Shown here: positions 1-64,000 of the stretch, in pieces
How the letters are laid out: each line of letters starts with the position of its first letter
Position numbering within the stretch: position 1 is the stretch's first letter
Source of the DNA: an uncultured Dorea sp.
GTDB lineage: Bacteria; Bacillota; Clostridia; Lachnospirales; Lachnospiraceae
Direction: 5' to 3'
DNA: 64,000 bases
Assembly (NCBI GenBank): GCA_934307335.1
Contig: CAKRCL010000002.1
Location: 1 to 64,000 of the forward strand
The notes under the pieces: generated by a model
What the model was told of the DNA's origin: nothing
Seen by the model: only the letters and a program-made list of their open reading frames with translations
Databases searched by the model: none
Translations under genes and position numbers: made by a program

Positions 1-56
1 ACCGGAGAGCCGATCAGTGCCAATAATGTCGTTGTTCCGCTAATTCTTTTTTCCAT
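1..56 (-). CDS. aroE: Shikimate dehydrogenase, N-terminal fragment (cut by window edge)
   Basis: Only the first 18 codons are present, read leftwards from an ATG at 56-54. The peptide begins MEKRISGTTTLLALIGSP, which fits the N-terminus of AroE, where a short lead is followed by the G-[SN]-P strand that binds shikimate. An AGAGG ribosome binding site lies 8 bases upstream of the ATG. AroE reduces 3-dehydroshikimate with NADPH in the aromatic amino acid pathway. The identification rests on a very short peptide, so it is tentative. Confidence 0.55.
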   Translation of the reverse strand, partial: MEKRISGTTTLLALIGSP

Positions 57-196
57 GTCATGTACCTCTTCCAGTCATTTATAATATTATCAATTATGTC
101 CTAAAATAACTGATTTTCTGTTCTCAATTATAACACACCACTAAACTGACCGCACTCTTTAATTATCTTACATTCTCAGAGATTGTTTTACTTTAT

Positions 197-241
197 AAAA
201 AGACAGCCACGACACATTTTGTGCGCCATGGCTGCCTTTTT
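197..241 (-). terminator. Intrinsic terminator after carB
   Basis: A stem pairs 197-209 with 229-241 (one A/C mismatch) and ends in a run of Ts on the minus strand. A small CACA/TGTG stem closes the loop. It lies 40 bases past the carB stop codon and probably ends the carAB transcript. Confidence 0.75.
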
Positions 242-280
242 CAATACCACCCTCATGATATTTTCTATATATGTATTTTT

Positions 281-3200
281 CTATACTGCCTGAATCTGTG
301 CAATGTCCACCAGTGTCAATTTCTGAATATCTGTATTCTCCAGACTGGTGATCAGTGCTTTTGCTGTATCGATAGCTGTCAGGACATTGACACCTGTCTC
401 AATCGCACTTCTTCGAATCACAAAACCGTCTTTGGAATGTTCTGCTCCCTGTGGCGGTGTGTCGATAACAAGGTCAATCTTGTGTCCAAGAATCAAGTCC
501 ATAAGGTTCGGAGTGCTCTGTTCAATCTTGTTGACTGCAATTGCTTTCACACCTGCTTCTGTAAGTGCTTCTGCTGTTCCCTTTGTCGCAAAAATCTTGT
601 ATCCGATCTTTTCAAAACGTTTACCGATTTCTACAGCCTCATCCTTATCCTCATCACGGACAGTCATGATCATATTGCTGAATTTCGGAAGTTTGATTCC
701 TGCACCTAAGAACGCTTTATACAGTGCCTCGTCAAATGTCTTGGCAATTCCAAGGCACTCTCCTGTGGACTTCATTTCTGGTCCAAGGCTGATATCTGCA
801 CCACGGATCTTCTCAAAAGAGAATACCGGCATTTTAACTGCATAGTAATCTGCCTCCGGCTGAAGTCCCGGTGTGTATCCAAGTTCTTTGATCTTGTGAC
901 CGATAATCACTTTTGTTGCCAGTGGAACAATTGGAATTCCTGTTACTTTACTAATGTATGGTACCGTACGGCTGGATCTTGGGTTTACCTCGATAACATA
1001 AACATCTTCTCCGCACACAATAAACTGAATATTAATCAGTCCGATGACATGCAGTGATCTTGCCAGTCGCTTTGTATATTCTTCAATAGTACGTTTTGTT
1101 TTATCGGAAATGCTCTTTGCAGGATATACAGAGATACTATCACCGGAGTGGATACCGGCACGTTCGATATGCTCCATGATACCCGGAATCAGGATATCTT
1201 CTCCGTCGCATACGGCATCGACCTCAATCTCTTTTCCCTGTAAATATTTGTCTACCAGAATCGGGTGATCCTGCGCAATCTGATTGATGATTCCGATAAA
1301 TTCCTCGATATCATTATCGTTAATAGCAATCTGCATACCCTGTCCACCGAGTACATAGGACGGTCTTACCAGTACCGGATAGCCGAGTCTGTTCGCAACA
1401 GTCTTTGCCTCCTCAGCTGTAAATACAGTTCCACCAGTTGGTCTTGGAATCTGGCATTGTTCCAGAATCTCATCGAACAGCTCACGGTCTTCAGCTGCGT
1501 CCACATCTTCTGCCTTTGTACCAAGAATCGGCACTCCCATTTTCATCAATGCTTCTGTCAGTTTAATTGCTGTCTGACCACCGAACTGAACAACTGCTCC
1601 GTCCGGCTTCTCCAAATCTACAATGCTCTCTACATCTTCCGGTGTCAGCGGCTCAAAATAAAGCTTATCGGCAATATCAAAGTCAGTACTTACTGTCTCC
1701 GGGTTATTATTGATGATAATCGTCTCGTATCCCTCTTTTGCAAATGCCCATGTACAGTGTACGGAACAGAAGTCGAACTCAATTCCCTGTCCAATGCGAA
1801 TCGGACCGGAACCAAGTACAAGAACCTTTTTCTTACCGGAAGTCTCTTCTACTTCATTTTCACTTCCGAATACTGAGTAATAATACGGTGTCTCTGCCGC
1901 AAACTCAGCGGCACAGGTATCTACCATTTTATAAGATGCAGTAATTCCATATACCATTCTAAGATCATGCACCTGTCTCTCCGTAAGACCTGTCAGTCTG
2001 GCAATAACCTCATCCGGGAACTCCAGGCGTTTTGCTTCTTTTAATAATTCCTTTTCAATTCCACCACGTCCGGACGCTACTCTTGGCGCGCATGCACGCA
2101 GAGACTGCTCCATCTCTACCAGGTTTGCAATCTTATCGATAAACCAGATATCAATCTTTGTAATCTTATGTATTTCTGTATAAGGAATTCCTCTTCTGAC
2201 GGCTTCTGCAATCTTCCAGATTCTCTGATCATCTACAACCTCTAACGCTTTCATCAGTTCCTCTTTTGAAAGCTGACTAAAATCATAAGACATCAGACTA
2301 TCTACATGTTGTTCCAAAGAACGGATTGCTTTCATAAGTGCCCCTTCAAAGTTATCGCAGATACTCATAACTTCTCCAGTTGCCTTCATCTGTGTAGTCA
2401 GCGTACGTTTTGCACTGATAAATTTATCAAATGGAAGTCTCGGAATCTTAACAACACAATAATCAAGCATCGGCTCAAAACTTGCATATGTTTTCTTTGT
2501 AACTGCATTTTTAATCTCATCAAGTGTATATCCAAGCGCAATCTTTGCTGCTACTTTTGCAATCGGATAACCAGTTGCTTTCGATGCAAGCGCAGAAGAA
2601 CGGCTGACACGTGGATTTACCTCAATAACACAATATTCAAATGATTCCGGATTCAGGGCATACTGTACGTTACAGCCTCCTGTAATATTAAGCTCACTAA
2701 TGATATTGAGGGCTGATGTACGAAGCATCTGATATTCTTTATCGCCCAGCGTCTGAGACGGTGCTACAACAATACTGTCTCCGGTATGCACGCCGACCGG
2801 ATCAATATTTTCCATATTACATACTGTAATACAGTTTCCGGCTGCGTCTCGCATCACTTCATATTCAATCTCTTTCCATCCCGCAATACAACGCTCAACA
2901 AGTACCTGACCCACACGGGAAAGACGAAGTCCATTTTCAAGAATCTCTACAAGCTGATGTCTGTCATGTGCAATTCCACCACCACTTCCGCCAAGGGTGT
3001 ATGCCGGACGAAGAACGACCGGATATCCAATCTTTTCTGCAAATTCGATTCCATCCTCTACGGTCTCAACTACGAGAGAAGCTGCACATGGTTCACCAAT
3101 TTTTTCCATTGTTGATTTAAATTCCAGACGATCCTCTGCCTTCTTAATTGTCTGAGCTGTTGTTCCAATCAAACGAACATTGTGTTCTTTGAAAAATCCC

Positions 3201-3514
3201 CGCTCTTCCAATTCCATAGCAAGGTTCAGAGCTGCCTGACCTCCAAGTGTCGGCAACACGCTATCTGGTTTTTCTTTTACAATTAACTGCTCAACCACTT
3301 CCACTGTAAGTGGCTCAATATAGACTTTATCTGCAATATCTTTGTCTGTCATGATCGTCGCAGGATTTGAATTCAATAGCACAACTTCCAGTCCTTCTTC
3401 TTTCAAAGAACGACATGCCTGTGTTCCGGCATAATCAAACTCTGCTGCCTGACCAATGACGATAGGACCAGATCCAATTACAAGTACTTTCTTAATCTCT
3501 TTATTTCTTGGCAT
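281..3514 (-). CDS. carB: Carbamoyl-phosphate synthase large subunit
   Basis: CarB makes carbamoyl phosphate from bicarbonate, ammonia delivered by CarA and two ATP, feeding pyrimidine and arginine synthesis in the cytosol. The 1077-residue length is normal for the family. The protein shows the expected internal duplication: VLVIGSGPIVIGQ near residue 10 and VLVLGSGPIRIGQ near residue 565 open the two ATP-grasp halves, and the last 130 or so residues form the allosteric MGS-like domain. The start codon lies one base after the carA stop, so the two subunits are one operon. I see no PyrR site or T-box in front of the pair. Confidence 0.97.
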   Translation of the reverse strand: MPRNKEIKKVLVIGSGPIVIGQAAEFDYAGTQACRSLKEEGLEVVLLNSNPATIMTDKDIADKVYIEPLTVEVVEQLIVKEKPDSVLPTLGGQAALNLAMELEERGFFKEHNVRLIGTTAQTIKKAEDRLEFKSTMEKIGEPCAASLVVETVEDGIEFAEKIGYPVVLRPAYTLGGSGGGIAHDRHQLVEILENGLRLSRVGQVLVERCIAGWKEIEYEVMRDAAGNCITVCNMENIDPVGVHTGDSIVVAPSQTLGDKEYQMLRTSALNIISELNITGGCNVQYALNPESFEYCVIEVNPRVSRSSALASKATGYPIAKVAAKIALGYTLDEIKNAVTKKTYASFEPMLDYCVVKIPRLPFDKFISAKRTLTTQMKATGEVMSICDNFEGALMKAIRSLEQHVDSLMSYDFSQLSKEELMKALEVVDDQRIWKIAEAVRRGIPYTEIHKITKIDIWFIDKIANLVEMEQSLRACAPRVASGRGGIEKELLKEAKRLEFPDEVIARLTGLTERQVHDLRMVYGITASYKMVDTCAAEFAAETPYYYSVFGSENEVEETSGKKKVLVLGSGPIRIGQGIEFDFCSVHCTWAFAKEGYETIIINNNPETVSTDFDIADKLYFEPLTPEDVESIVDLEKPDGAVVQFGGQTAIKLTEALMKMGVPILGTKAEDVDAAEDRELFDEILEQCQIPRPTGGTVFTAEEAKTVANRLGYPVLVRPSYVLGGQGMQIAINDNDIEEFIGIINQIAQDHPILVDKYLQGKEIEVDAVCDGEDILIPGIMEHIERAGIHSGDSISVYPAKSISDKTKRTIEEYTKRLARSLHVIGLINIQFIVCGEDVYVIEVNPRSSRTVPYISKVTGIPIVPLATKVIIGHKIKELGYTPGLQPEADYYAVKMPVFSFEKIRGADISLGPEMKSTGECLGIAKTFDEALYKAFLGAGIKLPKFSNMIMTVRDEDKDEAVEIGKRFEKIGYKIFATKGTAEALTEAGVKAIAVNKIEQSTPNLMDLILGHKIDLVIDTPPQGAEHSKDGFVIRRSAIETGVNVLTAIDTAKALITSLENTDIQKLTLVDIAQIQAV

Positions 3515-3515
3515 C

Positions 3516-4586
3516 TTATTTGTCCCCCTTCATCATCTCAATAAATCTGTCAAACAGGAATGTAGAATCCTGCGGTCCCGGGCATGCTTCCGGGTGGAAC
3601 TGTACAGTGTAAATCTTCTTACCTTTATAATTCAATCCTTCGTTTGTTCCGTCATTAACATTGACAAATGCTTCCTCTGCAACATTTTTATCCATAGTAT
3701 TATAATCAACCGCATATCCATGATTCTGAGAGGAAATGTATACGCGTCCGGTAGACAAATCTTTTACCGGGTGATTTCCACCTCTGTGTCCATACTTTAA
3801 TTTGTATGTCTTTGCACCATATGCAAGAGCCATCAACTGATGTCCCAGACAAATTGCAAATATTGGAATGTCTGTCTCTGATAATTTTCGGATCTCTTCT
3901 ATAATAGAAACACAGGTTTCCGGATCTCCAGGACCATTGGATAACATGATTCCGTCCGGATTAGATTTTATGATTTCTTCAGCTTTTGCGTCTGCCGGAT
4001 AAACAGTCACTTCACAGCCTCTTTGAATTAAAGATTTTGAAATATTATTCTTTGCACCAAAATCCATAAGTGCTACTTTTAATCCTTCGCCAGGTAATAC
4101 ATACTTTTCATCACAAGTCACTTTAGATACTACATCACCAACCGTATATGCTTTAAGCTTTGGGATGATCTCTTCCAGATCATAATTCTCATTCGTTGTG
4201 ATCATTCCATTCATAGTTCCCTTTTCACGGAGAATCTTTGTAAGTGCTCTTGTATCTACACCTTCAATTCCCGGAATATCCTGCGCAACAAGGAAATCCT
4301 GAATTGTTCCATTGCATCTGAAATTACTTGGCATTCTGGATAATTCTCTTACAATATATCCGTCCGGCCACGCCTTTTTAGATTCCATATCCGGTGTAAT
4401 TCCATAATTTCCAATCAACGGATATGTCATCACAACAGCCTGTCCGGCATATGAAGGGTCAGTCAGCACCTCCAAATAACCGGTCATTGACGTATTAAAA
4501 ACAATCTCACTGATCATCTCCCGCGTCGCCCCGATACTTTTTCCTGTGAAGACTGTCCCATCTTCTAGAATTAGAAATGCTTTCAT
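3516..4586 (-). CDS. carA: Carbamoyl-phosphate synthase small (glutaminase) subunit
   Basis: CarA hydrolyses glutamine and channels ammonia to CarB. I chose the ATG at 4586 (product begins MKAFLILEDGTVF, 356 residues) because it matches the family N-terminus and has GGGTGA just upstream with AAAGGA further back. The frame stays open another 30 codons upstream, but that stretch is unlike CarA. The class I amidotransferase triad is visible: the nucleophile in AICLGHQL and the His-Glu pair in VQFHPEA. It is the first gene of a carA-carB operon. Confidence 0.96.
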   Translation of the reverse strand: MKAFLILEDGTVFTGKSIGATREMISEIVFNTSMTGYLEVLTDPSYAGQAVVMTYPLIGNYGITPDMESKKAWPDGYIVRELSRMPSNFRCNGTIQDFLVAQDIPGIEGVDTRALTKILREKGTMNGMITTNENYDLEEIIPKLKAYTVGDVVSKVTCDEKYVLPGEGLKVALMDFGAKNNISKSLIQRGCEVTVYPADAKAEEIIKSNPDGIMLSNGPGDPETCVSIIEEIRKLSETDIPIFAICLGHQLMALAYGAKTYKLKYGHRGGNHPVKDLSTGRVYISSQNHGYAVDYNTMDKNVAEEAFVNVNDGTNEGLNYKGKKIYTVQFHPEACPGPQDSTFLFDRFIEMMKGDK

Positions 4587-4680
4587 ATATTCACCCTTGT
4601 CCTTTCTGTTACTTCTAGTCCGCTCTAAAGCTTCCCAAATTGCTAAAAGTATACTATACTTATTCACCTTTTTCAACCTA

Positions 4681-4706
4681 AAAAACCGCGAAAATACGCG
4701 GTTTTT
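4681..4706 (-). terminator. Perfect hairpin terminator, probably bidirectional
   Basis: A perfect 10 bp stem (4681-4690 with 4697-4706) has a 6-base loop and T runs on both strands. It separates the transglutaminase-like lipoprotein gene upstream from carA downstream, both on the minus strand. It lies about 180 bases after the lipoprotein stop. Confidence 0.75.
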
Positions 4707-4883
4707 AGCTGTTTTTTCTAAAATCAGTTTGATAAATTCAACGATTTTTTTTGTTATATTTTAGGTGCTTATTTTTAATATTTTCTATAACATGCGTAAA
4801 ATATAGCTTTTATCAATATTTTACATTTTAAAATCCGGTTGATATTTTAAGCGTTAAAATTGGTTCGGATTTTATTGAATTTT

Positions 4884-6125
4884 TTAAGAATATTTCCAAA
4901 AAATTGTAATCTTATTCATTTTCACATCATCTATATAGCTGTATGACACTTGTGACAAGTGATACCACTGTGCCAGATTCTGTGCGGCATGTCGAACTTG
5001 CCGATTCAAAATATCCTCTTTTGCCTCTTCATATACGGATTTACTTGCATATTTCAAAACAACCTTCGTTTCTTTTGCAGAAATTGCCTGATTCATTGCC
5101 TCTAATGCAGCCTGACCATCATATTGTGTATAATACATTCCATTCACTACATAATAGTTTTGATCCATTTTCGTACAAGATGGCCGAGCAATCCCTTTAT
5201 CCGGAGTATGTGTACGAAATAGCTCCTCATCATTGCAACACATATAATCATAACTAATATTATCACGAACTTCTTCTTGCATCACATTCTCCTCTTCGTC
5301 CCCTTCTGCCTCCTGGAAAATAGGATCTCCCCATGTTACATCTACATAATAATAATTTCCATTGCATTTTACTAGATTCCAGGCATGAGGTATCTCATTA
5401 CCATCAAAAGAAGTATTTACCGTTCCTGTTATATACGTACAGAAAATCCCCTGCTTTTCCAGCAAATACTGCATTGCTTTTGAATAACCTGCACAGACAG
5501 AACGCTTTCCCAGGAAAACACTGCAAATATTCTGATTGTCCTGTGCATTTTCATCATAATCCACCTGGTTTACAATATATTCATAAACATAAAGAATCTT
5601 CTCATAATCTGAAGCTGTTTGACCTATTCCTGCCAGGCAATCAGCCACCTGTACATCAATCTGTCTCTGCTTTTCATCCATTTCCTCCTTAGAATAAAGA
5701 TATCCCGGTTTCACAGATGTATATTTTTGCAAACCGGAATGAGATGTTGCTGTTGCTGTCCCATCAACCCAGAATATTTCCGGATGATCTTTCAAAACAT
5801 CCGTGAGAATTTCATTTGTACGACTGGCATCCTGACTATGCACATAAATTTCTGTTCCGTGATCCAAAACGCCTTGTAACAACTCCTGATATACCTTCTG
5901 TTCTTCTTTATTAAGCTGCTGATAATAAAATTTTTCTTCTGCTTCTTTTACTTTCTCTGATACCGTCTGATATGAGATTGCTTTTTTTCCAAGCATCCTT
6001 GCAGCTACATTTTTTATATTCTCAGAATCTTGATGTTGACATGCTGCCAGCACAGGTAGGATACCCAAAAGTAATAGCAAAAGCCATCTACTCTTTCGAT
6101 ATCGTTTTTTTTCTTCTTTTCTCAT
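4884..6125 (-). CDS. Transglutaminase-like domain lipoprotein
   Basis: This is a 413-residue predicted surface lipoprotein. A basic N-terminus and a leucine-rich helix end in a lipobox LAAC with the modified cysteine at residue 29. The second half has the transglutaminase-like (papain-fold) core: a catalytic Cys in SVCAGYSKA, a His in PHAWN, and an Asp in YYVDVTWGDP. Such Clostridia proteins are thought to act as cell-surface proteases, peptidases or cross-linkers; the substrate is not known. It is a single gene with its own downstream hairpin and points away from the SleC-like gene. The fold is well supported, the activity is not. Confidence 0.85.
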   Translation of the reverse strand: MRKEEKKRYRKSRWLLLLLLGILPVLAACQHQDSENIKNVAARMLGKKAISYQTVSEKVKEAEEKFYYQQLNKEEQKVYQELLQGVLDHGTEIYVHSQDASRTNEILTDVLKDHPEIFWVDGTATATSHSGLQKYTSVKPGYLYSKEEMDEKQRQIDVQVADCLAGIGQTASDYEKILYVYEYIVNQVDYDENAQDNQNICSVFLGKRSVCAGYSKAMQYLLEKQGIFCTYITGTVNTSFDGNEIPHAWNLVKCNGNYYYVDVTWGDPIFQEAEGDEEENVMQEEVRDNISYDYMCCNDEELFRTHTPDKGIARPSCTKMDQNYYVVNGMYYTQYDGQAALEAMNQAISAKETKVVLKYASKSVYEEAKEDILNRQVRHAAQNLAQWYHLSQVSYSYIDDVKMNKITIFWKYS

Positions 6126-6209
6126 ACAAAATCCTTCCTACAAATTTCACACACTTTATTTTCTATCATACACTAAAAGTAATAGAGTTTCTATGAGGTA
6201 CTTTTTATT

Positions 6210-6938
6210 ATGAGTGATTTTCTCATATCTGACACACCAGATCAGGGACAACTAAAAGTCAGCCTGACTTCCCGGATAAATGCAACCCCCATCGAAAATG
6301 CACGAGTCTCTATTTCTTACACCGGAGTTCCGAATGAAACGATAGAAGAACTAATCACAGATTCCTCCGGACAGACAGATACGATTACTCTCCCTGCCCC
6401 TCCCATCGAATACAGCCTGAATGAATCCAATGAAATCCAGCCATATTCTGAATATACTATTGCAGTTGAAGCGCCAGGATACGAATCTCTTTTGATTGCC
6501 GGGACTGAAATATTTTCTTCTGTTACTGCACTCCAAAATCTTTCCTTGCGCCCGGCAATTCCGGATAATGGAGCAAATACAGTCTATGTCATACCTGCAC
6601 ATACATTATATGGCACTTATCCCGCTAAAATACCTGAAGAAGAAATCAAGCCAGTAAATGAAAGCGGTGAAATTGTTTTAAGTCAGGTGGTCATTCCGGA
6701 ATATATTGTTGTCCATGACGGAAGTCCCCGAGATTCCACTGCTAAAAATTATTATGTCCGTTATAAAGATTATATTAAAAATGTTGCTTCCAGTGAAATC
6801 TATGCCACCTGGCCGGATAACACGATCCGTGCAAATGTACTTGCAATCATGTCTTTTACTTTGAACCGGGTATACACAGAATGGTCACTTCGTATATGGT
6901 CACTCAGGGTTGCAGAAGTATATTTCTTAATGAATTAG
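6210..6938 (+). CDS. sleC: SleC-like spore cortex-lytic enzyme, 5' part, interrupted by an inserted element
   Basis: The first 225 codons (to 6884) encode the N-terminal and central part of a SleC-type protein, recognisable by the stretch NVASSEIYATWPDN followed by LNRVYTEW. From 6885 the frame enters the inserted element and adds 17 unrelated residues before a stop. The rest of the gene lies at 19955-20539. Joining base 6884 to 19955 gives a continuous 419-codon frame, close to the length of known SleC proteins (about 440). SleC enzymes degrade spore cortex peptidoglycan in germination. As it stands the product lacks its C-terminal third and peptidoglycan-binding domain, so it should be inactive unless the element excises. 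Confidence 0.85.
   Translation: MSDFLISDTPDQGQLKVSLTSRINATPIENARVSISYTGVPNETIEELITDSSGQTDTITLPAPPIEYSLNESNEIQPYSEYTIAVEAPGYESLLIAGTEIFSSVTALQNLSLRPAIPDNGANTVYVIPAHTLYGTYPAKIPEEEIKPVNESGEIVLSQVVIPEYIVVHDGSPRDSTAKNYYVRYKDYIKNVASSEIYATWPDNTIRANVLAIMSFTLNRVYTEWSLRIWSLRVAEVYFLMN
6865..6905. other. attL, left junction of the element
   Basis: The proposed crossover dinucleotide is GT at 6884-6885. Left of it is host sleC-like sequence. Right of it is one attP arm at 6890-6905, a 16-base sequence whose reverse complement matches the other arm at 19934-19949 in 13 of 16 positions. Each arm is separated from the GT by exactly 4 bases. Confidence 0.8.
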
Positions 6939-6966
6939 TCATTCAGTTGAGAAAATGTGGGACATG

Positions 6967-7440
6967 TTAGTTTTTCGGGGCATTCATTTTTGTTTGATAG
7001 TTGGATAAAGCATCAAAGACTTTGTGATAGATAACCTGATTTGGATAATATCTGTAGTCTGCGAAAACAGAAATTCCTGTTTTGTAGAAATATTCAAGAA
7101 TGGCAGCAGCACAGCCAGAACTTCTGCTTTCCCCATATTCGCATTGACAGATAATATCCAGTCCGTCATTTTTAGCTTTGAAGATAAATTCTGCTAACTG
7201 GTCAACTTCAGGAAAATAGGTTTCATAGCTCAAGTTGAATTTAGGCAGAACGGATAAATCTATATCATGTACGGCAACGTAAAAAATCCGCTCTGTCTTA
7301 TTTTTATAATCAACAGGGGCAGAGTTTTTATTGTGATAATTATCGGGTGGGTCAAGAAAACTGATAACTGCCGAATTTTTAGGGAAATCCCCTTTGATAA
7401 GCGTTTCAATTGCCTGTCTGGAATAAATACTTACCTGCAT
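6967..7440 (-). CDS. Dual-specificity/tyrosine phosphatase-like protein
   Basis: This 157-residue cytosolic protein has the cysteine phosphatase signature CX5R in CEYGESR, followed by SSG and a helix, as in the P-loop of dual-specificity phosphatases. An Asp-rich turn VAVHDIDLS sits about 45 residues earlier and could supply the general acid. I chose the start MQVSIYS because GAGAGGTT precedes it. It is the first gene inside the left end of the element, and its stop nearly touches attL. Small CX5R proteins are common on Clostridia mobile elements, but the substrate is unknown. Confidence 0.6.
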   Translation of the reverse strand: MQVSIYSRQAIETLIKGDFPKNSAVISFLDPPDNYHNKNSAPVDYKNKTERIFYVAVHDIDLSVLPKFNLSYETYFPEVDQLAEFIFKAKNDGLDIICQCEYGESRSSGCAAAILEYFYKTGISVFADYRYYPNQVIYHKVFDALSNYQTKMNAPKN

Positions 7441-7491
7441 AAAATAACCTCTCTTTCGTGGAATTAACTAGGTGCGACACCATTTATAATG

Positions 7492-8085
7492 TTAATCTTG
7501 TTCTTCAATAATCTTCAAATACTTATATACCGTTGGGATTGAAAGAGAACAAAGTCGTGCTAACTCAGATTTGTTAATTTTCTTGTTCTTGTATTGAGGG
7601 TAATAATGATAAAAAATAGATGGAATATTATCAGTAGTTGTTACGGGTCTTCCGATTGCCTTTCCTTTTGCCTTTGCATTTTCCATTCCGCTTTTTACAC
7701 GTTGGCTTATCATGTTACGTTCCAGTTCCGCAAATACACCCATCATTTTTAACATTCCCTCAGTCATTGGATCAAGTTCTTTGCTACAGTCAACTTCAAA
7801 AGTTCCAAGAACCAGTTTGATATGATTCTTTTTAACAAATTCTATGATTTCGCATAACTGTAAAGTACTTCTTGTAAATCGGCTGACCTCAGTGGCAATA
7901 ATTGTATCTCCTGATTGTACGATATTTAAGAGCTTATCTAATTCTGCACGATTGGTTTTCGTTCCACTTTCATACTCTTTGTAGATTGTTTCATCAGTAG
8001 CACCTTGTTGTTTTAGTTCTCTTACTTGTCGTTCAATATCCTGTAAATTCTCATTTGTAGAACATCTTGCGTATCCGTATATCAT
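7492..8085 (-). CDS. Small serine recombinase (resolvase/invertase family)
   Basis: The product is a 197-residue resolvase/invertase. The catalytic domain begins MIYGYARCSTNE, with the nucleophile Ser after Cys, and includes the conserved EVSRFTRS and EGMLKMMGVFAELER segments. A C-terminal helix-turn-helix (KSELARLCSLSIPTVYKYL) binds DNA. I start at the ATG at 8085, with GGAG 9 bases upstream; a TTG two codons earlier is possible. It is distinct from the large recombinase at the other end and may resolve multimers or invert a segment. I see no clear res or inversion site next to it. Confidence 0.93.
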   Translation of the reverse strand: MIYGYARCSTNENLQDIERQVRELKQQGATDETIYKEYESGTKTNRAELDKLLNIVQSGDTIIATEVSRFTRSTLQLCEIIEFVKKNHIKLVLGTFEVDCSKELDPMTEGMLKMMGVFAELERNMISQRVKSGMENAKAKGKAIGRPVTTTDNIPSIFYHYYPQYKNKKINKSELARLCSLSIPTVYKYLKIIEEQD

Positions 8086-8128
8086 TTGCAATCACTCCTC
8101 GAAAGTTCTTTGAATATATATTTCTTCA

Positions 8129-8407
8129 CTATTTCCAGTATCGCTCAAGTAATCGTAACATATTTTCTCTTCCAACAGGGTTCATTGTATGAATGCGAAC
8201 AGGATAAAAACGACCTGTTTCAGCAAGCCAATCCAATAATTTTATTCCGTCTCCACCGTCATATGCGAAATCGCCTAAATCATGGTCACAGTCAATCAAT
8301 GAAATGGGTTCGTTTGCATGTTCGATTACTCGTTTTGCATCATTAACGCTTTTACAACAGATATACCCATTAGGTGCAGGGCGTATATCATCTAACCATA
8401 TTTTCAT
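8129..8407 (-). CDS. cREC-type receiver-like domain protein
   Basis: This is a 92-residue single-domain protein beginning MKIWLDDIRPAPNGY, with a second acidic cluster DCDHDLGD and the ending HTMNPVGREN. This pattern matches the small receiver-like family described as cyclic-phosphate-processing receiver (cREC) domains, which are predicted to act with RNA-repair or nucleotide-signalling enzymes. I place the start at 8407 because a GGAGG site precedes it; the open frame extends 26 codons further into the upstream gene. It follows the unknown 236-residue gene by 11 bases, so the two are probably co-transcribed. Confidence 0.65.
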   Translation of the reverse strand: MKIWLDDIRPAPNGYICCKSVNDAKRVIEHANEPISLIDCDHDLGDFAYDGGDGIKLLDWLAETGRFYPVRIHTMNPVGRENMLRLLERYWK

Positions 8408-8418
8408 ATTTCCTCCAA

Positions 8419-9129
8419 TCAGCGGTTTTCCCTTATGTGTGTAAATCTTATACCAGCAACCTCCGAAAATGCCTGAAACCACCAATCAACAGGGTCAGCA
8501 TAGGAAGATTCTGTTATAGTCTTTCGTAATGTTGTCTGATATTCTATATATTCTGGAAACTCCCATTCTTCAAAAGGTAATACTTTTTCGATATTGTAGT
8601 AACCCATATGATAGCGGTTGGTTACGTCTTCAAGCGGTGCACATTTCAAATGTAATACATGTTTGTAAGTGTCTCTTCCGTAAGCAGTAGCCATTTGTAA
8701 TGTATATGTTTCTACTGGTACATGGAAAAATCTTCTTGCAGAATTTATATCCCAGTATCCTGTTTGGAAATTGGATTCAATTACTATCAGATGAATAAGT
8801 GTCTGATTGATTAGTCTTTGAGCAATACCATATGACCATTTGCATATTCCATCGTACATATGAATGAGGGTATTACATAAAGCATAATGTGTTTTATCAA
8901 AATCCTGTTGGGTTTCTGATTCAAACAAACGTGGCAGATTTTCAGAAAGAAAAGATTCCGATTTGTACTCGTTTTTGGTATCCTGATTAAACACATTTTT
9001 GCCATGAAAGTGTATCTGTCGCCAAAAGTCACGATAAGAACGATTAACTGCATGGAAAATAATTTGCGAATCTGTGAAAGTTTCTTTTATTCCATAATGG
9101 TTATAAAGCAAAAATAAGTTCTCATTCAT
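8419..9129 (-). CDS. Protein of unknown function (236 aa)
   Basis: I do not recognise this protein. It is 236 residues long, without signal peptide or membrane segment, rich in Tyr, His and Phe, and mainly helical in appearance. It starts at ATG 9129 with AAGGAG 10 bases upstream. It sits directly before the cREC-like gene (11-base gap), which suggests a two-gene functional unit. A region with several nested inverted repeats lies upstream. Its base composition is like the rest of the element. Confidence 0.75.
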   Translation of the reverse strand: MNENLFLLYNHYGIKETFTDSQIIFHAVNRSYRDFWRQIHFHGKNVFNQDTKNEYKSESFLSENLPRLFESETQQDFDKTHYALCNTLIHMYDGICKWSYGIAQRLINQTLIHLIVIESNFQTGYWDINSARRFFHVPVETYTLQMATAYGRDTYKHVLHLKCAPLEDVTNRYHMGYYNIEKVLPFEEWEFPEYIEYQTTLRKTITESSYADPVDWWFQAFSEVAGIRFTHIRENR

Positions 9130-9250
9130 AGAAATAATCTCCTTTGCGTTTTTTCTCTTTCAACGTCGATTGATTATTTATATTGTAAGATGATACTATA
9201 TTACATTCAACCCCTCTGAAATCCGTTAATAATTTCGTAACAATTTGCTG

Positions 9251-9348
9251 TTCAACCTAAACCATAAAAGAAACGGTGGGTTGAATTTCTTTTATGATAT
9301 ATTCAAAAAATATCCATAATCACATTGGATTACAGATATTTTTTGAAT
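9251..9348. repeat. Cluster of nested inverted repeats
   Basis: Three inverted repeats share this AT-rich intergenic stretch: TTCAACC at 9251-9257 with GGTTGAA at 9279-9285; an 11 bp pair at 9263-9273 and 9286-9296; and a perfect 14 bp pair at 9301-9314 and 9335-9348. The first two overlap and exclude each other, so alternative structures are possible. It lies between the YARHG gene and the unknown 236-residue gene, both on the minus strand, and may terminate one transcript or control the next. Confidence 0.5.
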
Positions 9349-9389
9349 GGAAATAACTATAAAGGAAAAGAGATGTTTTCTTTTATATG

Positions 9390-10517
9390 TTATTCATGGT
9401 CTTTTATAAATTGTATATTACTTTTCTCGACATCACTTAACATATCATCTGTAAAGTCTTCTGGTTCTATTGTGCCTGTGTACCATGCCTGTGAATTGAA
9501 ATAGTTCTGCAAGGTTGGATTTGTAAATTTCCTACCATGCCGTGCATAAATTTCATTTCTTGCTAATTCCAGTTGGTCATGGGATAAACCTGAAATATCA
9601 GCAATGGTTAATTCTCTCGATGAACTATCTGGAAGAATATAGGAATCAGAACTGTTATAATCATATTTCGAATCATTTGCAGAATCATTATCCGTGCTAT
9701 TGTATGTATCTGCATAATCATTTGCAAGTTCCCATGAAGTTGCATGTTTTTCTTCAAATTTCATTGTTTCTATCGGCATATATAATCTTTCTGATTCAGT
9801 AATGCTGACAGAAATTGTATTATTTTCAAAAGTCAAAGTTCCTTTAAAAGTTAATCCGTCAGCATCAGACATAAAATCAGCTTTGTTTCCATCAAGTGTT
9901 GCACTAATATTGCCAACTGCATCAAGTCTATAATACCAAAGTGAAAAAGTAATTGTTTTGTCAGTTATACTTTGAATTGTTAATTCACGGTCTTGGTTTC
10001 CCTTTATGTTCCAATATCCTTGATAAACAGATGCATCTATAACATTATCAGGTTCTTCCGTCTTTGTGATATTTGAATCCGTATCTTTTGGAGAGTCATT
10101 TTTATCAATATCTACCGTTTTTTCTATACTCTTTGCCTTAGGTTCATTTTCTTTAATTGCAAACAGTTTATCTCTAAAAGCAAATAATATAATTATGACT
10201 GTCAAAAAACAACTTATGCCAATTATAATACATATCAGTCTTTTTCTATTATTAGAAGATGAGTTCTTTTTTAACGGCTCTTTAGCCAATACAGGTTCAG
10301 TTTGATTGTTTTTAATGGTAGATGGTTCGATTTCCATACCGCAAACAGGACACACTGTATCTTCTTTGTCAAGTATAGTTCCGCAAACAGGACACACTTT
10401 TTCATCATTTATATCTGAAAAATCGTTATGTTCATATTCATCATCTAACTGATAACCACAAACAGGACATTCTTGTGCATCGTTTTCTAATTCTGCACCG
10501 CAATTTGGACAATACAT
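9390..10517 (-). CDS. Zinc-ribbon membrane protein with C-terminal YARHG domain
   Basis: The 375-residue protein starts MYCPNCGAELEN and carries three CPxCG/CPVCG zinc ribbons in its first 65 residues. One membrane helix follows near residues 95-115 (ICIIIGISCFLTVIIILF). The outer part ends in a YARHG domain (ELARNEIYARHGRKF, then a Trp-Tyr stretch), a small extracellular module in Firmicutes. The likely topology is zinc ribbons inside and YARHG outside. It is preceded by GGGGAAG and follows the next zinc-ribbon gene by about 15 bases, so both are probably one transcript. Confidence 0.85.
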   Translation of the reverse strand: MYCPNCGAELENDAQECPVCGYQLDDEYEHNDFSDINDEKVCPVCGTILDKEDTVCPVCGMEIEPSTIKNNQTEPVLAKEPLKKNSSSNNRKRLICIIIGISCFLTVIIILFAFRDKLFAIKENEPKAKSIEKTVDIDKNDSPKDTDSNITKTEEPDNVIDASVYQGYWNIKGNQDRELTIQSITDKTITFSLWYYRLDAVGNISATLDGNKADFMSDADGLTFKGTLTFENNTISVSITESERLYMPIETMKFEEKHATSWELANDYADTYNSTDNDSANDSKYDYNSSDSYILPDSSSRELTIADISGLSHDQLELARNEIYARHGRKFTNPTLQNYFNSQAWYTGTIEPEDFTDDMLSDVEKSNIQFIKDHE

Positions 10518-10532
10518 ATATTCTTCCCCTTA

Positions 10533-11759
10533 CTAATTACAAAATAAATGTTCTCTCTTTTTGAAATAAGTGTAATTTAAGTATATTAGTATAATTACTA
10601 CAATCTGAGAAAGTAGCCAAGGAATAAAAGGACCTCTTGCAACTCTTAACGTAGTGTTATTAGCTATCGCCATTACAGCAACACATACACTAAAATAAAT
10701 TGTCAAAACTTTATTTGTATCTTTTTGGAAATTAAGCAAACGTTTTCTTATCTTTAATGCAACAATTGCTGATGCGACATAGCAAAATGCATAAATAAGA
10801 TAATCTGTTCCAAATCCAACCATTGACATGATAATGATACAAGAAACTACTCCTATACAACTTGAAATCATATCAAAAATCATTCCATATTTTGAAAGGA
10901 AATCATACCATTTCATAGATAGTTCTTGATTATTTGTTCCTGCTGAACTTGTGTTAGTAGCAGAATCAGTAGTATTATTGATTTTCTCTTTTAATGAGCT
11001 TACTGTTTTTTGAGCAATATCTGTAAAATTATCCATATTGATTTTTTCTGTATTTATATTCCCTATATTCGGTAACGGTTTTGATTTTTGATGGACTTTA
11101 AAGGCTTTATAAAATATGGATACTGTTTCAGGGCAAGCGTCAATTAAATAAGACATTAGTTTTTGATCTCCCATAAAATACACTGTATATTTATCCGTAC
11201 CGATATAGTCTTCCAGCTCTTTGAAAATTCCATTCCAATGTACTTCCCGTACTTGAAATGGTTGTATCCATTCATCAATACAGCGATTTTGCAATAATGT
11301 TGTATCAAAGACTTTCCCATTTATTGTAATTCTGGTAGTAAATGGATTTTCCGAGTAAACAATAGTAACTGTATTATTTGTTCCAACTAATTTTACAGGC
11401 TGTGATGTTAAGGCATTTTTTATAATGGAAAAAGATTCTTCATCACTGTCAAATTGTAAAATAAATTCAGTAGAACCAGTAAAATCTTTTAATTCTTCAT
11501 ATAATCCGTTCCATTTGATTCTATTGCTTAAAAATGGATACGCCCATTGTTCAATAGAGATATTTTTTATCCGTGAAGTATCAAATTTCTTTTCATTATA
11601 TGTGATTTTCAGCTCTCCATTGTCCTTTGTATATGTGGCTTTAACTCTTTTTAGATTTTTGGTTGTGATATGTTGTTCTGTTTCTTGAATTTTTGCACCG
11701 CAGTTACGACAGAACTTTGCATTTTCCCCAAGCTTATATCCGCAGTTTTTACAATACAT
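10533..11759 (-). CDS. Zinc-ribbon protein with C-terminal membrane helices
   Basis: The product begins MYCKNCGYKLGENAKF with a double CxxC zinc ribbon (CKNCG, CRNCG). A middle region holds two related modules, each with a strand-rich segment followed by WxxPF and a W-N-G motif (IEQWAYPF with RIKWNGLY; IDEWIQPF with EVHWNGIF). At least three hydrophobic helices form the last 130 residues. I start at 11759 rather than 15 codons upstream because the ribbon then begins the protein, as in its neighbour. The specific function is unknown; pairing with the YARHG protein suggests a membrane sensor or envelope role. Confidence 0.8.
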   Translation of the reverse strand: MYCKNCGYKLGENAKFCRNCGAKIQETEQHITTKNLKRVKATYTKDNGELKITYNEKKFDTSRIKNISIEQWAYPFLSNRIKWNGLYEELKDFTGSTEFILQFDSDEESFSIIKNALTSQPVKLVGTNNTVTIVYSENPFTTRITINGKVFDTTLLQNRCIDEWIQPFQVREVHWNGIFKELEDYIGTDKYTVYFMGDQKLMSYLIDACPETVSIFYKAFKVHQKSKPLPNIGNINTEKINMDNFTDIAQKTVSSLKEKINNTTDSATNTSSAGTNNQELSMKWYDFLSKYGMIFDMISSCIGVVSCIIIMSMVGFGTDYLIYAFCYVASAIVALKIRKRLLNFQKDTNKVLTIYFSVCVAVMAIANNTTLRVARGPFIPWLLSQIVVIILIYLNYTYFKKREHLFCN

Positions 11760-11761
11760 AT

Positions 11762-12595
11762 TTATCCTTCTTTCTTTTGAGTACAAAATTCTCTGATTAC
11801 GCATATATCACATTTTGGATTCCTTATAGTACAAATTTCTCCATACCCGTTTGCACAATACATCCATAAGAGATAGTCAATCTCTGCACAATGTTTTCCC
11901 ATTGATTCAGCTATTGATTGAACAATATCCATAGCTTCATATATTGGAACAGTTTCATATTTTGAACAGCCTAAGATTTTACTTCCGAGAATTCGTCGGA
12001 TATGTCTGTCAGGTTTTGCAATATCATACCCAACATTCCTTAAATACTCCGCATTGAGTGCTTCTCCCATTTGGTTCATTTTGAAAAAGGATTCTGGAGA
12101 AGACAGTTTTTCAATTAACCCTTTCAAAGTAGAATCTTCGGCTATGTATTTTTTATAAAAAGAATCAATACTACCATACTGATTTTCAATCTTGGACAAT
12201 AATGGAATATTGTTTTTAATTAAAGCCTCCATCTGCTTTCTTGTACTTTGTGTTGCTCCACAGATTTCCTTTATTCTTTCAGTAAAGAAATCAGATGAAC
12301 TGGATAAAATATATTCCATGTTGTAATTATGAAACAGTTCATCTATAGGAGTGATTTTTCCGGTTGAATCATCGATCCCATCAACAACTCTGTCCCATTT
12401 AGCACCTGAACTTAACATGGAATAAATCATTCCACGAATGTGGTCTTCAATAGTGAAAGTTGCTTGCTGCTCTCGCCTGTCAATCTGTTTCTTGATAAAT
12501 GAGTGTTCCCATAGCTTTGTTTCAGGTAATTTGTTATTCAAATAATGCTCTATTGCATCAACAGCATGGACTACGGTTTGTTTACTGTAAGACAT
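11762..12595 (-). CDS. HhH-GPD DNA glycosylase-like protein with EndoIII-type Fe-S loop
   Basis: This is a 277-residue protein. Its C-terminus has the exact spacing C-X6-C-X2-C-X5-C of the endonuclease III/MutY [4Fe-4S] loop (CTIRNPKCDICVIREFC). Upstream, NVGYDIAKPDRHIRRIL matches the end of the helix-hairpin-helix region with its catalytic Asp (PDRH, compare PVDTH in EndoIII). These enzymes remove damaged or modified bases. I start at 12595 with AAAGGCGG upstream. It diverges from the XRE regulator over a short shared promoter region. A modified-base-specific role on a mobile element is possible but is inference. Confidence 0.78.
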   Translation of the reverse strand: MSYSKQTVVHAVDAIEHYLNNKLPETKLWEHSFIKKQIDRREQQATFTIEDHIRGMIYSMLSSGAKWDRVVDGIDDSTGKITPIDELFHNYNMEYILSSSSDFFTERIKEICGATQSTRKQMEALIKNNIPLLSKIENQYGSIDSFYKKYIAEDSTLKGLIEKLSSPESFFKMNQMGEALNAEYLRNVGYDIAKPDRHIRRILGSKILGCSKYETVPIYEAMDIVQSIAESMGKHCAEIDYLLWMYCANGYGEICTIRNPKCDICVIREFCTQKKEG

Positions 12596-12637
12596 TACAA
12601 TCCGCCTTTCTCTGTATATGTATAAGCTAAGTTTAAA

Positions 12638-12650
12638 ACGCATTATGCGT
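12638..12650. promoter_or_regulatory. Candidate operator between the glycosylase and XRE genes
   Basis: An inverted repeat ACGCA-TTA-TGCGT lies in the divergent intergenic region, and TGCGTATT recurs 17 bases on (12667). A -35-like TTGTCA at 12652-12657 and TATAAG at 12673-12678 could be the xre promoter, although the 15-base spacing is short. The XRE protein is the natural candidate to bind here. Confidence 0.4.
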
Positions 12651-12727
12651 ATTGTCAACTCTATTTGCGTATTATAAGAAATAGAAAGAGTTCTTCATAT
12701 AGTATTGGAATATGGAGGAAGAATACT

Positions 12728-13060
12728 ATGAGTTTTGGAGATAACCTACGTGCTTTAATTGAAGAAAGAGACATTACCCAAAAAGAACTTGCAAAGAAAT
12801 TAAATATTGCACCATCTACATTGGGGAGTTATGTCCAGAATGTGCGTGAACCTGATTTTGCCACATTGAAAATGTTTGCAAATTTTTTTGATGTTTCTAC
12901 AGATTATCTGTTAGACCATTCAGTAAAAGAATATTCTACCCGTCAGGAAAATGAGCTGTTGCGAGTATTCCGTTCTTTAAGCGAAGAACAACAGTATATC
13001 TGCATTGAACAGAGCAAAGTATTTATGTTGGTAAATCAAAAAAGAAAAGAAGAAATATAG
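12728..13060 (+). CDS. XRE-family helix-turn-helix regulator
   Basis: This 110-residue protein begins MSFGDNLRALIEERD and has a Cro/C1-type HTH (ITQKELAKKLNIAPSTLGSYV) at about residues 15-60, followed by a short helical tail. The ATG at 12728 has GGAGGAA 7 bases upstream; the frame is open for 21 codons more but without a ribosome site. It probably represses its own promoter and that of the divergent glycosylase operon, keeping the left half of the element quiet. Confidence 0.9.
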   Translation: MSFGDNLRALIEERDITQKELAKKLNIAPSTLGSYVQNVREPDFATLKMFANFFDVSTDYLLDHSVKEYSTRQENELLRVFRSLSEEQQYICIEQSKVFMLVNQKRKEEI

Positions 13061-13264
13061 AAATCAGGATACAGTTTAAATGATGTATAGGTTTTTGGAG
13101 AGGACAGAGGTCTTCTCCATTTCTTTTACCAGTCTATTGGTAAAATGGTACAATGAACCAGTTATCCACCTTAGATGTCAGATTTTCATAAATTTTCTGA
13201 AATACCTTCTATTTATATGATTGAGAATATAATCAATTTACATCAGGGAAGGAAGATGCGATTT

Positions 13265-13465
13265 ATGAAAAGAGTTAAATCCAAGATTTATTCAACTCAG
13301 GAATTAGACAAAAGAAAAAAAGCTATATTTTCTACACAAGATATAGAACAGATTTTAGGGATTCTTTATGATATGACAGGGCATGATATGAGTTTTGAGA
13401 AACAAGATGATGGAACGTTGTCTGTAACCATTGATGGAACTGTGTATTCTGTTGATACGGTATAA
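13265..13465 (+). CDS. Small protein of unknown function
   Basis: A 66-residue protein, mainly lysine-rich at the start and ending in a strand-rich DGTLSVTIDGTVYSV. The start is uncertain: ATG 13265 is 9 bases from GGAAGGAAG, while ATG 13256 is too close to it and 13175 has no ribosome site. It follows the XRE gene on the same strand and is followed by a clear terminator, which supports a real transcription unit. Confidence 0.6.
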   Translation: MKRVKSKIYSTQELDKRKKAIFSTQDIEQILGILYDMTGHDMSFEKQDDGTLSVTIDGTVYSVDTV

Positions 13466-13498
13466 TAAATAATGAGTGGTATGTTAATCAGATATCAG

Positions 13499-13527
13499 GC
13501 GGAGAGATTTTTGCTCTCCGCTTTTTT
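13499..13527 (+). terminator. Intrinsic terminator
   Basis: A perfect 8 bp stem, GCGGAGAG (13499-13506) with CTCTCCGC (13514-13521), is followed by six Ts. It ends the xre and small-protein transcript, 34 bases after the stop codon. Confidence 0.9.
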
Positions 13528-13594
13528 AGGGGGAATTATATGCATTAGATAACAAAATTTGCAAAATCAATGGTAATTCGTTCTCTCACTATGG

Positions 13595-14467
13595 CTATTT
13601 TCCTATTCTGCCGTTTGTTAGTCTAATTTGTTTTATTATTGCTTTTCGTGGATTTTTTCTAGGCTTGCAGTTTAACATATTGTCAAATAGTTCATCGAAA
13701 CTGATGGAATCCGTAAAAGCGTTGATATAGTTACAGTAATTTTCAATGTAATGTGATGATTCATTTGGTTTCTCATGTGTTACTGTTTGAAAATGTTCAT
13801 AAACCATTCGAGCATAAATTGCATTATAGCGTTCAATTCCACGAAATTTTGTAATATATCCGTCTATTTGAGAACTAACGGTATAAAGTCCACATGCACG
13901 TTTTAGAATACTTCCTTTTTTGATATTACTCAGAATGAATTCGTCATAATATTTTTTCGTATATTCTGGTAATTCACATAAACGAATATGGTCGATTTTT
14001 CCGTCATAAACCTCTACTGCTGTTATAATATTGGTATTTTTATCAACATATATATCAATCTTTCCACGAAGCGGGCGATTTATTTGCTTCTTATCGTGTG
14101 TAAACAGTTCAGGTTTAATCGTTTTCATTATATTCAAACGAGTACGATTACTTCCTATTTCCAAATCTATATTTTTCAATTCTGTATTTAAACCAGAAGC
14201 TGTTGCAGAATTACCACATGAGCCGACATATTCAATTGCGGCAAACCATTGACGCATAGATAAATGTGTATGCTCAAAAACAGTTCCTGTAGTTATTGTT
14301 GACTGATATCCACATTGCTGACATTTATATTTATATGGATCAAGTAGCCAATATTTTTTACATTCGCATTTAGGGCAAAAAAAGCCATCTGTCCATTTCT
14401 TTTTGAAAAGATAGTTTCTACAACTTTCTTCCGTTGGAAAACGTTTATTAAATTCAGTCCAGTCCAT
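13595..14467 (-). CDS. IS1595-like transposase-family protein, probably non-catalytic
   Basis: The first 100 of 290 residues match the IS1595/ISXO2 N-terminus: a zinc ribbon (CPKC then CQQCG) followed by a helical DNA-binding segment (TGTVFEHTHLSMRQWF). The region that should hold the DDE catalytic triad is diverged: instead of the usual DE-[TS]-Y-[VI]-GG there is RGKIDIYVDKNTN, and the second Asp position reads KRACGLY. GAGGA precedes the ATG. It starts 47 bases from the first repeat of the array and is divergent from the reverse transcriptase. I saw no terminal inverted repeats around it. It may be a decayed transposase or a repurposed DNA-binding protein. Confidence 0.65.
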   Translation of the reverse strand: MDWTEFNKRFPTEESCRNYLFKKKWTDGFFCPKCECKKYWLLDPYKYKCQQCGYQSTITTGTVFEHTHLSMRQWFAAIEYVGSCGNSATASGLNTELKNIDLEIGSNRTRLNIMKTIKPELFTHDKKQINRPLRGKIDIYVDKNTNIITAVEVYDGKIDHIRLCELPEYTKKYYDEFILSNIKKGSILKRACGLYTVSSQIDGYITKFRGIERYNAIYARMVYEHFQTVTHEKPNESSHYIENYCNYINAFTDSISFDELFDNMLNCKPRKNPRKAIIKQIRLTNGRIGK

Positions 14468-14513
14468 ATTGTATCCTCAACTTTCTTTCGTAATTGCAGT
14501 AAACACTGATAAG

Positions 14514-14690
14514 TTCTTAAAGTGAATGATTTTCGCTTAATCTTTATAGAGTATATATAAAAAATAAATATCTTACAAAACACCAAAAAATATCCCTCAA
14601 GAGGGGCGGGGCAAATTATGCCTTAAAATATCCCAAATCCGATTGCCTGCACTTGCAGAACTTTTGGTAAGCCAACCATACATTGGCAGG
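14514..14690 (+). repeat. Array unit 1 (long, diverged type)
   Basis: Contains AAAGTGAATGATTTT, a TATAGAG box, GAGGGGCGGGG, the mini-ORF ATG-CCT-TAA at 14618-14626, a CTGC-ACTT-GCAG stem-loop and a 5 bp GCCAA/TTGGC hairpin before the next unit. Confidence 0.85.
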
Positions 14691-14852
14691 TTTTTAAAGT
14701 GAATGATTTGTATTAAATCTTTATAGAGTAAAAAACAAATATCTTACAAAATATCCACTAAGAGGGGCGGGGCAAACTATGTCTTAAAATATTCAAGCAT
14801 CAGCCTGTTTGCACTTGCAAAACTCTTGATGATTATATTATACATCAACTGG
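14691..14852 (+). repeat. Array unit 2 (long, diverged type)
   Basis: Close relative of unit 1, with the TATAGAG box, GAGGGGCGGGG, the mini-ORF ATG-TCT-TAA at 14779-14787, a TTTGC-ACTT-GCAAA stem-loop (its stem differs from unit 1 by paired changes), and a perfect TTGATG/CATCAA hairpin before the next unit. Confidence 0.85.
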
Positions 14853-14990
14853 TTCTTAAAGTGAACAATTTTATTACTAGGGTTATATATAACAAGAGAT
14901 ACAAAAAACATCTCTTAAAAACTACAACTAAATAAAGCTCAAGCAAAGGGGGCGGAAAATTATGCCATAAAATGCTCAACCTGGATGTGG
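14853..14990 (+). repeat. Array unit 3 (138 bp type)
   Basis: Contains the hairpin AAGAGAT/ATCTCTT (14894-14900 with 14910-14916), the AAAGGGGGCGG block and ATG-CCA-TAA at 14962-14970. The unit ends in GCTCAACCTGGATG. Confidence 0.88.
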
Positions 14991-15128
14991 TTCTTAAAGT
15001 GAACAATTTTATCCACAGGGTTATATATATCAAGAGATGCAAAAAAAACATCTTATAAACTACAACTAAATATATCTCAAGCAAAGGGGGCGGAAAATTA
15101 TGCCATAAAATGCTCAACCCGGATGCAG
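14991..15128 (+). repeat. Array unit 4 (138 bp type)
   Basis: Contains GAGATG/CATCTT (15034-15039 with 15049-15054, one G-U pair), the AAAGGGGGCGG block and ATG-CCA-TAA at 15100-15108. Close to unit 3. Confidence 0.88.
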
Positions 15129-15265
15129 TTCCTAAAGTGAACAATTTTATCTCTCGGGTTATATATTACATGAGATGCAAAAACATCTCATAAAACTACA
15201 ACTAAATAAAGCTCAGACAAAGGAGGTGAAAAACTATGCCATAAAATGCTCACCCCAGATGCAAG
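15129..15265 (+). repeat. Array unit 5 (137 bp type)
   Basis: Contains a perfect 8 bp hairpin ATGAGATG/CATCTCAT (15170-15177 with 15184-15191), a full-consensus AAAGGAGGTGA at 15219-15229 and ATG-CCA-TAA at 15236-15244. Confidence 0.88.
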
Positions 15266-15416
15266 TTCCTAAAGTGAACAATTTTATCTCAATGGTTATA
15301 TTACATGAGATGTGAAAAACCATCTTATGAAATTACAACTAAATATATCCCGAGCAAAGGAGGTGATAACTATACCATAAAATATTAAATCTCAGATTTT
15401 CGTACTTGTAGAACTT
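15266..15416 (+). repeat. Array unit 6, leading into the reverse transcriptase
   Basis: Contains a 9 bp hairpin CATGAGATG/CATCTTATG (15304-15312 with 15321-15329, one G-U pair) and AAAGGAGGTGA at 15356-15366. Here the mini-ORF start is changed to ATA (ATA-CCA-TAA at 15372-15380). The tail with GTACTTGTAGAACTTTTG matches units 1 and 2 and abuts the RT ribosome binding site. Confidence 0.85.
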
Positions 15417-15434
15417 TTGAAAGGAGATAGCAAA

Positions 15435-16805
15435 ATGAACGCTAAAACGTATGCTTCTACTAACAGACCTACCTGTTGGAGTGAAATTGATTTCGCTTTT
15501 GCGGAAAAGTCAGTTAAAAAGCTGCAAAGACGAATTTACGTCGCTTATGTACAAGGCAACACCCGTAAATGGAAAACTTTGACCGAATTCATGTTTCACT
15601 CGTTCTATGCAAGAGCCTGTGCTGTCAAGCATGTATGTTCAAGAAAAGGCAAAAAAACAGCAGGTGTAGATAATGTCCTATGGCTGACGGATACTGATAA
15701 ATTCAATGCAATTTTCAGCTTACGTTTACGAGGATATAAACCACGTCCATTGAAGCGAGTTTATATCAAAAAGCCAAATGGAAAGTATCGAACTCTTGGA
15801 ATTCCGACTTATAAAGATCGTGCAATGCAAGTTCTTTATAAATTCGCAATAGAGCCAATTACTGAATTACATGCCGATGAACATTCATATGGTTTCCGAA
15901 AAGGACGTAGTGTTAAATGTGCAGTGTCAAAGCTAGAGGAGTATTTATCTGAAAATCCTGATTGTGAATATGTGTTGAAATCAGATATAGAATCTTGTTT
16001 CGATAACATTAGTCACGAATGGTTATTGGATAATTTTCCAATAAAGCCAGAACTTCTTCGGAAGTTTTTAAAATCAGGATTTATAAAAGATAAATCTTAC
16101 CATACCTCAAAGAAAGGAATACCGCAAGGTGGCAGTGTATCCAGTTGTTTATGCAATTGGACATTGGATGGTATGGAGGGTGTTTGTCGAGAAAGACTTT
16201 ATCAATGGAAAGCTTTATGCGGCGTTAGTAACCGCAAAAGCGCCCTTTCGGGCATTGATGTTCCTTTCGGCATAGATGCTGAGCCTTTCGGTGCAGATGT
16301 TGCGCCTATTGGTTCTGATGTACGGGGTATTCTTATACGCTATGCTGATGATTTTCTCTTTATTACTAATACACTGTCGACGTTATTACCGAGAGCAGAG
16401 TTGCTTCCGAAAATTGATGATTTTCTTTCTACCAGAGGGTTGAAACTCTCAAAAGGAAAAACAGCCCTGTGCAAAGTCACGGATGGATTTGTTTTTCTGG
16501 GATGGAGAATCTGTAAACAAAATGGAGAGATAAAATGTTTCCCTGCTCCTAAGGCGATTGAATCGCTGAAGGAAAAGACAAAAGACATTTTATTGGACGA
16601 ATCTATTTCTAGTGAAAAAGAAAAGATAGGAAAAATTTGCCAAGTGATAAGGGGGTGGCTGTCATTTTACTCACTGGCATCTTATCCGTTCTTTTTAGAA
16701 ATGGAATTCGACTTCATGGAGTTTATAAGTCAATTTTCAGGAAGACAACAACAGCTCGCGAAAGAAATTCAACAAATATTTTCCGATTGGAGTGAGTGTG
16801 TATGA
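15435..16805 (+). CDS. Group-II-intron-like reverse transcriptase without endonuclease domain
   Basis: The 456-residue RT starts at ATG 15435 with AAAGGAG upstream. An N-terminal domain 0 (KLQRRIYVAYVQ...KKTAGVDN) leads into fingers (YRTLGIPTYKDRAMQ), the SYGFRKGRS block, the first catalytic Asp in LKSDIESCFDN, the template-grip GIPQGGSVSS and the active site RYADDFLF, then GLKLSKGKT and VFLGWRI. A short helical thumb or X-like region (VIRGWLSFY) ends the protein; no HNH nuclease is present. The loop before YADD is built of heptapeptide repeats. No intron domain V or intron boundary is visible, and the structured array sits just 5', so I read it as a group II-like RT recruited to another task rather than an intron protein. 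Confidence 0.9.
   Translation: MNAKTYASTNRPTCWSEIDFAFAEKSVKKLQRRIYVAYVQGNTRKWKTLTEFMFHSFYARACAVKHVCSRKGKKTAGVDNVLWLTDTDKFNAIFSLRLRGYKPRPLKRVYIKKPNGKYRTLGIPTYKDRAMQVLYKFAIEPITELHADEHSYGFRKGRSVKCAVSKLEEYLSENPDCEYVLKSDIESCFDNISHEWLLDNFPIKPELLRKFLKSGFIKDKSYHTSKKGIPQGGSVSSCLCNWTLDGMEGVCRERLYQWKALCGVSNRKSALSGIDVPFGIDAEPFGADVAPIGSDVRGILIRYADDFLFITNTLSTLLPRAELLPKIDDFLSTRGLKLSKGKTALCKVTDGFVFLGWRICKQNGEIKCFPAPKAIESLKEKTKDILLDESISSEKEKIGKICQVIRGWLSFYSLASYPFFLEMEFDFMEFISQFSGRQQQLAKEIQQIFSDWSECV
16248..16325 (+). repeat. 21 bp tandem repeats inside the reverse transcriptase gene
   Basis: Four imperfect units encode SGIDVP, FGIDAEP, FGADVAP and IGSDVR. They form the variable loop between the QGG and YADD motifs of the RT. 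The repeat keeps the reading frame and shows silent changes, so it is probably a real part of the protein. Confidence 0.8.
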
Positions 16806-17227
16806 AAAGAATAATGTATATTGACGTTGAAATATGTCCCGTGTGTGGAACGTTAAATAAAGATTTTTTACTGGATGGTAATTACTTTTATCTTTGTCAC
16901 TGCTGTGGACAGTTTTTTCGTAGCTTTTCTGATGGTAGAGAGCCTATTGTTGGTATTACTTTTTATCCAAAAACTATTCGTTTTAATCGACAGCTAAATG
17001 CATTAAGACAAAATTGGTATAAATTACAAGAATTAAAAATAATGAAACATCACGAATATAAATTTTCAAAGAATGACTATGACGAGGTCATTGATTACAG
17101 TTCAGACAGGAAAGATGTAAAGCCTAGTCCGAATCCCGAAAATAATTTACTTGAATATTATGATACTGTTTTTAAACGAAAGAGAAAAAACAAAGTGATT
17201 TCAGATGGATATATATTACAAGACTAA
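16802..17227 (+). CDS. Zinc-ribbon protein coupled to the reverse transcriptase
   Basis: The 141-residue protein begins at ATG 16802, which overlaps the RT stop codon (ATGA), so it is probably translated by ribosomes finishing the RT. Its first 45 residues hold a zinc ribbon, CPVC...CHCC, followed by aromatic residues (GQFFRSF). The remainder is charged and lysine-rich with no known domain. Tight coupling to the RT suggests a partner that binds RNA, DNA or the RT itself. The family is not one I can name. Confidence 0.8.
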   Translation: MKRIMYIDVEICPVCGTLNKDFLLDGNYFYLCHCCGQFFRSFSDGREPIVGITFYPKTIRFNRQLNALRQNWYKLQELKIMKHHEYKFSKNDYDEVIDYSSDRKDVKPSPNPENNLLEYYDTVFKRKRKNKVISDGYILQD

Positions 17228-17359
17228 AAATTTCCAAATGGTATTCACTTTTATGATGATTCAAAAGATGAAGCGGATTATTCAGATTGTCTTTCTCCGT
17301 GAGGAAACTTTCTCGAAAAATAAAGGCATCAACAATATGAATTTATTGGAGGTACCGAT

Positions 17360-17662
17360 ATGAAACAAGAAATTTCTAAATTCCCATCTTTTAATCACTC
17401 TGGGAAAGAACATATAATAAACACATTTACATCTAAGGAATGTGACAAGTCTGCTGAAAATAAAGATGTAAAAAGTAATCTATTTATGGAGGCAAAATTG
17501 AAGAACGTGTCACATAAATGTTTAGAAACAGAAGTGAATGGTTTCAAAGTTATATTGGATTTTCCTAAACAAAACAATTGCGAGATGGAAGAAACACAGT
17601 TGAAAGAAGTAAAACAAATTATGTTAACGCTTCTAAAGGAACAGACAACACAGAAAATGTAA
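17360..17662 (+). CDS. Small protein of unknown function upstream of the recombinases
   Basis: A 100-residue hydrophilic protein with a GGAGG site 8 bases before ATG 17360. It has no membrane segment or recognised motif; a strand-rich ETEVNGFKVILDF segment is followed by a C-terminal helix. Its last bases (CAGAAAATGTAA) recur at 18193 before the full recombinase, showing that its 3' end was part of the duplication there. Position just ahead of a large serine recombinase would suit a directionality or regulatory factor, but nothing in the sequence proves this. Confidence 0.65.
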   Translation: MKQEISKFPSFNHSGKEHIINTFTSKECDKSAENKDVKSNLFMEAKLKNVSHKCLETEVNGFKVILDFPKQNNCEMEETQLKEVKQIMLTLLKEQTTQKM

Positions 17663-18165
17663 CAGAACTATAAAGAAATACAGATTACTGTACCCTGATA
17701 TCTAAGGAGGATAATCAAATGAAAAATATGAAAGAAAACACTAAAAAAACAGTAAGAATTTTACTTTGCGCAAATTCAACCTATCAGTCAGAGACAGATG
17801 AAACTTTATCTATTCAGCGTGAGCTTATTATAGATGAGGTAAAGAAACATAAAAATTGGATTTTAGACTCAAAAGAATATTTTGTAGAAAATAACGTGGG
17901 CTATAAAGATTCAGTAGCCGACAGAAATGTTTTACAGGAAGCTTTGCGTGATGCTGAAAACAGAGAATATGACATTTTAGTGTCAGATAAAGATGACCGA
18001 CTTGGGAGAAGAATGTTGGAGATTCCAATGAATATTATGTCTTTGAAACGGTTTGGAGTAGATGTGTATACCGTCAAAGATGGACTGCTGACTCCTGACA
18101 GTGGAGATGTTATGTGGTTGTTAACGGTAGCCATGCAATATGGAATGGTAGAAAAAGAGATTTAG
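17650..18165 (+). repeat. Duplicated segment, copy 1 of a recombinase catalytic domain
   Basis: This stretch, from the 3' end of the small protein gene through the recombinase catalytic domain, is repeated with divergence at about 18190-18700. Both copies share CAGAAAATGTAACAGAA, then a GGAGGATAATYAAATG start region and long runs of near-identical codons. It is a tandem duplication of about 510-540 bp. Confidence 0.85.
17719..18165 (+). CDS. Truncated serine recombinase catalytic domain, probably inactive
   Basis: The 148-residue product equals the first 148 residues or so of the full recombinase at 18259 and stops where the recombinase domain would begin. The active-site segment LLRVSSDQQ of the full copy reads LLCANSTYQ here: the Arg and the expected nucleophile Ser are replaced by Cys and Asn. 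The DDRLGRRM arginines are kept. It has a full AAGGAGG start site, so it is likely expressed. It could be a decaying duplicate or an inactive partner that forms mixed dimers with the active enzyme. Confidence 0.8.
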   Translation: MKNMKENTKKTVRILLCANSTYQSETDETLSIQRELIIDEVKKHKNWILDSKEYFVENNVGYKDSVADRNVLQEALRDAENREYDILVSDKDDRLGRRMLEIPMNIMSLKRFGVDVYTVKDGLLTPDSGDVMWLLTVAMQYGMVEKEI

Positions 18166-18258
18166 ATATAGAGATGCATGTTCATACAATCCAGAAAATG
18201 TAACAGAATTACAACGTAATACAGATGGTCGTATTTCGAAATAGAGGAGGATAATTAA

Positions 18259-20004
18259 ATGAGAAATATGAAAGAAGATACCAAAAAGAGAGTAAGAATT
18301 TTACTTCGTGTAAGTTCTGACCAACAGTTGGAAGCAAACGGAGATTTATCTATTCAGCGTAAGCTTGTTGTAGAGGAAGTGACGAAACATGAGGAATGGA
18401 TTTTAGATTCTAAAGAATATTTTGAGGGAAGTAACAGTGGTTATAAGAATTCAGTAGCTGACAGAGATGTTTTACAAGAAGCTTTACGTGATGCAGAAAA
18501 TAGAGAATATGATATTCTGTTGGCATATAAAGACGATCGACTTGGGAGAAGAATGTTGGAAATTCCAATGTATATTAAGTCTTTGAAAGAGTTTGGGGTA
18601 GATGTTTATACCGTCAAAGATGGACTGTTGACTCCTGCCAATGGAGATGTTATGGAGATGCTTAAGTTAGCCTTTCAATATGGAATGGCAGAAAAAAGTA
18701 GTTCTGATACTGGTATGCGAGTAAGGGACACTGCAAAAAAACTTGTGCAACAAGGGAAATTTATGGGCGGTAAAGCTCCTTATGGATATAAACTAGAATA
18801 TTCGGGAGAATATAGTAAGCATCAGAGGGCGTTGAAGCATTTAGTTATTGTTCCAGAACATGCAGAAGTAGTGAAATATATCTATAAACTTTCATTATAT
18901 AAAGAGTATGGTTCAGGGAAAATAGCAACAACATTAAATTTAGATAATAGATATAAAAATTTAGCTCCAAATGATGTGTGGAAAAGTGGTACAATTACAA
19001 GTATTCTTACTAATCCGATTTATGCTGGATATACTGCATATGGAAGAAGACAACATACTGCTGGTAGATATCGTTCTCTCTCACAAGAGGATTGGATTAT
19101 TGCTGAAAAGCCAAATGATGAAATTACTATTATTGATCGGGATATGTGGGAAAAAGTTCAAATCAGTCGTCAGAAACGAGGAACAAAGTATCAAAAACAG
19201 CCATGGAATGAAACGGCAACTGTTATTTCACGAAATGACGGACAACTGGCTTTGATTGATGTCGCCTATTGTGGTTATTGTGGACGAAAACTGACCAACG
19301 GTACAAAGTATGATTACTGGACTATAAAAGGAACTGGGGAACGTAGAAGTTCTCAGAAAAGTATTTATAAGTGCCAAAATGTATGGCAAGGTGTTCCGCA
19401 TGAAAAAATGAAGCAGATTCGTTCTGATAAAATAGAACCTATCGTATTTAAAAAATTATCTGAGTATGTCGGACGATTACAGGAAGATGAAAATATATTT
19501 GAACAGATTTTAGGAAATCAATCTGTTGAAAAGAAACAACAGGAGCAGCTTCTTGTACGTGAAAAAAGAAAGTTACAGGAAATTGAAAAAGATATGAATA
19601 TTCTAAATGATGCAATTCCAAAAGCAATTACAGGTACATATCCATTGTCGTTGGAAGACCTTGCAAAGAATATTGAAAGGCAAAAAGATAAAGCATCGAA
19701 ACAGAAAGCTGTTGTTGATGAGGTGGAAACAAATATAAAAAATCTTTCAGTGAGTCAGGAGGATTGGGAAAATTTATATCATAATCTGCCAACGTGGCAA
19801 GATATCTTTATGAATGCAGATGTTGCAACAAAACGTGTACTGGTAAATAAACTGATTGAACGGATTGATATCAAAGATGATACAGTTGTAATTCATTTCA
19901 AAGTAGATTTAGACCACTTTTGTCCCCAACCCAGAATGACCAATTACGATGGGGTATCGCAATCAAGGTTACGATTTTACCATTACCTCTTCCACTGCAT
20001 TTGA
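18259..20004 (+). CDS. Large serine recombinase (integrase of the element)
   Basis: This 581-residue enzyme should integrate and excise the element at attB in the sleC-like gene. Domains in order: resolvase catalytic domain (RVSSDQQ, residues about 1-150), recombinase domain (GKAPYGYKLEYSG to NPIYAGYTAYGRR), zinc ribbon (CGYCGRKL with a later Cys in YKCQN), a coiled coil (EKKQQEQLLVREKR) and a C-terminal part ending at attR. GGAGG precedes the start. The crossover falls within codon 566, so the last 16 residues are encoded by host DNA; in the excised circle the same frame would instead read 28 different residues to a stop at 6968-6970. Confidence 0.96.
   Translation: MRNMKEDTKKRVRILLRVSSDQQLEANGDLSIQRKLVVEEVTKHEEWILDSKEYFEGSNSGYKNSVADRDVLQEALRDAENREYDILLAYKDDRLGRRMLEIPMYIKSLKEFGVDVYTVKDGLLTPANGDVMEMLKLAFQYGMAEKSSSDTGMRVRDTAKKLVQQGKFMGGKAPYGYKLEYSGEYSKHQRALKHLVIVPEHAEVVKYIYKLSLYKEYGSGKIATTLNLDNRYKNLAPNDVWKSGTITSILTNPIYAGYTAYGRRQHTAGRYRSLSQEDWIIAEKPNDEITIIDRDMWEKVQISRQKRGTKYQKQPWNETATVISRNDGQLALIDVAYCGYCGRKLTNGTKYDYWTIKGTGERRSSQKSIYKCQNVWQGVPHEKMKQIRSDKIEPIVFKKLSEYVGRLQEDENIFEQILGNQSVEKKQQEQLLVREKRKLQEIEKDMNILNDAIPKAITGTYPLSLEDLAKNIERQKDKASKQKAVVDEVETNIKNLSVSQEDWENLYHNLPTWQDIFMNADVATKRVLVNKLIERIDIKDDTVVIHFKVDLDHFCPQPRMTNYDGVSQSRLRFYHYLFHCI
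19934..19975. other. attR, right junction of the element
   Basis: The crossover GT is at 19954-19955. The attP arm GAATGACCAATTACGA (19934-19949) is the inverted partner of the arm at 6890-6905. Host sleC-like sequence resumes with TATCGCAATC. In the circle the two arms would flank 4 + GT + 4 bases symmetrically. Confidence 0.8.
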
Positions 20005-20539
20005 CCATAAATGGATTCCCGAACGGAACATTTATGATTCCATTTCTATCATTGTTGATGAATTATTTGCCGACTATCTTTCCCGCCCAAATGTAAAACA
20101 ACCAATTCTTACCCAATATTGTGATGGCAGGCAAGTTCAATGTAGCGGTTGGATGACACAATGGGGCTCGAAATCATTAGGCGACCAGGGATATACACCA
20201 ATTGAAATTCTCCGTTATTATTATGGAGATAACATGTACATCAATACTGCAAAAGCCATTTCTGGTATTCCTGCTTCCTGGCCAGGTTATGACCTGTCTG
20301 TAGGTTCTACAGGCGATAAAGTTCGCCAAATGCAAGAGCAGCTCGCCGTAATTGCAAAAGCTTATCCTGCTATTCCTAAAATTGATGCAGATGGAATTTA
20401 CGGTCCTGCAACAGAAGCTGCTGTACGGAAATTTCAATCTATTTTCGGATTGCCTGTGACAGGTATTGTAGATTATCCCACTTGGTATAAAATCTCTGAA
20501 ATCTATGTGGGCGTATCAAGAATTGCAGAATTATCCTGA
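19955..20539 (+). CDS. sleC: SleC-like spore cortex-lytic enzyme, 3' part
   Basis: These 194 codons continue the frame broken at 6884, beginning YRNQGYDFTITSST. They hold the rest of the catalytic region (QYCDGRQVQCSGWMTQWG, ILRYYYGDN) and a C-terminal peptidoglycan-binding domain (SVGSTGDKVRQMQEQL to YGPATEAAVRKFQ). In the present arrangement there is no proper start: an ATG at 19949 with no good ribosome site gives only a fragment, so this half is silent unless excision occurs. It is collinear with the 5' part and shows no decay, which argues for recent insertion or for selection to keep it restorable. Confidence 0.85.
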   Translation, partial: YRNQGYDFTITSSTAFDHKWIPERNIYDSISIIVDELFADYLSRPNVKQPILTQYCDGRQVQCSGWMTQWGSKSLGDQGYTPIEILRYYYGDNMYINTAKAISGIPASWPGYDLSVGSTGDKVRQMQEQLAVIAKAYPAIPKIDADGIYGPATEAAVRKFQSIFGLPVTGIVDYPTWYKISEIYVGVSRIAELS

Positions 20540-20602
20540 CAATTTTTTTACGAGTTCACCCACCGAAAAATAACAGACCACTGAAAATACTTATCAAACT
20601 AT

Positions 20603-20689
20603 AAAAAGAGGCAGATCTTTCATAATCCAAGATGTCTTTCCTCATACAACAGTAAAAGTCACTCTTTTCTATCTCATTCTGCCTCTTTT
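20603..20689. terminator. Long-loop terminator between the sleC-like gene and the ttcA-like gene
   Basis: AAAAAGAGGCAGA (20603-20615) pairs with TCTGCCTCTTTT (20678-20689) over a loop of about 60 bases, with T or A runs on both sides. The genes converge here, so it could stop both transcripts. Confidence 0.6.
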
Positions 20690-20701
20690 GCATTTTTAAT
20701 A

Positions 20702-21868
20702 TTAATTTTTTTTACAATCATCATGGTTATCATAATCATCTAAAAAATTATAGACCATATCGTCTTTATGATAGCCGATAATCGTTCTTAAATTTACATT
20801 ATGAACACTTCTGAAAATGTTCTTCTCGATTAAATCACTTTCTTGTCTGAAAAGTGCAATTAATTCCTTCATCTCATCTCGCTTTGAGCCACGTCCGCCT
20901 CCACAGGTTGCACAATTTTCTGTAAAACGGCAGGCACACTGAATAAAATTCAATTGATTATAATCTCTCCAACCAATGATATCCGACTCTTTAATCAAAT
21001 ACATCGGACGAATCAGTTCCATTCCCTCAAAATTCGTACTATGAAGTTTCGGCATCATCGTCTCAATCTTACCACTATACAGCATTCCCATAAGAATTGT
21101 CTCGATCACATCATCATAATGATGTCCCAGCGCAATCTTATTACAGCCAAGTTCCTTTGCATGTGAGTATAAATAGCCTCTTCTCATTCTTGCACATAGG
21201 TAACAAGGATTCTTATCAATATCCGCTACTGTATCAAAAATATTACTCTCAAATACTGTAAGTGGAATTCCAAGCACTTTTGCATTATCCTGAATAATCT
21301 TCCAATTATCTGCATTATATCCTGGATTCATCACAAGAAAGACAAGCTCAAAATTAGCTTTTCCATGCTTTCTAAGCTCTTGAAAAAGCTTCGCCATAAG
21401 CATCGAATCTTTTCCTCCTGAAATACAGACCGCAATTTTGTCTCCATCTTTCACTAAATCGTATTCTCGAATTGCTTTTGTAAATTTACACCAGACAGAT
21501 TTCCGAAACTTTTTAATAATACTTTTTTCAATATCCTTCTGCTTCTGAGCCATCACAGCTTCATCCGCCACAAAACGACCAAGCATCATACGCAGAAATG
21601 AACGATATCCACCTTCGATATTGTACGCATCATATCCTGCTTCTTCTAACATATTCACTGTATATGCACTCCACTCTCCTGTATGACAAAGTACATACAC
21701 CGGCTTTTCGTTCGGGATTTCAGCTCTCCGACTTTCCACTTCTTGCATCGGAATATTAATAGCACCTTCGATTGTTCCTCTTCGATAAGCGTCTTCCGGA
21801 CGGATATCCAGAATCGTAACCCCTTCCGGAATATTTTTTTCAACTTCTTCTATTGTAATCGTCTTCAT
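20702..21868 (-). CDS. Rhodanese fused to a TtcA-like tRNA thiolation enzyme
   Basis: The 388-residue protein has an N-terminal rhodanese domain (residues 1-100, active Cys in LCHTGEWS) and a PP-loop ATPase domain with SGGKDSMLM near residue 150. Cysteines in CYLCARMRRG and CACRFTENCATCGGG could hold an Fe-S cluster, as in the TtcA family. TtcA makes 2-thiocytidine in tRNA; the fused rhodanese may pass the persulfide sulfur. A GNAT gene lies 4 bases upstream on the same strand. The tRNA substrate is inferred from the family only. Confidence 0.82.
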   Translation of the reverse strand: MKTITIEEVEKNIPEGVTILDIRPEDAYRRGTIEGAINIPMQEVESRRAEIPNEKPVYVLCHTGEWSAYTVNMLEEAGYDAYNIEGGYRSFLRMMLGRFVADEAVMAQKQKDIEKSIIKKFRKSVWCKFTKAIREYDLVKDGDKIAVCISGGKDSMLMAKLFQELRKHGKANFELVFLVMNPGYNADNWKIIQDNAKVLGIPLTVFESNIFDTVADIDKNPCYLCARMRRGYLYSHAKELGCNKIALGHHYDDVIETILMGMLYSGKIETMMPKLHSTNFEGMELIRPMYLIKESDIIGWRDYNQLNFIQCACRFTENCATCGGGRGSKRDEMKELIALFRQESDLIEKNIFRSVHNVNLRTIIGYHKDDMVYNFLDDYDNHDDCKKN

Positions 21869-21872
21869 ATTT

Positions 21873-22343
21873 CTATTTCCTCTTATCTACGAAATGTTTT
21901 TCCATCACAGGATACACAAGCACCGCTCCATTTTTTACCGTCCATTTTTCATGACGAACTGTCCGATAGCCTCTTTTTTCATACATTATTACTGCTGGCA
22001 TCGTAGCTTCCAAATGCACGGTCTCATATTCCCTTGAAATCGGATCTTCTAAATTCTGTAAAATAAAACTGCCAATCCCATGATTTTGATAATCCGGTCT
22101 TACAAAAATACGGGTAATATGATTTCCCTCATAACTACCAACTCCAATCACATGCTCAGCCTCCAGGAAAATATAAATTCTATCCTCTTCCAAATCTCGC
22201 TGCAGGTTTTCCAGACATTGCTGCACCCCCAAAAAACGAACAACCTCCTCCGGATAAAATCGCGGATAAATCTCCCGAATCGTATTCTGGATAAGACTAT
22301 AAATTTCATCCATATAATCAATTGTAGCTTTTGTATATTCCAA
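21873..22343 (-). CDS. GNAT-family N-acetyltransferase
   Basis: This 156-residue protein has the GNAT acetyl-CoA-binding region: a strand (HVIGVGSYEGNHITRIFV) followed by RPDYQNHGIGSFIL, the motif A loop (Q-x-x-G-I-G). The C-terminal YEKRGYRTVRHEKW is typical of small-molecule acetyltransferases. The substrate is unknown. It is followed after 4 bases by the rhodanese-TtcA gene. Confidence 0.88.
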   Translation of the reverse strand: MEYTKATIDYMDEIYSLIQNTIREIYPRFYPEEVVRFLGVQQCLENLQRDLEEDRIYIFLEAEHVIGVGSYEGNHITRIFVRPDYQNHGIGSFILQNLEDPISREYETVHLEATMPAVIMYEKRGYRTVRHEKWTVKNGAVLVYPVMEKHFVDKRK

Positions 22344-22386
22344 TTCAACACCTCATACACAATTTCAATTAGTGACAGGTTACTTT

Positions 22387-22432
22387 GTAGTTGGGGACGG
22401 GGGTTTTTCAGAAAAACCCCGTCCCCAACTAC
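22387..22432. repeat. Long GC-rich palindrome, REP-like
   Basis: A stem of about 21 bp with one bulged G pairs GTAGTTGGGGACGGGG-TTTTT with its complement around the loop CAG. It is far longer and more GC-rich than the terminators elsewhere in the window. It lies between the rseP and GNAT genes. It may act as a terminator but looks like a single copy of a dispersed palindromic element. Confidence 0.7.
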
Positions 22433-22434
22433 AA

Positions 22435-23466
22435 TTAAAAAAATATTCTGGCAATATCATTATACATTACTACTACCATTAAAAGCATCAGTAATGCCAT
22501 ACCTGCCAAATGTACATATCCTTCTTTTTCTGGTGGTATGCGCTTTCTGCTTATTGCTTCGATAAATAGAAATACAAGTCGTCCTCCATCTAAGGCTGGA
22601 AGTGGTAATAGATTCATTACGCCCAAGTTAGCCGACAATAATATTCCAATATTTAAGAATTGTGCTATTACTATAAATACACCATAAGACTTGCTTTCAT
22701 TATATGTTGTGTCTACCATGTTGACAATTCCAACTGGTCCGGATAATTGTTTTACTCCTACCTTACCGGTCACCAACTGTTTCAGGCTTTCAAATGTAGT
22801 GCAAACCCAAAATTTCACTTCATATGCACCGTATTGTACAGCTGTCAAAGCGTTTGCTTTTGTATTTCCGCCTCCACTGATTCCAATTCGGTAATAGCCT
22901 AACTCTGAATCCATCTTCGGTACTAATGTTGCCGTATGCTTTTCTCCATCATGAAGATAGGTCACTGTTACATTTTCTCCTTGATGGAACTGATTATAAT
23001 AGGTGATTTCACGAAAGACATTAATTTTCTTGCCACCCATTCGTAAAATGGTATCTCCTGACTGTATTCCTGCTTCTGCTGCTGAATATCCTTCTTCTAC
23101 ACTAGTAATAACCGGTTTATCATATCCAACCATGGCCGTCAGTATTACTGCAAGAAAAAATGCCATTATAAAATTAAATATCGGTCCTGCCGCAATCACA
23201 GAAATTCTGCCCCACACTGATTTTTTATTAAAATTTCCTGGTGATTCAGTCTCTTCGTCATCTTCTCCCATAGCGCAAAATCCTCCAATCGGGAGCAGAT
23301 GTACTGCGTATACAGTTCCTTTATACTCTTTTGAAAATAACGTAGGTCCCATACCAATGGCGAATTCCTGTACATCAATTCCATTTAATTTTGCCAAGGT
23401 AAAATGACCAAGTTCATGAAAGAACACAATAAAACTAAATATTAAGATTGCAAATATAATACCCAA
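22435..23466 (-). CDS. rseP: RIP metalloprotease RseP (site-2 protease family)
   Basis: This M50 intramembrane protease has 343 residues. The zinc-binding FHELGHF is in the first membrane helix (residues 16-22), a PDZ domain occupies about residues 115-190, and the second metal-binding motif PALDGGRLVF lies near residue 285, with flanking membrane helices. It cleaves membrane anchors such as anti-sigma factors or signal-peptide remnants. It starts 8 bases after dxr and belongs to the pyrH-frr-uppS-cdsA-dxr-rseP cluster. Confidence 0.95.
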   Translation of the reverse strand: MGIIFAILIFSFIVFFHELGHFTLAKLNGIDVQEFAIGMGPTLFSKEYKGTVYAVHLLPIGGFCAMGEDDEETESPGNFNKKSVWGRISVIAAGPIFNFIMAFFLAVILTAMVGYDKPVITSVEEGYSAAEAGIQSGDTILRMGGKKINVFREITYYNQFHQGENVTVTYLHDGEKHTATLVPKMDSELGYYRIGISGGGNTKANALTAVQYGAYEVKFWVCTTFESLKQLVTGKVGVKQLSGPVGIVNMVDTTYNESKSYGVFIVIAQFLNIGILLSANLGVMNLLPLPALDGGRLVFLFIEAISRKRIPPEKEGYVHLAGMALLMLLMVVVMYNDIARIFF

Positions 23467-23474
23467 TCTAACAA

Positions 23475-24617
23475 TTACCTCCTGCTTCTAATACGCTCAT
23501 AAGTTGCAGCTTCTGTCTCCAGAATCTGTTCAAGCGTAGGGTTTTCAATATTCTTATGTGCTCTCATACAATCCTCTATAATTTCTATAATTTCAAGATA
23601 CTTAATCTCACGATTCAGGAACATTCCGACTGCCATCTCATTTGCAGCATTGAATACTGTCGGAAGTGATCCACCTGTTCTTCCGGCTTCATAAGCAAGT
23701 TTCAGCCCATAAAATGTGTTCATATCTGGTTTTTCAAAATCCAGTTTCCCGATACTCCAAAAATCCAATCGTTCTCCCGGCAGGTATCTTCGCTCCGGAT
23801 AATAAAGTGCATACTGAATCGGCAATTTCATATCCGGTGTGCCAAGCTGTGCTATAATTGCACCATCCTCATATTCAACCATAGAATGGATCACACTCTG
23901 TGGCTGAACAACCACTTGTACTTTATCTACATCCACGCCAAATAACCATTTTGCTTCAATAACTTCAAGTCCTTTATTCACCATTGTTGAAGAATCAATT
24001 GTAATCTTACGTCCCATAGCCCAGTTCGGATGTTTCAATGCATCTTCCACCTGGATATTCAGAAGTTCTTCCTGTTTTTTCCCACGGAAAGGACCACCCG
24101 AAGCTGTCAGTAGAATCTTATGAAGTGTGTTTTTCTCATTGCCTTGAAGAGATTGAAATATAGCACTATGTTCACTGTCTACCGGCAAAATTGATACACC
24201 CTTTTCCTTCGCAAGCGGCATAATAATATGTCCTGCCGTTACCAGCGTTTCTTTATTTGCAAGGGCAATATCCTTTCCTGCTTTAATTGCCTCGACAGTC
24301 GGACGAATACCAATCATCCCTACAACAGCTGTCAATAGTATCTCCACCTCGTCAAGAACAGATACTTCAATCAATCCATCCATTCCAGTAACAATTCTGA
24401 CATTCAGATCCTGTATCTTCGTTCTTAATTCCTCAGCTTTTTTCTCGTCCCAGACAGCCACCAGTTTCGGATGAAATTCACGAATCTGTTCTTCCAGAAG
24501 TTCAATATTGCTTCCTGCTGCCAATCCAAGTACTTGAATATCACCATTTTCTCTTACAACTTCTAGTGTCTGTGTTCCTATAGACCCTGTAGAACCCAGT
24601 ATCGCTAATTTTTTCAT
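23475..24617 (-). CDS. dxr: 1-deoxy-D-xylulose 5-phosphate reductoisomerase
   Basis: Dxr turns DXP into MEP with NADPH, the committed step of the non-mevalonate isoprenoid pathway. The product (380 residues) begins MKKLAILGSTGSIGTQTL, the NADPH-binding loop. The metal-binding VDSEHSAIFQ and the substrate region ITIDSSTMVNKGLEVIEA are intact. I start at ATG 24617, with GAAGGTGAG 8 bases upstream; a GTG four codons earlier is less likely. It lies between cdsA and rseP on one strand. Confidence 0.96.
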   Translation of the reverse strand: MKKLAILGSTGSIGTQTLEVVRENGDIQVLGLAAGSNIELLEEQIREFHPKLVAVWDEKKAEELRTKIQDLNVRIVTGMDGLIEVSVLDEVEILLTAVVGMIGIRPTVEAIKAGKDIALANKETLVTAGHIIMPLAKEKGVSILPVDSEHSAIFQSLQGNEKNTLHKILLTASGGPFRGKKQEELLNIQVEDALKHPNWAMGRKITIDSSTMVNKGLEVIEAKWLFGVDVDKVQVVVQPQSVIHSMVEYEDGAIIAQLGTPDMKLPIQYALYYPERRYLPGERLDFWSIGKLDFEKPDMNTFYGLKLAYEAGRTGGSLPTVFNAANEMAVGMFLNREIKYLEIIEIIEDCMRAHKNIENPTLEQILETEAATYERIRSRR

Positions 24618-24650
24618 ATTTATTCTCACCTTCTATTGTATGATTCTTTA

Positions 24651-25457
24651 TTACAAATTTCCTGCAAGTGCAGTCGCAAGATAATAAATAATCGGTGCTG
24701 TAAAGATTACACTGTCAAAACGGTCCAAAATACCACCATGACCTGGAATCAGCTTCCCATAATCTTTGATATCATGATTTCTCTTAATTGCTGATGCCGC
24801 CAAATCTCCGACCTGTGAAATCATTCCACCAACTCCACAGATAACGGCATATTCAAGAACACCCGCATCTGCACTTCCCCACTGATTCATAGCAAGTGCA
24901 AAAACTGCTCCCAGAATTGCTGCTCCCAGAACACCTCCAACTCCACCTTCAATAGATTTTTTAGGACTTAACTTCGGTGCCATCTTATGCTTTCCAATCA
25001 GCATACCCACACAGTAAGCGCATGTATCACATCCCCAAGAACTCAGGAAAATAAGCCAAACAACAACTCTGCCATCTTGTAACATACGTGTCTGATAAAT
25101 GTATGATAACATGACAGCTACATAAAATAATCCAAAAAATACTGTCATGACCTGTTCGGATCTATGATTAGGAAATGTAAATACATAAATAGCCATAACC
25201 AATACTAAAAAAACAATTGTCAAAAGTGTCATATACTGAAGGTTTGCAGTATAAAGCAGTGCATAATATGCAATTGCGGCCAGATACCCCGCAAACCCAA
25301 GAAGTTTATTCTGAACCCCGACCACTTTATATAATTCAGAAAGCCCGATAAGACTTACCACTGCAAGCAAGCCGAACAGTATATTCCCACCTGTCCCTAC
25401 TGTTGCAATCAATACGATTACAAGTATAATTCCACTTATAAGCCTTGTCTTAAACAT
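24651..25457 (-). CDS. cdsA: Phosphatidate cytidylyltransferase
   Basis: CdsA makes CDP-diacylglycerol from phosphatidic acid and CTP for phospholipid synthesis. The 268-residue protein is very hydrophobic with about seven membrane helices. It ends with the family signature: KLSPKKSIEGG, then QVGDLAASAIKRNHDIKDYG and LIPGHGGILDRFDS with the metal-binding aspartates. The start lies one base after the uppS stop, so the two genes are translationally close. Confidence 0.96.
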   Translation of the reverse strand: MFKTRLISGIILVIVLIATVGTGGNILFGLLAVVSLIGLSELYKVVGVQNKLLGFAGYLAAIAYYALLYTANLQYMTLLTIVFLVLVMAIYVFTFPNHRSEQVMTVFFGLFYVAVMLSYIYQTRMLQDGRVVVWLIFLSSWGCDTCAYCVGMLIGKHKMAPKLSPKKSIEGGVGGVLGAAILGAVFALAMNQWGSADAGVLEYAVICGVGGMISQVGDLAASAIKRNHDIKDYGKLIPGHGGILDRFDSVIFTAPIIYYLATALAGNL

Positions 25458-25458
25458 C

Positions 25459-26166
25459 TTAGTCCTCCTTCACGCCACCATAGCGTCTGTCTCTATAATT
25501 ATACTGCTCAATTGCCTTTTCCAGTTCCTGTTTTGAAAAATCCGGCCACGGAATATCAGTAAAATAAAATTCTGTATATGCAAGCTGCCATAAAAGATAA
25601 TTAGAAAGTCTCTGTTCTCCACTTGTACGGATCAGAAGATCTGGATCTGGAATATCATGTGTATCCAGATAAGTTTCAATTCGTGCTTCATCAATTTGCC
25701 GCGGTTCAATTTTTCCTTCTTTTACATCCTTTGCAAGTGCGCGAACTGCTCTTGTAATCTCATCACGACTTCCATAATTAATTGCAATCTGGAAATTCAG
25801 TCCACCATTTTCACGAGTTGCCTCTTCAAGTTCCTTGATTCTCTTCTGAATATCCTCGTCCAATCTTGTAACATCACCAATAACACGTACCTTCATGTCA
25901 TTTTTTGCTGCTGTTTTAAGACAAGTCTTCATATAGTTCCTAAGAAGTTTCATAAGTGCATCTACTTCTTCTTTCGGTCTATTCCAGTTTTCTGTAGAAA
26001 ATGCATACACCGTCAGATACTTTATTCCCATTCTCCATGCTTCTTCACAAATTTTCTCTACATTCTTGCTTCCCTGTGCATGTCCATAATTACGAGGCAT
26101 TCCTTTCGCCTTTGCCCATCGACCATTTCCATCCAGAATAATCGCAACATGCTGTGGTATATTCAT
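25459..26166 (-). CDS. uppS: Undecaprenyl diphosphate synthase
   Basis: UppS adds eight isoprene units to farnesyl diphosphate to make the C55 lipid carrier for cell wall synthesis. The 235-residue protein has the signature start HVAIILDGNGRWAKAKG with the catalytic Asp, the TVYAFSTENWNRP motif, and DLLIRTSGEQRLSNYLLWQ with the basic residues that bind diphosphate. It precedes cdsA in the cluster. A gap of about 130 bases to frr holds no clear gene. Confidence 0.96.
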   Translation of the reverse strand: MNIPQHVAIILDGNGRWAKAKGMPRNYGHAQGSKNVEKICEEAWRMGIKYLTVYAFSTENWNRPKEEVDALMKLLRNYMKTCLKTAAKNDMKVRVIGDVTRLDEDIQKRIKELEEATRENGGLNFQIAINYGSRDEITRAVRALAKDVKEGKIEPRQIDEARIETYLDTHDIPDPDLLIRTSGEQRLSNYLLWQLAYTEFYFTDIPWPDFSKQELEKAIEQYNYRDRRYGGVKED

Positions 26167-26295
26167 AGTTCTATCCTCCTGCTGACTATACTTGTCTATA
26201 ATAATTTATAAATATCTTGACTTTTCTTGAAACATCAAAGAAGGACAAACCCTCCTGCATACCTGCCAGGGCTGCCCTCTCCTTTTCATTCCAGA

Positions 26296-26847
26296 CTATA
26301 CAGTCATAACTTCCTTTGATTTTACTTCAACAGCACTGTCAATTTCTTTGACATACTTATCTGTCAGTTTCTGAAGCTCCTCTTCCAGACTCTTAATCTC
26401 ATCTTCAGACACATCAGAACCTTTCAGTTTCTTAAATGCATCATTACCATCCCGACGAATGTTACGGATTGCAACTTTAGCTGCCTCACCTTTTTTCTTA
26501 ACATCCTTTACAAGTTCTTTACGACGTTCCTCAGTAAGTTCCGGGAAAACCAGTCTGACTGCTGTTCCGTCATTTGTTGGATTGATTCCAAGATCAGATA
26601 CCATAATTGCTTTCTCAATTACTTTCAGCATGTTTTTCTCCCATGGCTGAATCTGAATCATTCTCGGCTCCGGGACTGATACATTGGCCACCTGCTGAAT
26701 CGGTGTCGGTGTGTTATAATAATCAACCATAATTCTATTCAGAACATTTGGATTCGCACGACCGGCACGAATTGTTCCCATCTCTCCATCAAGATTTTCC
26801 AATGTTTTCTGCATCTTTGTATCATATACTTTTAACTGTTCATTCAT
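26296..26847 (-). CDS. frr: Ribosome recycling factor
   Basis: RRF splits the post-termination ribosome together with EF-G. The length of 183 residues is typical. The conserved RAGRANPNVLNRI and EPRMIQIQPWEK motifs and the long C-terminal helix with EERRKELVKDVKKKGE are present. It follows pyrH by 17 bases, a gene pair found throughout Firmicutes; rpsB and tsf, which often precede them, are not here. Confidence 0.97.
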   Translation of the reverse strand: MNEQLKVYDTKMQKTLENLDGEMGTIRAGRANPNVLNRIMVDYYNTPTPIQQVANVSVPEPRMIQIQPWEKNMLKVIEKAIMVSDLGINPTNDGTAVRLVFPELTEERRKELVKDVKKKGEAAKVAIRNIRRDGNDAFKKLKGSDVSEDEIKSLEEELQKLTDKYVKEIDSAVEVKSKEVMTV

Positions 26848-26864
26848 CTTTCATATCCTCCTTA

Positions 26865-27560
26865 TTATACAGTCACCTTTGTTCCTGTAAATGTTCCACT
26901 CATAGTCTCTACAATACTGTTTTTCTCATTCAGACCAAACACCAGCATCGGCATCTTATTCTCAAGACACATGATAGAAGCAGTCAAGTCTACTGCCATA
27001 AGCTTCTTATCAATGATTTCCTGAATGCTGATTTCATCGTATTTCTTTGCCTGCGGATTTACTTTCGGATCACTGTCATAAATTCCATCAATTGCTTTTG
27101 CAAGAAGCATGGCATCTGCTTCAATCTCAATCGCACGTAATACAGCTCCTGTATCTGTGGAGAAATATGGATGTCCGGTTCCTCCGGCAAAGAAAATGAC
27201 CTTTCCCTGATTCAATGCTTCCACAGCTTTATCTTTAGAAAATAATGTTGTAAATGCACCGCATACGAACGGAGTAAATACTTCTGTCTCCATTCCCACA
27301 AAGCGAAAAATATCTGAAACATAAATACAGTTCATAACCGTTGCAAGCATTCCGATCTGATCTGCCTTTACACGATCAATTGTCTCACTGGTTCTTCCTC
27401 TCCAGAAATTGCCTCCGCCTGTTACAATTGCGACCTGAATCCCATCATCAACAAGCTGCTTTACTTGTTTTGCAACTCCAATACATGTTGCTTCATCAAA
27501 TCCTGTCTTTTTCTCCCCGGCGAGAGCTTCCCCGCTGAGCTTTAACAATACTCTCTTCAT
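26865..27560 (-). CDS. pyrH: UMP kinase
   Basis: PyrH phosphorylates UMP to UDP and belongs to the amino acid kinase fold. The 231-residue protein starts MKRVLLKLSGEALAG, has the GGGNFWRGR phosphate loop, and DSDPKVNPQAKKYDEIS, the nucleotide-binding region. It is the first gene of the pyrH-frr-uppS-cdsA-dxr-rseP cluster. Confidence 0.97.
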   Translation of the reverse strand: MKRVLLKLSGEALAGEKKTGFDEATCIGVAKQVKQLVDDGIQVAIVTGGGNFWRGRTSETIDRVKADQIGMLATVMNCIYVSDIFRFVGMETEVFTPFVCGAFTTLFSKDKAVEALNQGKVIFFAGGTGHPYFSTDTGAVLRAIEIEADAMLLAKAIDGIYDSDPKVNPQAKKYDEISIQEIIDKKLMAVDLTASIMCLENKMPMLVFGLNEKNSIVETMSGTFTGTKVTV

Positions 27561-27664
27561 AGTTCACTACTCCTTGCGCTACATTTCATACAGATTATCT
27601 ATATTCCCTGTACTATTTGCTTAGATAATTATATCATAAGCCATTATAAAAAGGAAATACTTTA

Positions 27665-28276
27665 TTATTCTTCTGATTCTGTCTCCGGTTCATTCAAAAA
27701 CTGACTCTCCACCAGATTCCAGATTTCATCTCTTCCCTGCTTCGTCTGAGATGAGAAAGGAATAATCGTTGTTCCAGGAATCAATTTTAACCCTTCCCGC
27801 AATATTTTCATCTGTTTCTGAACCTGACTGCGCTTAATTTTATCTAATTTTGTAGCAATTATAATCGGATGAAATCCCTGTTCAACAATCCATTGATACA
27901 TGATTTTATCATTTTCTGATGGTGCATGTCTGATATCAATCAAAAGGAATACCGCTTTTAGCTGTGCTGATCCATGCAGATATCGCTCAATCAACTGCCC
28001 CCATTTTATTTTTTCTTGTTCTGATACTTTTGCATATCCATATCCAGGCAAATCTACCAGATACATTTCATCATTAATATTGTAATAGTTAATCGTCTGC
28101 GTTTTACCTGGAGTTGCGGAAATTCTGGCATAAGATTTTCGATTCATAAGTGCATTGATCAAAGAAGACTTTCCTACATTTGATTTTCCTGCAAATGCAA
28201 TCTCTGGTTTTGTATTCTTTGGCAGTACGCTTGTAATACCACAAACTGTTTCAAGATTTACATTTTTAATAACCAT
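27665..28276 (-). CDS. engB: Ribosome biogenesis GTPase EngB/YsxC
   Basis: This small GTPase acts in large-subunit ribosome assembly. The 203-residue protein has the G1 loop GKSNVGKSSLIN, the G2/G3 region with TPGKTQTINYY and VDLPGYGYAK, and G4 ATKLDK. It starts 3 bases after lon, which is its usual Firmicutes neighbour. A cluster of acidic residues ends the protein. Confidence 0.97.
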   Translation of the reverse strand: MVIKNVNLETVCGITSVLPKNTKPEIAFAGKSNVGKSSLINALMNRKSYARISATPGKTQTINYYNINDEMYLVDLPGYGYAKVSEQEKIKWGQLIERYLHGSAQLKAVFLLIDIRHAPSENDKIMYQWIVEQGFHPIIIATKLDKIKRSQVQKQMKILREGLKLIPGTTIIPFSSQTKQGRDEIWNLVESQFLNEPETESEE

Positions 28277-28279
28277 CTT

Positions 28280-30625
28280 TTATACCTCCTGATTTTCTGA
28301 AATCGCGTATTTCAACACTTCATTCATATGAGACACGCTGATTATTTTCAACCCTTTTGTAATCTCAGCAGACATCTCTTCAATATCTCGTTCATTTTCA
28401 TTTGGAATCAGAACCATCTGAATTCCGGCATTCTTAGCAGCCAGAAGTTTCTCTTTTAATCCACCGATTGGAAGTACTCTTCCTCGAAGTGTAATTTCAC
28501 CTGTCATAGCCACATTGGCTTTTACTTTTTTTCCTGTTGCAGCAGAAAAAATTGCTGTTGCCATAGTAATTCCGGCTGACGGGCCATCTTTTGGGACTGC
28601 TCCTTCCGGAATATGAATATGTATGTCATGTTCTTTAAAGAATTTTTCATCAATTTTATAATCTGCACTGACAGAACGAATATAACTGATCCCGGCTCTG
28701 GCAGATTCTTTCATGACATCACCAAGTTGTCCGGTAAGTAAGATTTCTCCCTCTCCCGGCATCACGTTTACCTCGATTTGAAGCGTATCTCCACCCACAC
28801 TCGTCCATGCTAATCCGCGTACGATTCCAACTTCATCCTCTTCATTTGCTTTCTGAAACTGATAAATTTCTTTACCTAAATAATGCTCCAGATTTCTCTC
28901 CGTAATCCGGATTGTCTCCTTATGGTCTTCCAGTATTTCTCTGGCAGATTTTCTACATATTCCACCAATTTTTCTTTCCAGTTGACGGACTCCAGCCTCT
29001 CTTGTGTATACTGTTGCAATTTTATGAAGTGCATTTTTGCTGATTCCAAGTTGTTCTTCACTAAGTCCATGACGCTTCAACTGCTTTGGAATCAAATGCT
29101 CCTGGGCAATATGTATTTTTTCATTTTCTGTATAACTATTAATTTCAATAACTTCCATTCGATCTAAAAGCGGTCTCGGAATTGTCTGCAAAGTATTAGC
29201 TGTTGTAACAAACAACACCTCTGAAAGATCAAGCGGCACCTCCAGATAATGGTCGCGGAATTTATCATTTTGTTCACTGTCTAATACCTCCAACAATGCA
29301 GAAAATGTATCTCCCTTATAATCATTACTGACTTTATCAATTTCATCCAAAAGCATCAGTGGATTTTTCACACCTGCATTTCGAAGAGCAGTCGCAATCC
29401 TTCCAGGCATCGCACCTACATATGTCTTTCGATGTCCACGGATCTCAGCCTCATCGCGCACACCACCAAGAGAAATTCTGACATATGGTCTTCCCAGTGC
29501 TTCTGCAAGCGATTTTGCAATAGAAGTTTTTCCTGTTCCAGGAGGTCCTGAAAGACAAAGTATAGGAGTTTGTCCTTTACTTGTCAGTATACGGACAGCA
29601 AGAAATTCTAAAATTCTATCTTTAACCTTTTCCAATCCATAATGTTCTTCATCGAGCTTTTGTTTTGCAGCTTTAATGTCCAGATTTTCTTCACAAACTT
29701 TATTCCAAGGCATTTCAAGCAGAGTTTCAATATATGTTCTTGAAACGCCTGACTCTGCCGGGCTGGCCATTTGACTTTTAAATCTTTTGATTTCTTTTGC
29801 CAGTTTTTCTTTCACCTCATCCGGAGCATCTAATTCCTTCGCAGCTTTTTCAAATTCTTCTGCATCAGTCTGAAGTGTATCATCTCCCAGTTCTTCACGG
29901 ATTAATTTCATCTCTTCCCTGAGAATGTATTCCCTTTGATGTTTATCAACACGTTCTTTTACTTTTTTCTGTAGTTCCTCTTTTACACCAAGAACTCTTA
30001 TTTCATTTACTACACGTAAAGAAATGTCTTCATATCTTTGAAGAAGATCCTGTTCTTCCAGAACCTTCTGTGCATCTTCATAATCTATTGGAAGATTGGC
30101 TGCAATAGTATCAACCATAACACCAAGAGTTTTTATCTCATCAATCATCATAGCAAGTTCTTTTGCAAGCTTTGGATTTTTTCCCATATACTCTCGGAAA
30201 AGATCTCTGAGACCACGAACCATCCCCTCTTCGTTAATTGGATTTTCCAGCAGTTCTTTATCCTGTGGTTTACATAAATCTGGCAATATTTTCACAGCTG
30301 TCTGAAAATATGGTTCGCTAGATTCAATCCATGAAAGCCCGGCACGCTGTTCTCCTGATACTAGAACTCTTTTCATATTTCCCGGAAGTTTTACAACCTG
30401 TTTTATAGTTGCAATACAACCAATTCTATAGAGATCTTCTTCCTGCGGATCTTCTACTTCAATTTTCTTCTGCGTAACAAGAAATATCTTTTGTTCTTTT
30501 TTCATTGCCTGTGCAATTGCCTGCACAGATTTTTCACGGCTCACATCAAAATGTGTCACCTGTTCCGGCAAAACTGTAAGTCCACGAAGCGCAACCATCG
30601 GTAGACTCATCATCTCATTTTCCAT
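28280..30625 (-). CDS. lon: ATP-dependent protease Lon
   Basis: Lon degrades misfolded and regulatory proteins in the cytosol. The 781-residue protein has the N-terminal substrate domain, an AAA+ module with Walker [10 protein letters not shown] and Walker [10 protein letters not shown], and a C-terminal serine protease with the Ser-Lys dyad in [13 protein letters not shown] and GLKEKLLAA. It lies between clpX and engB. No HrcA or CtsR site was obvious upstream. Confidence 0.97.
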
Positions 30626-30648
30626 ATTAATCTCCTATAATCCAAAAT

Positions 30649-30679
30649 GAGACGGGACAATCTCACTTGTACCCGCCTC
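30649..30679 (-). terminator. Terminator after clpX
   Basis: GAGACGGG (30649-30656) pairs with CCCGCCTC (30672-30679) with one G-U pair on the minus strand, followed by TTTTG. It lies a few bases after the clpX stop, between clpX and lon. Confidence 0.7.
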
Positions 30680-30684
30680 TTTTA

Positions 30685-31941
30685 CTATGCACTTTGTGTA
30701 TTCACAGAAGTGTGTTCACACTCCGGTTTTGCTTTTCCAGCCACCACGTCACCGGTGATCCGGCACGTTTTCAGTGTCTCATCGGACGGTGCGCGATACA
30801 TAATATCCATCATTGTATTTTCCATGATCGCCCGAAGTCCTCTGGCACCAGTTCTTCTTTTTAATGATATATCTGCAATTTCATCCAACGCAGAATCATC
30901 AAATTCAAGCTTTACTCCATCCAGTTCCAGAAGTTTCTGATATTGTTTCACAATCGCATTCTTCGGCTCTGTCAATATGCGAATCAATGCATCTCGGTCC
31001 AGCATCTCAAGTGAAACTGTTACCGGTACACGACCGACCAGCTCTGGAATCAACCCAAATTTAACAAGATCCTGTGGCAGAACCTGAGCCAGTAATTTAT
31101 CTACATCATCTTCATGCTTCTGTGCAATCTCAGCATTAAATCCAATCGACTTCTGATCAATACGCTTTTCAATAATCTTGTCGATTCCTTCAAATGCACC
31201 TCCACAGATAAATAAAATATTCGTTGTATCTATCTGAATCAGCTCCTGATGTGGATGCTTTCTACCTCCCTGAGGCGGAACATTTGCAATTGTTCCCTCA
31301 ACTATCTTAAGAAGTGCCTGTTGAACTCCCTCTCCAGATACATCTCTTGTAATTGACGGGTTCTCAGATTTTCTGGTAATCTTGTCAATCTCATCTAGAT
31401 AAATAATTCCATATTCTGCACGCTCAACATCACCGTCTGCTGCCTGAATCAATTTTAGAAGAATGTTTTCTACATCTTCTCCTACATAACCAGCTTCCGT
31501 AAGTGCGGTCGCATCTGCAATCGCAAATGGAACATTCAGAACTTTTGCAAGTGACTGGGCCAAAAGTGTCTTTCCACATCCAGTTGGTCCAAGCATCAGA
31601 ATATTACTTTTATTCAACTCAACTCCAAGATCTCTCTGTGCCATAATACGCTTATAGTGATTATAAACCGCAACAGAAAGAACTTTTTTTGCTTCGTCCT
31701 GTCCAATTACATATTCATCAAGAAATTTTTTAATCTCCTCCGGTTTCAGAAGATTGATATCTGAATATGGAGTCCAAGGTTCCTCCTCGTTATAAGAAAA
31801 TTCTTCTTCAATAATCTCAGAGCATACCTCAACACACTCATCACAGATATACGTATCATTCGGTCCTGCAATCAGTTTTCTTACCTGATCCTGTGATTTG
31901 TTACAGAACGAGCACCTTACCTGATCATCATTTCTTCCCAA
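30685..31941 (-). CDS. clpX: ClpXP protease ATPase subunit ClpX
   Basis: ClpX unfolds substrates and feeds them to ClpP. The 418-residue protein has an N-terminal zinc-binding domain (CSFCNKS...CDECVE), the AAA+ module with Walker A GPTGCGKT, the pore loop GYVGEDVE and sensor regions. The ClpP-binding loop (IGF) is visible as KSIGFNAEI. It follows clpP with a 40-base gap that contains a hairpin. Confidence 0.97.
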
Positions 31942-31962
31942 TATTCTACACCTCGTTAAAGA

Positions 31963-31985
31963 ATAGGGAACAAAATGTTCCCTAT
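31963..31985 (-). terminator. Hairpin between clpP and clpX
   Basis: A perfect 10 bp stem (31963-31972 with 31976-31985) overlaps the clpP stop codon. The following sequence is only moderately T-rich, so it may be a partial terminator that sets the clpP to clpX ratio. Confidence 0.55.
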
Positions 31986-32563
31986 CGTCTTGTAATTACT
32001 TCATCTATTAATCCAAATGCTTTGGCTTCTTCAGCAGACATAAAGTTATCTCTGTCAGTCTCACGGCTGATCACCTCAATTGGCTGTCCTGTATTTTCAG
32101 CTAAAATACGATTTAATCTCTCGCGAGTCTTCAAAATGTGCTCTGCTGCAATCTGAATCTCTGTCGCCTGTCCCTGAGCTCCACCTGAAGGCTGATGAAT
32201 CATAATCTCAGAATTTGGAAGGGCAAGTCTCTTTCCTTTTGTACCTCCGGCTAAAAGGAATGATCCCATACTTGCTGCCATACCGATACAAATTGTTTCG
32301 ATATCACATTTGATGTACTGCATTGTATCATAAATTGCCAGTCCTGCGGATACCGAACCACCCGGACTGTTAATATACAAATGAATATCTTTCTCCGGAT
32401 CCTCTGCTTCCAAAAACAGGAGCTGTGCAATTGCTACACTTGCAGAAGCATCTGTCACTTCTTCTCCAAAAAATATAATTCTATCCTTTAATAATCTTGA
32501 ATAGATATCATAGGAGCGCTCTCCTCTGCTTGTCTGTTCAATGACATAAGGTACTAAACTCAT
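31982..32563 (-). CDS. clpP: ATP-dependent Clp protease proteolytic subunit
   Basis: ClpP forms the two-ring peptidase chamber used with ClpX. The 193-residue protein has the catalytic Ser in [12 protein letters not shown] and His in [14 protein letters not shown], plus the handle region and the Asp in [11 protein letters not shown]. It lies between tig and clpX in the usual order tig-clpP-clpX. Confidence 0.97.
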
Positions 32564-32596
32564 ACATATGCCTCCCTGTCTGTATTCGATATCTTA

Positions 32597-33883
32597 TTAT
32601 TTTTCTACAGCGTTCTCAACAAGGAATTCAATTGCTTCCTGAACAGCCATGTCATCTTTCATCTGCTGTCTCTCAGACTCTCCAACAAGTTCTTTCATCT
32701 TATCTAAGTCCATATCGTAGGATTTAGCCATCTCAGCTAACTTCTCATCAACTTTCTCATCAGCGATCTCGATGTTCTCAGCTTTTGCAATTGCTTCAAG
32801 AACAAGACGTGTCTGAATATTCTTCTCTGCTGAAGGCATCATCTGCTCCATCATCTTATCTGGAGTCATACCTGTAAACTGAGCATACTGCTCCATAGAA
32901 AGTCCCTGTGACATAAGATTCTGAGCAAAATTATCCATCTGCTGACGAGCCTGAGTTTTAATCATAAGCTCCGGAATCTCCAGTTCAGCATTCTCAATTG
33001 CTTTTGCAATTACCTGATCCTCTTTTTTAGCTTTTCCTTCTTTTGCTTTTTCTTCTTTAATCTTAGCTTTTACATCAGCTTTGTATTCTTCTAATGTATC
33101 AAACTCAGATACTTCTGCTGCAAACTCGTCATCAATCTCCGGAAGTTCTTTTTCTTTAATCTCATGAACTGTACATTTAAATACAGCATCTTTTCCCTGA
33201 AGGTTCTCTGCATGATACTCCTCTGGGAATGTAACCTTTACTTCTACTTCTTTCTCTGCTTCAACACCAATCAACTGATCCTCAAATCCTGGAATAAATG
33301 TACCAGATCCGATTGTAAGAGAATAATTTTCTCCTTTTCCGCCTTCGAAAGCTTCTCCGTCAATAAATCCTTCAAAGTCAAGAACAACTTCATCTCCATC
33401 CTGAACCGGGCGTCCTTCTACTGCTACTGTTCTGGCATTCTTTCCTGCCTCTTCCTGAATCTTAGCGTCAACTTCTTTCTGTGTTACGCGTGTAGATACT
33501 TTATCTACTTCAAGACCTTTGTAATCTCCAAGAGTTACTTCTGGTCTTGTAGCAACAAGTGCTGTAAAGATGAAAGGTTTACCTTTCTCGATCTGTGTAA
33601 TATCGATTTCCGGCTGTGACACGATCTGAAGATCACACTCATCATATGCATCTGAGTAAGCCTTTGGAATTAATGCATTCGCTGCATCCTCATAAAATAC
33701 ATCTGCACCATACATCTTTTCAACCATCTGACGTGGAACTTTTCCTTTACGGAATCCTGGCATACTGATTTTATTTTTTTGCTTTTTGTATGCATTCTGA
33801 AGTGCTTTTTCTAATTCATCAGCAGAAACTTCGATTGTGAGTTTCGCCATATTTTTTTCTAATTTTTCTACCTGTAAACTCAT
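32597..33883 (-). CDS. tig: Trigger factor
   Basis: Trigger factor is the ribosome-bound chaperone and prolyl isomerase. The 428-residue protein has an N-terminal ribosome-binding domain with the signature GFRKGKVPR, an FKBP-type domain in the middle (VVLDFEGFIDGEAFEGG) and a long helical C-terminal domain. GGAGGAAAAGGG precedes the ATG. It starts the tig-clpP-clpX group. Confidence 0.96.
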   Translation of the reverse strand: MSLQVEKLEKNMAKLTIEVSADELEKALQNAYKKQKNKISMPGFRKGKVPRQMVEKMYGADVFYEDAANALIPKAYSDAYDECDLQIVSQPEIDITQIEKGKPFIFTALVATRPEVTLGDYKGLEVDKVSTRVTQKEVDAKIQEEAGKNARTVAVEGRPVQDGDEVVLDFEGFIDGEAFEGGKGENYSLTIGSGTFIPGFEDQLIGVEAEKEVEVKVTFPEEYHAENLQGKDAVFKCTVHEIKEKELPEIDDEFAAEVSEFDTLEEYKADVKAKIKEEKAKEGKAKKEDQVIAKAIENAELEIPELMIKTQARQQMDNFAQNLMSQGLSMEQYAQFTGMTPDKMMEQMMPSAEKNIQTRLVLEAIAKAENIEIADEKVDEKLAEMAKSYDMDLDKMKELVGESERQQMKDDMAVQEAIEFLVENAVEK

Positions 33884-34048
33884 TTACCCTTTTCCTCCTA
33901 TTTCTATCCCCCTTGCATGGGTTGTCGCAAAAGGGCTTATTACATTGCATTCACTCAAGAAGTATATCACAAACATTTCCAAATATCCAGTTCGATTTTA
34001 TGGATATTGCGTTTTTTTATAAGCTTTTCATAAAATATAATAGAATTT

Positions 34049-34609
34049 CTACTTATATACAATAGATTCCGCTATTTCTAACGCTTTTTCTTCATTAACC
34101 AGCACTTCAATCAACTTCAGTGCAAAATCAATGGCTGTTCCTACTCCCTGGCTTGTGATGATATTTTCATCAGTTGCTACTGGTGCACCAGTCAGATAAG
34201 CATCCTCTATCTCGCTCTCCATATCCGGATAACAGGTTGCTCTCTTTCCTTTTAAAAGTCCCATATCTGCCAGTATTGTCGGTGCAGCACAAATTGCAGC
34301 TACATATCTTCCATCATCATAAGCTTCCTGAACTGCTTTCCTTACATTTTCATCTTCTTTCAGATTCGTTGTTCCCGGCATTCCTCCAGGAAGAACAATC
34401 ATATCAGATTCTTTAAAATCAATTTCTGAAATCAGATCTTCTGTCTGTACCGGTATTCCATGTGCCCCACGCACTGTATAATCATCTGTAAGTGATACGG
34501 TATCCACATACACTTTTGCTCTTCGAAGCAAGTCGACCACGGTCAAGGCTTCTATCTCTTCAAATCCATCTGCTAACAATACAGTTACTTTTTTCATACT
34601 GAATTTCAT
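34049..34609 (-). CDS. DJ-1/PfpI family protein
   Basis: This 186-residue protein has the flavodoxin-like class I amidotransferase fold. The conserved Cys sits in the elbow VAAICAAPTILADMG, and the acidic residue that activates it is in LADGFEEIEA. The set matches the DJ-1/ThiJ subgroup, linked to glyoxal detoxification or protein repair. I start at 34609, where AAAGGAG lies 9 bases upstream; ATG 34597 is an alternative. It stands alone between tig and a divergent CYTH gene. Confidence 0.88.
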   Translation of the reverse strand: MKFSMKKVTVLLADGFEEIEALTVVDLLRRAKVYVDTVSLTDDYTVRGAHGIPVQTEDLISEIDFKESDMIVLPGGMPGTTNLKEDENVRKAVQEAYDDGRYVAAICAAPTILADMGLLKGKRATCYPDMESEIEDAYLTGAPVATDENIITSQGVGTAIDFALKLIEVLVNEEKALEIAESIVYK

Positions 34610-34716
34610 AATGGAGGTCTCCTTTTCTTAATTTTTCTTAGCTTATTTTCTTAATAGTAACACTGTTTACTTTTTGTGTAAACTGAATTATGATTATCTT
34701 ATGGAGGTACATAAAT

Positions 34717-35160
34717 ATGGAAATCGAACGCAAATATCTCATTGATACTCTTCCTGAAAATTATCAGGACTATCCTTACCGCAATATCGAGCAGGCTTAT
34801 CTGAACACAGAACCTGTTATACGTATTCGAAAAGACAATGACAACTATGAACTCACTTACAAATCAAAAGGACTTATGTCCCGAGAGGAATATAATCTTC
34901 CACTAAATGAGTCGGCTTATCTTCATCTGCTCACAAAGATAGATGGACGACTGATAAAGAAAAAACGTTATATGATTCCCCTTGAAGATTCTCTCACGAT
35001 CGAATTAGATATCTTTGAAGGTGATCTTGCTCCACTTATCCTCGCCGAAGTTGAGTTTTCCGATGAGGCATCCGCTCTTTCTTTTAAACCACCAAAATGG
35101 TTTGGAAAAGATGTCACTTTCTCCTCTGAATATCACAATAGTTCACTAAGTTTGAAATAA
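34717..35160 (+). CDS. CYTH domain protein (triphosphate tunnel fold)
   Basis: This 147-residue protein begins MEIERKYLIDTLP, the ExExK signature of the CYTH family that binds inorganic triphosphates and metal in a beta tunnel. RIRKDNDNYELTYKSK and the later DIFEGDLAPLILAEVEF provide the expected basic and acidic residues. Members are triphosphatases or adenylate cyclases; the small single-domain bacterial type favours triphosphatase. TGGAGGT precedes the start at 34717. It diverges from the DJ-1 gene. Confidence 0.88.
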   Translation: MEIERKYLIDTLPENYQDYPYRNIEQAYLNTEPVIRIRKDNDNYELTYKSKGLMSREEYNLPLNESAYLHLLTKIDGRLIKKKRYMIPLEDSLTIELDIFEGDLAPLILAEVEFSDEASALSFKPPKWFGKDVTFSSEYHNSSLSLK

Positions 35161-35184
35161 TCTGTTTTTAATAGTTATTTTTCT

Positions 35185-35209
35185 AAAAAGCAACAATATG
35201 TTGCTTTTT
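35185..35209 (+). terminator. Terminator after the CYTH gene
   Basis: AAAAGCAACA pairs with TGTTGCTTTT around an ATA loop, followed by further Ts. It lies 25 bases after the stop codon. Confidence 0.85.
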
Positions 35210-35302
35210 ATTATTTTGCTACGTTTCGACGCATATTCTCCTATTATTTGAACAAATTGTTATACTACAAGAACACATTTGATTCCATGGAGGATAACAT
35301 TA

Positions 35303-35719
35303 ATGGCAAATATCCAATTGACCGAAAATCTTCGCATTCTGCGTGAGAGAAGTAATCTTACACAAGAAGATTTTCGTAAACATCTGAATATTTCACGTCA
35401 GACCTATTCAAATTATGAACGCGGCACCCGCACTCCTGATTTGGATTTGCTCAAATTAATTGCTGACTTTTATCATATTACCATTGATGAACTATTATTC
35501 TGTAATGGCTATAAAATCCCTCTCTATTCTCAAAATTCAAACCGGATTTCCGAGGGTGAGATTCCTTATATTAAATGCAAAAAATCTGATAACATTATCT
35601 ATCTTACAGATGACGAGTTAAAACTGATTCTTAAACTTCGTTCCGCTTCTGACGATGTCAAGCAGCTTATCAATGGCTTTCTAAACAATATAGATAATAC
35701 AAATCAACATACAGATTAA
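35303..35719 (+). CDS. XRE-family helix-turn-helix regulator
   Basis: The 138-residue protein starts MANIQLTENLRILRE with a Cro/C1-type HTH (LTQEDFRKHLNISRQTYSNYERG) in its first 65 residues. A C-terminal part of unknown fold has a helix near its end (LKLILKLRSASDDVKQLIN). GGAGGATAAC lies before ATG 35303. It is a free-standing regulator with its own terminators on both sides; the target is unknown. Confidence 0.9.
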   Translation: MANIQLTENLRILRERSNLTQEDFRKHLNISRQTYSNYERGTRTPDLDLLKLIADFYHITIDELLFCNGYKIPLYSQNSNRISEGEIPYIKCKKSDNIIYLTDDELKLILKLRSASDDVKQLINGFLNNIDNTNQHTD

Positions 35720-35752
35720 TCTTTTTTACCAAATATATTTCTTATTAAAACG

Positions 35753-35803
35753 AAAAGTCATGAACCGTTCAATCAAAATCAGACTACGGATCATGACTTT
35801 TTT
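35753..35803. terminator. Convergent terminator between xre and lysC
   Basis: AAAAGTCATGA (35753-35763) pairs with TCATGACTTTT (35791 onward) with A/T runs on both sides and a loop of about 27 bases. It serves the xre gene on the plus strand and lysC on the minus strand. Confidence 0.8.
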
Positions 35804-35811
35804 ATATTTTT

Positions 35812-37020
35812 CTATTCTTCCATCACAAATTCATCATGCACTGCATTCATGGCTTTATCAATGTCTTTTTCTGATACCAGCACAGTAATACGAATTTCCG
35901 AAGTAGAAATCATATTAATATTAACTCTGGAATTATATAATGCCTCAAACATTCTGGATGCCACTCCCGGATTACTCATCATTCCTGCACCAACAACTGA
36001 CAATTTAGCAACATCCTTATTAAAAGTAATATCTTTGATCGTCAGTCTTTCTTTATTCTTATCCAGCACTTCCAGTGCAGGCTCTAAATCATCTGAAGCT
36101 ACTGTAAAGGAAATGTCTTTTGTTCCCTCGCGTCCTACAGACTGTAAAATAATATCAACATTAATATTATTAGCAGCCAATGTGTCAAATACGCCAAATG
36201 CGGTTCCCGGTTTATCCTCTACTCCAATGACCGAAATTCTTGCTGTATTTTTATCTGCTGCAACTCCTGTTACTAACAGTTTTTCCATTCCTGTTCCCTC
36301 CCCTACTATGGTTCCTTCCGATGTATTCAGGCTAGATCTGACTACCAGATCTACATTATATTTTTTCGCCATCTCGACTGATCGGTTATGAAGTACTTTA
36401 GCTCCCAGACTGGCCAGCTCTAACATCTCATCATAAGTAATAAAATCTAGTTTTTTTGCATTTTTTACCACTCTTGGATCGGCTGTATACACACCATCTA
36501 CATCTGTATAAATCTCGCATCTGTCAGCGTGAAGTACTGCTGCAAGAGCAACTGCCGTTGTATCAGAACCGCCACGGCCAAGTGTTGTAATATCGTCATA
36601 TTTATTTACACCCTGAAATCCAGTTACAATCACAATCTTTCTGGAATCCAATTCATGTCTGATACGTTTTGTATCTACACGTTTAAATCTTGCATTGCCA
36701 TATTTAGATGTTGCATGCATAACGACCTGAAAGGCATTCAATGAAACCGCCGGAACATCCAGTGCCTGCATAGCCATTGCCATCAGAGAAACCGACACCT
36801 GTTCACCTGTTGTCAAAAGCATATCAAGCTCTCGCTTCTTTGCATTCGGATTAATTGAATTTGCCAGTTCAATCAGTTCATCTGTTGTATCCCCCATAGC
36901 CGAAAGCACAACAACTACGTCATGTCCTGCTTTATAGTCTTCAATGCAGCGTCTAGCCACATTATATATTCGTTCTTTATTAGCAACAGAACTGCCGCCA
37001 AATTTTTTAACGATCAGCAT
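35812..37020 (-). CDS. lysC: Aspartate kinase
   Basis: Aspartokinase makes aspartyl phosphate at the head of the lysine, threonine and methionine pathways. The 402-residue protein begins MLIVKKFGGSSVANKERI, has FQGVNKYDDITTLGRGGSD for substrate binding, and ends with two ACT domains (VGVEDKPGTAF-like and SVVGAGMMSNPGVASRMF), so feedback control by end products is likely. It ends the prfB-hom-lysC run; no lysine riboswitch is visible. Confidence 0.96.
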   Translation of the reverse strand: MLIVKKFGGSSVANKERIYNVARRCIEDYKAGHDVVVVLSAMGDTTDELIELANSINPNAKKRELDMLLTTGEQVSVSLMAMAMQALDVPAVSLNAFQVVMHATSKYGNARFKRVDTKRIRHELDSRKIVIVTGFQGVNKYDDITTLGRGGSDTTAVALAAVLHADRCEIYTDVDGVYTADPRVVKNAKKLDFITYDEMLELASLGAKVLHNRSVEMAKKYNVDLVVRSSLNTSEGTIVGEGTGMEKLLVTGVAADKNTARISVIGVEDKPGTAFGVFDTLAANNINVDIILQSVGREGTKDISFTVASDDLEPALEVLDKNKERLTIKDITFNKDVAKLSVVGAGMMSNPGVASRMFEALYNSRVNINMISTSEIRITVLVSEKDIDKAMNAVHDEFVMEE

Positions 37021-37037
37021 ATTTTCTCCTCTTTACT

Positions 37038-38258
37038 TTAATCTTCAATACGAATCATATGAAGAATCTGATCTCCATAACTCTTCGCTCTTGTATCATA
37101 ATCGCCTTCCATCATAACAGGTGTAACAAATCCGAATTCTTCTTCCAGACCATCCACCTTCACGATTTCAACTTCACCAAAAGAATACCTAATATCCTCT
37201 ATCTTTTCCTCAACATTTCCTCTCATACGGATGAAGAAACGTCTCTTCATAGATGATTTATCTTCCAGGCAAAGTTTTTCTTCTTTCCACATAGTCATAA
37301 CATTACGATTCAGATTCTTAGAAGCCTCTACAACATCTGACACAACAGCACTCGCAGTTGGAAGTTTTCCCGCACCGCTTCCATAGAACATCGCATCTCC
37401 CAAAACATTACCGTGAACAAAGATTGCATTAAAAACTCCATTCACATTATACAACGGATGTTCTGGATAAAGCATACACGGTGCCACAATTGCACCAAGT
37501 CTCTCACCATGCCTTTTACTGGATGCAAGCAATTTAATTGTAGCTCCCATTGTTTTCGCATACTTCATATCTTCCACTGTAATTTTCGTAATTCCTTCAC
37601 AGTAAATATCTTCAAAATCCACTTGTTGTCCGGAAATTAATGATGATAAGATTGCAATTTTTCTACATGCATCATACCCTTCTACATCTGCCTCCGGGTT
37701 GAATTCCGCATACCCTTTTTCCTGTGCTTCTTTTAATACGGAGTCATAGTCTGCCCCTTCATAGAACATCTTTGTCAACATGTAGTTTGTTGTACCATTT
37801 AAAATTCCGGTAATTTCTTCAATTTCATCTGCCGTCAATGATGAATTCAATGGTCTGATAATCGGAATTCCGCCTCCGACACTTGCCTCAAATAAAAAGT
37901 TAATATTTTTTTCTTTTGCAATAGAAAGAAGCTCTGCACCATGCTTTGCGACAAGTGCTTTGTTAGAAGTAACTACACATTTTCCTGCAAGAAGACTCCT
38001 TTTAACAAATGTATAAGCCGGCTCGATTCCACCCATTACTTCCACAACAATCTGAATATCACTATCTGAAACAATCGTCTCAAAATCATGAATCACTTTC
38101 TCCTGAATCGGATCTCCCGGAAAATCACGAATATCCAGTACATATTTTACATTCAATGCATCTCCGATTCTCTGGGCAATACGTGCTCCGTTAGTATTGA
38201 TAACCTCTACAACTCCTGATCCTACTGTACCATAACCCATCACTGCTATATTTATCAT
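37038..38258 (-). CDS. hom: Homoserine dehydrogenase
   Basis: This enzyme reduces aspartate semialdehyde to homoserine. The 406-residue protein has the NAD(P)-binding GYGTVGSGVVEV, the catalytic region with EASVGGGIPIIRPL and GILNGTTNYMLTKM, and YAEFNPEADVEGYDACRK. The short C-terminal ACT-like part is present. The start ATG overlaps the prfB stop codon by four bases (ATGA), giving translational coupling. Confidence 0.96.
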   Translation of the reverse strand: MINIAVMGYGTVGSGVVEVINTNGARIAQRIGDALNVKYVLDIRDFPGDPIQEKVIHDFETIVSDSDIQIVVEVMGGIEPAYTFVKRSLLAGKCVVTSNKALVAKHGAELLSIAKEKNINFLFEASVGGGIPIIRPLNSSLTADEIEEITGILNGTTNYMLTKMFYEGADYDSVLKEAQEKGYAEFNPEADVEGYDACRKIAILSSLISGQQVDFEDIYCEGITKITVEDMKYAKTMGATIKLLASSKRHGERLGAIVAPCMLYPEHPLYNVNGVFNAIFVHGNVLGDAMFYGSGAGKLPTASAVVSDVVEASKNLNRNVMTMWKEEKLCLEDKSSMKRRFFIRMRGNVEEKIEDIRYSFGEVEIVKVDGLEEEFGFVTPVMMEGDYDTRAKSYGDQILHMIRIED

Positions 38259-39380
38259 ACCATTCCTTCCTTTCCATTGCCCGCTGTCTGTTTCAAATAG
38301 GCATTTATAAATAAATCAAGATCACCATCCAGAACTGCTGTAACATTGCCATTCTCCACATTTGTCCTATGATCTTTCACCAACGTATACGGTTGCATAA
38401 CATAAGAACGAATTTGGTTTCCAAATCCGATATCTTTCACTTCTCCTCGAATATCTGATACTTTTTCAGCCTGTTCTTGTTCCTGCAAAAGCTTTAACTT
38501 TGCTTTCAACATCTGCATTGCTTTTTCTTTATTGTGATGCTGTGACCTTTCATTCTGACACTGCACCACGATTCCAGTCGGCAAATGTGTAATTCGAATA
38601 GCTGAAGATGTCTTATTAACATGCTGTCCACCGGCTCCACTTGCACGATAAGTATCAATTTTCAAATCATCGTCCGAAATATCAATATCTATTTCTTCTT
38701 CTATATCCGGCACCACATCACAAGACGCAAAAGAAGTCTGTCTCTTTCCTGCAGAATTAAAAGGCGAAATTCTCACCAGTCTGTGTACACCCTTTTCGGA
38801 TTTCAGATATCCGTATGCATTTTCTCCAACTACTTCAAATGTAATATTTTTAATTCCTGTAATATCTCCATCCAAATAATCCAGCACCTGAACTGAAAAC
38901 CCTTTTGTAGCAAACCATCTGGTATACATGCGGTATAACATATTCACCCAGTCACATGCCTCCGTACCACCAGTTCCTGCATGTAAAGTCATAATTGCAT
39001 TACAAGAGTCATATTCTCCTGACAGCAATGTCTGAATTCTCAACTTTTCATAGTCTTTTTCAAATGCATCAATATCCCGTTCTATCTCCTTTACCATTGA
39101 CCGGTCTTCCTCTTCATCAGCCATTTCGATCAAGGTACATATATCATCATATTCCGAATACAGTGCATGAATGACTTTCAAATGTTCCTGAAGATCTTTC
39201 AGTTCTTTCATAATCTTCTGCGATTCTTCCGGAGCATCCCAGAATCCCGGTTCTTCGATTTTACGCTCCAGTTCTTCTACTCTGTTCTCTTTACCTGAAA
39301 TGTCAAAGTGAATCCCTCATTTCGGCAAGAGGTTCTTCATAAGAGTTCATAACTCCTTTATACTGTTCCAGTTCTATCAC
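38255..39380 (-). CDS. prfB: Peptide chain release factor 2, with programmed +1 frameshift
   Basis: RF2 releases peptides at UGA and UAA. A short first ORF of 25 codons starts at GTG 39380 (GAGGTGAG upstream) and stops at TGA 39305-39303 in the classic CTT-TGA-C slippery context, preceded by GAGGGA. A +1 shift continues into the long ORF to give 374 residues. The anticodon-mimic SPF is seen in RISPFNSAG and the catalytic GGQ in GAGGQHVNK. High RF2 ends translation at the TGA, while low RF2 allows the shift, so the gene controls its own level. Confidence 0.95.
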
Positions 39381-39426
39381 GCTGCCTCACCTCTTTCTAT
39401 ACTTAAATTACTCTTTAAAAGACTTC

Positions 39427-39452
39427 TCTCCCGTCGCTTTTGCAACGGGAGA
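39427..39452 (-). terminator. Hairpin between secA and prfB
   Basis: TCTCCCGTCGC (39427-39437) pairs with GCAACGGGAGA (39442-39452) around TTTT. The T run after it is weak, so it may be a partial terminator or a processing site between the two genes. Confidence 0.6.
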
Positions 39453-39464
39453 TTCTTCCCTTGA

Positions 39465-42032
39465 TTATTTATTCTTTCCACAACACTGCTTGTACTTTTT
39501 ACCACTTCCACACGGGCATGGATCATTCGGGTAAATCTTCTTATTCTCACGCTTTTTAGGCTCACGAAGTGCTGTATCGTCTTTATTAGTTCCAGTTACT
39601 TTTGCTACCTGCTCACGTTCTGCCTTTTGTTCGATTCTCACGTGCATCAGAGTTCTTACTGTTGTTTCCGTGATAGCCTGTGTCATCTCTCCGAACATAT
39701 CATATCCGAGCATCTTATATTCTACCTTTGGATCACGGTTACCATATGCCTGTAATCCAATACCCTGACGGAGTTGATCCATATCATCAATATGATCCAT
39801 CCATTTTGCATCAATAACTTTTAAAAGTACAACTCGCTCCAGTTCACGGATATGCTCCGGCTCCGGGAATTCTGCCTCTTTTGCTTCGTATGCTTTTGCT
39901 GCGCGCTCTTTCAACAGATGCTTCAGCTCTTTCTGTCCCATACCTTTGACATCATCTGGTGTCACTGGTTTCATCGGTATAGTTCCCCCGATTACACGAT
40001 TCAATTCGATCAAATCCCAATCCTCATAATCCTGATCGGCAGAGATTTCTGTATCTACTGTATTCTCAATATAATCGTTGATCATATGGAAGATTGAATC
40101 ACGCATATTCTCACCATCAAGTACACGTCTTCTCTCTTCATAAATAATCTCTCTTTGCTCATTCATAACCTGATCATATTCTAGCAAATTCTTACGAATA
40201 GCAAAGTTGTTGCTCTCGATTTTCTGCTGAGCTTTCTCGATTGCACTGGAAAGCATCTTGTGTTCGATCTGCTCGCCTTCCTCAACTCCCATTGCCTCAA
40301 ACACCTGCATCAGTCTTTCAGATCCAAACAATCTCATCAGATCATCTTCCAAAGAAATGTAAAATCTGGATTCTCCCGGATCTCCCTGACGACCGGAACG
40401 GCCTCGCAACTGATTATCAATACGTCTGGACTCATGACGCTCTGTACCAATAATCTTAAGACCGCCTGCTTCTCTTGATTCATCATCTAATTTAATATCG
40501 GTACCACGACCAGCCATGTTTGTCGCAATCGTTACTGCATCATGGATACCTGCCTGTGCTACGATCTCAGCCTCAAGTTCATGATACTTCGCATTCAACA
40601 CATTATGTTTGATTCCTCTTCTTCTAAGCATGCCACTTAAAAGTTCAGAAGTTTCAATTGTAATTGTACCAACCAGTACCGGCTGATGTTTTGCATGAGC
40701 TTTTTCAATCTCATCACAAACTGCATTGAACTTTTCTTTCTTTGTCTTATATACAACGTCTTCCAGATCTTTTCTCGCAACTGGCCGATTCGTCGGGATT
40801 TCAATGACATCCATTCCATAAATCTCACGGAACTCTTTTTCTTCGGTAAGGGCAGTACCGGTCATACCGGCTTTCTTTTCAAATTTATTAAATAAATTCT
40901 GGAATGTAATGGTTGCCAGCGTCTTGCTCTCTCTTTTAACCTTTACATGTTCTTTTGCTTCAATCGCCTGATGAAGTCCGTCGGAATAACGACGTCCCGG
41001 CATAATACGTCCTGTAAATTCGTCTACGATCAGAACTTCATCATCTTTTACAACATAATCCTGATCCCGGAACATCAGATTATGTGCTCGAAGTGCAAGA
41101 ATAATATTATGCTGGATCTCCAGATTCTCCGGATCAGCAAGGTTTTCAATATGGAAGAACTTTTCAACCTTCTTCACACCATCTTCTGTAAGGTTGATAT
41201 TCTTCTCTTTTTCATTAACAATAAAGTCCCCTGTCTCTTCAATATCTTCGCCCATGATAGCATTCATCTTACTGAATTCGCCACTGGCTTCTCCTTTTTC
41301 CAACTGACGAGCCAGAATATCACATGCCTCATAAAGCTTTGTTGATTTATCACTCTGACCGGAAATAATCAAAGGTGTTCTTGCTTCATCAATCAATACA
41401 GAGTCAACCTCATCAATGATTGCATACTTCAATCCCCTCTGAACAAGCTGCTCTTTGTAAATTACCATGTTATCTCTCAGATAATCAAATCCAAGTTCAT
41501 TATTCGTTACATAAGTAATATCACAATTATACGCAGCACGTCTTTCATCATTATCCATGCTGTTCAATACGACACCAACTGTCAATCCAAGAAATTCATG
41601 CACCTGTCCCATCCACTCAGCATCACGCTTTGCCAGATAGTCATTGACTGTTACAATGTGTACACCTTCACCTGTCAATGCATTCAAATATGCCGGAAGT
41701 GTAGATACCAATGTCTTACCTTCACCAGTCTTCATCTCAGAAATACGTCCCTGATGAAGAATAATTCCTCCGATCAACTGCACTCTATAATGCTTCATTC
41801 CGAGAGTTCTTCCGGCAGCTTCTCGTACAACTGCAAAAGCCTCCGGGAGAATATCATCCAATGTTTCTCCCTCTTTCAGTCGGCTTTTAAATTCCTGTGT
41901 CTTATTCTTAAGCTCTTCGTCGGAAAGCTGCTCCATCTGGGGCCCCAACGCTTCAATCTCATCTACAATGGGATAGATACGCTTCAACTCATTCTCACTA
42001 TGTGTTCCAAATATTTTTTGCAGTAAACCCAT
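39465..42032 (-). CDS. secA: Protein translocase ATPase SecA
   Basis: SecA drives preproteins through SecYEG. The 855-residue protein has Walker [13 protein letters not shown], the DEAD-like [16 protein letters not shown], the second nucleotide domain with [12 protein letters not shown], and a C-terminal zinc motif [14 protein letters not shown] that binds SecB or ribosomes. It is upstream of prfB, a common order. Confidence 0.97.
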
Positions 42033-42134
42033 ATCTATATACTACTCCTTGTCCGTAAAATTACTCAGTCTCCATTTTATCACTATCAAAGCTTCAATTC
42101 AACCAATTTAGAAAGTGTTTTCAAACTGTTCACA

Positions 42135-42902
42135 TTATATTTCTTTTATCTTTTCATAAGGAAGTACTCCGCCAAAAAGATCCAGGGCACTGCCTATTGT
42201 AAAATCTACTTTTCCATTCGTTTTTTTTCTAAAATTTTCAATATCCGAAAGACTTGCAATACCACCTGCATAGGTAACCGGGATCTTATCAAATCTTCCG
42301 AGAAGTTCTGCAAGTTCTTCATCAATTCCAGCTGCTTTTCCTTCTACATCCACACCATGTACAAGATATTCATCACAATAATCTGCAATTTCATTAAGAA
42401 CCGCTCCTGTGAGTTTTACATCCGTAAACTTCTGCCAACGATCTGTAACAATATAATATCCGTCTTCTTTTTTTCTACAACTCAAATCAATAACGATTTT
42501 TTCTTTTCCCAGCACAGCTTTTAATCTTTCCATATTTTTCCAGTTTATTTTTCCATCTTGAAAGATATAAGAAGTGACGATCACATGACTTGCCCCTGCA
42601 TCCAGAAATTCTTCGGCATTCTGATCATTGATACCTCCGCCGACCTGAAGTCCTCCCGGATAAGTACGAAGTGCAAGCATCGCCTGTGCCTTTGTCTGTT
42701 CATAATAATCAGATGCTTGAGGATTTAACAATATCACATGGCCGCCTTTCAGTCCGTCCTTTTTATACAAATCTGCATAATAATCTGCATCTTTCGATGC
42801 AGTAAAATTTTCCCTGGCCTGATTACCTTGATCCGTTAAACTTCCTCCGACAATTTGTTTTACTTTTCCATTATGTATATCAATACACGGTCTGAAATGC
42901 AT
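42135..42902 (-). CDS. hisA: HisA-like isomerase of the eukaryotic (HIS6) type
   Basis: This is a 255-residue TIM barrel that should isomerise ProFAR to PRFAR in histidine synthesis. It begins MHFRPCIDIHNGKVKQIVGG, with the first catalytic Asp in CIDIHNGKV. The sequence is of the eukaryotic HIS6 subtype rather than the common bacterial one: it has EYLVHGVDVEGKAAGID and VTYAGGIASLSDI. No other his genes are near. It may do the normal histidine step, with the rest of the pathway elsewhere. Confidence 0.85.
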   Translation of the reverse strand: MHFRPCIDIHNGKVKQIVGGSLTDQGNQARENFTASKDADYYADLYKKDGLKGGHVILLNPQASDYYEQTKAQAMLALRTYPGGLQVGGGINDQNAEEFLDAGASHVIVTSYIFQDGKINWKNMERLKAVLGKEKIVIDLSCRKKEDGYYIVTDRWQKFTDVKLTGAVLNEIADYCDEYLVHGVDVEGKAAGIDEELAELLGRFDKIPVTYAGGIASLSDIENFRKKTNGKVDFTIGSALDLFGGVLPYEKIKEI

Positions 42903-42925
42903 GACATAACTCCTTTCTTGTATTC

Positions 42926-43000
42926 AAAAGAGACGACTCTGGTCTTCCAGAAAGCATAAGTAAAACTCCTAGCTTAGAGAAGATGCAGCCGCCGTCTCTT
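42926..43000 (-). terminator. Long-loop terminator after the small lipoprotein gene
   Basis: AAAGAGACG near 42927 pairs with CGTCTCTTTT near 42991, with T runs outside. It lies downstream of the lipoprotein gene on the minus strand and upstream of hisA. Confidence 0.55.
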
Positions 43001-43031
43001 TTCATCACTATATAACTGTTATTTTTTCTTC

Positions 43032-43265
43032 TTATCGGTCACTTACATTATCTTTATCAGTTGTCACATCATCCACACCATCTTTTATATCGTCGCCGAT
43101 CTTATCCATGGCACTGTCGCCTTTTTCTGTATCATTCGTACCATTATCATTTACCACATCATTCTGACCAGCACCATTGTCATCCGCATTACCTGCACAG
43201 GCTGTAACGGACGTCATAATACCAACACACATCATGAGTAATAATATTTTTTTCAACTGTTTCAT
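43032..43265 (-). CDS. Small acidic lipoprotein
   Basis: A 77-residue product with a basic start, a hydrophobic helix and a lipobox VTACAG; the modified Cys is at residue 23. The mature part is almost only Asp, Asn, Gly and Thr with no domain. GGAGATG-like sequence precedes the start. It is probably a surface-anchored protein of unknown role. Confidence 0.75.
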   Translation of the reverse strand: MKQLKKILLLMMCVGIMTSVTACAGNADDNGAGQNDVVNDNGTNDTEKGDSAMDKIGDDIKDGVDDVTTDKDNVSDR

Positions 43266-43371
43266 AATCCATCTCCTTTTTCATATAGAATTCATTCTGC
43301 AAATGCTTCACTTGCTGCTAGTAATATCTGCATTTTCCAATTTTTCTATACCTTTCAGAGATTAATATTAT

Positions 43372-45324
43372 TTACAATCTTTCAGCAATGCGACCACTTC
43401 TATAAGCTTCCAGCAAAAATTCGAGATCATGAATCTGCTCTACGAGTTCTTTTCCAACATCTGTATCAGCCACCGATTGGCGTTTTGCAACAATTTCTGT
43501 CACAATCGTATCCGAATGAATATCTGTTTCTTTCTCAATTGCTGATTCTTTTGATTCAAATGGTTCATGTGCACTCAAGATCATACCGTAAGAATTATAA
43601 ATCAATGTATATCCTGCAATTCCGGTCTGCTTCTGATATGCCCTTGAGAATCCTCCATCAATGACAAATACTTTACCATTACATTTCACCGGAGTTTCTC
43701 CATTCTTTGATTTCACCGGAACATGTCCGTTAATAATATGGCTGAAAGAATGTTCCAGTCCAAATTCTTTCAAAATCTTATCAACTATTTTATCATTTTC
43801 TAAAAATGCATAATAAGGATTCTTCTTTTCGGTGTGAGTTTCTTTTTCTGCGAGAAAATATCGTTCAAAAGTTGCCATTTTATCTTTTCCAAACAACGGC
43901 GAATTTTCGCTGAGCCAGATATACCACATCATATCTCGTCCACGCTTACGCTCTTTTTCATCAATTGCATAAAATCCCTTTCTCACATAGCTTTCCAGGA
44001 CTTCATATAAAGCTTTCCCTTTATAATTTTTTCCATATATCCTTACAGATTTGAAACTTCCATCTTCGTTAAGAGGAATACATCCATGATATAAAAGGTT
44101 ATTGTTATACACTTTATGCAATCCACCCTTGCTTAATAAGAAATGCATATGACTCTGCAATTTTTCGCAATTCACAAATGCCTGTGTCAGTCTATCCAAC
44201 ACTTCCTCTTCTTCTTCCGTTAATGCATATGGACGTTTCGGATCGATTGTCGGAAAATTCTTATCCAATAATTCATAAGTTTTTCCATCTAATTCAATCA
44301 TTCCATTCTCATAATCAATCAGATGCAATAGATTTCTTCTTTCTAGTTTAAACCCCGGATTCTTCTTAATAATCTGACCTTCAATTTTAAACTGAATAAT
44401 TGAAATTGCTTTATGCATTTTCATATTCAACATCGTTTCACTTGGATCATAATCCGGGTCATCTTTCAAATCAAAACAAGTGCATGGATCATCTCGATAT
44501 GTCTTCAATGCAAATGTTGCAAGTGGCAGAAGATTGATTCCATATCCATCCTCAAGGATTTCCAAGTTCGCATATCTGGCACAAATACGGACAACATTCG
44601 CAACGCAGCCTTTCTGTCCCGCTGCCGCTCCCATCCAAAGTACATCGTGGTTCCCCCACTGTATATCAATAGAATGATAATTCATTAATTTATCCATAAT
44701 AATATGTGGTCCTGGACCTCTGTCATAAATATCCCCCACAATATGAAGATGATCCACTGTAAGTCTTTGTATCAACTCACTAAGTGCCACAATAAATTCC
44801 TCGGAACGCTTAATTCGGATAATCGTATCCACAATTGCATTGTAATAGGATTCTTTATCCAAAACATCCGCTTTTTCTGTAATCAATTCTTCGATTACAT
44901 ACGCAAATTCTGCCGGAAGAGCTTTTCGAACCTTCGACCTTGAATACTTACTCGATGTCCTTTTACATATTTCAATCAGACGGTACAGTGTAATCTTGTA
45001 CCAGTCTTCCATATTCTCTTCCTTTTTCTTAACGAGTTCCATCTTCTCTCTCGGATAATAAATAAGAGTAGCAAGGGTCTTCTTATCCTTACTACTCATA
45101 GTATTCCCGAAGACTTCGTCAATTTTTCTACGAACTGCTCCCGAACCATTCTTAAGTACATGGGAAAATGCTTCATATTCCCCATGAATGTCTGTAAGAA
45201 AATGTTCCGTACCTTTCGGCAGATTCAAAATTGCCTGTAAGTTGATAATCTCTGTTGATGCCTTCGCAATGGTCGGATACAGTTGAGAAAGTCTCTCTAA
45301 ATAACGTGATTCTAATTCTTTCAT
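43372..45324 (-). CDS. fbp: Fructose-1,6-bisphosphatase class III
   Basis: This is the large Firmicutes-type FBPase of gluconeogenesis with a metallophosphatase core. The 650-residue product has [29 protein letters not shown] and [11 protein letters not shown] as metal-binding motifs and a late INGHVPVK. I start at 45324, with GAGGAGAGG upstream; the frame stays open 8 codons more. It follows dapB with a short gap. Confidence 0.95.
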
Positions 45325-45349
45325 AACCTCTCCTCGAAATCTATACATA

Positions 45350-46108
45350 CTATTTTAATACTACATCTGACATATCATATCTTCCGACAGATTTACCAGC
45401 CAGGAATTTTGCAGCCTCAACTGCACCTTTTCCAAATACAGTTCTGGAATATGCGGTGTGTTTAAATTCAATAACTTCATCCACACCTGCAAAAAGTACT
45501 TCATGTTCCCCTACAATCGTACCTGCACGAACTGCTGATATGCCAAGTTCTTTTTTGTCACGTTTCTTTCTCACCTGACTTCTGTCATATACATATTCAT
45601 ATTGATTCTCTACTGCCTCGTTAATGGAATCTGCCAGAGCAATCGCAGTTCCACTTGGCGCATCCAGTTTCTGATTGTGGTGCTTTTCTACAATCTCAAT
45701 ATCATATCCTGCAGGTGATAATACTTTTGTTGCTTCCTTTAAAAGCTGCATCAGAAGATTGATTCCCAGCGACATATTTGCCGAACGAAGTACTGCCACT
45801 TTTTCAGATGCCTCTTCTACTTTCTGAAGCTGTTCCTCTGAAAGTCCTGTCGTACATAAAACAACCGGAATCTGATTTTTCACACTGTACTCCAAAAGTT
45901 CATCTACTGCTTTTGCATTCGAAAAATCAATGATAACATCTGCTTCCAGATTACAGTCTCCAATGTTCTTAAATACCGGGTAATCATTCGGGGCCTCTGT
46001 ATAAGCGTCAACTCCCGCAACAATTTCCACTTCTGTGTCTTCCTTTACAAGACCGGTAATCGCTCTTCCCATCTTGCCATTGCAGCCATGCATGATTGCA
46101 CGTACCAT
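45350..46108 (-). CDS. dapB: 4-hydroxy-tetrahydrodipicolinate reductase
   Basis: DapB reduces the dapA product with NAD(P)H in the lysine and diaminopimelate pathway. The 252-residue protein has the dinucleotide loop [20 protein letters not shown], and the substrate-binding [15 protein letters not shown]. It is downstream of dapA on the same strand and forms a dapA-dapB pair. Confidence 0.96.
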
Positions 46109-46206
46109 AATGTCCGTTCCTCCTTAATATATAATATCTCTTTACATGATAGAAAAGGATATCACCCGGATACCCTTTTATCTATTTCTCATTGCTTAGA
46201 CGCTTC

Positions 46207-47103
46207 TTACACCAAAGCAACACCAAAATCTTTCATAGCCTGCGCAAGCATCTTCTCATGTTCAGGTGAAAGCTCAGTTAATGGCATACGAAGCGGTCCA
46301 CAATCTTTTCCCATAAGTGCCATAGCCTTCTTTACAGGAATCGGATTTACTTCGCAGAATAATTTTTCAATAAGCGGAATCGCTTTCAACTGAAGTTCAA
46401 GACTTCCTTTTAAATCTCCCTCAAAGAACTTCTCACAGATATCATGAGTCTCTTTCGGTGCCACATTAGAAAGTACGGAAATAACTCCTTTTGCTCCCAG
46501 TGAAAGTAATGGAACAATCTGGTCATCATTTCCTGAATATAAATCAATATTTCCATCTGTCAGAGACATAATCTTTGCAACCTGTGAAATATTTCCAGAT
46601 GCTTCTTTTACACCTACAATATTATCCACATTCTTTACAAGCTCTGCTACAGTTGCCGGCTCGATATTACATCCGGTTCTGCTCGCAACGCTATACATAA
46701 TAATCGGTGCTTTTGCTTCTTTTGCAACTGCAGTGTAATGTGCGATCAGACCTGACTGCGTTGCTTTATTGTAATATGGTGTTACAATAAGCAATCCATC
46801 TGCACCGTAATCAGCTGCTTCTTTAGACATATCGATTGCTGTGCGTGTACAATTAGATCCTGTACCTGCAACTACCGGAATTCTTCCTTTTACTCTGTCA
46901 ATCGCAAACTTCACACATTGCATATGTTCTTCTTCTGTCATTGTGGCAGACTCACCGGTGGTACCACAAATAACGATACAATCCGTTCCACTATTGCATT
47001 GATAATCAAGCAATTCATCTAACTTATCATAATTAATACTTCTTTGTTCATCATCATTAAATGGCGTGACAATTGCCACTCCTGCTCCTGTAAAAATAGC
47101 CAT
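46207..47103 (-). CDS. dapA: 4-hydroxy-tetrahydrodipicolinate synthase
   Basis: DapA condenses pyruvate and aspartate semialdehyde. The 298-residue barrel has CGTTGESATMTEEE, the Tyr of TPYYNKATQ, YSVASRTG with the Arg, and the Schiff-base Lys in GVKEASGNIS. It precedes dapB, and lysC and hom of the same pathway lie 9 kb away. The 130-base upstream gap shows no lysine riboswitch. Confidence 0.96.
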   Translation of the reverse strand: MAIFTGAGVAIVTPFNDDEQRSINYDKLDELLDYQCNSGTDCIVICGTTGESATMTEEEHMQCVKFAIDRVKGRIPVVAGTGSNCTRTAIDMSKEAADYGADGLLIVTPYYNKATQSGLIAHYTAVAKEAKAPIIMYSVASRTGCNIEPATVAELVKNVDNIVGVKEASGNISQVAKIMSLTDGNIDLYSGNDDQIVPLLSLGAKGVISVLSNVAPKETHDICEKFFEGDLKGSLELQLKAIPLIEKLFCEVNPIPVKKAMALMGKDCGPLRMPLTELSPEHEKMLAQAMKDFGVALV

Positions 47104-47235
47104 TATAATCCTCCTGACTTTTCATGATTCTAAATTATCTGTCATGATTCATTATTAATTGAAATTTTAGCATCATTATCAGTGGATGTCAATGAAAGAG
47201 TAAACTTCTGAACAAGTTACAGACAACCCTAAATT

Positions 47236-47865
47236 TTACACTTCAACACATTCTAATTTACTCACAGATACTTCATAAGCAGTCCGTTCTTCTGTCAAAG
47301 TTTCCGATAACTTCTTTATATAAGTACGACTCTGTATTCTTCCTATAATCTGCACATGCTCTCCAACTTCAAAGGCTGAGGCATATCTCGCATTTCTTCC
47401 CCAACAGATGCATGGTATGTAATCCGATTTTCCATATGGTCTGTTCACTGCCAAAAGCAAATCTGCGATTTCTCTTCCAAGCGGTGTTTTCCTGTAGACC
47501 GGTAATTTACATATATAACCGTCCAGAAAAATGTTGTTAGTCTTTGCTCCATCAAGTTCTTCGTCTACAAACTCCACTTCTCTTACAAACACAGATAATA
47601 CAAGCCGGTTTTTTTGTTCCTCATGCCTGTTATAAGACCGGAATTGTCCATTCACCATAATATACTCTCCCGTATAATCTTTGGTTACATCAATCAGACG
47701 CTCCGATATCATAATCGGAATCCGGTCCTCTGAATTACTAAGACGCTTTACTTTCACATCTACCATATAAAATCCTTCACCAAATACTTCGTGGCTAAAT
47801 GTGAAATCTGAAGCAATCTCCCCCATAATCGTCACCTGGTTATTTTCGATAATCTTATCTGACAT
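47236..47865 (-). CDS. Single-stranded DNA-binding-like (OB-fold) protein
   Basis: This 209-residue protein looks like two SSB-type OB folds in tandem: NQVTIMGEIASDFTFSHEV with GQFRSYNR, then NNIFLDGYICKLPVYRKTPLGREIADLLLAVNR with the SSB-like CWGRNARYA and GRIQSRTY. It lacks the acidic C-terminal tail of housekeeping SSB. I start at 47865, the first ATG with a GGAG site. It diverges from typA. A role in DNA repair or recombination is inferred from the fold. Confidence 0.78.
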   Translation of the reverse strand: MSDKIIENNQVTIMGEIASDFTFSHEVFGEGFYMVDVKVKRLSNSEDRIPIMISERLIDVTKDYTGEYIMVNGQFRSYNRHEEQKNRLVLSVFVREVEFVDEELDGAKTNNIFLDGYICKLPVYRKTPLGREIADLLLAVNRPYGKSDYIPCICWGRNARYASAFEVGEHVQIIGRIQSRTYIKKLSETLTEERTAYEVSVSKLECVEV

Positions 47866-47958
47866 AATTTTACATTCTCCTTCCTCTAAAACGTATTTCA
47901 TATGGTCTTTAATAATTTATGCACCAGGTACATAATTTAGAACAACTTTTTTATACTC

Positions 47959-47986
47959 TTGTAAAATCTCAAAAATGTGGTAGACT
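47959..47986 (+). promoter_or_regulatory. Candidate typA promoter
   Basis: TTGTAA at 47959-47964 and TAGACT at 47981-47986 are 16 bases apart, on the typA side of the divergent gap, about 70 bases before the typA start. Confidence 0.35.
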
Positions 47987-48055
47987 ATTAAAGTTGTATA
48001 TATTAAATTTAGAAATGTTCACAAGTTAAGAATCAGAGAAAAGGATGTTATAATA

Positions 48056-49882
48056 ATGAAAACAAAACGCGAAGATGTACGTAATATAGCAATCATCGCC
48101 CATGTTGACCACGGTAAAACAACACTGGTAGATGAATTATTAAAGCAAAGCGGTGTATTCCGCGAGAATCAGGCCGTCGAAGAACGCGTCATGGATTCTA
48201 ATGATATCGAAAGAGAACGTGGAATTACAATTCTTTCAAAAAATACTGCTGTTACTTATAACGGTGTTAAAATTAATATTATCGACACACCGGGACATGC
48301 TGACTTTGGTGGCGAAGTGGAACGTGTTCTTAAGATGGTCAATGGTGTAATCCTTGTAGTCGATGCATTTGAAGGAGCTATGCCGCAGACAAAATTTGTT
48401 CTTAGAAAAGCAATGGAACTGAAACTTCCAGTTATTGTATGTATCAACAAAATTGACCGTCCGGAAGCAAGGGCCGAATCTGTTATCGATGAAGTTCTGG
48501 AGCTTCTCATTGACCTGGGTGCATCTGATGAACAGCTTGACTGTCCATTTGTATACGCATCTGCCAAAGCCGGAGTTGCCGCTTTGGAACTGTCGGACGA
48601 TATGAAAGATATGAAGCCATTATTTGATACAATCTTAGATTACATTCCAGCACCGGAAGGCGATCCAGAAGCTCCAACTCAAGTACTGATCAGCACTATT
48701 GATTATAATGAATATGTCGGACGTATTGGTGTTGGTAAAGTAGACAACGGAACAATTGCAGTCAATCAGGACATGGTTGTAGTCAACCATCATGACCCGG
48801 ACAAGCAAAAGAAAGTTAAAATCAGCAAGCTCTATGAGTTTGATGGTCTAAAAAAAGTAGAAGTAAAAGAAGCAACCATCGGATCTATCGTAGCAATTTC
48901 AGGTATTTCCGACATCTCTATCGGAGATACTCTCTGCTCTCCTGAAAACCCGGTTGCAATACCGTTCCAAAAAATATCTGAGCCAACAATTGCTATGGAC
49001 TTCATGGTAAATGACAGTCCATTTGCCGGACAGGAAGGTAAATTCGTAACTTCCCGTCATCTGCGTGATCGTTTAATGCGCGAGCTTAACACGGATGTAA
49101 GTCTCCGTGTAGAAGATACTGAGAATATGGATTCTTTCAAGGTCTCCGGACGTGGCGAACTTCATCTTTCTGTCCTTATTGAAAACATGAGACGTGAAGG
49201 ATATGAATTTGCAGTCAGCAAAGCAGAGGTTCTGTATAAAAAAGATGAAAAAGGCAAACTCTTAGAGCCTATGGAGATTGCATACATTGATGTTCCAGAC
49301 GAATTTACCGGTGTTGTTATTGAAAAACTGAGCCAGCGTAAAGGTGAACTTCAGACTATGGGAGCCGGCAATGGCGGTTATACTCGTCTTGAATTCCGTA
49401 TTCCTTCTCGTGGACTCATCGGATATCGCGGTGATTTCATGACCGATACAAAGGGAAATGGAATCATGAATACAGCATTTGACGGCTATGCACCATATAA
49501 AGGTGATATCCAATATCGTAAACAGGGTTCTTTGATCGCATTTGAGACCGGAGAGTCTGTAACTTACGGACTTTATATTGCCCAGGAGCGTGGACAGTTA
49601 TTCATTGGAGCAGGTGAAAAAGTTTACTCCGGTATGGTCATCGGACAGAATGCAAAGACAGATGATATTGAGATTAATGTCTGCAAGACAAAACATCTTA
49701 CAAATACTCGTTCTTCCAGTGCAGATGAGGCTCTCCGCCTGACACCTCCGAGAGTATTAAGTCTGGAGCAGGCAATCGATTTCATCGACACAGATGAGCT
49801 TCTGGAAGTTACACCTGACAATTTAAGAATCCGCAAGAAAATTCTGGATCCTAAGATGAGAAAAAGAAGCAACCTGAAATAA
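48056..49882 (+). CDS. typA: Ribosome-associated GTPase TypA/BipA
   Basis: BipA is an EF-G-like GTPase involved in ribosome assembly and stress. The 608-residue protein has the G1 loop AHVDHGKTTLVDEL, G3 DTPGHADFGGEV and G4 NKIDRPEA, then the EF-G-like domains and the C-terminal RNA-binding part. A terminator hairpin follows at 49913-49945. It diverges from the SSB-like gene. Confidence 0.96.
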   Translation: MKTKREDVRNIAIIAHVDHGKTTLVDELLKQSGVFRENQAVEERVMDSNDIERERGITILSKNTAVTYNGVKINIIDTPGHADFGGEVERVLKMVNGVILVVDAFEGAMPQTKFVLRKAMELKLPVIVCINKIDRPEARAESVIDEVLELLIDLGASDEQLDCPFVYASAKAGVAALELSDDMKDMKPLFDTILDYIPAPEGDPEAPTQVLISTIDYNEYVGRIGVGKVDNGTIAVNQDMVVVNHHDPDKQKKVKISKLYEFDGLKKVEVKEATIGSIVAISGISDISIGDTLCSPENPVAIPFQKISEPTIAMDFMVNDSPFAGQEGKFVTSRHLRDRLMRELNTDVSLRVEDTENMDSFKVSGRGELHLSVLIENMRREGYEFAVSKAEVLYKKDEKGKLLEPMEIAYIDVPDEFTGVVIEKLSQRKGELQTMGAGNGGYTRLEFRIPSRGLIGYRGDFMTDTKGNGIMNTAFDGYAPYKGDIQYRKQGSLIAFETGESVTYGLYIAQERGQLFIGAGEKVYSGMVIGQNAKTDDIEINVCKTKHLTNTRSSSADEALRLTPPRVLSLEQAIDFIDTDELLEVTPDNLRIRKKILDPKMRKRSNLK

Positions 49883-49912
49883 GGAAATAATAAAATACTA
49901 TTCAAGATTTGA

Positions 49913-49945
49913 AGCTGTCCGTATGCATTTTTTGTTACGGACAGT
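49913..49945 (+). terminator. Terminator after typA
   Basis: AGCTGTCCGTA pairs with TACGGACAGT around a 12-base loop, followed by TGTTCTTTTTT. It is 31 bases past the typA stop. Confidence 0.85.
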
Positions 49946-49992
49946 TGTTCTTTTTTGAATCTAATACTAAATTCCCAAGGAGACAAAAACAT

Positions 49993-50604
49993 ATGAAAGA
50001 ATCTATATCTATATTTTTAAAACGGCTGTCTGATATTCTTGAATTTGTTATTTCATTTATATTGACCGCTGGCATTATCTTATTGTGTCTGCGTGTAGTC
50101 GGTGCGATTTACAAAATTCCAGACTTAAATGTCTGGCCTAATTACGAAGATCTTCTGGAAACTTGCTTCAATCTGATCATCGGTGTCGAGCTTATTAAAA
50201 TGATGTACTCTCACTCCCCACAGACAGTCTTCGAAGTTCTCTTATTTGCAATTGCAAGACAAATCATCATCGACCATTCTTCCATCTGGAGCAGTCTTGT
50301 CGGTGTCTGCGCAATTGCCGTATTATTTGCCACACGCAAATTCCTATTCTGTAATTTCGATGCTGCTGACAAATACATCTTCCGCGCATCTGCAAAAGCA
50401 AGAAATATTGCCAGACTTCTTTCCATCGACCTTCCATATTCCGAAAACGATACGCTGGAAGAAGTGATGCTTGCCCAGTTAAAAAAAGAAAATATAAATG
50501 ACGACATCGGAGCCTGTGTTTTCTTCAAAAGCTACGGTCTACGCATCGCAAAAAAATCTGATGGAAAAATTTCAAGAATTGAAGTAATACGTGCTATACA
50601 TTAA
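49993..50604 (+). CDS. Membrane protein, PsiE-like
   Basis: The 203-residue product has four hydrophobic helices in its first 130 residues (ILEFVISFILTAGIILLCL, LLETCFNLIIGVELIKMMY, VFEVLLFAIARQIII, LVGVCAIAVLFAT) and a cytosolic tail of about 75 residues. The layout and the helix with ELIKM match the phosphate-starvation PsiE group. AAGGAG precedes ATG 49993; upstream codons belong to the terminator of typA. The function is unknown. Confidence 0.65.
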   Translation: MKESISIFLKRLSDILEFVISFILTAGIILLCLRVVGAIYKIPDLNVWPNYEDLLETCFNLIIGVELIKMMYSHSPQTVFEVLLFAIARQIIIDHSSIWSSLVGVCAIAVLFATRKFLFCNFDAADKYIFRASAKARNIARLLSIDLPYSENDTLEEVMLAQLKKENINDDIGACVFFKSYGLRIAKKSDGKISRIEVIRAIH

Positions 50605-50706
50605 CAACAAAACGTGTTATACTATATCTATCAGATAGATTACCGTTCTGGCCACCAACTGTCAGATATTAACGTCTGAAAAAACGTAGCAAAGGAGTTG
50701 GACAAT

Positions 50707-51240
50707 ATGAAATTCATTATTATTGGAAAGAACATTGACGTAACACCAGGATTAAAAGAGGCTGTAGAAAACAAATTAGGAAAATTACAGCGCTACTTTA
50801 CACCGGAAACAGAGATTCATGTAGCACTCAGCGTACAGAAAGAGCATCAGAAAATTGAAGTAACAATCCCTGTAAAAGGCAACATCATCCGTTCCGAACA
50901 GGAAAGTGACGATATGTACGTATCTATTGATCTGGTAGAAGAAGTCATCGAGCGTCAGCTCAGAAAATATAAGAACAAATTAGTTGCACGTAATCAGGAA
51001 GGTAATAACTTCAGCAAAACCCTCTTCGAGACAGAAGAACCTATCGAAGATGGCGAAGTAAAAATTGTCCGCACAAAGAAATTCGGAATCAAACCAATGT
51101 ATCCGGAAGATGCATGTGTACAGATGGAATTACTTGGACATAACTTCTTCGTATTCTTCAATGCAGAGAATGAAGAAGTCAACGTAGTATATAAGAGAAA
51201 AGATGGATCTTTTGGATTAATCGAACCAGAATTCTCATAA
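50707..51240 (+). CDS. hpf: Long ribosome hibernation promoting factor
   Basis: HPF binds the 30S subunit and pairs ribosomes into inactive 100S dimers in stationary phase. The 177-residue product has the N-terminal S30AE domain (IIGKNIDVTPGLKEAVENKLGKL) and the C-terminal dimerisation domain (KFGIKPMYPEDACVQMELLGHNFFVF), so it is the long form. I use ATG 50707; a TTG three codons before is the alternative. AAAGGAG lies 9 bases upstream. Confidence 0.95.
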   Translation: MKFIIIGKNIDVTPGLKEAVENKLGKLQRYFTPETEIHVALSVQKEHQKIEVTIPVKGNIIRSEQESDDMYVSIDLVEEVIERQLRKYKNKLVARNQEGNNFSKTLFETEEPIEDGEVKIVRTKKFGIKPMYPEDACVQMELLGHNFFVFFNAENEEVNVVYKRKDGSFGLIEPEFS

Positions 51241-51270
51241 AGCAACAAGCAAGATAGGAAAATATAAAAT

Positions 51271-51309
51271 AGAGTCAGGAAAGTGTTTACATTTTCCTGG
51301 CTCTGTTTT
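51271..51309 (+). terminator. Terminator after hpf
   Basis: A 12 bp stem (51271-51282 with 51293-51304, one G-U pair) is followed by GTTTTT. It lies 30 bases after the hpf stop, towards the convergent yigZ-like gene. Confidence 0.8.
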
Positions 51310-51366
51310 TATTTTTCTATATGGCGACTGCCATGGCCGAGAGGCTGCGTAGCGGAACCTTTACTC

Positions 51367-52020
51367 TTATTCCACTACCTGCGGTTCACCGTCAATCTCA
51401 GCGAACCAGCATTCATCGCCTTCCTCCATCTGTGCTCTTCCATTCGTTCCTTCCGTAATCTCAGCTTCTACACTCTTCACCTCACCCAAAGGCAAGAGAA
51501 CACTCAATTCTACATTTTCCGTATAAATACTGTCTAACAATTTAATTCCCCTCTGCCCGAGAATGTACTGCACTTTTCCAAGTCCATTATAATCTGTCTT
51601 AATATTTAGTTTAATTCCCCGGATTCTGGTTATAATTACAGATGCACGAAGTCCTGCCTGTGTTGACGAAGAATAAGCGCGTACCAGCCCTCCGGTTCCC
51701 AGAAGTGTACCTCCAAAATAGCGAGTTACAACAACTACTACATTGCGTACTTCCTCTCCAAGAAGTACATCCAGCATCGGTTTTCCTGCTGTGCCACCAG
51801 GTTCACCATCATCACTGCATCTGGCAAGTTGTCCCCGCTCTCCAATCACATATGCATAACAATTATGTCTGGCATCCCAATACTTTTTTTTCATTGTCTC
51901 AATAAACGCCAGCGCTTCTTCCTCACTCTCTACTGGAGCAGTCGCAGCAATAAATCTGGATTTCTTTTCTACAATTTCATCCTGGCCACCTTTATACATA
52001 ACTTTGTATTGTTCTATCAT
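51367..52020 (-). CDS. YigZ/IMPACT family protein
   Basis: The 217-residue protein has the YigZ signature (KKSRFIAATAPV, DARHNCYAYVIG, SDDGEPGGTAGKPML, VVVVTRYFGGTLLGTGGLVRAY) and a C-terminal DUF1949-like domain. IMPACT proteins bind translation or GCN1-like factors in eukaryotes; the bacterial role is unclear. It is a single gene convergent with hpf. Confidence 0.92.
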   Translation of the reverse strand: MIEQYKVMYKGGQDEIVEKKSRFIAATAPVESEEEALAFIETMKKKYWDARHNCYAYVIGERGQLARCSDDGEPGGTAGKPMLDVLLGEEVRNVVVVVTRYFGGTLLGTGGLVRAYSSSTQAGLRASVIITRIRGIKLNIKTDYNGLGKVQYILGQRGIKLLDSIYTENVELSVLLPLGEVKSVEAEITEGTNGRAQMEEGDECWFAEIDGEPQVVE

Positions 52021-52203
52021 ATTTAAATAACTCCCTCATCTTGCAATCAATATCTGGTATTTTTGAAGTAATCTTTTACTTCCCACCACATTACTATATC
52101 AAACTTCTTAAGATTTTCCATAGAAAATATGAAGTTTTCATTTTTTTCTTTATTTCAAATAGCAAATTTGCTATAATGACCTGGTATAAAGGAGGCAATA
52201 CGC

Positions 52204-54720
52204 ATGAATTATGGTAAGAAAAAAGCCGCAAAGCGCCAAAAGCAGATTACGTCAAAATCTGCCATGCAAGGGAAGCGCGTAGGAGTACGATTACTAAAAG
52301 CCTTTCTTCTTTGCATTCTAGTGGTCGCAATTGCCGGAGTTGCCGGTGGCGGTCTATTTGTAAAAAAAATTATTGACAATTCTCCGGATATTACACCTGA
52401 TGATGTAAAACCAAAAGGCTTTACAACACTGGTATACGCCGATGATGGTTCAACTGAGATCGAACGCTTTGTAGCCGCCGGTTCTAATCGAGTCTACAAG
52501 ACAATTGACGAAATTCCGAAAGATCTGCAATATGCATTTGTTGCCATCGAGGACGAGCGTTTCTATGACCATAACGGTATTGACATCAAAGGTATTATTC
52601 GTGCCGGAGTATCGGTTCTTTCCGGTGGTTCTCAAGGAGCCAGTACACTGACCCAGCAATTAATCAAAAATAATGTTTTTCCAAACTTTGTAAATGAAAA
52701 GACATTTTATGATAAATTACAGCGAAAACTTCAGGAGCAATACCTGGCTGTTTCTGTCGAAAAACAGATGAGCAAAGATGAAATTATGGAAGCTTATCTA
52801 AATACGATCAACTTAGGACAGAACTGTCTGGGCGTTCAGTCAGCTGCAAAACGATATTTTAATAAGGATGTGTCTGAGCTTACACTTTCTGAGTGCGCAG
52901 TAATTGCCGGAATTACACAAAGCCCCGGTAAACTGAACCCGATTACAAACCCTCAGAAAAACCAGAAACGTCGCGATAAAGTATTAAAAAATATGTTAAA
53001 GCAGGGCTATATCGATCAGGCTGAATACGATGAGGCTCTGGCGGACGATGTGTATGCCAGAATCCAGTCTGTAAATCAAACTCAGGTTGATTCTTCCAGT
53101 GCATACAGTTATTTTGTAGACGCACTTGCTGACCAAGTTATGTCTGATCTTCAGGAGCAATGCGGATTTACCGAAACTCAGGCATACAATGCCGTATACA
53201 GCGGTGGTCTCAGCATTTACTCCACCCAAAATCAATCACTACAACAGATTTGTGATGAAGAGGCTAATGACGATTCTAACTATCCTTCCAATATTGAGTA
53301 TGGTCTGGATTACGCATTGACTGTAACAAGAGCTGATGGAAGCACAGAGAATTACTCTTCCGGTCATATAAAAAAATATGTGAAAGAAACTTACAATAAA
53401 AGCCAGGGACTTTTATATAAAAGCGAAGATGCTGCCCGTGCAATGATTGAAGAATGGAAAGCCACAATTGCACAAGAAGGTGATACTTATAATGAAGTAA
53501 TTAATATTTCACCACAGCCACAGGCATCTATCACATTGATGGATCAGTATACCGGACAAATCAAAGCTATGGTAGGAGGCCGTGGTGCTAAGACAACCAG
53601 TCTTGGATTGAATCGTGCTTACAAGGGCTCTAAAAGACAGCCTGGATCTACTTTTAAACCTCTTGCTGCTTATGCACCGGCACTCGATTTAAATGAAATG
53701 ACACTTGCTTCTGTAATCGATGATAAGAACTATGATGTCGGACATGGTAAAGTTATAAAAGGAAGCAAAGGTGATGTATCTATGCGTACAGCCATTGCTC
53801 TTTCCTTAAACTCCTGCGCAGTACAGACGAGTGATCTTGTCACACAGGATGTCGGTATGGAATACTGTGAGAAGTTAGGCATCAGCACTCTGGTAACGAA
53901 TAAAGTTGTAAATGGTGAAGTCTACAATGATAATTCCAAGACACTTGCACTTGGTGGTATCACAGATGGTGTTTACAATTATGAACTTTGTAGTGCTTAT
54001 GCTGCAATTGCCAATAACGGAGTTTATAACAAACCGACACTCTATACAAAAGTTTTAGATCATGACGGAAATGTTCTTTTAGATGGAACCGGTGAAAGCC
54101 ATCAGGCAATCAAAGACAGTACTGCTGGTCTTCTTACAAGTGCACTTCAGACAGTTGTAGAATCAGGTACTGGTAAATCTTGCCAGTTAGACAATATGCC
54201 TGTTGCCGGAAAGACCGGAACAACAACTTCTAACAAGGACTTATGGTTTGTAGGATATACACCATATTACACATGTGCTGTATGGGGTGGTTATGATGAC
54301 AATAAAGAATGTAACTCTGATACAAAATTCCGCTTCCGTATCTGGAAAGGAATCATGAGCAGAGTTCATCAAAACCTTGAAACAAAGGATTTTGTAATGC
54401 CAAGTTCTGTTGAGAAGGCATCTGTCTGCACAATAACCGGATATCTTGCAACCTCCAGTTGCCCAAGTGTAACTGAATATTTTGCAAAAGACGGACTGCC
54501 GACCCAGAGTTGTCCAGGTCATAGACATTCGTATGATGAGGATGATGAGGATTCCGATAACAATAAAGGAACTTCTGACACAACTGATACCGGAAATAAC
54601 GGTGGTACTACCGGTGGTGAAACTGGTGGTGGTACTACCGGCGGTGAAACCGGTGGCGGTACTACCGGTGGTGAAACTGGTGGCGGTACTACCGGTGGCG
54701 ATGCCACAGATGGACAATAA
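52204..54720 (+). CDS. Class A penicillin-binding protein (PBP1A-type)
   Basis: This 838-residue bifunctional wall synthase has a short basic N-terminus, one membrane helix (residues about 35-60), a glycosyltransferase domain (AFVAIEDERFYDHNGID, GASTLTQQLIKN) and a transpeptidase domain with the active Ser in GSTFKPLAAY, SLNSCAVQ and KTGTT. The last 35 residues are Gly-Thr-Glu repeats, a flexible surface tail. GGAGG precedes the start, and a clean terminator follows the gene. Confidence 0.94.
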   Translation: MNYGKKKAAKRQKQITSKSAMQGKRVGVRLLKAFLLCILVVAIAGVAGGGLFVKKIIDNSPDITPDDVKPKGFTTLVYADDGSTEIERFVAAGSNRVYKTIDEIPKDLQYAFVAIEDERFYDHNGIDIKGIIRAGVSVLSGGSQGASTLTQQLIKNNVFPNFVNEKTFYDKLQRKLQEQYLAVSVEKQMSKDEIMEAYLNTINLGQNCLGVQSAAKRYFNKDVSELTLSECAVIAGITQSPGKLNPITNPQKNQKRRDKVLKNMLKQGYIDQAEYDEALADDVYARIQSVNQTQVDSSSAYSYFVDALADQVMSDLQEQCGFTETQAYNAVYSGGLSIYSTQNQSLQQICDEEANDDSNYPSNIEYGLDYALTVTRADGSTENYSSGHIKKYVKETYNKSQGLLYKSEDAARAMIEEWKATIAQEGDTYNEVINISPQPQASITLMDQYTGQIKAMVGGRGAKTTSLGLNRAYKGSKRQPGSTFKPLAAYAPALDLNEMTLASVIDDKNYDVGHGKVIKGSKGDVSMRTAIALSLNSCAVQTSDLVTQDVGMEYCEKLGISTLVTNKVVNGEVYNDNSKTLALGGITDGVYNYELCSAYAAIANNGVYNKPTLYTKVLDHDGNVLLDGTGESHQAIKDSTAGLLTSALQTVVESGTGKSCQLDNMPVAGKTGTTTSNKDLWFVGYTPYYTCAVWGGYDDNKECNSDTKFRFRIWKGIMSRVHQNLETKDFVMPSSVEKASVCTITGYLATSSCPSVTEYFAKDGLPTQSCPGHRHSYDEDDEDSDNNKGTSDTTDTGNNGGTTGGETGGGTTGGETGGGTTGGETGGGTTGGDATDGQ
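54601..54705 (+). repeat. In-frame 30 bp tandem repeats in the PBP tail
   Basis: Repeats of about 30 bp encode GGTTGGETGG-type units with silent changes. They form the low-complexity C-terminus of the penicillin-binding protein and are a likely site of copy-number change. Confidence 0.85.
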
Positions 54721-54738
54721 TTTATTTTAATACATCGC

Positions 54739-54769
54739 AAAAGGAGGATGAAAAATGCATCCTCCTTTT
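54739..54769 (+). terminator. Terminator after the penicillin-binding protein gene
   Basis: AAAAGGAGGATG pairs perfectly with CATCCTCCTTTT around AAAAATG. It may act in both directions, since the ROK kinase gene converges here. Confidence 0.9.
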
Positions 54770-54807
54770 GTAATCGCAAATATTCAATCACATAATATTT
54801 GATCCTG

Positions 54808-55758
54808 CTATATTTGATTATCTAAAAGCAATTTCGCTGCTCCACATATTCCTGCATCATTACCAATACTTGCAATTGTAAATTTCACTTCTTTATTAGC
54901 AAAAAATGCTGATTTCTGATAGTATTTCTGCACATATGGAATCAAGATTTCTCCTGCCTTAGACACACCTCCACCAATTACAAAGAGATTAGGATCTAAA
55001 ACAACAGCTACAGTTGCCAATCCTTTTGCAAGATATTCTCCAAACTTCTCAACAATTTCTTCTGCTACCTCGTCTCCTCCTTTCAAAGCATCAAAAACCT
55101 CTTTTGCATCTATCTGTTCCAAATCCTTTTCACGAAGCACACTGACCTTCTCATCAGCTCTCAAGCGCTCTCTTGCAAGCCTCGCAATTCCAGTTGCGGA
55201 AGCATATTGCTCTAGACAACCTTTTTTGCCACAGCCACAGACTCTTTCTTCCGAATCATTTACACAAATATGACCAATCTCTGCTCCCGCTCCATGTGCA
55301 CCGATCAAAGGCTTTCCCTCTATAATGGCTCCACCACCTACTCCTGTTCCAAGAGTAACCATGATCATATTCTTTTCTCCATGGCCTGCGCCTTTCCACA
55401 TCTCACCTAACGCTGCCACATTTGCATCATTTCCTATTGCAACCTTCCATCCCGTCAACTCCTGAAGTTCTCTTTTTACTTCTTTATATCCCCATCCAAG
55501 ATTGGCTGTCTTTTCTACAATTCCTTCTGAATTAACCGGTGCAGGAATTCCCATTCCTACTCCTATCACTTCATCAGGCACAATTCCTTTTTCTTGTATC
55601 TTAGCTTTCAGAGATTTTACAATATCCGGAAGAATTGCCTCTCCTTTATTTTCTGTTCTTGTAACAATCTCCCATTTATCAACAAGTTCTCCACCTTCTG
55701 TAAAAAGACCAAGCTTTACAGTTGTTCCCCCTACATCCGCTCCAAAACAATATTTCAT
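54808..55758 (-). CDS. glk: ROK-family glucokinase
   Basis: Glucokinase makes glucose 6-phosphate. The 316-residue protein has the ATP motif GADVGGTTVKLG, VTLGTGVGGGAI, the ROK zinc cluster CGCGKKGCLEQYAS and the sugar-binding AEIGHICVND. It is next to hprK on the same strand, consistent with carbon regulation. Confidence 0.93.
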   Translation of the reverse strand: MKYCFGADVGGTTVKLGLFTEGGELVDKWEIVTRTENKGEAILPDIVKSLKAKIQEKGIVPDEVIGVGMGIPAPVNSEGIVEKTANLGWGYKEVKRELQELTGWKVAIGNDANVAALGEMWKGAGHGEKNMIMVTLGTGVGGGAIIEGKPLIGAHGAGAEIGHICVNDSEERVCGCGKKGCLEQYASATGIARLARERLRADEKVSVLREKDLEQIDAKEVFDALKGGDEVAEEIVEKFGEYLAKGLATVAVVLDPNLFVIGGGVSKAGEILIPYVQKYYQKSAFFANKEVKFTIASIGNDAGICGAAKLLLDNQI

Positions 55759-55797
55759 TTTCTATTACTCCTACTCTTCTATTATTTTATTATTTTA

Positions 55798-56727
55798 TTA
55801 TTTTCTTGTAAGATTACGCTGCACTCTTTGGTACAGTTCCTGTGCTGCATTGTATCCCATAGATTTTTGTCTGTGATTAATTGCAGCCGTCTCTACTATA
55901 ATAGCCAGATTACGTCCCGGGCGTATCGGGAGATTATGGCACACTACTTTATTTCCAAGAAATTCTGTATACTTCTCATCCAGCCCCAGACGGTCATATT
56001 CACGTTCTTTATTCCATTCTTCCAATGTAATAACAAGATCAATGTTCTTTGTCTCACGTACGCTCTGCACACCAAACAATGTCTTGACATCTACAATTCT
56101 GATTCCTCGAAGCTCAATAAAATGTCTGGTAATATCCGGAGCAGTTCCTACAAGTGTCTCATCACTGACTTTTCGAATCTCAACAACATCATCGCTGACA
56201 AGTCTGTGACCTCTTTTGATCAGCTCCAGAGCAGCCTCACTCTTTCCAATGCCACTCTCTCCCATAATAAGGACTCCTACACCATATACATCCACAAGAA
56301 CTCCATGGATAGAAATACACGGTGCAAGCTGAACATTCAGCCATCGTATAATCTCTGCCATAAATGAAGAAGTAGGTGCTTCTGTAGAAAAAACCGGAAT
56401 ATTGGCTTCTGTCGCTTTCTTTAAAAGCATCTCATCAGCTTTTAAATCTCTACAAAATACAAGACACGGAATCTTATAAGAAAGTAATGTATCATAAATC
56501 ACTTCTTTCTTTTTTTCATCCAAAGTTGTCAGATAACTATATTCTACATATCCAATAACCTGTACACGTTCCGAATCAAATCGTTCAAAAAATCCCGTCA
56601 ATTGCAACGCAGGACGATTGATATCCGGAACCTCCACGACCTTATCCGTTAATTCTACATCCGGCGTCAGATTTTTAAGGTTCATCTTCTCGACGACTCG
56701 CTTCATTTCAACTACATTATTTCGCAT
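55798..56727 (-). CDS. hprK: HPr kinase/phosphorylase
   Basis: HprK phosphorylates Ser46 of HPr and controls catabolite repression in Firmicutes. The 309-residue protein has the Walker A GESGIGKSEAAL, the family signature IELRGIRIVDVKTLFG and the C-terminal RPGRNLAIIVETAA. It is adjacent to the glucokinase gene. Confidence 0.96.
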   Translation of the reverse strand: MRNNVVEMKRVVEKMNLKNLTPDVELTDKVVEVPDINRPALQLTGFFERFDSERVQVIGYVEYSYLTTLDEKKKEVIYDTLLSYKIPCLVFCRDLKADEMLLKKATEANIPVFSTEAPTSSFMAEIIRWLNVQLAPCISIHGVLVDVYGVGVLIMGESGIGKSEAALELIKRGHRLVSDDVVEIRKVSDETLVGTAPDITRHFIELRGIRIVDVKTLFGVQSVRETKNIDLVITLEEWNKEREYDRLGLDEKYTEFLGNKVVCHNLPIRPGRNLAIIVETAAINHRQKSMGYNAAQELYQRVQRNLTRK

Positions 56728-56780
56728 ATATGTCTCTCCTTCCAGGCATAATATTCTCTCAATACGAAAATTATATCATA

Positions 56781-58619
56781 TCAGTGAAAAAATTTGTACA
56801 CATCATTAGCGGATTTTTCATTCATAGAAGGCAAGCTTTTTAATTCTTCTACAGAAGCATTTTTTATAGCTTCTATATTTTCAAAATGTTTCATCAAATC
56901 TTTTCTTCTTGCAGGTCCAACACCTGGTATATCGTCCAAAATGGAATGTACCTGCCCCTGACTACGCAATTGTCTGTGAAAAGTAATTGCAAATCGATGT
57001 GCCTCATCTTGAATTCTTGTAATCAATCGGAACGCCTCCGAGTTTCGATCAATTGGGATTTCTTCATTATGATAATAAAGTCCTCGTGTTCTATGATGAT
57101 CATCTTTAACCATACCACATACCGGTATATCCAAATCTAACTTTTCCATGACTTCCAGTGCAATATTAACCTGACCTTTTCCACCGTCCATTAGAATCAA
57201 ATCCGGAAAAGCTGTGAATCCTCCCAATTGTTTTCCCTCTTCTTGTTCTCTTAACCCATGGCTGAAACGTCTCGTCAAAACTTCATTCATACTGGCATAA
57301 TCATTTGCCCCTTTTACACCTTTTATCTTGAATTTGCGGTAATCATTCCGCTTCGGTTTTCCTTTTTCATAAACAACCATAGAGCCGACAGATTCAAATC
57401 CATTTGTGTTAGAAATATCATATGCCTCCATACGATTCAACCCGGACAATCCCAGAAGGTTTTGAAGTTCTTTTACCGCTCCTATTGTCCTTCCCTCTTC
57501 TCTCTTTATGCGTTCCTTGTCCTTTGTAAGTACTAAACGAGCATTCTTTTGAGCTAATTCTACCAGTTTTTCTTTCGTTCCTTTTTTGGGTACAACAAGG
57601 TGTACTCTATGCTCTCTTTTTCTTGATAGCCACTCTTCAATAATCTCATGGTCCGGAATTTCCTCCGGGAGCATGATCTGTGCCGGAATATATGGTGTCC
57701 CGGCATAAAACTGTTTTATAAAACTTGACAAAATCTCTGCCTTTGTCTCCTGATCTACCAGTTTTAAGTAAAAATGATCGCGTCCAATCAATCTGCCACT
57801 GCGAATGAAAAACACTTGAACTACCGCATCTTCCAAATCCTTGGAGACTGCAACAATATCTCTGTCATCTCCTGCAGTATCTGTTATCTTTTGTTTCTGT
57901 GCAATTTTTTGTACACTATTTATTAATTCTCTATATTCAATTGCACGTTCAAATTCCAATGCTTCAGATGCTTCTTCCATCTGTTTTTTTAAACTCTCCA
58001 GAATCGGATCATAATTCCCACTTAAAAAATGTAAGACTTCATCCACCGATTTTCGATACTCTTCCTGCGATATATAACCCTGGCAAGGTGCCTTACACTG
58101 ATGGATATGGTAATTCAGACACGGGCGTTCTTTGCCAATATCTTTCGGAAGTTGTCTATTACAACTCCTTATATAATAAAGTTTTCGCACTAGCTCAATC
58201 GTATCTTTTACCGCTCCTGCACTTGTATAAGGTCCAAAATATTTTGCTTTATCCTTCACTACCCGCCTTGCAAGCATGACCCTTGGAAACGGTTCTTGTA
58301 CAGTCACTTTAATAAATGGGTATGCTTTATCATCCATCAACATAGTATTGTATTTCGGTCTGTGCTCTTTAATCAAATTACACTCCAAGACCAATGCTTC
58401 CAATTCTGAGTCCGTCACAATATACTCAAATCTTGAAATATGTGTCACCATCTGTTCAATTTTTGCCCCTTTATTGCGACTGCTCTGAAAATATTGTCTT
58501 ACTCGATTCTTCAAACTGACAGCTTTTCCGACATATATAATCTTGTCAGTCTCGTCATGCATAAGATAAACTCCTGGTTTCCCCGGAAGTTTCTTTAACT
58601 CTTCCTGAATATCAAACAT
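56781..58619 (-). CDS. uvrC: Excinuclease ABC subunit C
   Basis: UvrC cuts both sides of a lesion in nucleotide excision repair. The 612-residue product has a GIY-YIG domain ([19 protein letters not shown]), a UVR motif, the RNase H-like C-terminal nuclease (DGGKGQVN) and a helix-hairpin-helix end ([16 protein letters not shown]). I start at 58619, with GGAG upstream; the open frame upstream overlaps the ftsH terminator. Confidence 0.95.
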
Positions 58620-58653
58620 TTTCTCACTCCTCTTCCAAGTGCCTAATCGAAAA

Positions 58654-58698
58654 TACCGTTTTCCGAAAAATGAATCCTCATCCATTCGAAAAACGGTA
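58654..58698 (-). terminator. Terminator after ftsH
   Basis: A 14 bp stem (58654-58667 with 58685-58698, one G-U pair) is followed by TTTTCG on the minus strand. It lies 10 bases after the ftsH stop and just before uvrC. Confidence 0.75.
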
Positions 58699-58708
58699 CT
58701 ATTATTAA

Positions 58709-60649
58709 TTAATTTTCTGTATGATTCTCACTATCGCTGTCTTTTGAAGCTTCCAAAACAGTTCCCGAAGCTACGGTTTCCGAAGCTTCTTCCTCAATTC
58801 CTTCAACCTCATGGAAAATTTTCATAAATTCTTTTCCGGTAATCGTTTCTTTCTCAATCAGAAATGCTGCAATCTTATCCAAAGATTCTCTATGCTCTGA
58901 AAGAAGTCTCTTTGCTTCTTCATAAGCTTCTTTCAACATCTTCATAACTTCATGGTCAATCTCAGAAGCTGTCTCCTGTCCGCAGTTCATGACCGGACGT
59001 CCATCCAAATATCTGTTCTGAACAGATTCGAGACCGATCAGACCAAATTTCTCACTCATACCGTATTGTGTGATCATCGCTCTGGCAACACTGGTCGCCT
59101 TTTCAATATCATTGGAAGCTCCCGTCGTGACTGTATCAAATACAATCTCCTCTGCTGCACGTCCACCAAGCATACCAACCAGCATCGCCTGCAGTTCTTT
59201 CTTAGTATTCAAAAACTTCTCTTCTTCCGGAGTCTGCATAACATATCCAAGCGCTCCCATCGTACGTGGTACAATAGTAATTTTCTGGACTGGCTCTGAA
59301 TCCTTCTGAAGGGCACTGACAAGTGCATGACCCACCTCATGATAAGAAACGATTTTTCTCTCCTCCTGATTCATAACGCGGTCTTTCTTCTCTTTACCAA
59401 CCAGTACTACTTCAACTGCCTCAAACAAATCTGCCTGAGAAACAGCATTTCTTCCATTCTTAACTGCATTAATTGCCGCTTCATTAATCATATTCGCAAG
59501 ATCCGATCCCACAGCTCCGGATGTTGCAAGTGCAATTGCTTCCAAATCAACTGTCTCATCCATTCTTACATCTTTTGAATGAACTTTCAATACATCTATA
59601 CGCCCCTTAAGATCCGGACGTTCAACAACAATACGACGATCAAATCTTCCTGGTCTTAAAAGTGCCGGATCTAATATCTCCGGACGGTTTGTTGCCGCCA
59701 AAAGTACAAGACCTTTATTACTTTCAAATCCATCCATCTCGGCCAACAGCTGATTCAAAGTCTGTTCACGCTCATCATTACCACCCATTTGTGTGTCACG
59801 GCTCTTACCAATTGCATCAATCTCATCAATAAAGATAATGCAAGGTGTCATCTGCTGTGCCTGCTTGAACAAATCTCTTACTCTGGATGCTCCAACACCG
59901 ACATACATCTCGACAAATGCAGAACCACTCAATGAAAAGAATGGTACTTTTGCTTCTCCAGCTACTGCTTTTGCCAGGAGCGTCTTACCTGTTCCCGGAG
60001 GGCCTACAAGAAGTACTCCTTTCGGAAGCTTCGCTCCCACACTTGTATATTTTCCAGGATTATGCAGGAAATCCACTACTTCCTGTAAAGATTCCTTTGC
60101 TTCATCCTGACCTGCCACATCCTTAAACGTAACACCAGTCTGCTTCTCTACATACATCTTTGCATTACTCTTCCCAATGCCCATGACACCACCGCCTCTG
60201 GACATCTTGCGCGTCATCCACACGATCAATGCAATAAACACTACAAGTGGAATGATATTAAAAGCATACTGTGCAACAATTGCAGACGTTGTATCTGGTA
60301 CTTCCTGCTCAAAATCAATCTTTGCTTTCTCCAGTCTCTCCACAAGCTGGTCATCATTCATACGACCGGTATAATATTCTTTATTTACCTTATCGCCACT
60401 TTCTTTCTTAGCTGTTATGAGAATACGGTCACTCTTAATCTCTACTTTCTCAACCCGTTTCTCTTCAATCATTCTCAAAAACTTGTTATAAGTAATCTCC
60501 TGATCACTATCCACACCTTGGAACTGGTACATCGCAAATACCAGAAGTGCTGTCAACATTGTAATCAATATGACAAATGAAAATCCCTGTCTATTGTTAT
60601 TTTTCTTATTTTTGTTATTATTATCTCTATTTCCGTTCTGGTTGTCCAT
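58709..60649 (-). CDS. ftsH: ATP-dependent zinc metalloprotease FtsH
   Basis: FtsH degrades membrane and short-lived proteins. The 646-residue protein has two membrane helices near residues 25-45 and 110-130 around an outer domain, an AAA+ module ([45 protein letters not shown]) and the zinc site HEVGHA. The Asn- and Lys-rich N-terminus is short. GGAGG precedes the start. Confidence 0.97.
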
Positions 60650-60857
60650 CTTTCTCCTCCTGTATCACTCTCCATTATACGGACAGCCTTGTTAGAAATC
60701 AATAAAAACATTATGAAAAGATTGTAAACTGACCATAATGTGTAGTATACTTTTTCTGTGGTTTTTCATGCTTGAAAATTTTTGGAGATTTTAAAGTTTT
60801 CAGGTATCTTATGATAGAACTCAAATATAATTAAGAGGACAAGAGAGGATTTTATTA

Positions 60858-62330
60858 ATGATGAAAATTGGTTTTGACAATGACAAGTACTTACAGATGC
60901 AGTCTGCTCATATCAAAGAGCGTATCCGTCAGTTCGACAACAAGCTTTATTTGGAATTTGGCGGAAAACTATTTGATGATTATCATGCTTCCCGTGTACT
61001 TCCTGGCTTTCAGCCTGACAGTAAACTGCGTATGTTAGACAAGCTCTCTGACCAGGCCGAGATCATTATCGTAATCAGTGCTGAAGATATTGAACGTAAT
61101 AAGATCCGTGGAGATCTGGGAATCACCTATGATTCTGACGTACTTCGCCTTATGAATATTTATCAGGAAAGAGGTCTTTATGTCGGAAGTGTTGTTATCA
61201 CAAAGTACAGCAACCAAGAAAGTGCTTCCTTATTTAAAACACGTTTGGAAAAAATGGGAATTCGTGTCTATTGTCATTATATGATTGCCGGATACCCGAC
61301 AAATATTCCGGTCATCGTAAGCGAAAATGGCTATGGTAAGAATGACTACATCGAAACTTCCAGACCTTTGGTCGTAGTGACTGCACCTGGTCCAGGAAGC
61401 GGAAAGATGGCAGTCTGCCTTTCCCAGCTTTATCATGAACTGGAACGCGGTGTACGCGCCGGATATGCAAAATTCGAAACATTTCCTATTTGGAATATTC
61501 CACTGAAACACCCGGTCAATCTGGCATACGAAGCTGCAACTGCTGATTTGAACGATGTAAATATGATTGATCCATTCCATCTGGAGGCTTATGGCGAAAC
61601 AACAGTCAATTACAACCGTGATGTTGAGATTTTCCCGGTATTAAATGCTATCTTTGAGCGCATTTACGGAAAAAGCCCTTACAAATCACCAACCGATATG
61701 GGCGTTAATATGGCTGGAAACTGTATCTGCGATGACGAAGCATGCCGCGAAGCTTCCAAACAGGAAATACTGCGCAGATATTATGAATCCCTGCGCCGCC
61801 TTCTACTTGGACAATGTTCGGACAACGAAGTATATACAATAGAAATGCTCATGAATCAGGCAGGCATCACCATCCACGACCGCAAAGTCGTAGACGCTGC
61901 CTTGGAATATGAAAAGAAAACAAACGGTCCTGCCGCTGCCATTGAACTCCACGATGGACGTATCATAACCGGTAAAACGTCCAAACTTCTTGGTGCGACC
62001 GCAGCTATGCTTCTCAATGCACTGAAAGAACTGGCCGGCATCGAACATTCCTGCCATGTTATTTCACCGGAAGCGATTGAACCAATTCAGACTTTAAAAA
62101 CCAGATACCTTGGAAGTAAGAACCCTCGCCTTCATACAGATGAGGTGCTGATTGCACTTTCCGTAAGTGCCGCTTCCAATCCACTTGCTCGAGAAGCTCT
62201 GGAACAGCTTCCAAAACTTGCAGGTTGTCAGGCACATACTTCTGTTATGGTAAGCTCTGTAGACATCAAACAGTTAAAACGCCTTTCTATTCAAGCAACC
62301 TACGAAGCAAAATATGAAAAAAGGGATTAA
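60858..62330 (+). CDS. DUF1846 family protein
   Basis: This 490-residue cytosolic protein matches the DUF1846 family, conserved in many Firmicutes, with IGFDNDKYLQMQSAHIKER and RIRQFDNKLYLEFGGKLFDDYHASRVLPGF. A glycine-rich APGPGSGKMA looks like a nucleotide-binding loop. The biochemical role is unproven. The start could be either of two adjacent ATGs. It is divergent from ftsH. Confidence 0.9.
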   Translation: MMKIGFDNDKYLQMQSAHIKERIRQFDNKLYLEFGGKLFDDYHASRVLPGFQPDSKLRMLDKLSDQAEIIIVISAEDIERNKIRGDLGITYDSDVLRLMNIYQERGLYVGSVVITKYSNQESASLFKTRLEKMGIRVYCHYMIAGYPTNIPVIVSENGYGKNDYIETSRPLVVVTAPGPGSGKMAVCLSQLYHELERGVRAGYAKFETFPIWNIPLKHPVNLAYEAATADLNDVNMIDPFHLEAYGETTVNYNRDVEIFPVLNAIFERIYGKSPYKSPTDMGVNMAGNCICDDEACREASKQEILRRYYESLRRLLLGQCSDNEVYTIEMLMNQAGITIHDRKVVDAALEYEKKTNGPAAAIELHDGRIITGKTSKLLGATAAMLLNALKELAGIEHSCHVISPEAIEPIQTLKTRYLGSKNPRLHTDEVLIALSVSAASNPLAREALEQLPKLAGCQAHTSVMVSSVDIKQLKRLSIQATYEAKYEKRD

Positions 62331-62437
62331 AAAACTCTGTATTTTTTATTTTAAAAGGTGTATAATTTTAAAGTATTTTTTTGAGATATGTTTTTGGGGG
62401 ACATGCTTGAAGAGATTTTCATTCTAAGGAGGACATT

Positions 62438-64000
62438 ATGGCAGTAAAATACGTATTTGTTACAGGCGGTGTCGTATCAGGACTTGGAAAAGGCATCACT
62501 GCTGCATCTCTTGGTCGTTTGCTGAAAGCTCGCGGCTACACGGTAACGATGCAGAAATTTGACCCTTATATCAATATTGATCCAGGTACTATGAACCCGG
62601 TACAGCACGGTGAAGTATTCGTAACTGATGACGGAACCGAGACAGACCTTGACCTCGGTCACTATGAACGTTTTATCGATGAAAGTCTCGGTAAAAATTC
62701 CAACGTCACAACCGGGAAAGTCTACTGGTCGGTACTTCAAAAAGAACGTCGAGGAGATTTCGGTGGAGGAACTGTACAAGTTATTCCTCATATCACCAAC
62801 GAGATTAAATCCCGTTTCTATCGCAACCCTGCTGCTGAAGACACAGAAGTTGCAATTATTGAAGTTGGCGGAACTGTTGGAGATATTGAAAGCCAACCAT
62901 TTTTAGAGGCCATTCGTCAATTTCAACATGAAAAAGGACATGACAATGTAATTTTAATTCATGTTACATTAATTCCTTACCTGAAAGCATCTCAAGAGAT
63001 GAAAACAAAACCAACACAAGCTAGTGTAAAAGAACTGCAGGGCATGGGAATTCAACCGGATATCCTTGTATGTCGTTCTGAATATCCACTGGGAACAGGG
63101 ATTAAAGATAAACTTGCTCTGTTTTGTAATGTTCCTGCAAATCATGTATTGCAGAATCTGGACGTTGAATATTTATATGAAGCTCCACTTGCAATGGAAG
63201 AAGAACATCTAGCCCAGGTAGTATGCGAATGCTTACACTTAAATTGTCCGGAACCAGATTTAAAAGACTGGAAAGAGATGGTGAACTATCTGCGAAATCC
63301 AAACACAGAAGTAACCGTTGCACTTGTCGGAAAATACACACAACTTCATGATGCTTATATCAGTGTTGTAGAAGCACTCAAACATGGCGGAATCTTTAGT
63401 CGTGCAACTGTAAATATTAAATGGGTTGATTCTGAACTGGTAACTGCAGATAATGTTGATGAAATTCTTGGCGATGTCAGCGGAATTCTTGTTCCAGGTG
63501 GTTTTGGTAATCGTGGAATTGACGGTATGCTTGAAGCAATCAAATATGCTCGCACACACAATATCCCATTCCTGGGGCTTTGCCTTGGAATGCAGTTATC
63601 CATCGTTGAATTTGCAAGAGACGTCATTGGATATAATGATGCTCACAGCGCTGAATTAGATCCAGATACTACACATCCGGTCATCCATATCATGCCAGAA
63701 CAAATTGATGTAGAAAATATCGGTGGAACATTAAGACTTGGCTCTTACCCGTGTATTTTAAATAAAGACTCCAAAGCATATAAGCTTTACGGATCTGAGG
63801 AAATTCAGGAACGCCACCGTCATCGTTATGAGGTGAATAATGATTACCGTGATGTACTGACTCAAAATGGTATGCTATTGTCCGGACTATCTCCAGATGG
63901 GCGTATTGTAGAAATGGTCGAGATTCCAGAACATCCTTGGTTTATTGCAACTCAGGCTCATCCTGAATTAAAATCCCGTCCAAACAGACCACATCCTTTA
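62438..64000 (+). CDS. pyrG: CTP synthase (cut by the right window edge)
   Basis: PyrG makes CTP from UTP and glutamine. Only the first 521 codons are inside the window, so it lacks a stop here; the full protein is about 535 residues. The synthetase domain starts [19 protein letters not shown] and has [15 protein letters not shown]. The glutaminase domain has the nucleophile Cys in GLCLGMQL and the His-Glu pair in QAHPELK. AAGGAGG lies before the ATG. Confidence 0.97.

Follow-up and report, generated by a model that had tools for sequence, protein, structure and literature searches.

What is the role of a tandem array of noncoding repeats placed directly in front of a reverse transcriptase (RT) gene that has no intron around it? 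The question is raised by the first 64,000 nucleotides of a contig from an uncultured Dorea sp. (CAKRCL010000002.1), which are referred to here as the window. A sequence-only reading had taken the repeats for hairpin units of a candidate system with the RT and a coupled zinc-ribbon protein. The RT operon lies inside a 13-kb serine-recombinase element, inserted in a gene for a peptidoglycan-binding protein. The features are as follows (window coordinates; L denotes comparison loci and G genomes).

6210..6884, + strand: host gene, N-terminal part before the interruption; 66.5% to its split counterpart in L003; break after ...RVYTEW
6885..19958, no strand: integrated element, roughly 13 kb between approximate ends; host-gene parts on either side, L003 split at the corresponding place
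6967..7440, - strand: dual-specificity-phosphatase-like protein, 157 aa (PF00782 20.9 bits, under the cut-off of 33.5)
7492..8091, - strand: small serine resolvase, element backbone (PF00239 3.5e-36; 75-77% homologues in L004, L005 and L049)
12728..13060, + strand: XRE-type regulator (HTH_3 4.9e-14; 63% homologue in L005)
13595..14467, - strand: IS1595-type zinc-ribbon gene, divergent from the RT operon (PF12760 35.3 bits, cut-off 25.4)
14512..15400, + strand: six-unit noncoding array (repeat search, anchors, unit alignment, Tandem Repeats Finder)
14512..14682, + strand: array unit 1, including the 3' tail ACTTGCAGAACTTTTG at 14651 (repeat search and anchors)
14689..14844, + strand: array unit 2, including the 3' tail at 14813 (repeat search and anchors)
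14851..14983, + strand: array unit 3 (repeat search and anchors)
14989..15122, + strand: array unit 4 (repeat search and anchors)
15127..15258, + strand: array unit 5 (repeat search and anchors)
15264..15419, + strand: array unit 6, whose tail (15404) leads on to the ribosome-binding site and start codon of the RT (repeat search)
15435..16805, + strand: endonuclease-free group-II-type RT, 456 aa, YADD/QGG, in-frame TTG start also at 15417 (ORF, profiles, structure)
16263..16321, + strand: coding repeats of about 21 bp in the RT insert before YADD (Tandem Repeats Finder)
16802..17227, + strand: C4 zinc-ribbon protein gene, start overlapping the RT stop (ATGA at 16802-16805; ORF and homologues)
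17360..17662, + strand: 100-aa protein between RT module and recombinase (37.9% homologue at the same place in L003)
17719..18165, + strand: partial copy of the recombinase N-terminus (PF00239 4.5e-10)
18259..20004, + strand: large serine recombinase, 581 aa (PF07508 and PF00239; 68% homologue in L003)
19949..20539, + strand: C-terminal part of the host gene with peptidoglycan-binding domain (PF01471 3.8e-16; 83% to L003)

By eye, a gene similar to the phosphatase-like one was seen to adjoin the resolvase in L058 and L064. The counterpart of the IS1595-type gene lies divergent to the RT in L004, and a shorter one is found in L047; no DDE domain was found by Pfam in the gene at 13595..14467.

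The RT is of the group II type and endonuclease-free, and no intron is detectable around its gene. The reading frame is open from the ATG at 15435, or the in-frame TTG at 15417, to the stop at 16805, and the active-site YADD occupies residues 303-306. RVT_1 and RVT_N both scored over the Pfam cut-off, the group II maturase domain GIIM stayed under it (18.0 bits, cut-off 23), and TIGR04416 reached 252 bits (cut-off 300); thumb-like helices are present in the structure model. The protein stops after the thumb region, and Pfam found no nuclease domain in it, including D/En (HNH), a domain that is also missing from some true group II introns. Searches for the intron RNA gave no match to D1-D4 or D5 at E <= 10 in 13000-18300 and none to group II intron RNA at E <= 5 over the array. 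Full-length relatives do show these domains. Both D1-D4 and D5 were found at L002, L006, L009 and L034-L037 (at the gathering score in the relatives L034-L037), and only one of the two at L001, L012 and L038. The earlier description of an endonuclease-free, intronless RT thus agrees with the Pfam and intron RNA searches, and the overlap of the stop codon of this YADD/QGG protein with the zinc-ribbon start was likewise confirmed.

In the tree the window RT falls among short (about 410-460 aa) endonuclease-free RTs, which are split from their intron-encoded relatives by one branch (support 100, length 0.55). It is nearest by sequence to PDB 6me0 (461 bits) and by fold to 8fli_B (Foldseek E 7.6e-25), structures of the group II maturase of Thermosynechococcus. 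P0001, at 93% to the window RT, represents 329 member sequences. Close relatives are rare in whole genomes: counting intron-type ORFs and with a separate E limit for each search, they were found in 6 of 397 and 1 of 58 genomes with the window RT as query, and in 8 of 300 and 7 of 394 with sister RTs. Viral contigs yielded two relatives (38-39%), both with group II intron D1-D4, and none beyond these.

The RT could be set against several known families. With the group II intron RT/maturase (6me0/8fli), and with the long rows of the tree, it shares YADD, QGG, RVT_N and the thumb-like helices; it differs in having neither intron RNA domains nor endonuclease, in its sub-threshold maturase match, and in its overlapping zinc-ribbon gene and tandem leader array. 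G2L4, domesticated for double-strand break repair, is likewise an intronless group II-related RT (9d4s, Foldseek E 2.7e-12). In PMC4244168 and PMC12337344 its hallmark is given as YIDD, whereas the window RT carries YADD and is paired with another gene in its operon. G2L3 (UG10) has in common with it the absence of intron RNA and a maturase-like region, but according to PMC4244168 a V replaces the A of YADD in its members, an A that the window RT retains. The CRISPR-associated G2L1/G2L2 are marked by adjacency or fusion to cas1 or CRISPR; Pfam matched Cas1 in none of the 13 proteins scanned from the element and the host gene. For retrons, PMC4244168 names a VTG motif in RT domain 7; by eye, no VTG was seen in the 456-aa RT sequence, and the NCBIfam retron models stayed far under cut-off. 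The RTs of retrons, DRT2, DRT9 and DRT10 are described as working with noncoding RNA, a possible likeness, although theirs is one ncRNA and the window has a six-copy array in its DNA. NCBIfam Drt3a (42.5, cut-off 200) and Drt2 (32.2, cut-off 390) scored low. Among the padloc models, which carry no cut-offs, a generic RT model matched best (1.6e-41) and RT_UG17 was the best named DRT (4e-18); the match to Cas1_IIIb (2.4e-33) covers residues 18-246, the RT part.

The repeats themselves were confirmed. The anchor TTYYTAAAGTGAA occurs at 14514, 14691, 14853, 14991, 15129 and 15266 (spacing 177/162/138/138/137), and Tandem Repeats Finder recovered units 3-6 (score 659, 14852-15383, 3.9 copies of 138 bp, 83% matches), so that the six imperfect noncoding repeats first noticed (about 137-177 bp) are borne out. 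In the repeat search all six formed a single 45-nt family, with its reference copy matched at 60-89% by the remaining five. The copies have diverged widely, with units 1-2 set against units 3-6; even so, 49 of 136 aligned columns are invariant, and the longest invariant run, of 9, was reached by 25 of 5000 column shuffles. Every unit contains a palindrome (GTTC-N7-GAAC) and a Shine-Dalgarno-like stretch rich in G, along with a start-stop mini-ORF (ATG CCA TAA or alike) that is kept in five of the six; 89-110 nt separate palindrome start and start codon. The 3' tail is common to units 1, 2 and 6, and in unit 6 leads to the RT start. Promoter signals in the region did not exceed shuffles (22 against 23.5 expected), and no Rfam family reached its gathering score in the window.

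Neither the array nor the zinc ribbon is a constant companion of the RT. Among ten endonuclease-free RT loci the array is present in the window only and absent at eight; L003 falls outside this comparison because an IS21-like insertion removes the RT 5' end. At the eight sister loci there were no direct repeats of at least 20 nt 5' of the RT and no significant matches to a covariance model of the units. The model scores its own six units at 89-154 bits, by construction; the window and 20 other loci gave no further match at E <= 5. In 392 genomes from the order to which G001 belongs, a search without positive control, the unit model R1 gave 0 matches. Phage records gave no match to array DNA, two exact array strings occurred 0 and 0 times in viral contigs, and plasmid records gave a single match, in Anaerococcus, that falls on the RT leader block belonging to an ORF of the intron type. 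The tail block ACTTGCAGAACTTTTG is the conserved RT leader block of the sister loci L047-L050 and resembles AGAATTTTTGAAAGGAG in full-length RT relatives that are true introns. By nhmmer, homology of the array unit to the sister leader or sister hairpin did not reach significance (best E within the array 8.3).

The zinc-ribbon family is present at three of the ten loci: the window, L003 (two copies) and L058. It is a real partner family, as had been proposed, but an accessory to the RT family. The structure model of the protein is poor (pLDDT 52); the zinc ribbon would be a nucleic-acid-binding partner of the RT, translationally coupled to it. The sequence-only reading had pointed to close homologues without array or zinc ribbon as the case against it, and to the covariance model as a check; judged by that case, the array is a local feature and not part of a system of the RT family.

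The best explanation, which we put forward tentatively, is that the 5' control leader of the RT operon has been amplified six-fold to give the array. The 3' tail common to units 1, 2 and 6, being the leader block of sister RTs, speaks for this. Each unit would bring an operator-like palindrome, a leader, a Shine-Dalgarno-like stretch and a mini-ORF; binding of a regulator to the palindromes, combined with the loading of ribosomes onto the mini-ORFs, would determine how strongly the operon is transcribed and translated, and thereby jointly control the RT and its coupled zinc-ribbon protein. The array is thus predicted to set the amount of RT made, and it may also be an RNA on which the RT acts. 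Locus L004 appears to contain a single-copy counterpart of the unit, flanked on one side by a divergent IS1595-like gene of the same type and on the other by the RT operon. Beside that gene, at 5686, lies the array palindrome with 2 mismatches. This match outside the array comes from one locus, and the N-pattern was drawn up after L004 had been inspected, with its two differing positions left open. Elsewhere in the scanned loci, the palindrome has six further matches outside the array, each with 3 mismatches. The distance from palindrome start to start codon is 92 nt in L004, and the best unit-model match in this 14-kb locus (5687-5781) runs from the palindrome past GGGGG as far as the ATG with which a small ORF 5' of the RT begins; at 11.5 bits (E 0.65 in the locus, 7.2 over 11 loci) it is not significant alone, but it lies in the expected place. 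When regions were compared with the units (12 regions, two measures), shuffles did as well as the regulator-side region of L004 in 2 of 300 cases by best-unit score and 0 of 300 by summed score; the near contenders, also per 300, were L049_leader (5 and 9), L047 (10 and 83) and L050_leader (19 and 82). In L047 the IS1595-like gene is short and no palindrome is present. G909 has a full-length IS1595-like gene without adjoining RT, and the exact palindrome pattern does not occur in its genome. That the palindrome is an IS1595 terminal inverted repeat was considered and rejected: outside the array the window has no further copy within 3 mismatches. The high copy number for a control region counts against a control leader, as do the lack of promoter signals above shuffles and the non-significant homology to sister leaders. 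The palindrome, its position and the L004 counterpart point to cis-acting control at least as well as to RNA.

A less probable explanation is that transcription of the units yields repeated structured RNAs, a multiplied partner that the RT and the zinc-ribbon protein bind and copy. RNA partners are common for such bacterial RTs. A clear hairpin, H2, is formed in units 3-6 (z -4.0, -1.9, -5.3 and -3.7), and together with the conserved blocks that extend beyond the palindrome it suggests that RNA, and not only DNA, has been kept. Two further hairpins, H1 and H3 (the latter short), are able to pair in each of the six units, and G-U changes in them preserve pairing (H3 variants GGC/GCC, GGU/GCC and GGU/ACC). 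However, units 1-2 lack H2, so that the repeats are not uniform hairpin units, and H3 draws on different G's in units 1-2 and 3-6. Taken alone, the H1 region does not fold better than its shuffles (share as good: 0.08-0.53). Whole units fold with z of -0.8 and -0.2 (units 1-2) and -1.6 to -2.6 (units 3-6) on the + strand, but the opposite strand folds about equally well (-0.6, -0.5, -2.8, -1.8, -3.2 and +0.2). The six-unit consensus fold is weak, with a positive covariation term, and 12 of 24 permutations of the H2 arms were as good, compensatory change being too sparse to give a covariation test in the array any power. That an array was seen at none of the other RT loci compared also speaks against multiplied RNAs.

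Outgroup sister loci do have one covarying hairpin RNA 5' of the RT, which favours an RNA partner, but the window has no such hairpin and the sister model R2 fails on the array (1.7 bits). In the sister alignment, in which L004 and L005 are out of register in their outer stems, 74.2% of cells are paired against 23-61% in slid versions, and 5 pairs are changed on both sides; R2 matches at RT loci only. The hairpin occurs at seven loci, none with a zinc ribbon seen, and both testable loci among the three with a zinc ribbon lack it. One could imagine that the single hairpin leader was lost where the zinc ribbon was gained, the partner RNA now being a six-copy array of mini-ORF hairpins copied by RT and zinc ribbon as anti-phage mobile cargo; we regard this fuller scenario as rather unlikely.

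It is more doubtful still that the array is a decaying by-product of old leader duplications, perhaps through slippage or the RT itself, with no present function. The wide divergence of the copies and the lack of an array at any sister locus would fit decay, as would L058, where the RT is preceded by a second, degenerate copy of its leader and first codons. Against it stand the invariant blocks in otherwise diverged copies, the mini-ORF retained in most units, and an RT and zinc ribbon that are open and conserved (P0001). Finally, a disguised group II intron, with the RT serving a degenerate or trans-acting intron as its maturase and the repeats left over from that intron, would agree with the nearest structures and with the leader block common to true introns, but is very improbable and largely refuted by the missing RNA domains, both of which L034-L037 have, the sub-threshold maturase domain and the well-separated lineage.

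The same resolvase occurs without adjoining RT in two of four genomes (G802 and G909), and for this reason the RT module is favoured to be cargo rather than a control of the element; the RT as element core is disfavoured by the same two genomes. The element gave no megablast match in plasmid records. As cargo, the module would most likely be a defence-type RT that makes cDNA from a putative RNA partner; the defence role is one that we infer.

Group II introns have been the source of RTs with other jobs, such as CRISPR spacer acquisition and end joining. In the lineage described here no intron can be detected; its RTs come with a leader RNA or partner proteins of their own and are carried as cargo by serine-recombinase elements. 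The loci of this lineage offer a natural series, from intron to single hairpin leader, zinc-ribbon partner and leader array, that lets the step from a ribozyme-bound maturase to another kind of RT be tested.

The gene pair in the window is an operon. The sequence-only reading had described a group-II-like reverse transcriptase (RT) without endonuclease, overlapping a zinc-ribbon gene, and both points hold: RVT_1 (3e-33) and RVT_N (7.6e-23) match over the cut-off and GIIM under it, no endonuclease domain was found in the window RT, and ATGA lies at its stop.

15435 (ATG) to 16805 (stop): RT gene; its stop codon overlaps the start of the zinc-ribbon gene (ATGA)

The window RT resembles group II maturases in predicted fold and sequence profile: 8fli_B and 6me0_C lie nearest to its structure model (mean pLDDT 74), and a profile search of PDB sequences concurs. 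Of 7998 candidates scored in a search of 5.8 billion proteins, 7185 matched, and 120 of these were listed. A tree was built from 126 rows (the window, eight loci and the 117 listed proteins of more than 380 aa, without L014; quick method, midpoint root, no bootstrap, warnings on long branches). In it all 64 long, intron-type rows fall in one group with three short rows, which may be fragments, and 59 of the 62 short rows lie outside it, across a branch of length 0.55 (support 100). Among the window RT's close relatives the inserts directly before YADD vary and are partly repeat-like; that of the window contains coding repeats of about 21 bp (16263-16321), and several close relatives (e.g. P0014-P0016 and P0018-P0021) carry different inserts in this position.

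A group II intron hidden around the RT, which the sequence-only reading had named as one of its own refutations, can largely be set aside. The whole window gave no Rfam match at gathering score, and permissive thresholds gave only unrelated families, all far under their cut-offs, whereas the same library found D1-D4 and/or D5 at intron loci (L001, L002, L006, L009, L012, L034-L038). Of the endonuclease-free RT loci this search covered the window, L003, L004, L005 and L014, and it found neither at the last four (nor, at E <= 1, in L017, L018 and L022, pieces of the latter three loci).

The six diverged noncoding repeats said to lead into the RT gene are indeed present, with anchors at 14514, 14691, 14853, 14991, 15129 and 15266; units 3-6 reach a TRF score of 659. 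All six units contain the palindrome GTTC-N7-GAAC and a G-rich stretch; C-to-T changes in the palindromes of units 1 and 2 leave G-U pairs possible. Shortly 3' of the G-rich stretch, five of the six have a start-stop mini-ORF (ATG CCA TAA, ATG CCT TAA or ATG TCT TAA), its start codon 89-110 nt from the palindrome start; unit 6 reads ATA CCA TAA. The 3' tail ACTTGCAGAACTTTTG is common, exactly or nearly, to units 1, 2 and 6, and in unit 6 it continues into the ribosome-binding site and start codon of the RT.

Ten endonuclease-free RT loci were compared: the window, L003, L004, L005, L014, L047-L050 and L058. Among the nine with an intact RT 5' region (L003 has lost its own) the array occurs in the window only. 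The eight others have no direct repeat family of at least 20 nt 5' of the RT, and the covariance model of the six units, a check proposed beforehand, found no significant match there, which speaks against the array as part of a system of the RT family. The lineage offers another duplicated RT 5' end at L058 (about 6870-7019 of the reversed sequence), where the RT leader and first codons were seen by eye a second time, in degenerate form, ahead of the RT start; no direct repeat of at least 20 nt was called.

The proposed zinc-ribbon partner fared better, but only in part: the form CPxC...CxxCGxF...GI...RQ...L..L....H recurs at the window, L003 (twice) and L058 (reciprocal tblastn between loci, E 1e-8 to 4e-4), but has no match at E <= 0.05 at the remaining seven loci. 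No C4 ribbon of this form lies within 3 kb 3' of the RT at L004, L047, L049 and L050; at L005 a double ribbon of another kind lies 1.9 kb further on, and L048 and L014 offer only 437 and 1266 bases 3' of the RT. Small ORFs flank the RT on both sides at L004, L005, L014, L048, L049, L050 and L058, the 5' one with SKEQA or alike; their products are read as putatively helical. The 5' type is absent from the window, not called in L047 and not recognised in L003. The genes divergent from the RT, read as putative regulators, are IS1595-like in the window, L004 and, in short form, L047, and of other types at L005, L048, L049, L050 and L058; the two of these that were scanned gave no Pfam family over the cut-off. 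The RT leaders of L005 and L014 (6400-7040 in both, different record names) are 99% identical and both lie 3' of tmRNA genes, so that they were likely transferred recently, with the tmRNA gene as the likely site of integration.

The array is a local amplification whose likeliest role would be that of a cis-acting control leader. By sequence-only comparison the units do not match sister RT leaders significantly. In local alignment against shuffles the regulator side of L004 stands out (2 of 300 as high for the best unit, 0 of 300 summed), followed among the 11 other regions by L049_leader (5 and 9), L047 (10 and 83) and L050_leader (19 and 82). The shared stretch, TGGTTCnTAAAGnGAAC...TTTTTA, adjoins the divergent IS1595-like gene and coincides with the best unit-model match on L004 (5687-5781, 11.5 bits, E 0.65), which extends from the palindrome over GGGGG as far as the small-ORF start codon. 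At E <= 10 the 11 loci gave 12 matches in all, and this one is supported by position, not score, since better scores occur at L063 (E 0.12, 0.21, 1.2), L048 (1.1), L058 and L050; that of L048 (6883-7004) likewise has the putative regulator on one side and the small ORF on the other. The N-pattern of the palindrome, drawn up with L004 already seen and with the two positions that differ there left open, matched twice in 10 genomes, once at the L004 RT locus (reversed control: once). The L004 counterpart and the RT-proximal tail of units 1, 2 and 6 suggest that each unit would be an amplified 5' control region of the RT operon, with the small ORF of the sister loci reduced to the mini-ORF. The units may instead be structured RNAs: candidate helix H2 is present in units 3-6, and differences in H1 and H3 keep pairing. 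However, permuting the H2 arms is unsupportive (12 of 24 as good), the opposite strand folds about equally well, and a consensus fold over all six units is weak.

The sister loci have a structure of their own: 5' of the RT, L047-L050, L005 and L004 have a hairpin of two helices around UGUGYRCRYGA. In a MAFFT alignment that does not bring the outer stems of L004 and L005 into register, pairing reaches 74.2% of cells (mean of shuffles 66.8, 6/500 as high; slid versions 23-61%), both sides change in 5 of 11 pairs (134/500 shuffles as many), and the covariation score is 0.394 (16/500). Its covariance model R2 matches seven loci at E below 0.5, six of them training loci and the seventh, L014, a near copy; at this threshold there was none in the window (1.7 bits inside the array), L003 (region lost), L058, L063, L064 and the introns L034-L037. 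Across 196 genomes R2 matches only G003, at its RT. No zinc ribbon of this form was seen at the seven hairpin loci, two of which (L048 and L014) have little sequence 3' of the RT, and the two testable of three zinc-ribbon loci, the window and L058, lack the hairpin. In the RT tree a single 42-row group (support 99) takes in the zinc-ribbon loci, and the hairpin loci fall outside it (L014 absent).

The operon lies within a serine-recombinase element that splits a host gene, whose N-terminal part ends near 6884 and whose C-terminal, peptidoglycan-binding part restarts near 19967. The counterpart of this gene in Mediterraneibacter catenae (L003) is interrupted at the equivalent position (parts 66.5% and 83% identical), by an element with a large serine recombinase (68%), a 100-aa protein (38%), two zinc-ribbon frames, the first of which lacks a common start codon, and, 5' of these, an RT that has lost its 5' part to a transposase insertion (6041-7042), read as IS21-like (Pfam integrase core just under cut-off). 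In the window, 17719-18165 repeats the N-terminus of the adjoining large serine recombinase in part. The left end of the window's element carries a small resolvase, with homologues of 75-77% at L004, L005 and L049. It occurs in 4 of 220 genomes at E <= 1e-85, and G003 and G851 among these are RT loci. The RT is more likely cargo than backbone, because the other two carry the resolvase without an RT beside it (G802 has no RVT_1 match, G909 one on a different contig only). The IS1595-like protein, too, is found apart from the RT module, since the RT-free element of L064 carries one (16156-17145, 329 aa, by eye). That element also has, by eye, a gene similar to window 11762-12658, whose product bears the iron-sulfur motif of endonuclease III and weakly matches OGG in padloc. 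Related resolvase elements encode collagen-like repeat proteins of great length (L049 2315-5593, L063 5931-9326).

Group II-like RTs without intron RNA, G2L1-5, are already described, the role of G2L3-5 being given as unknown in 2015 (PMC4424553). G2L4 is described as YIDD and repairing breaks and G2L3 as having V for A (PMC4244168, PMC12337344), and a reclassification followed later (PMC8934634). The top matches of a literature search covering few subscription papers included no study of an RT with such an array or zinc-ribbon partner. The array and the RT-zinc-ribbon operon are real features, and among group II-like RTs this lineage is a new variant.
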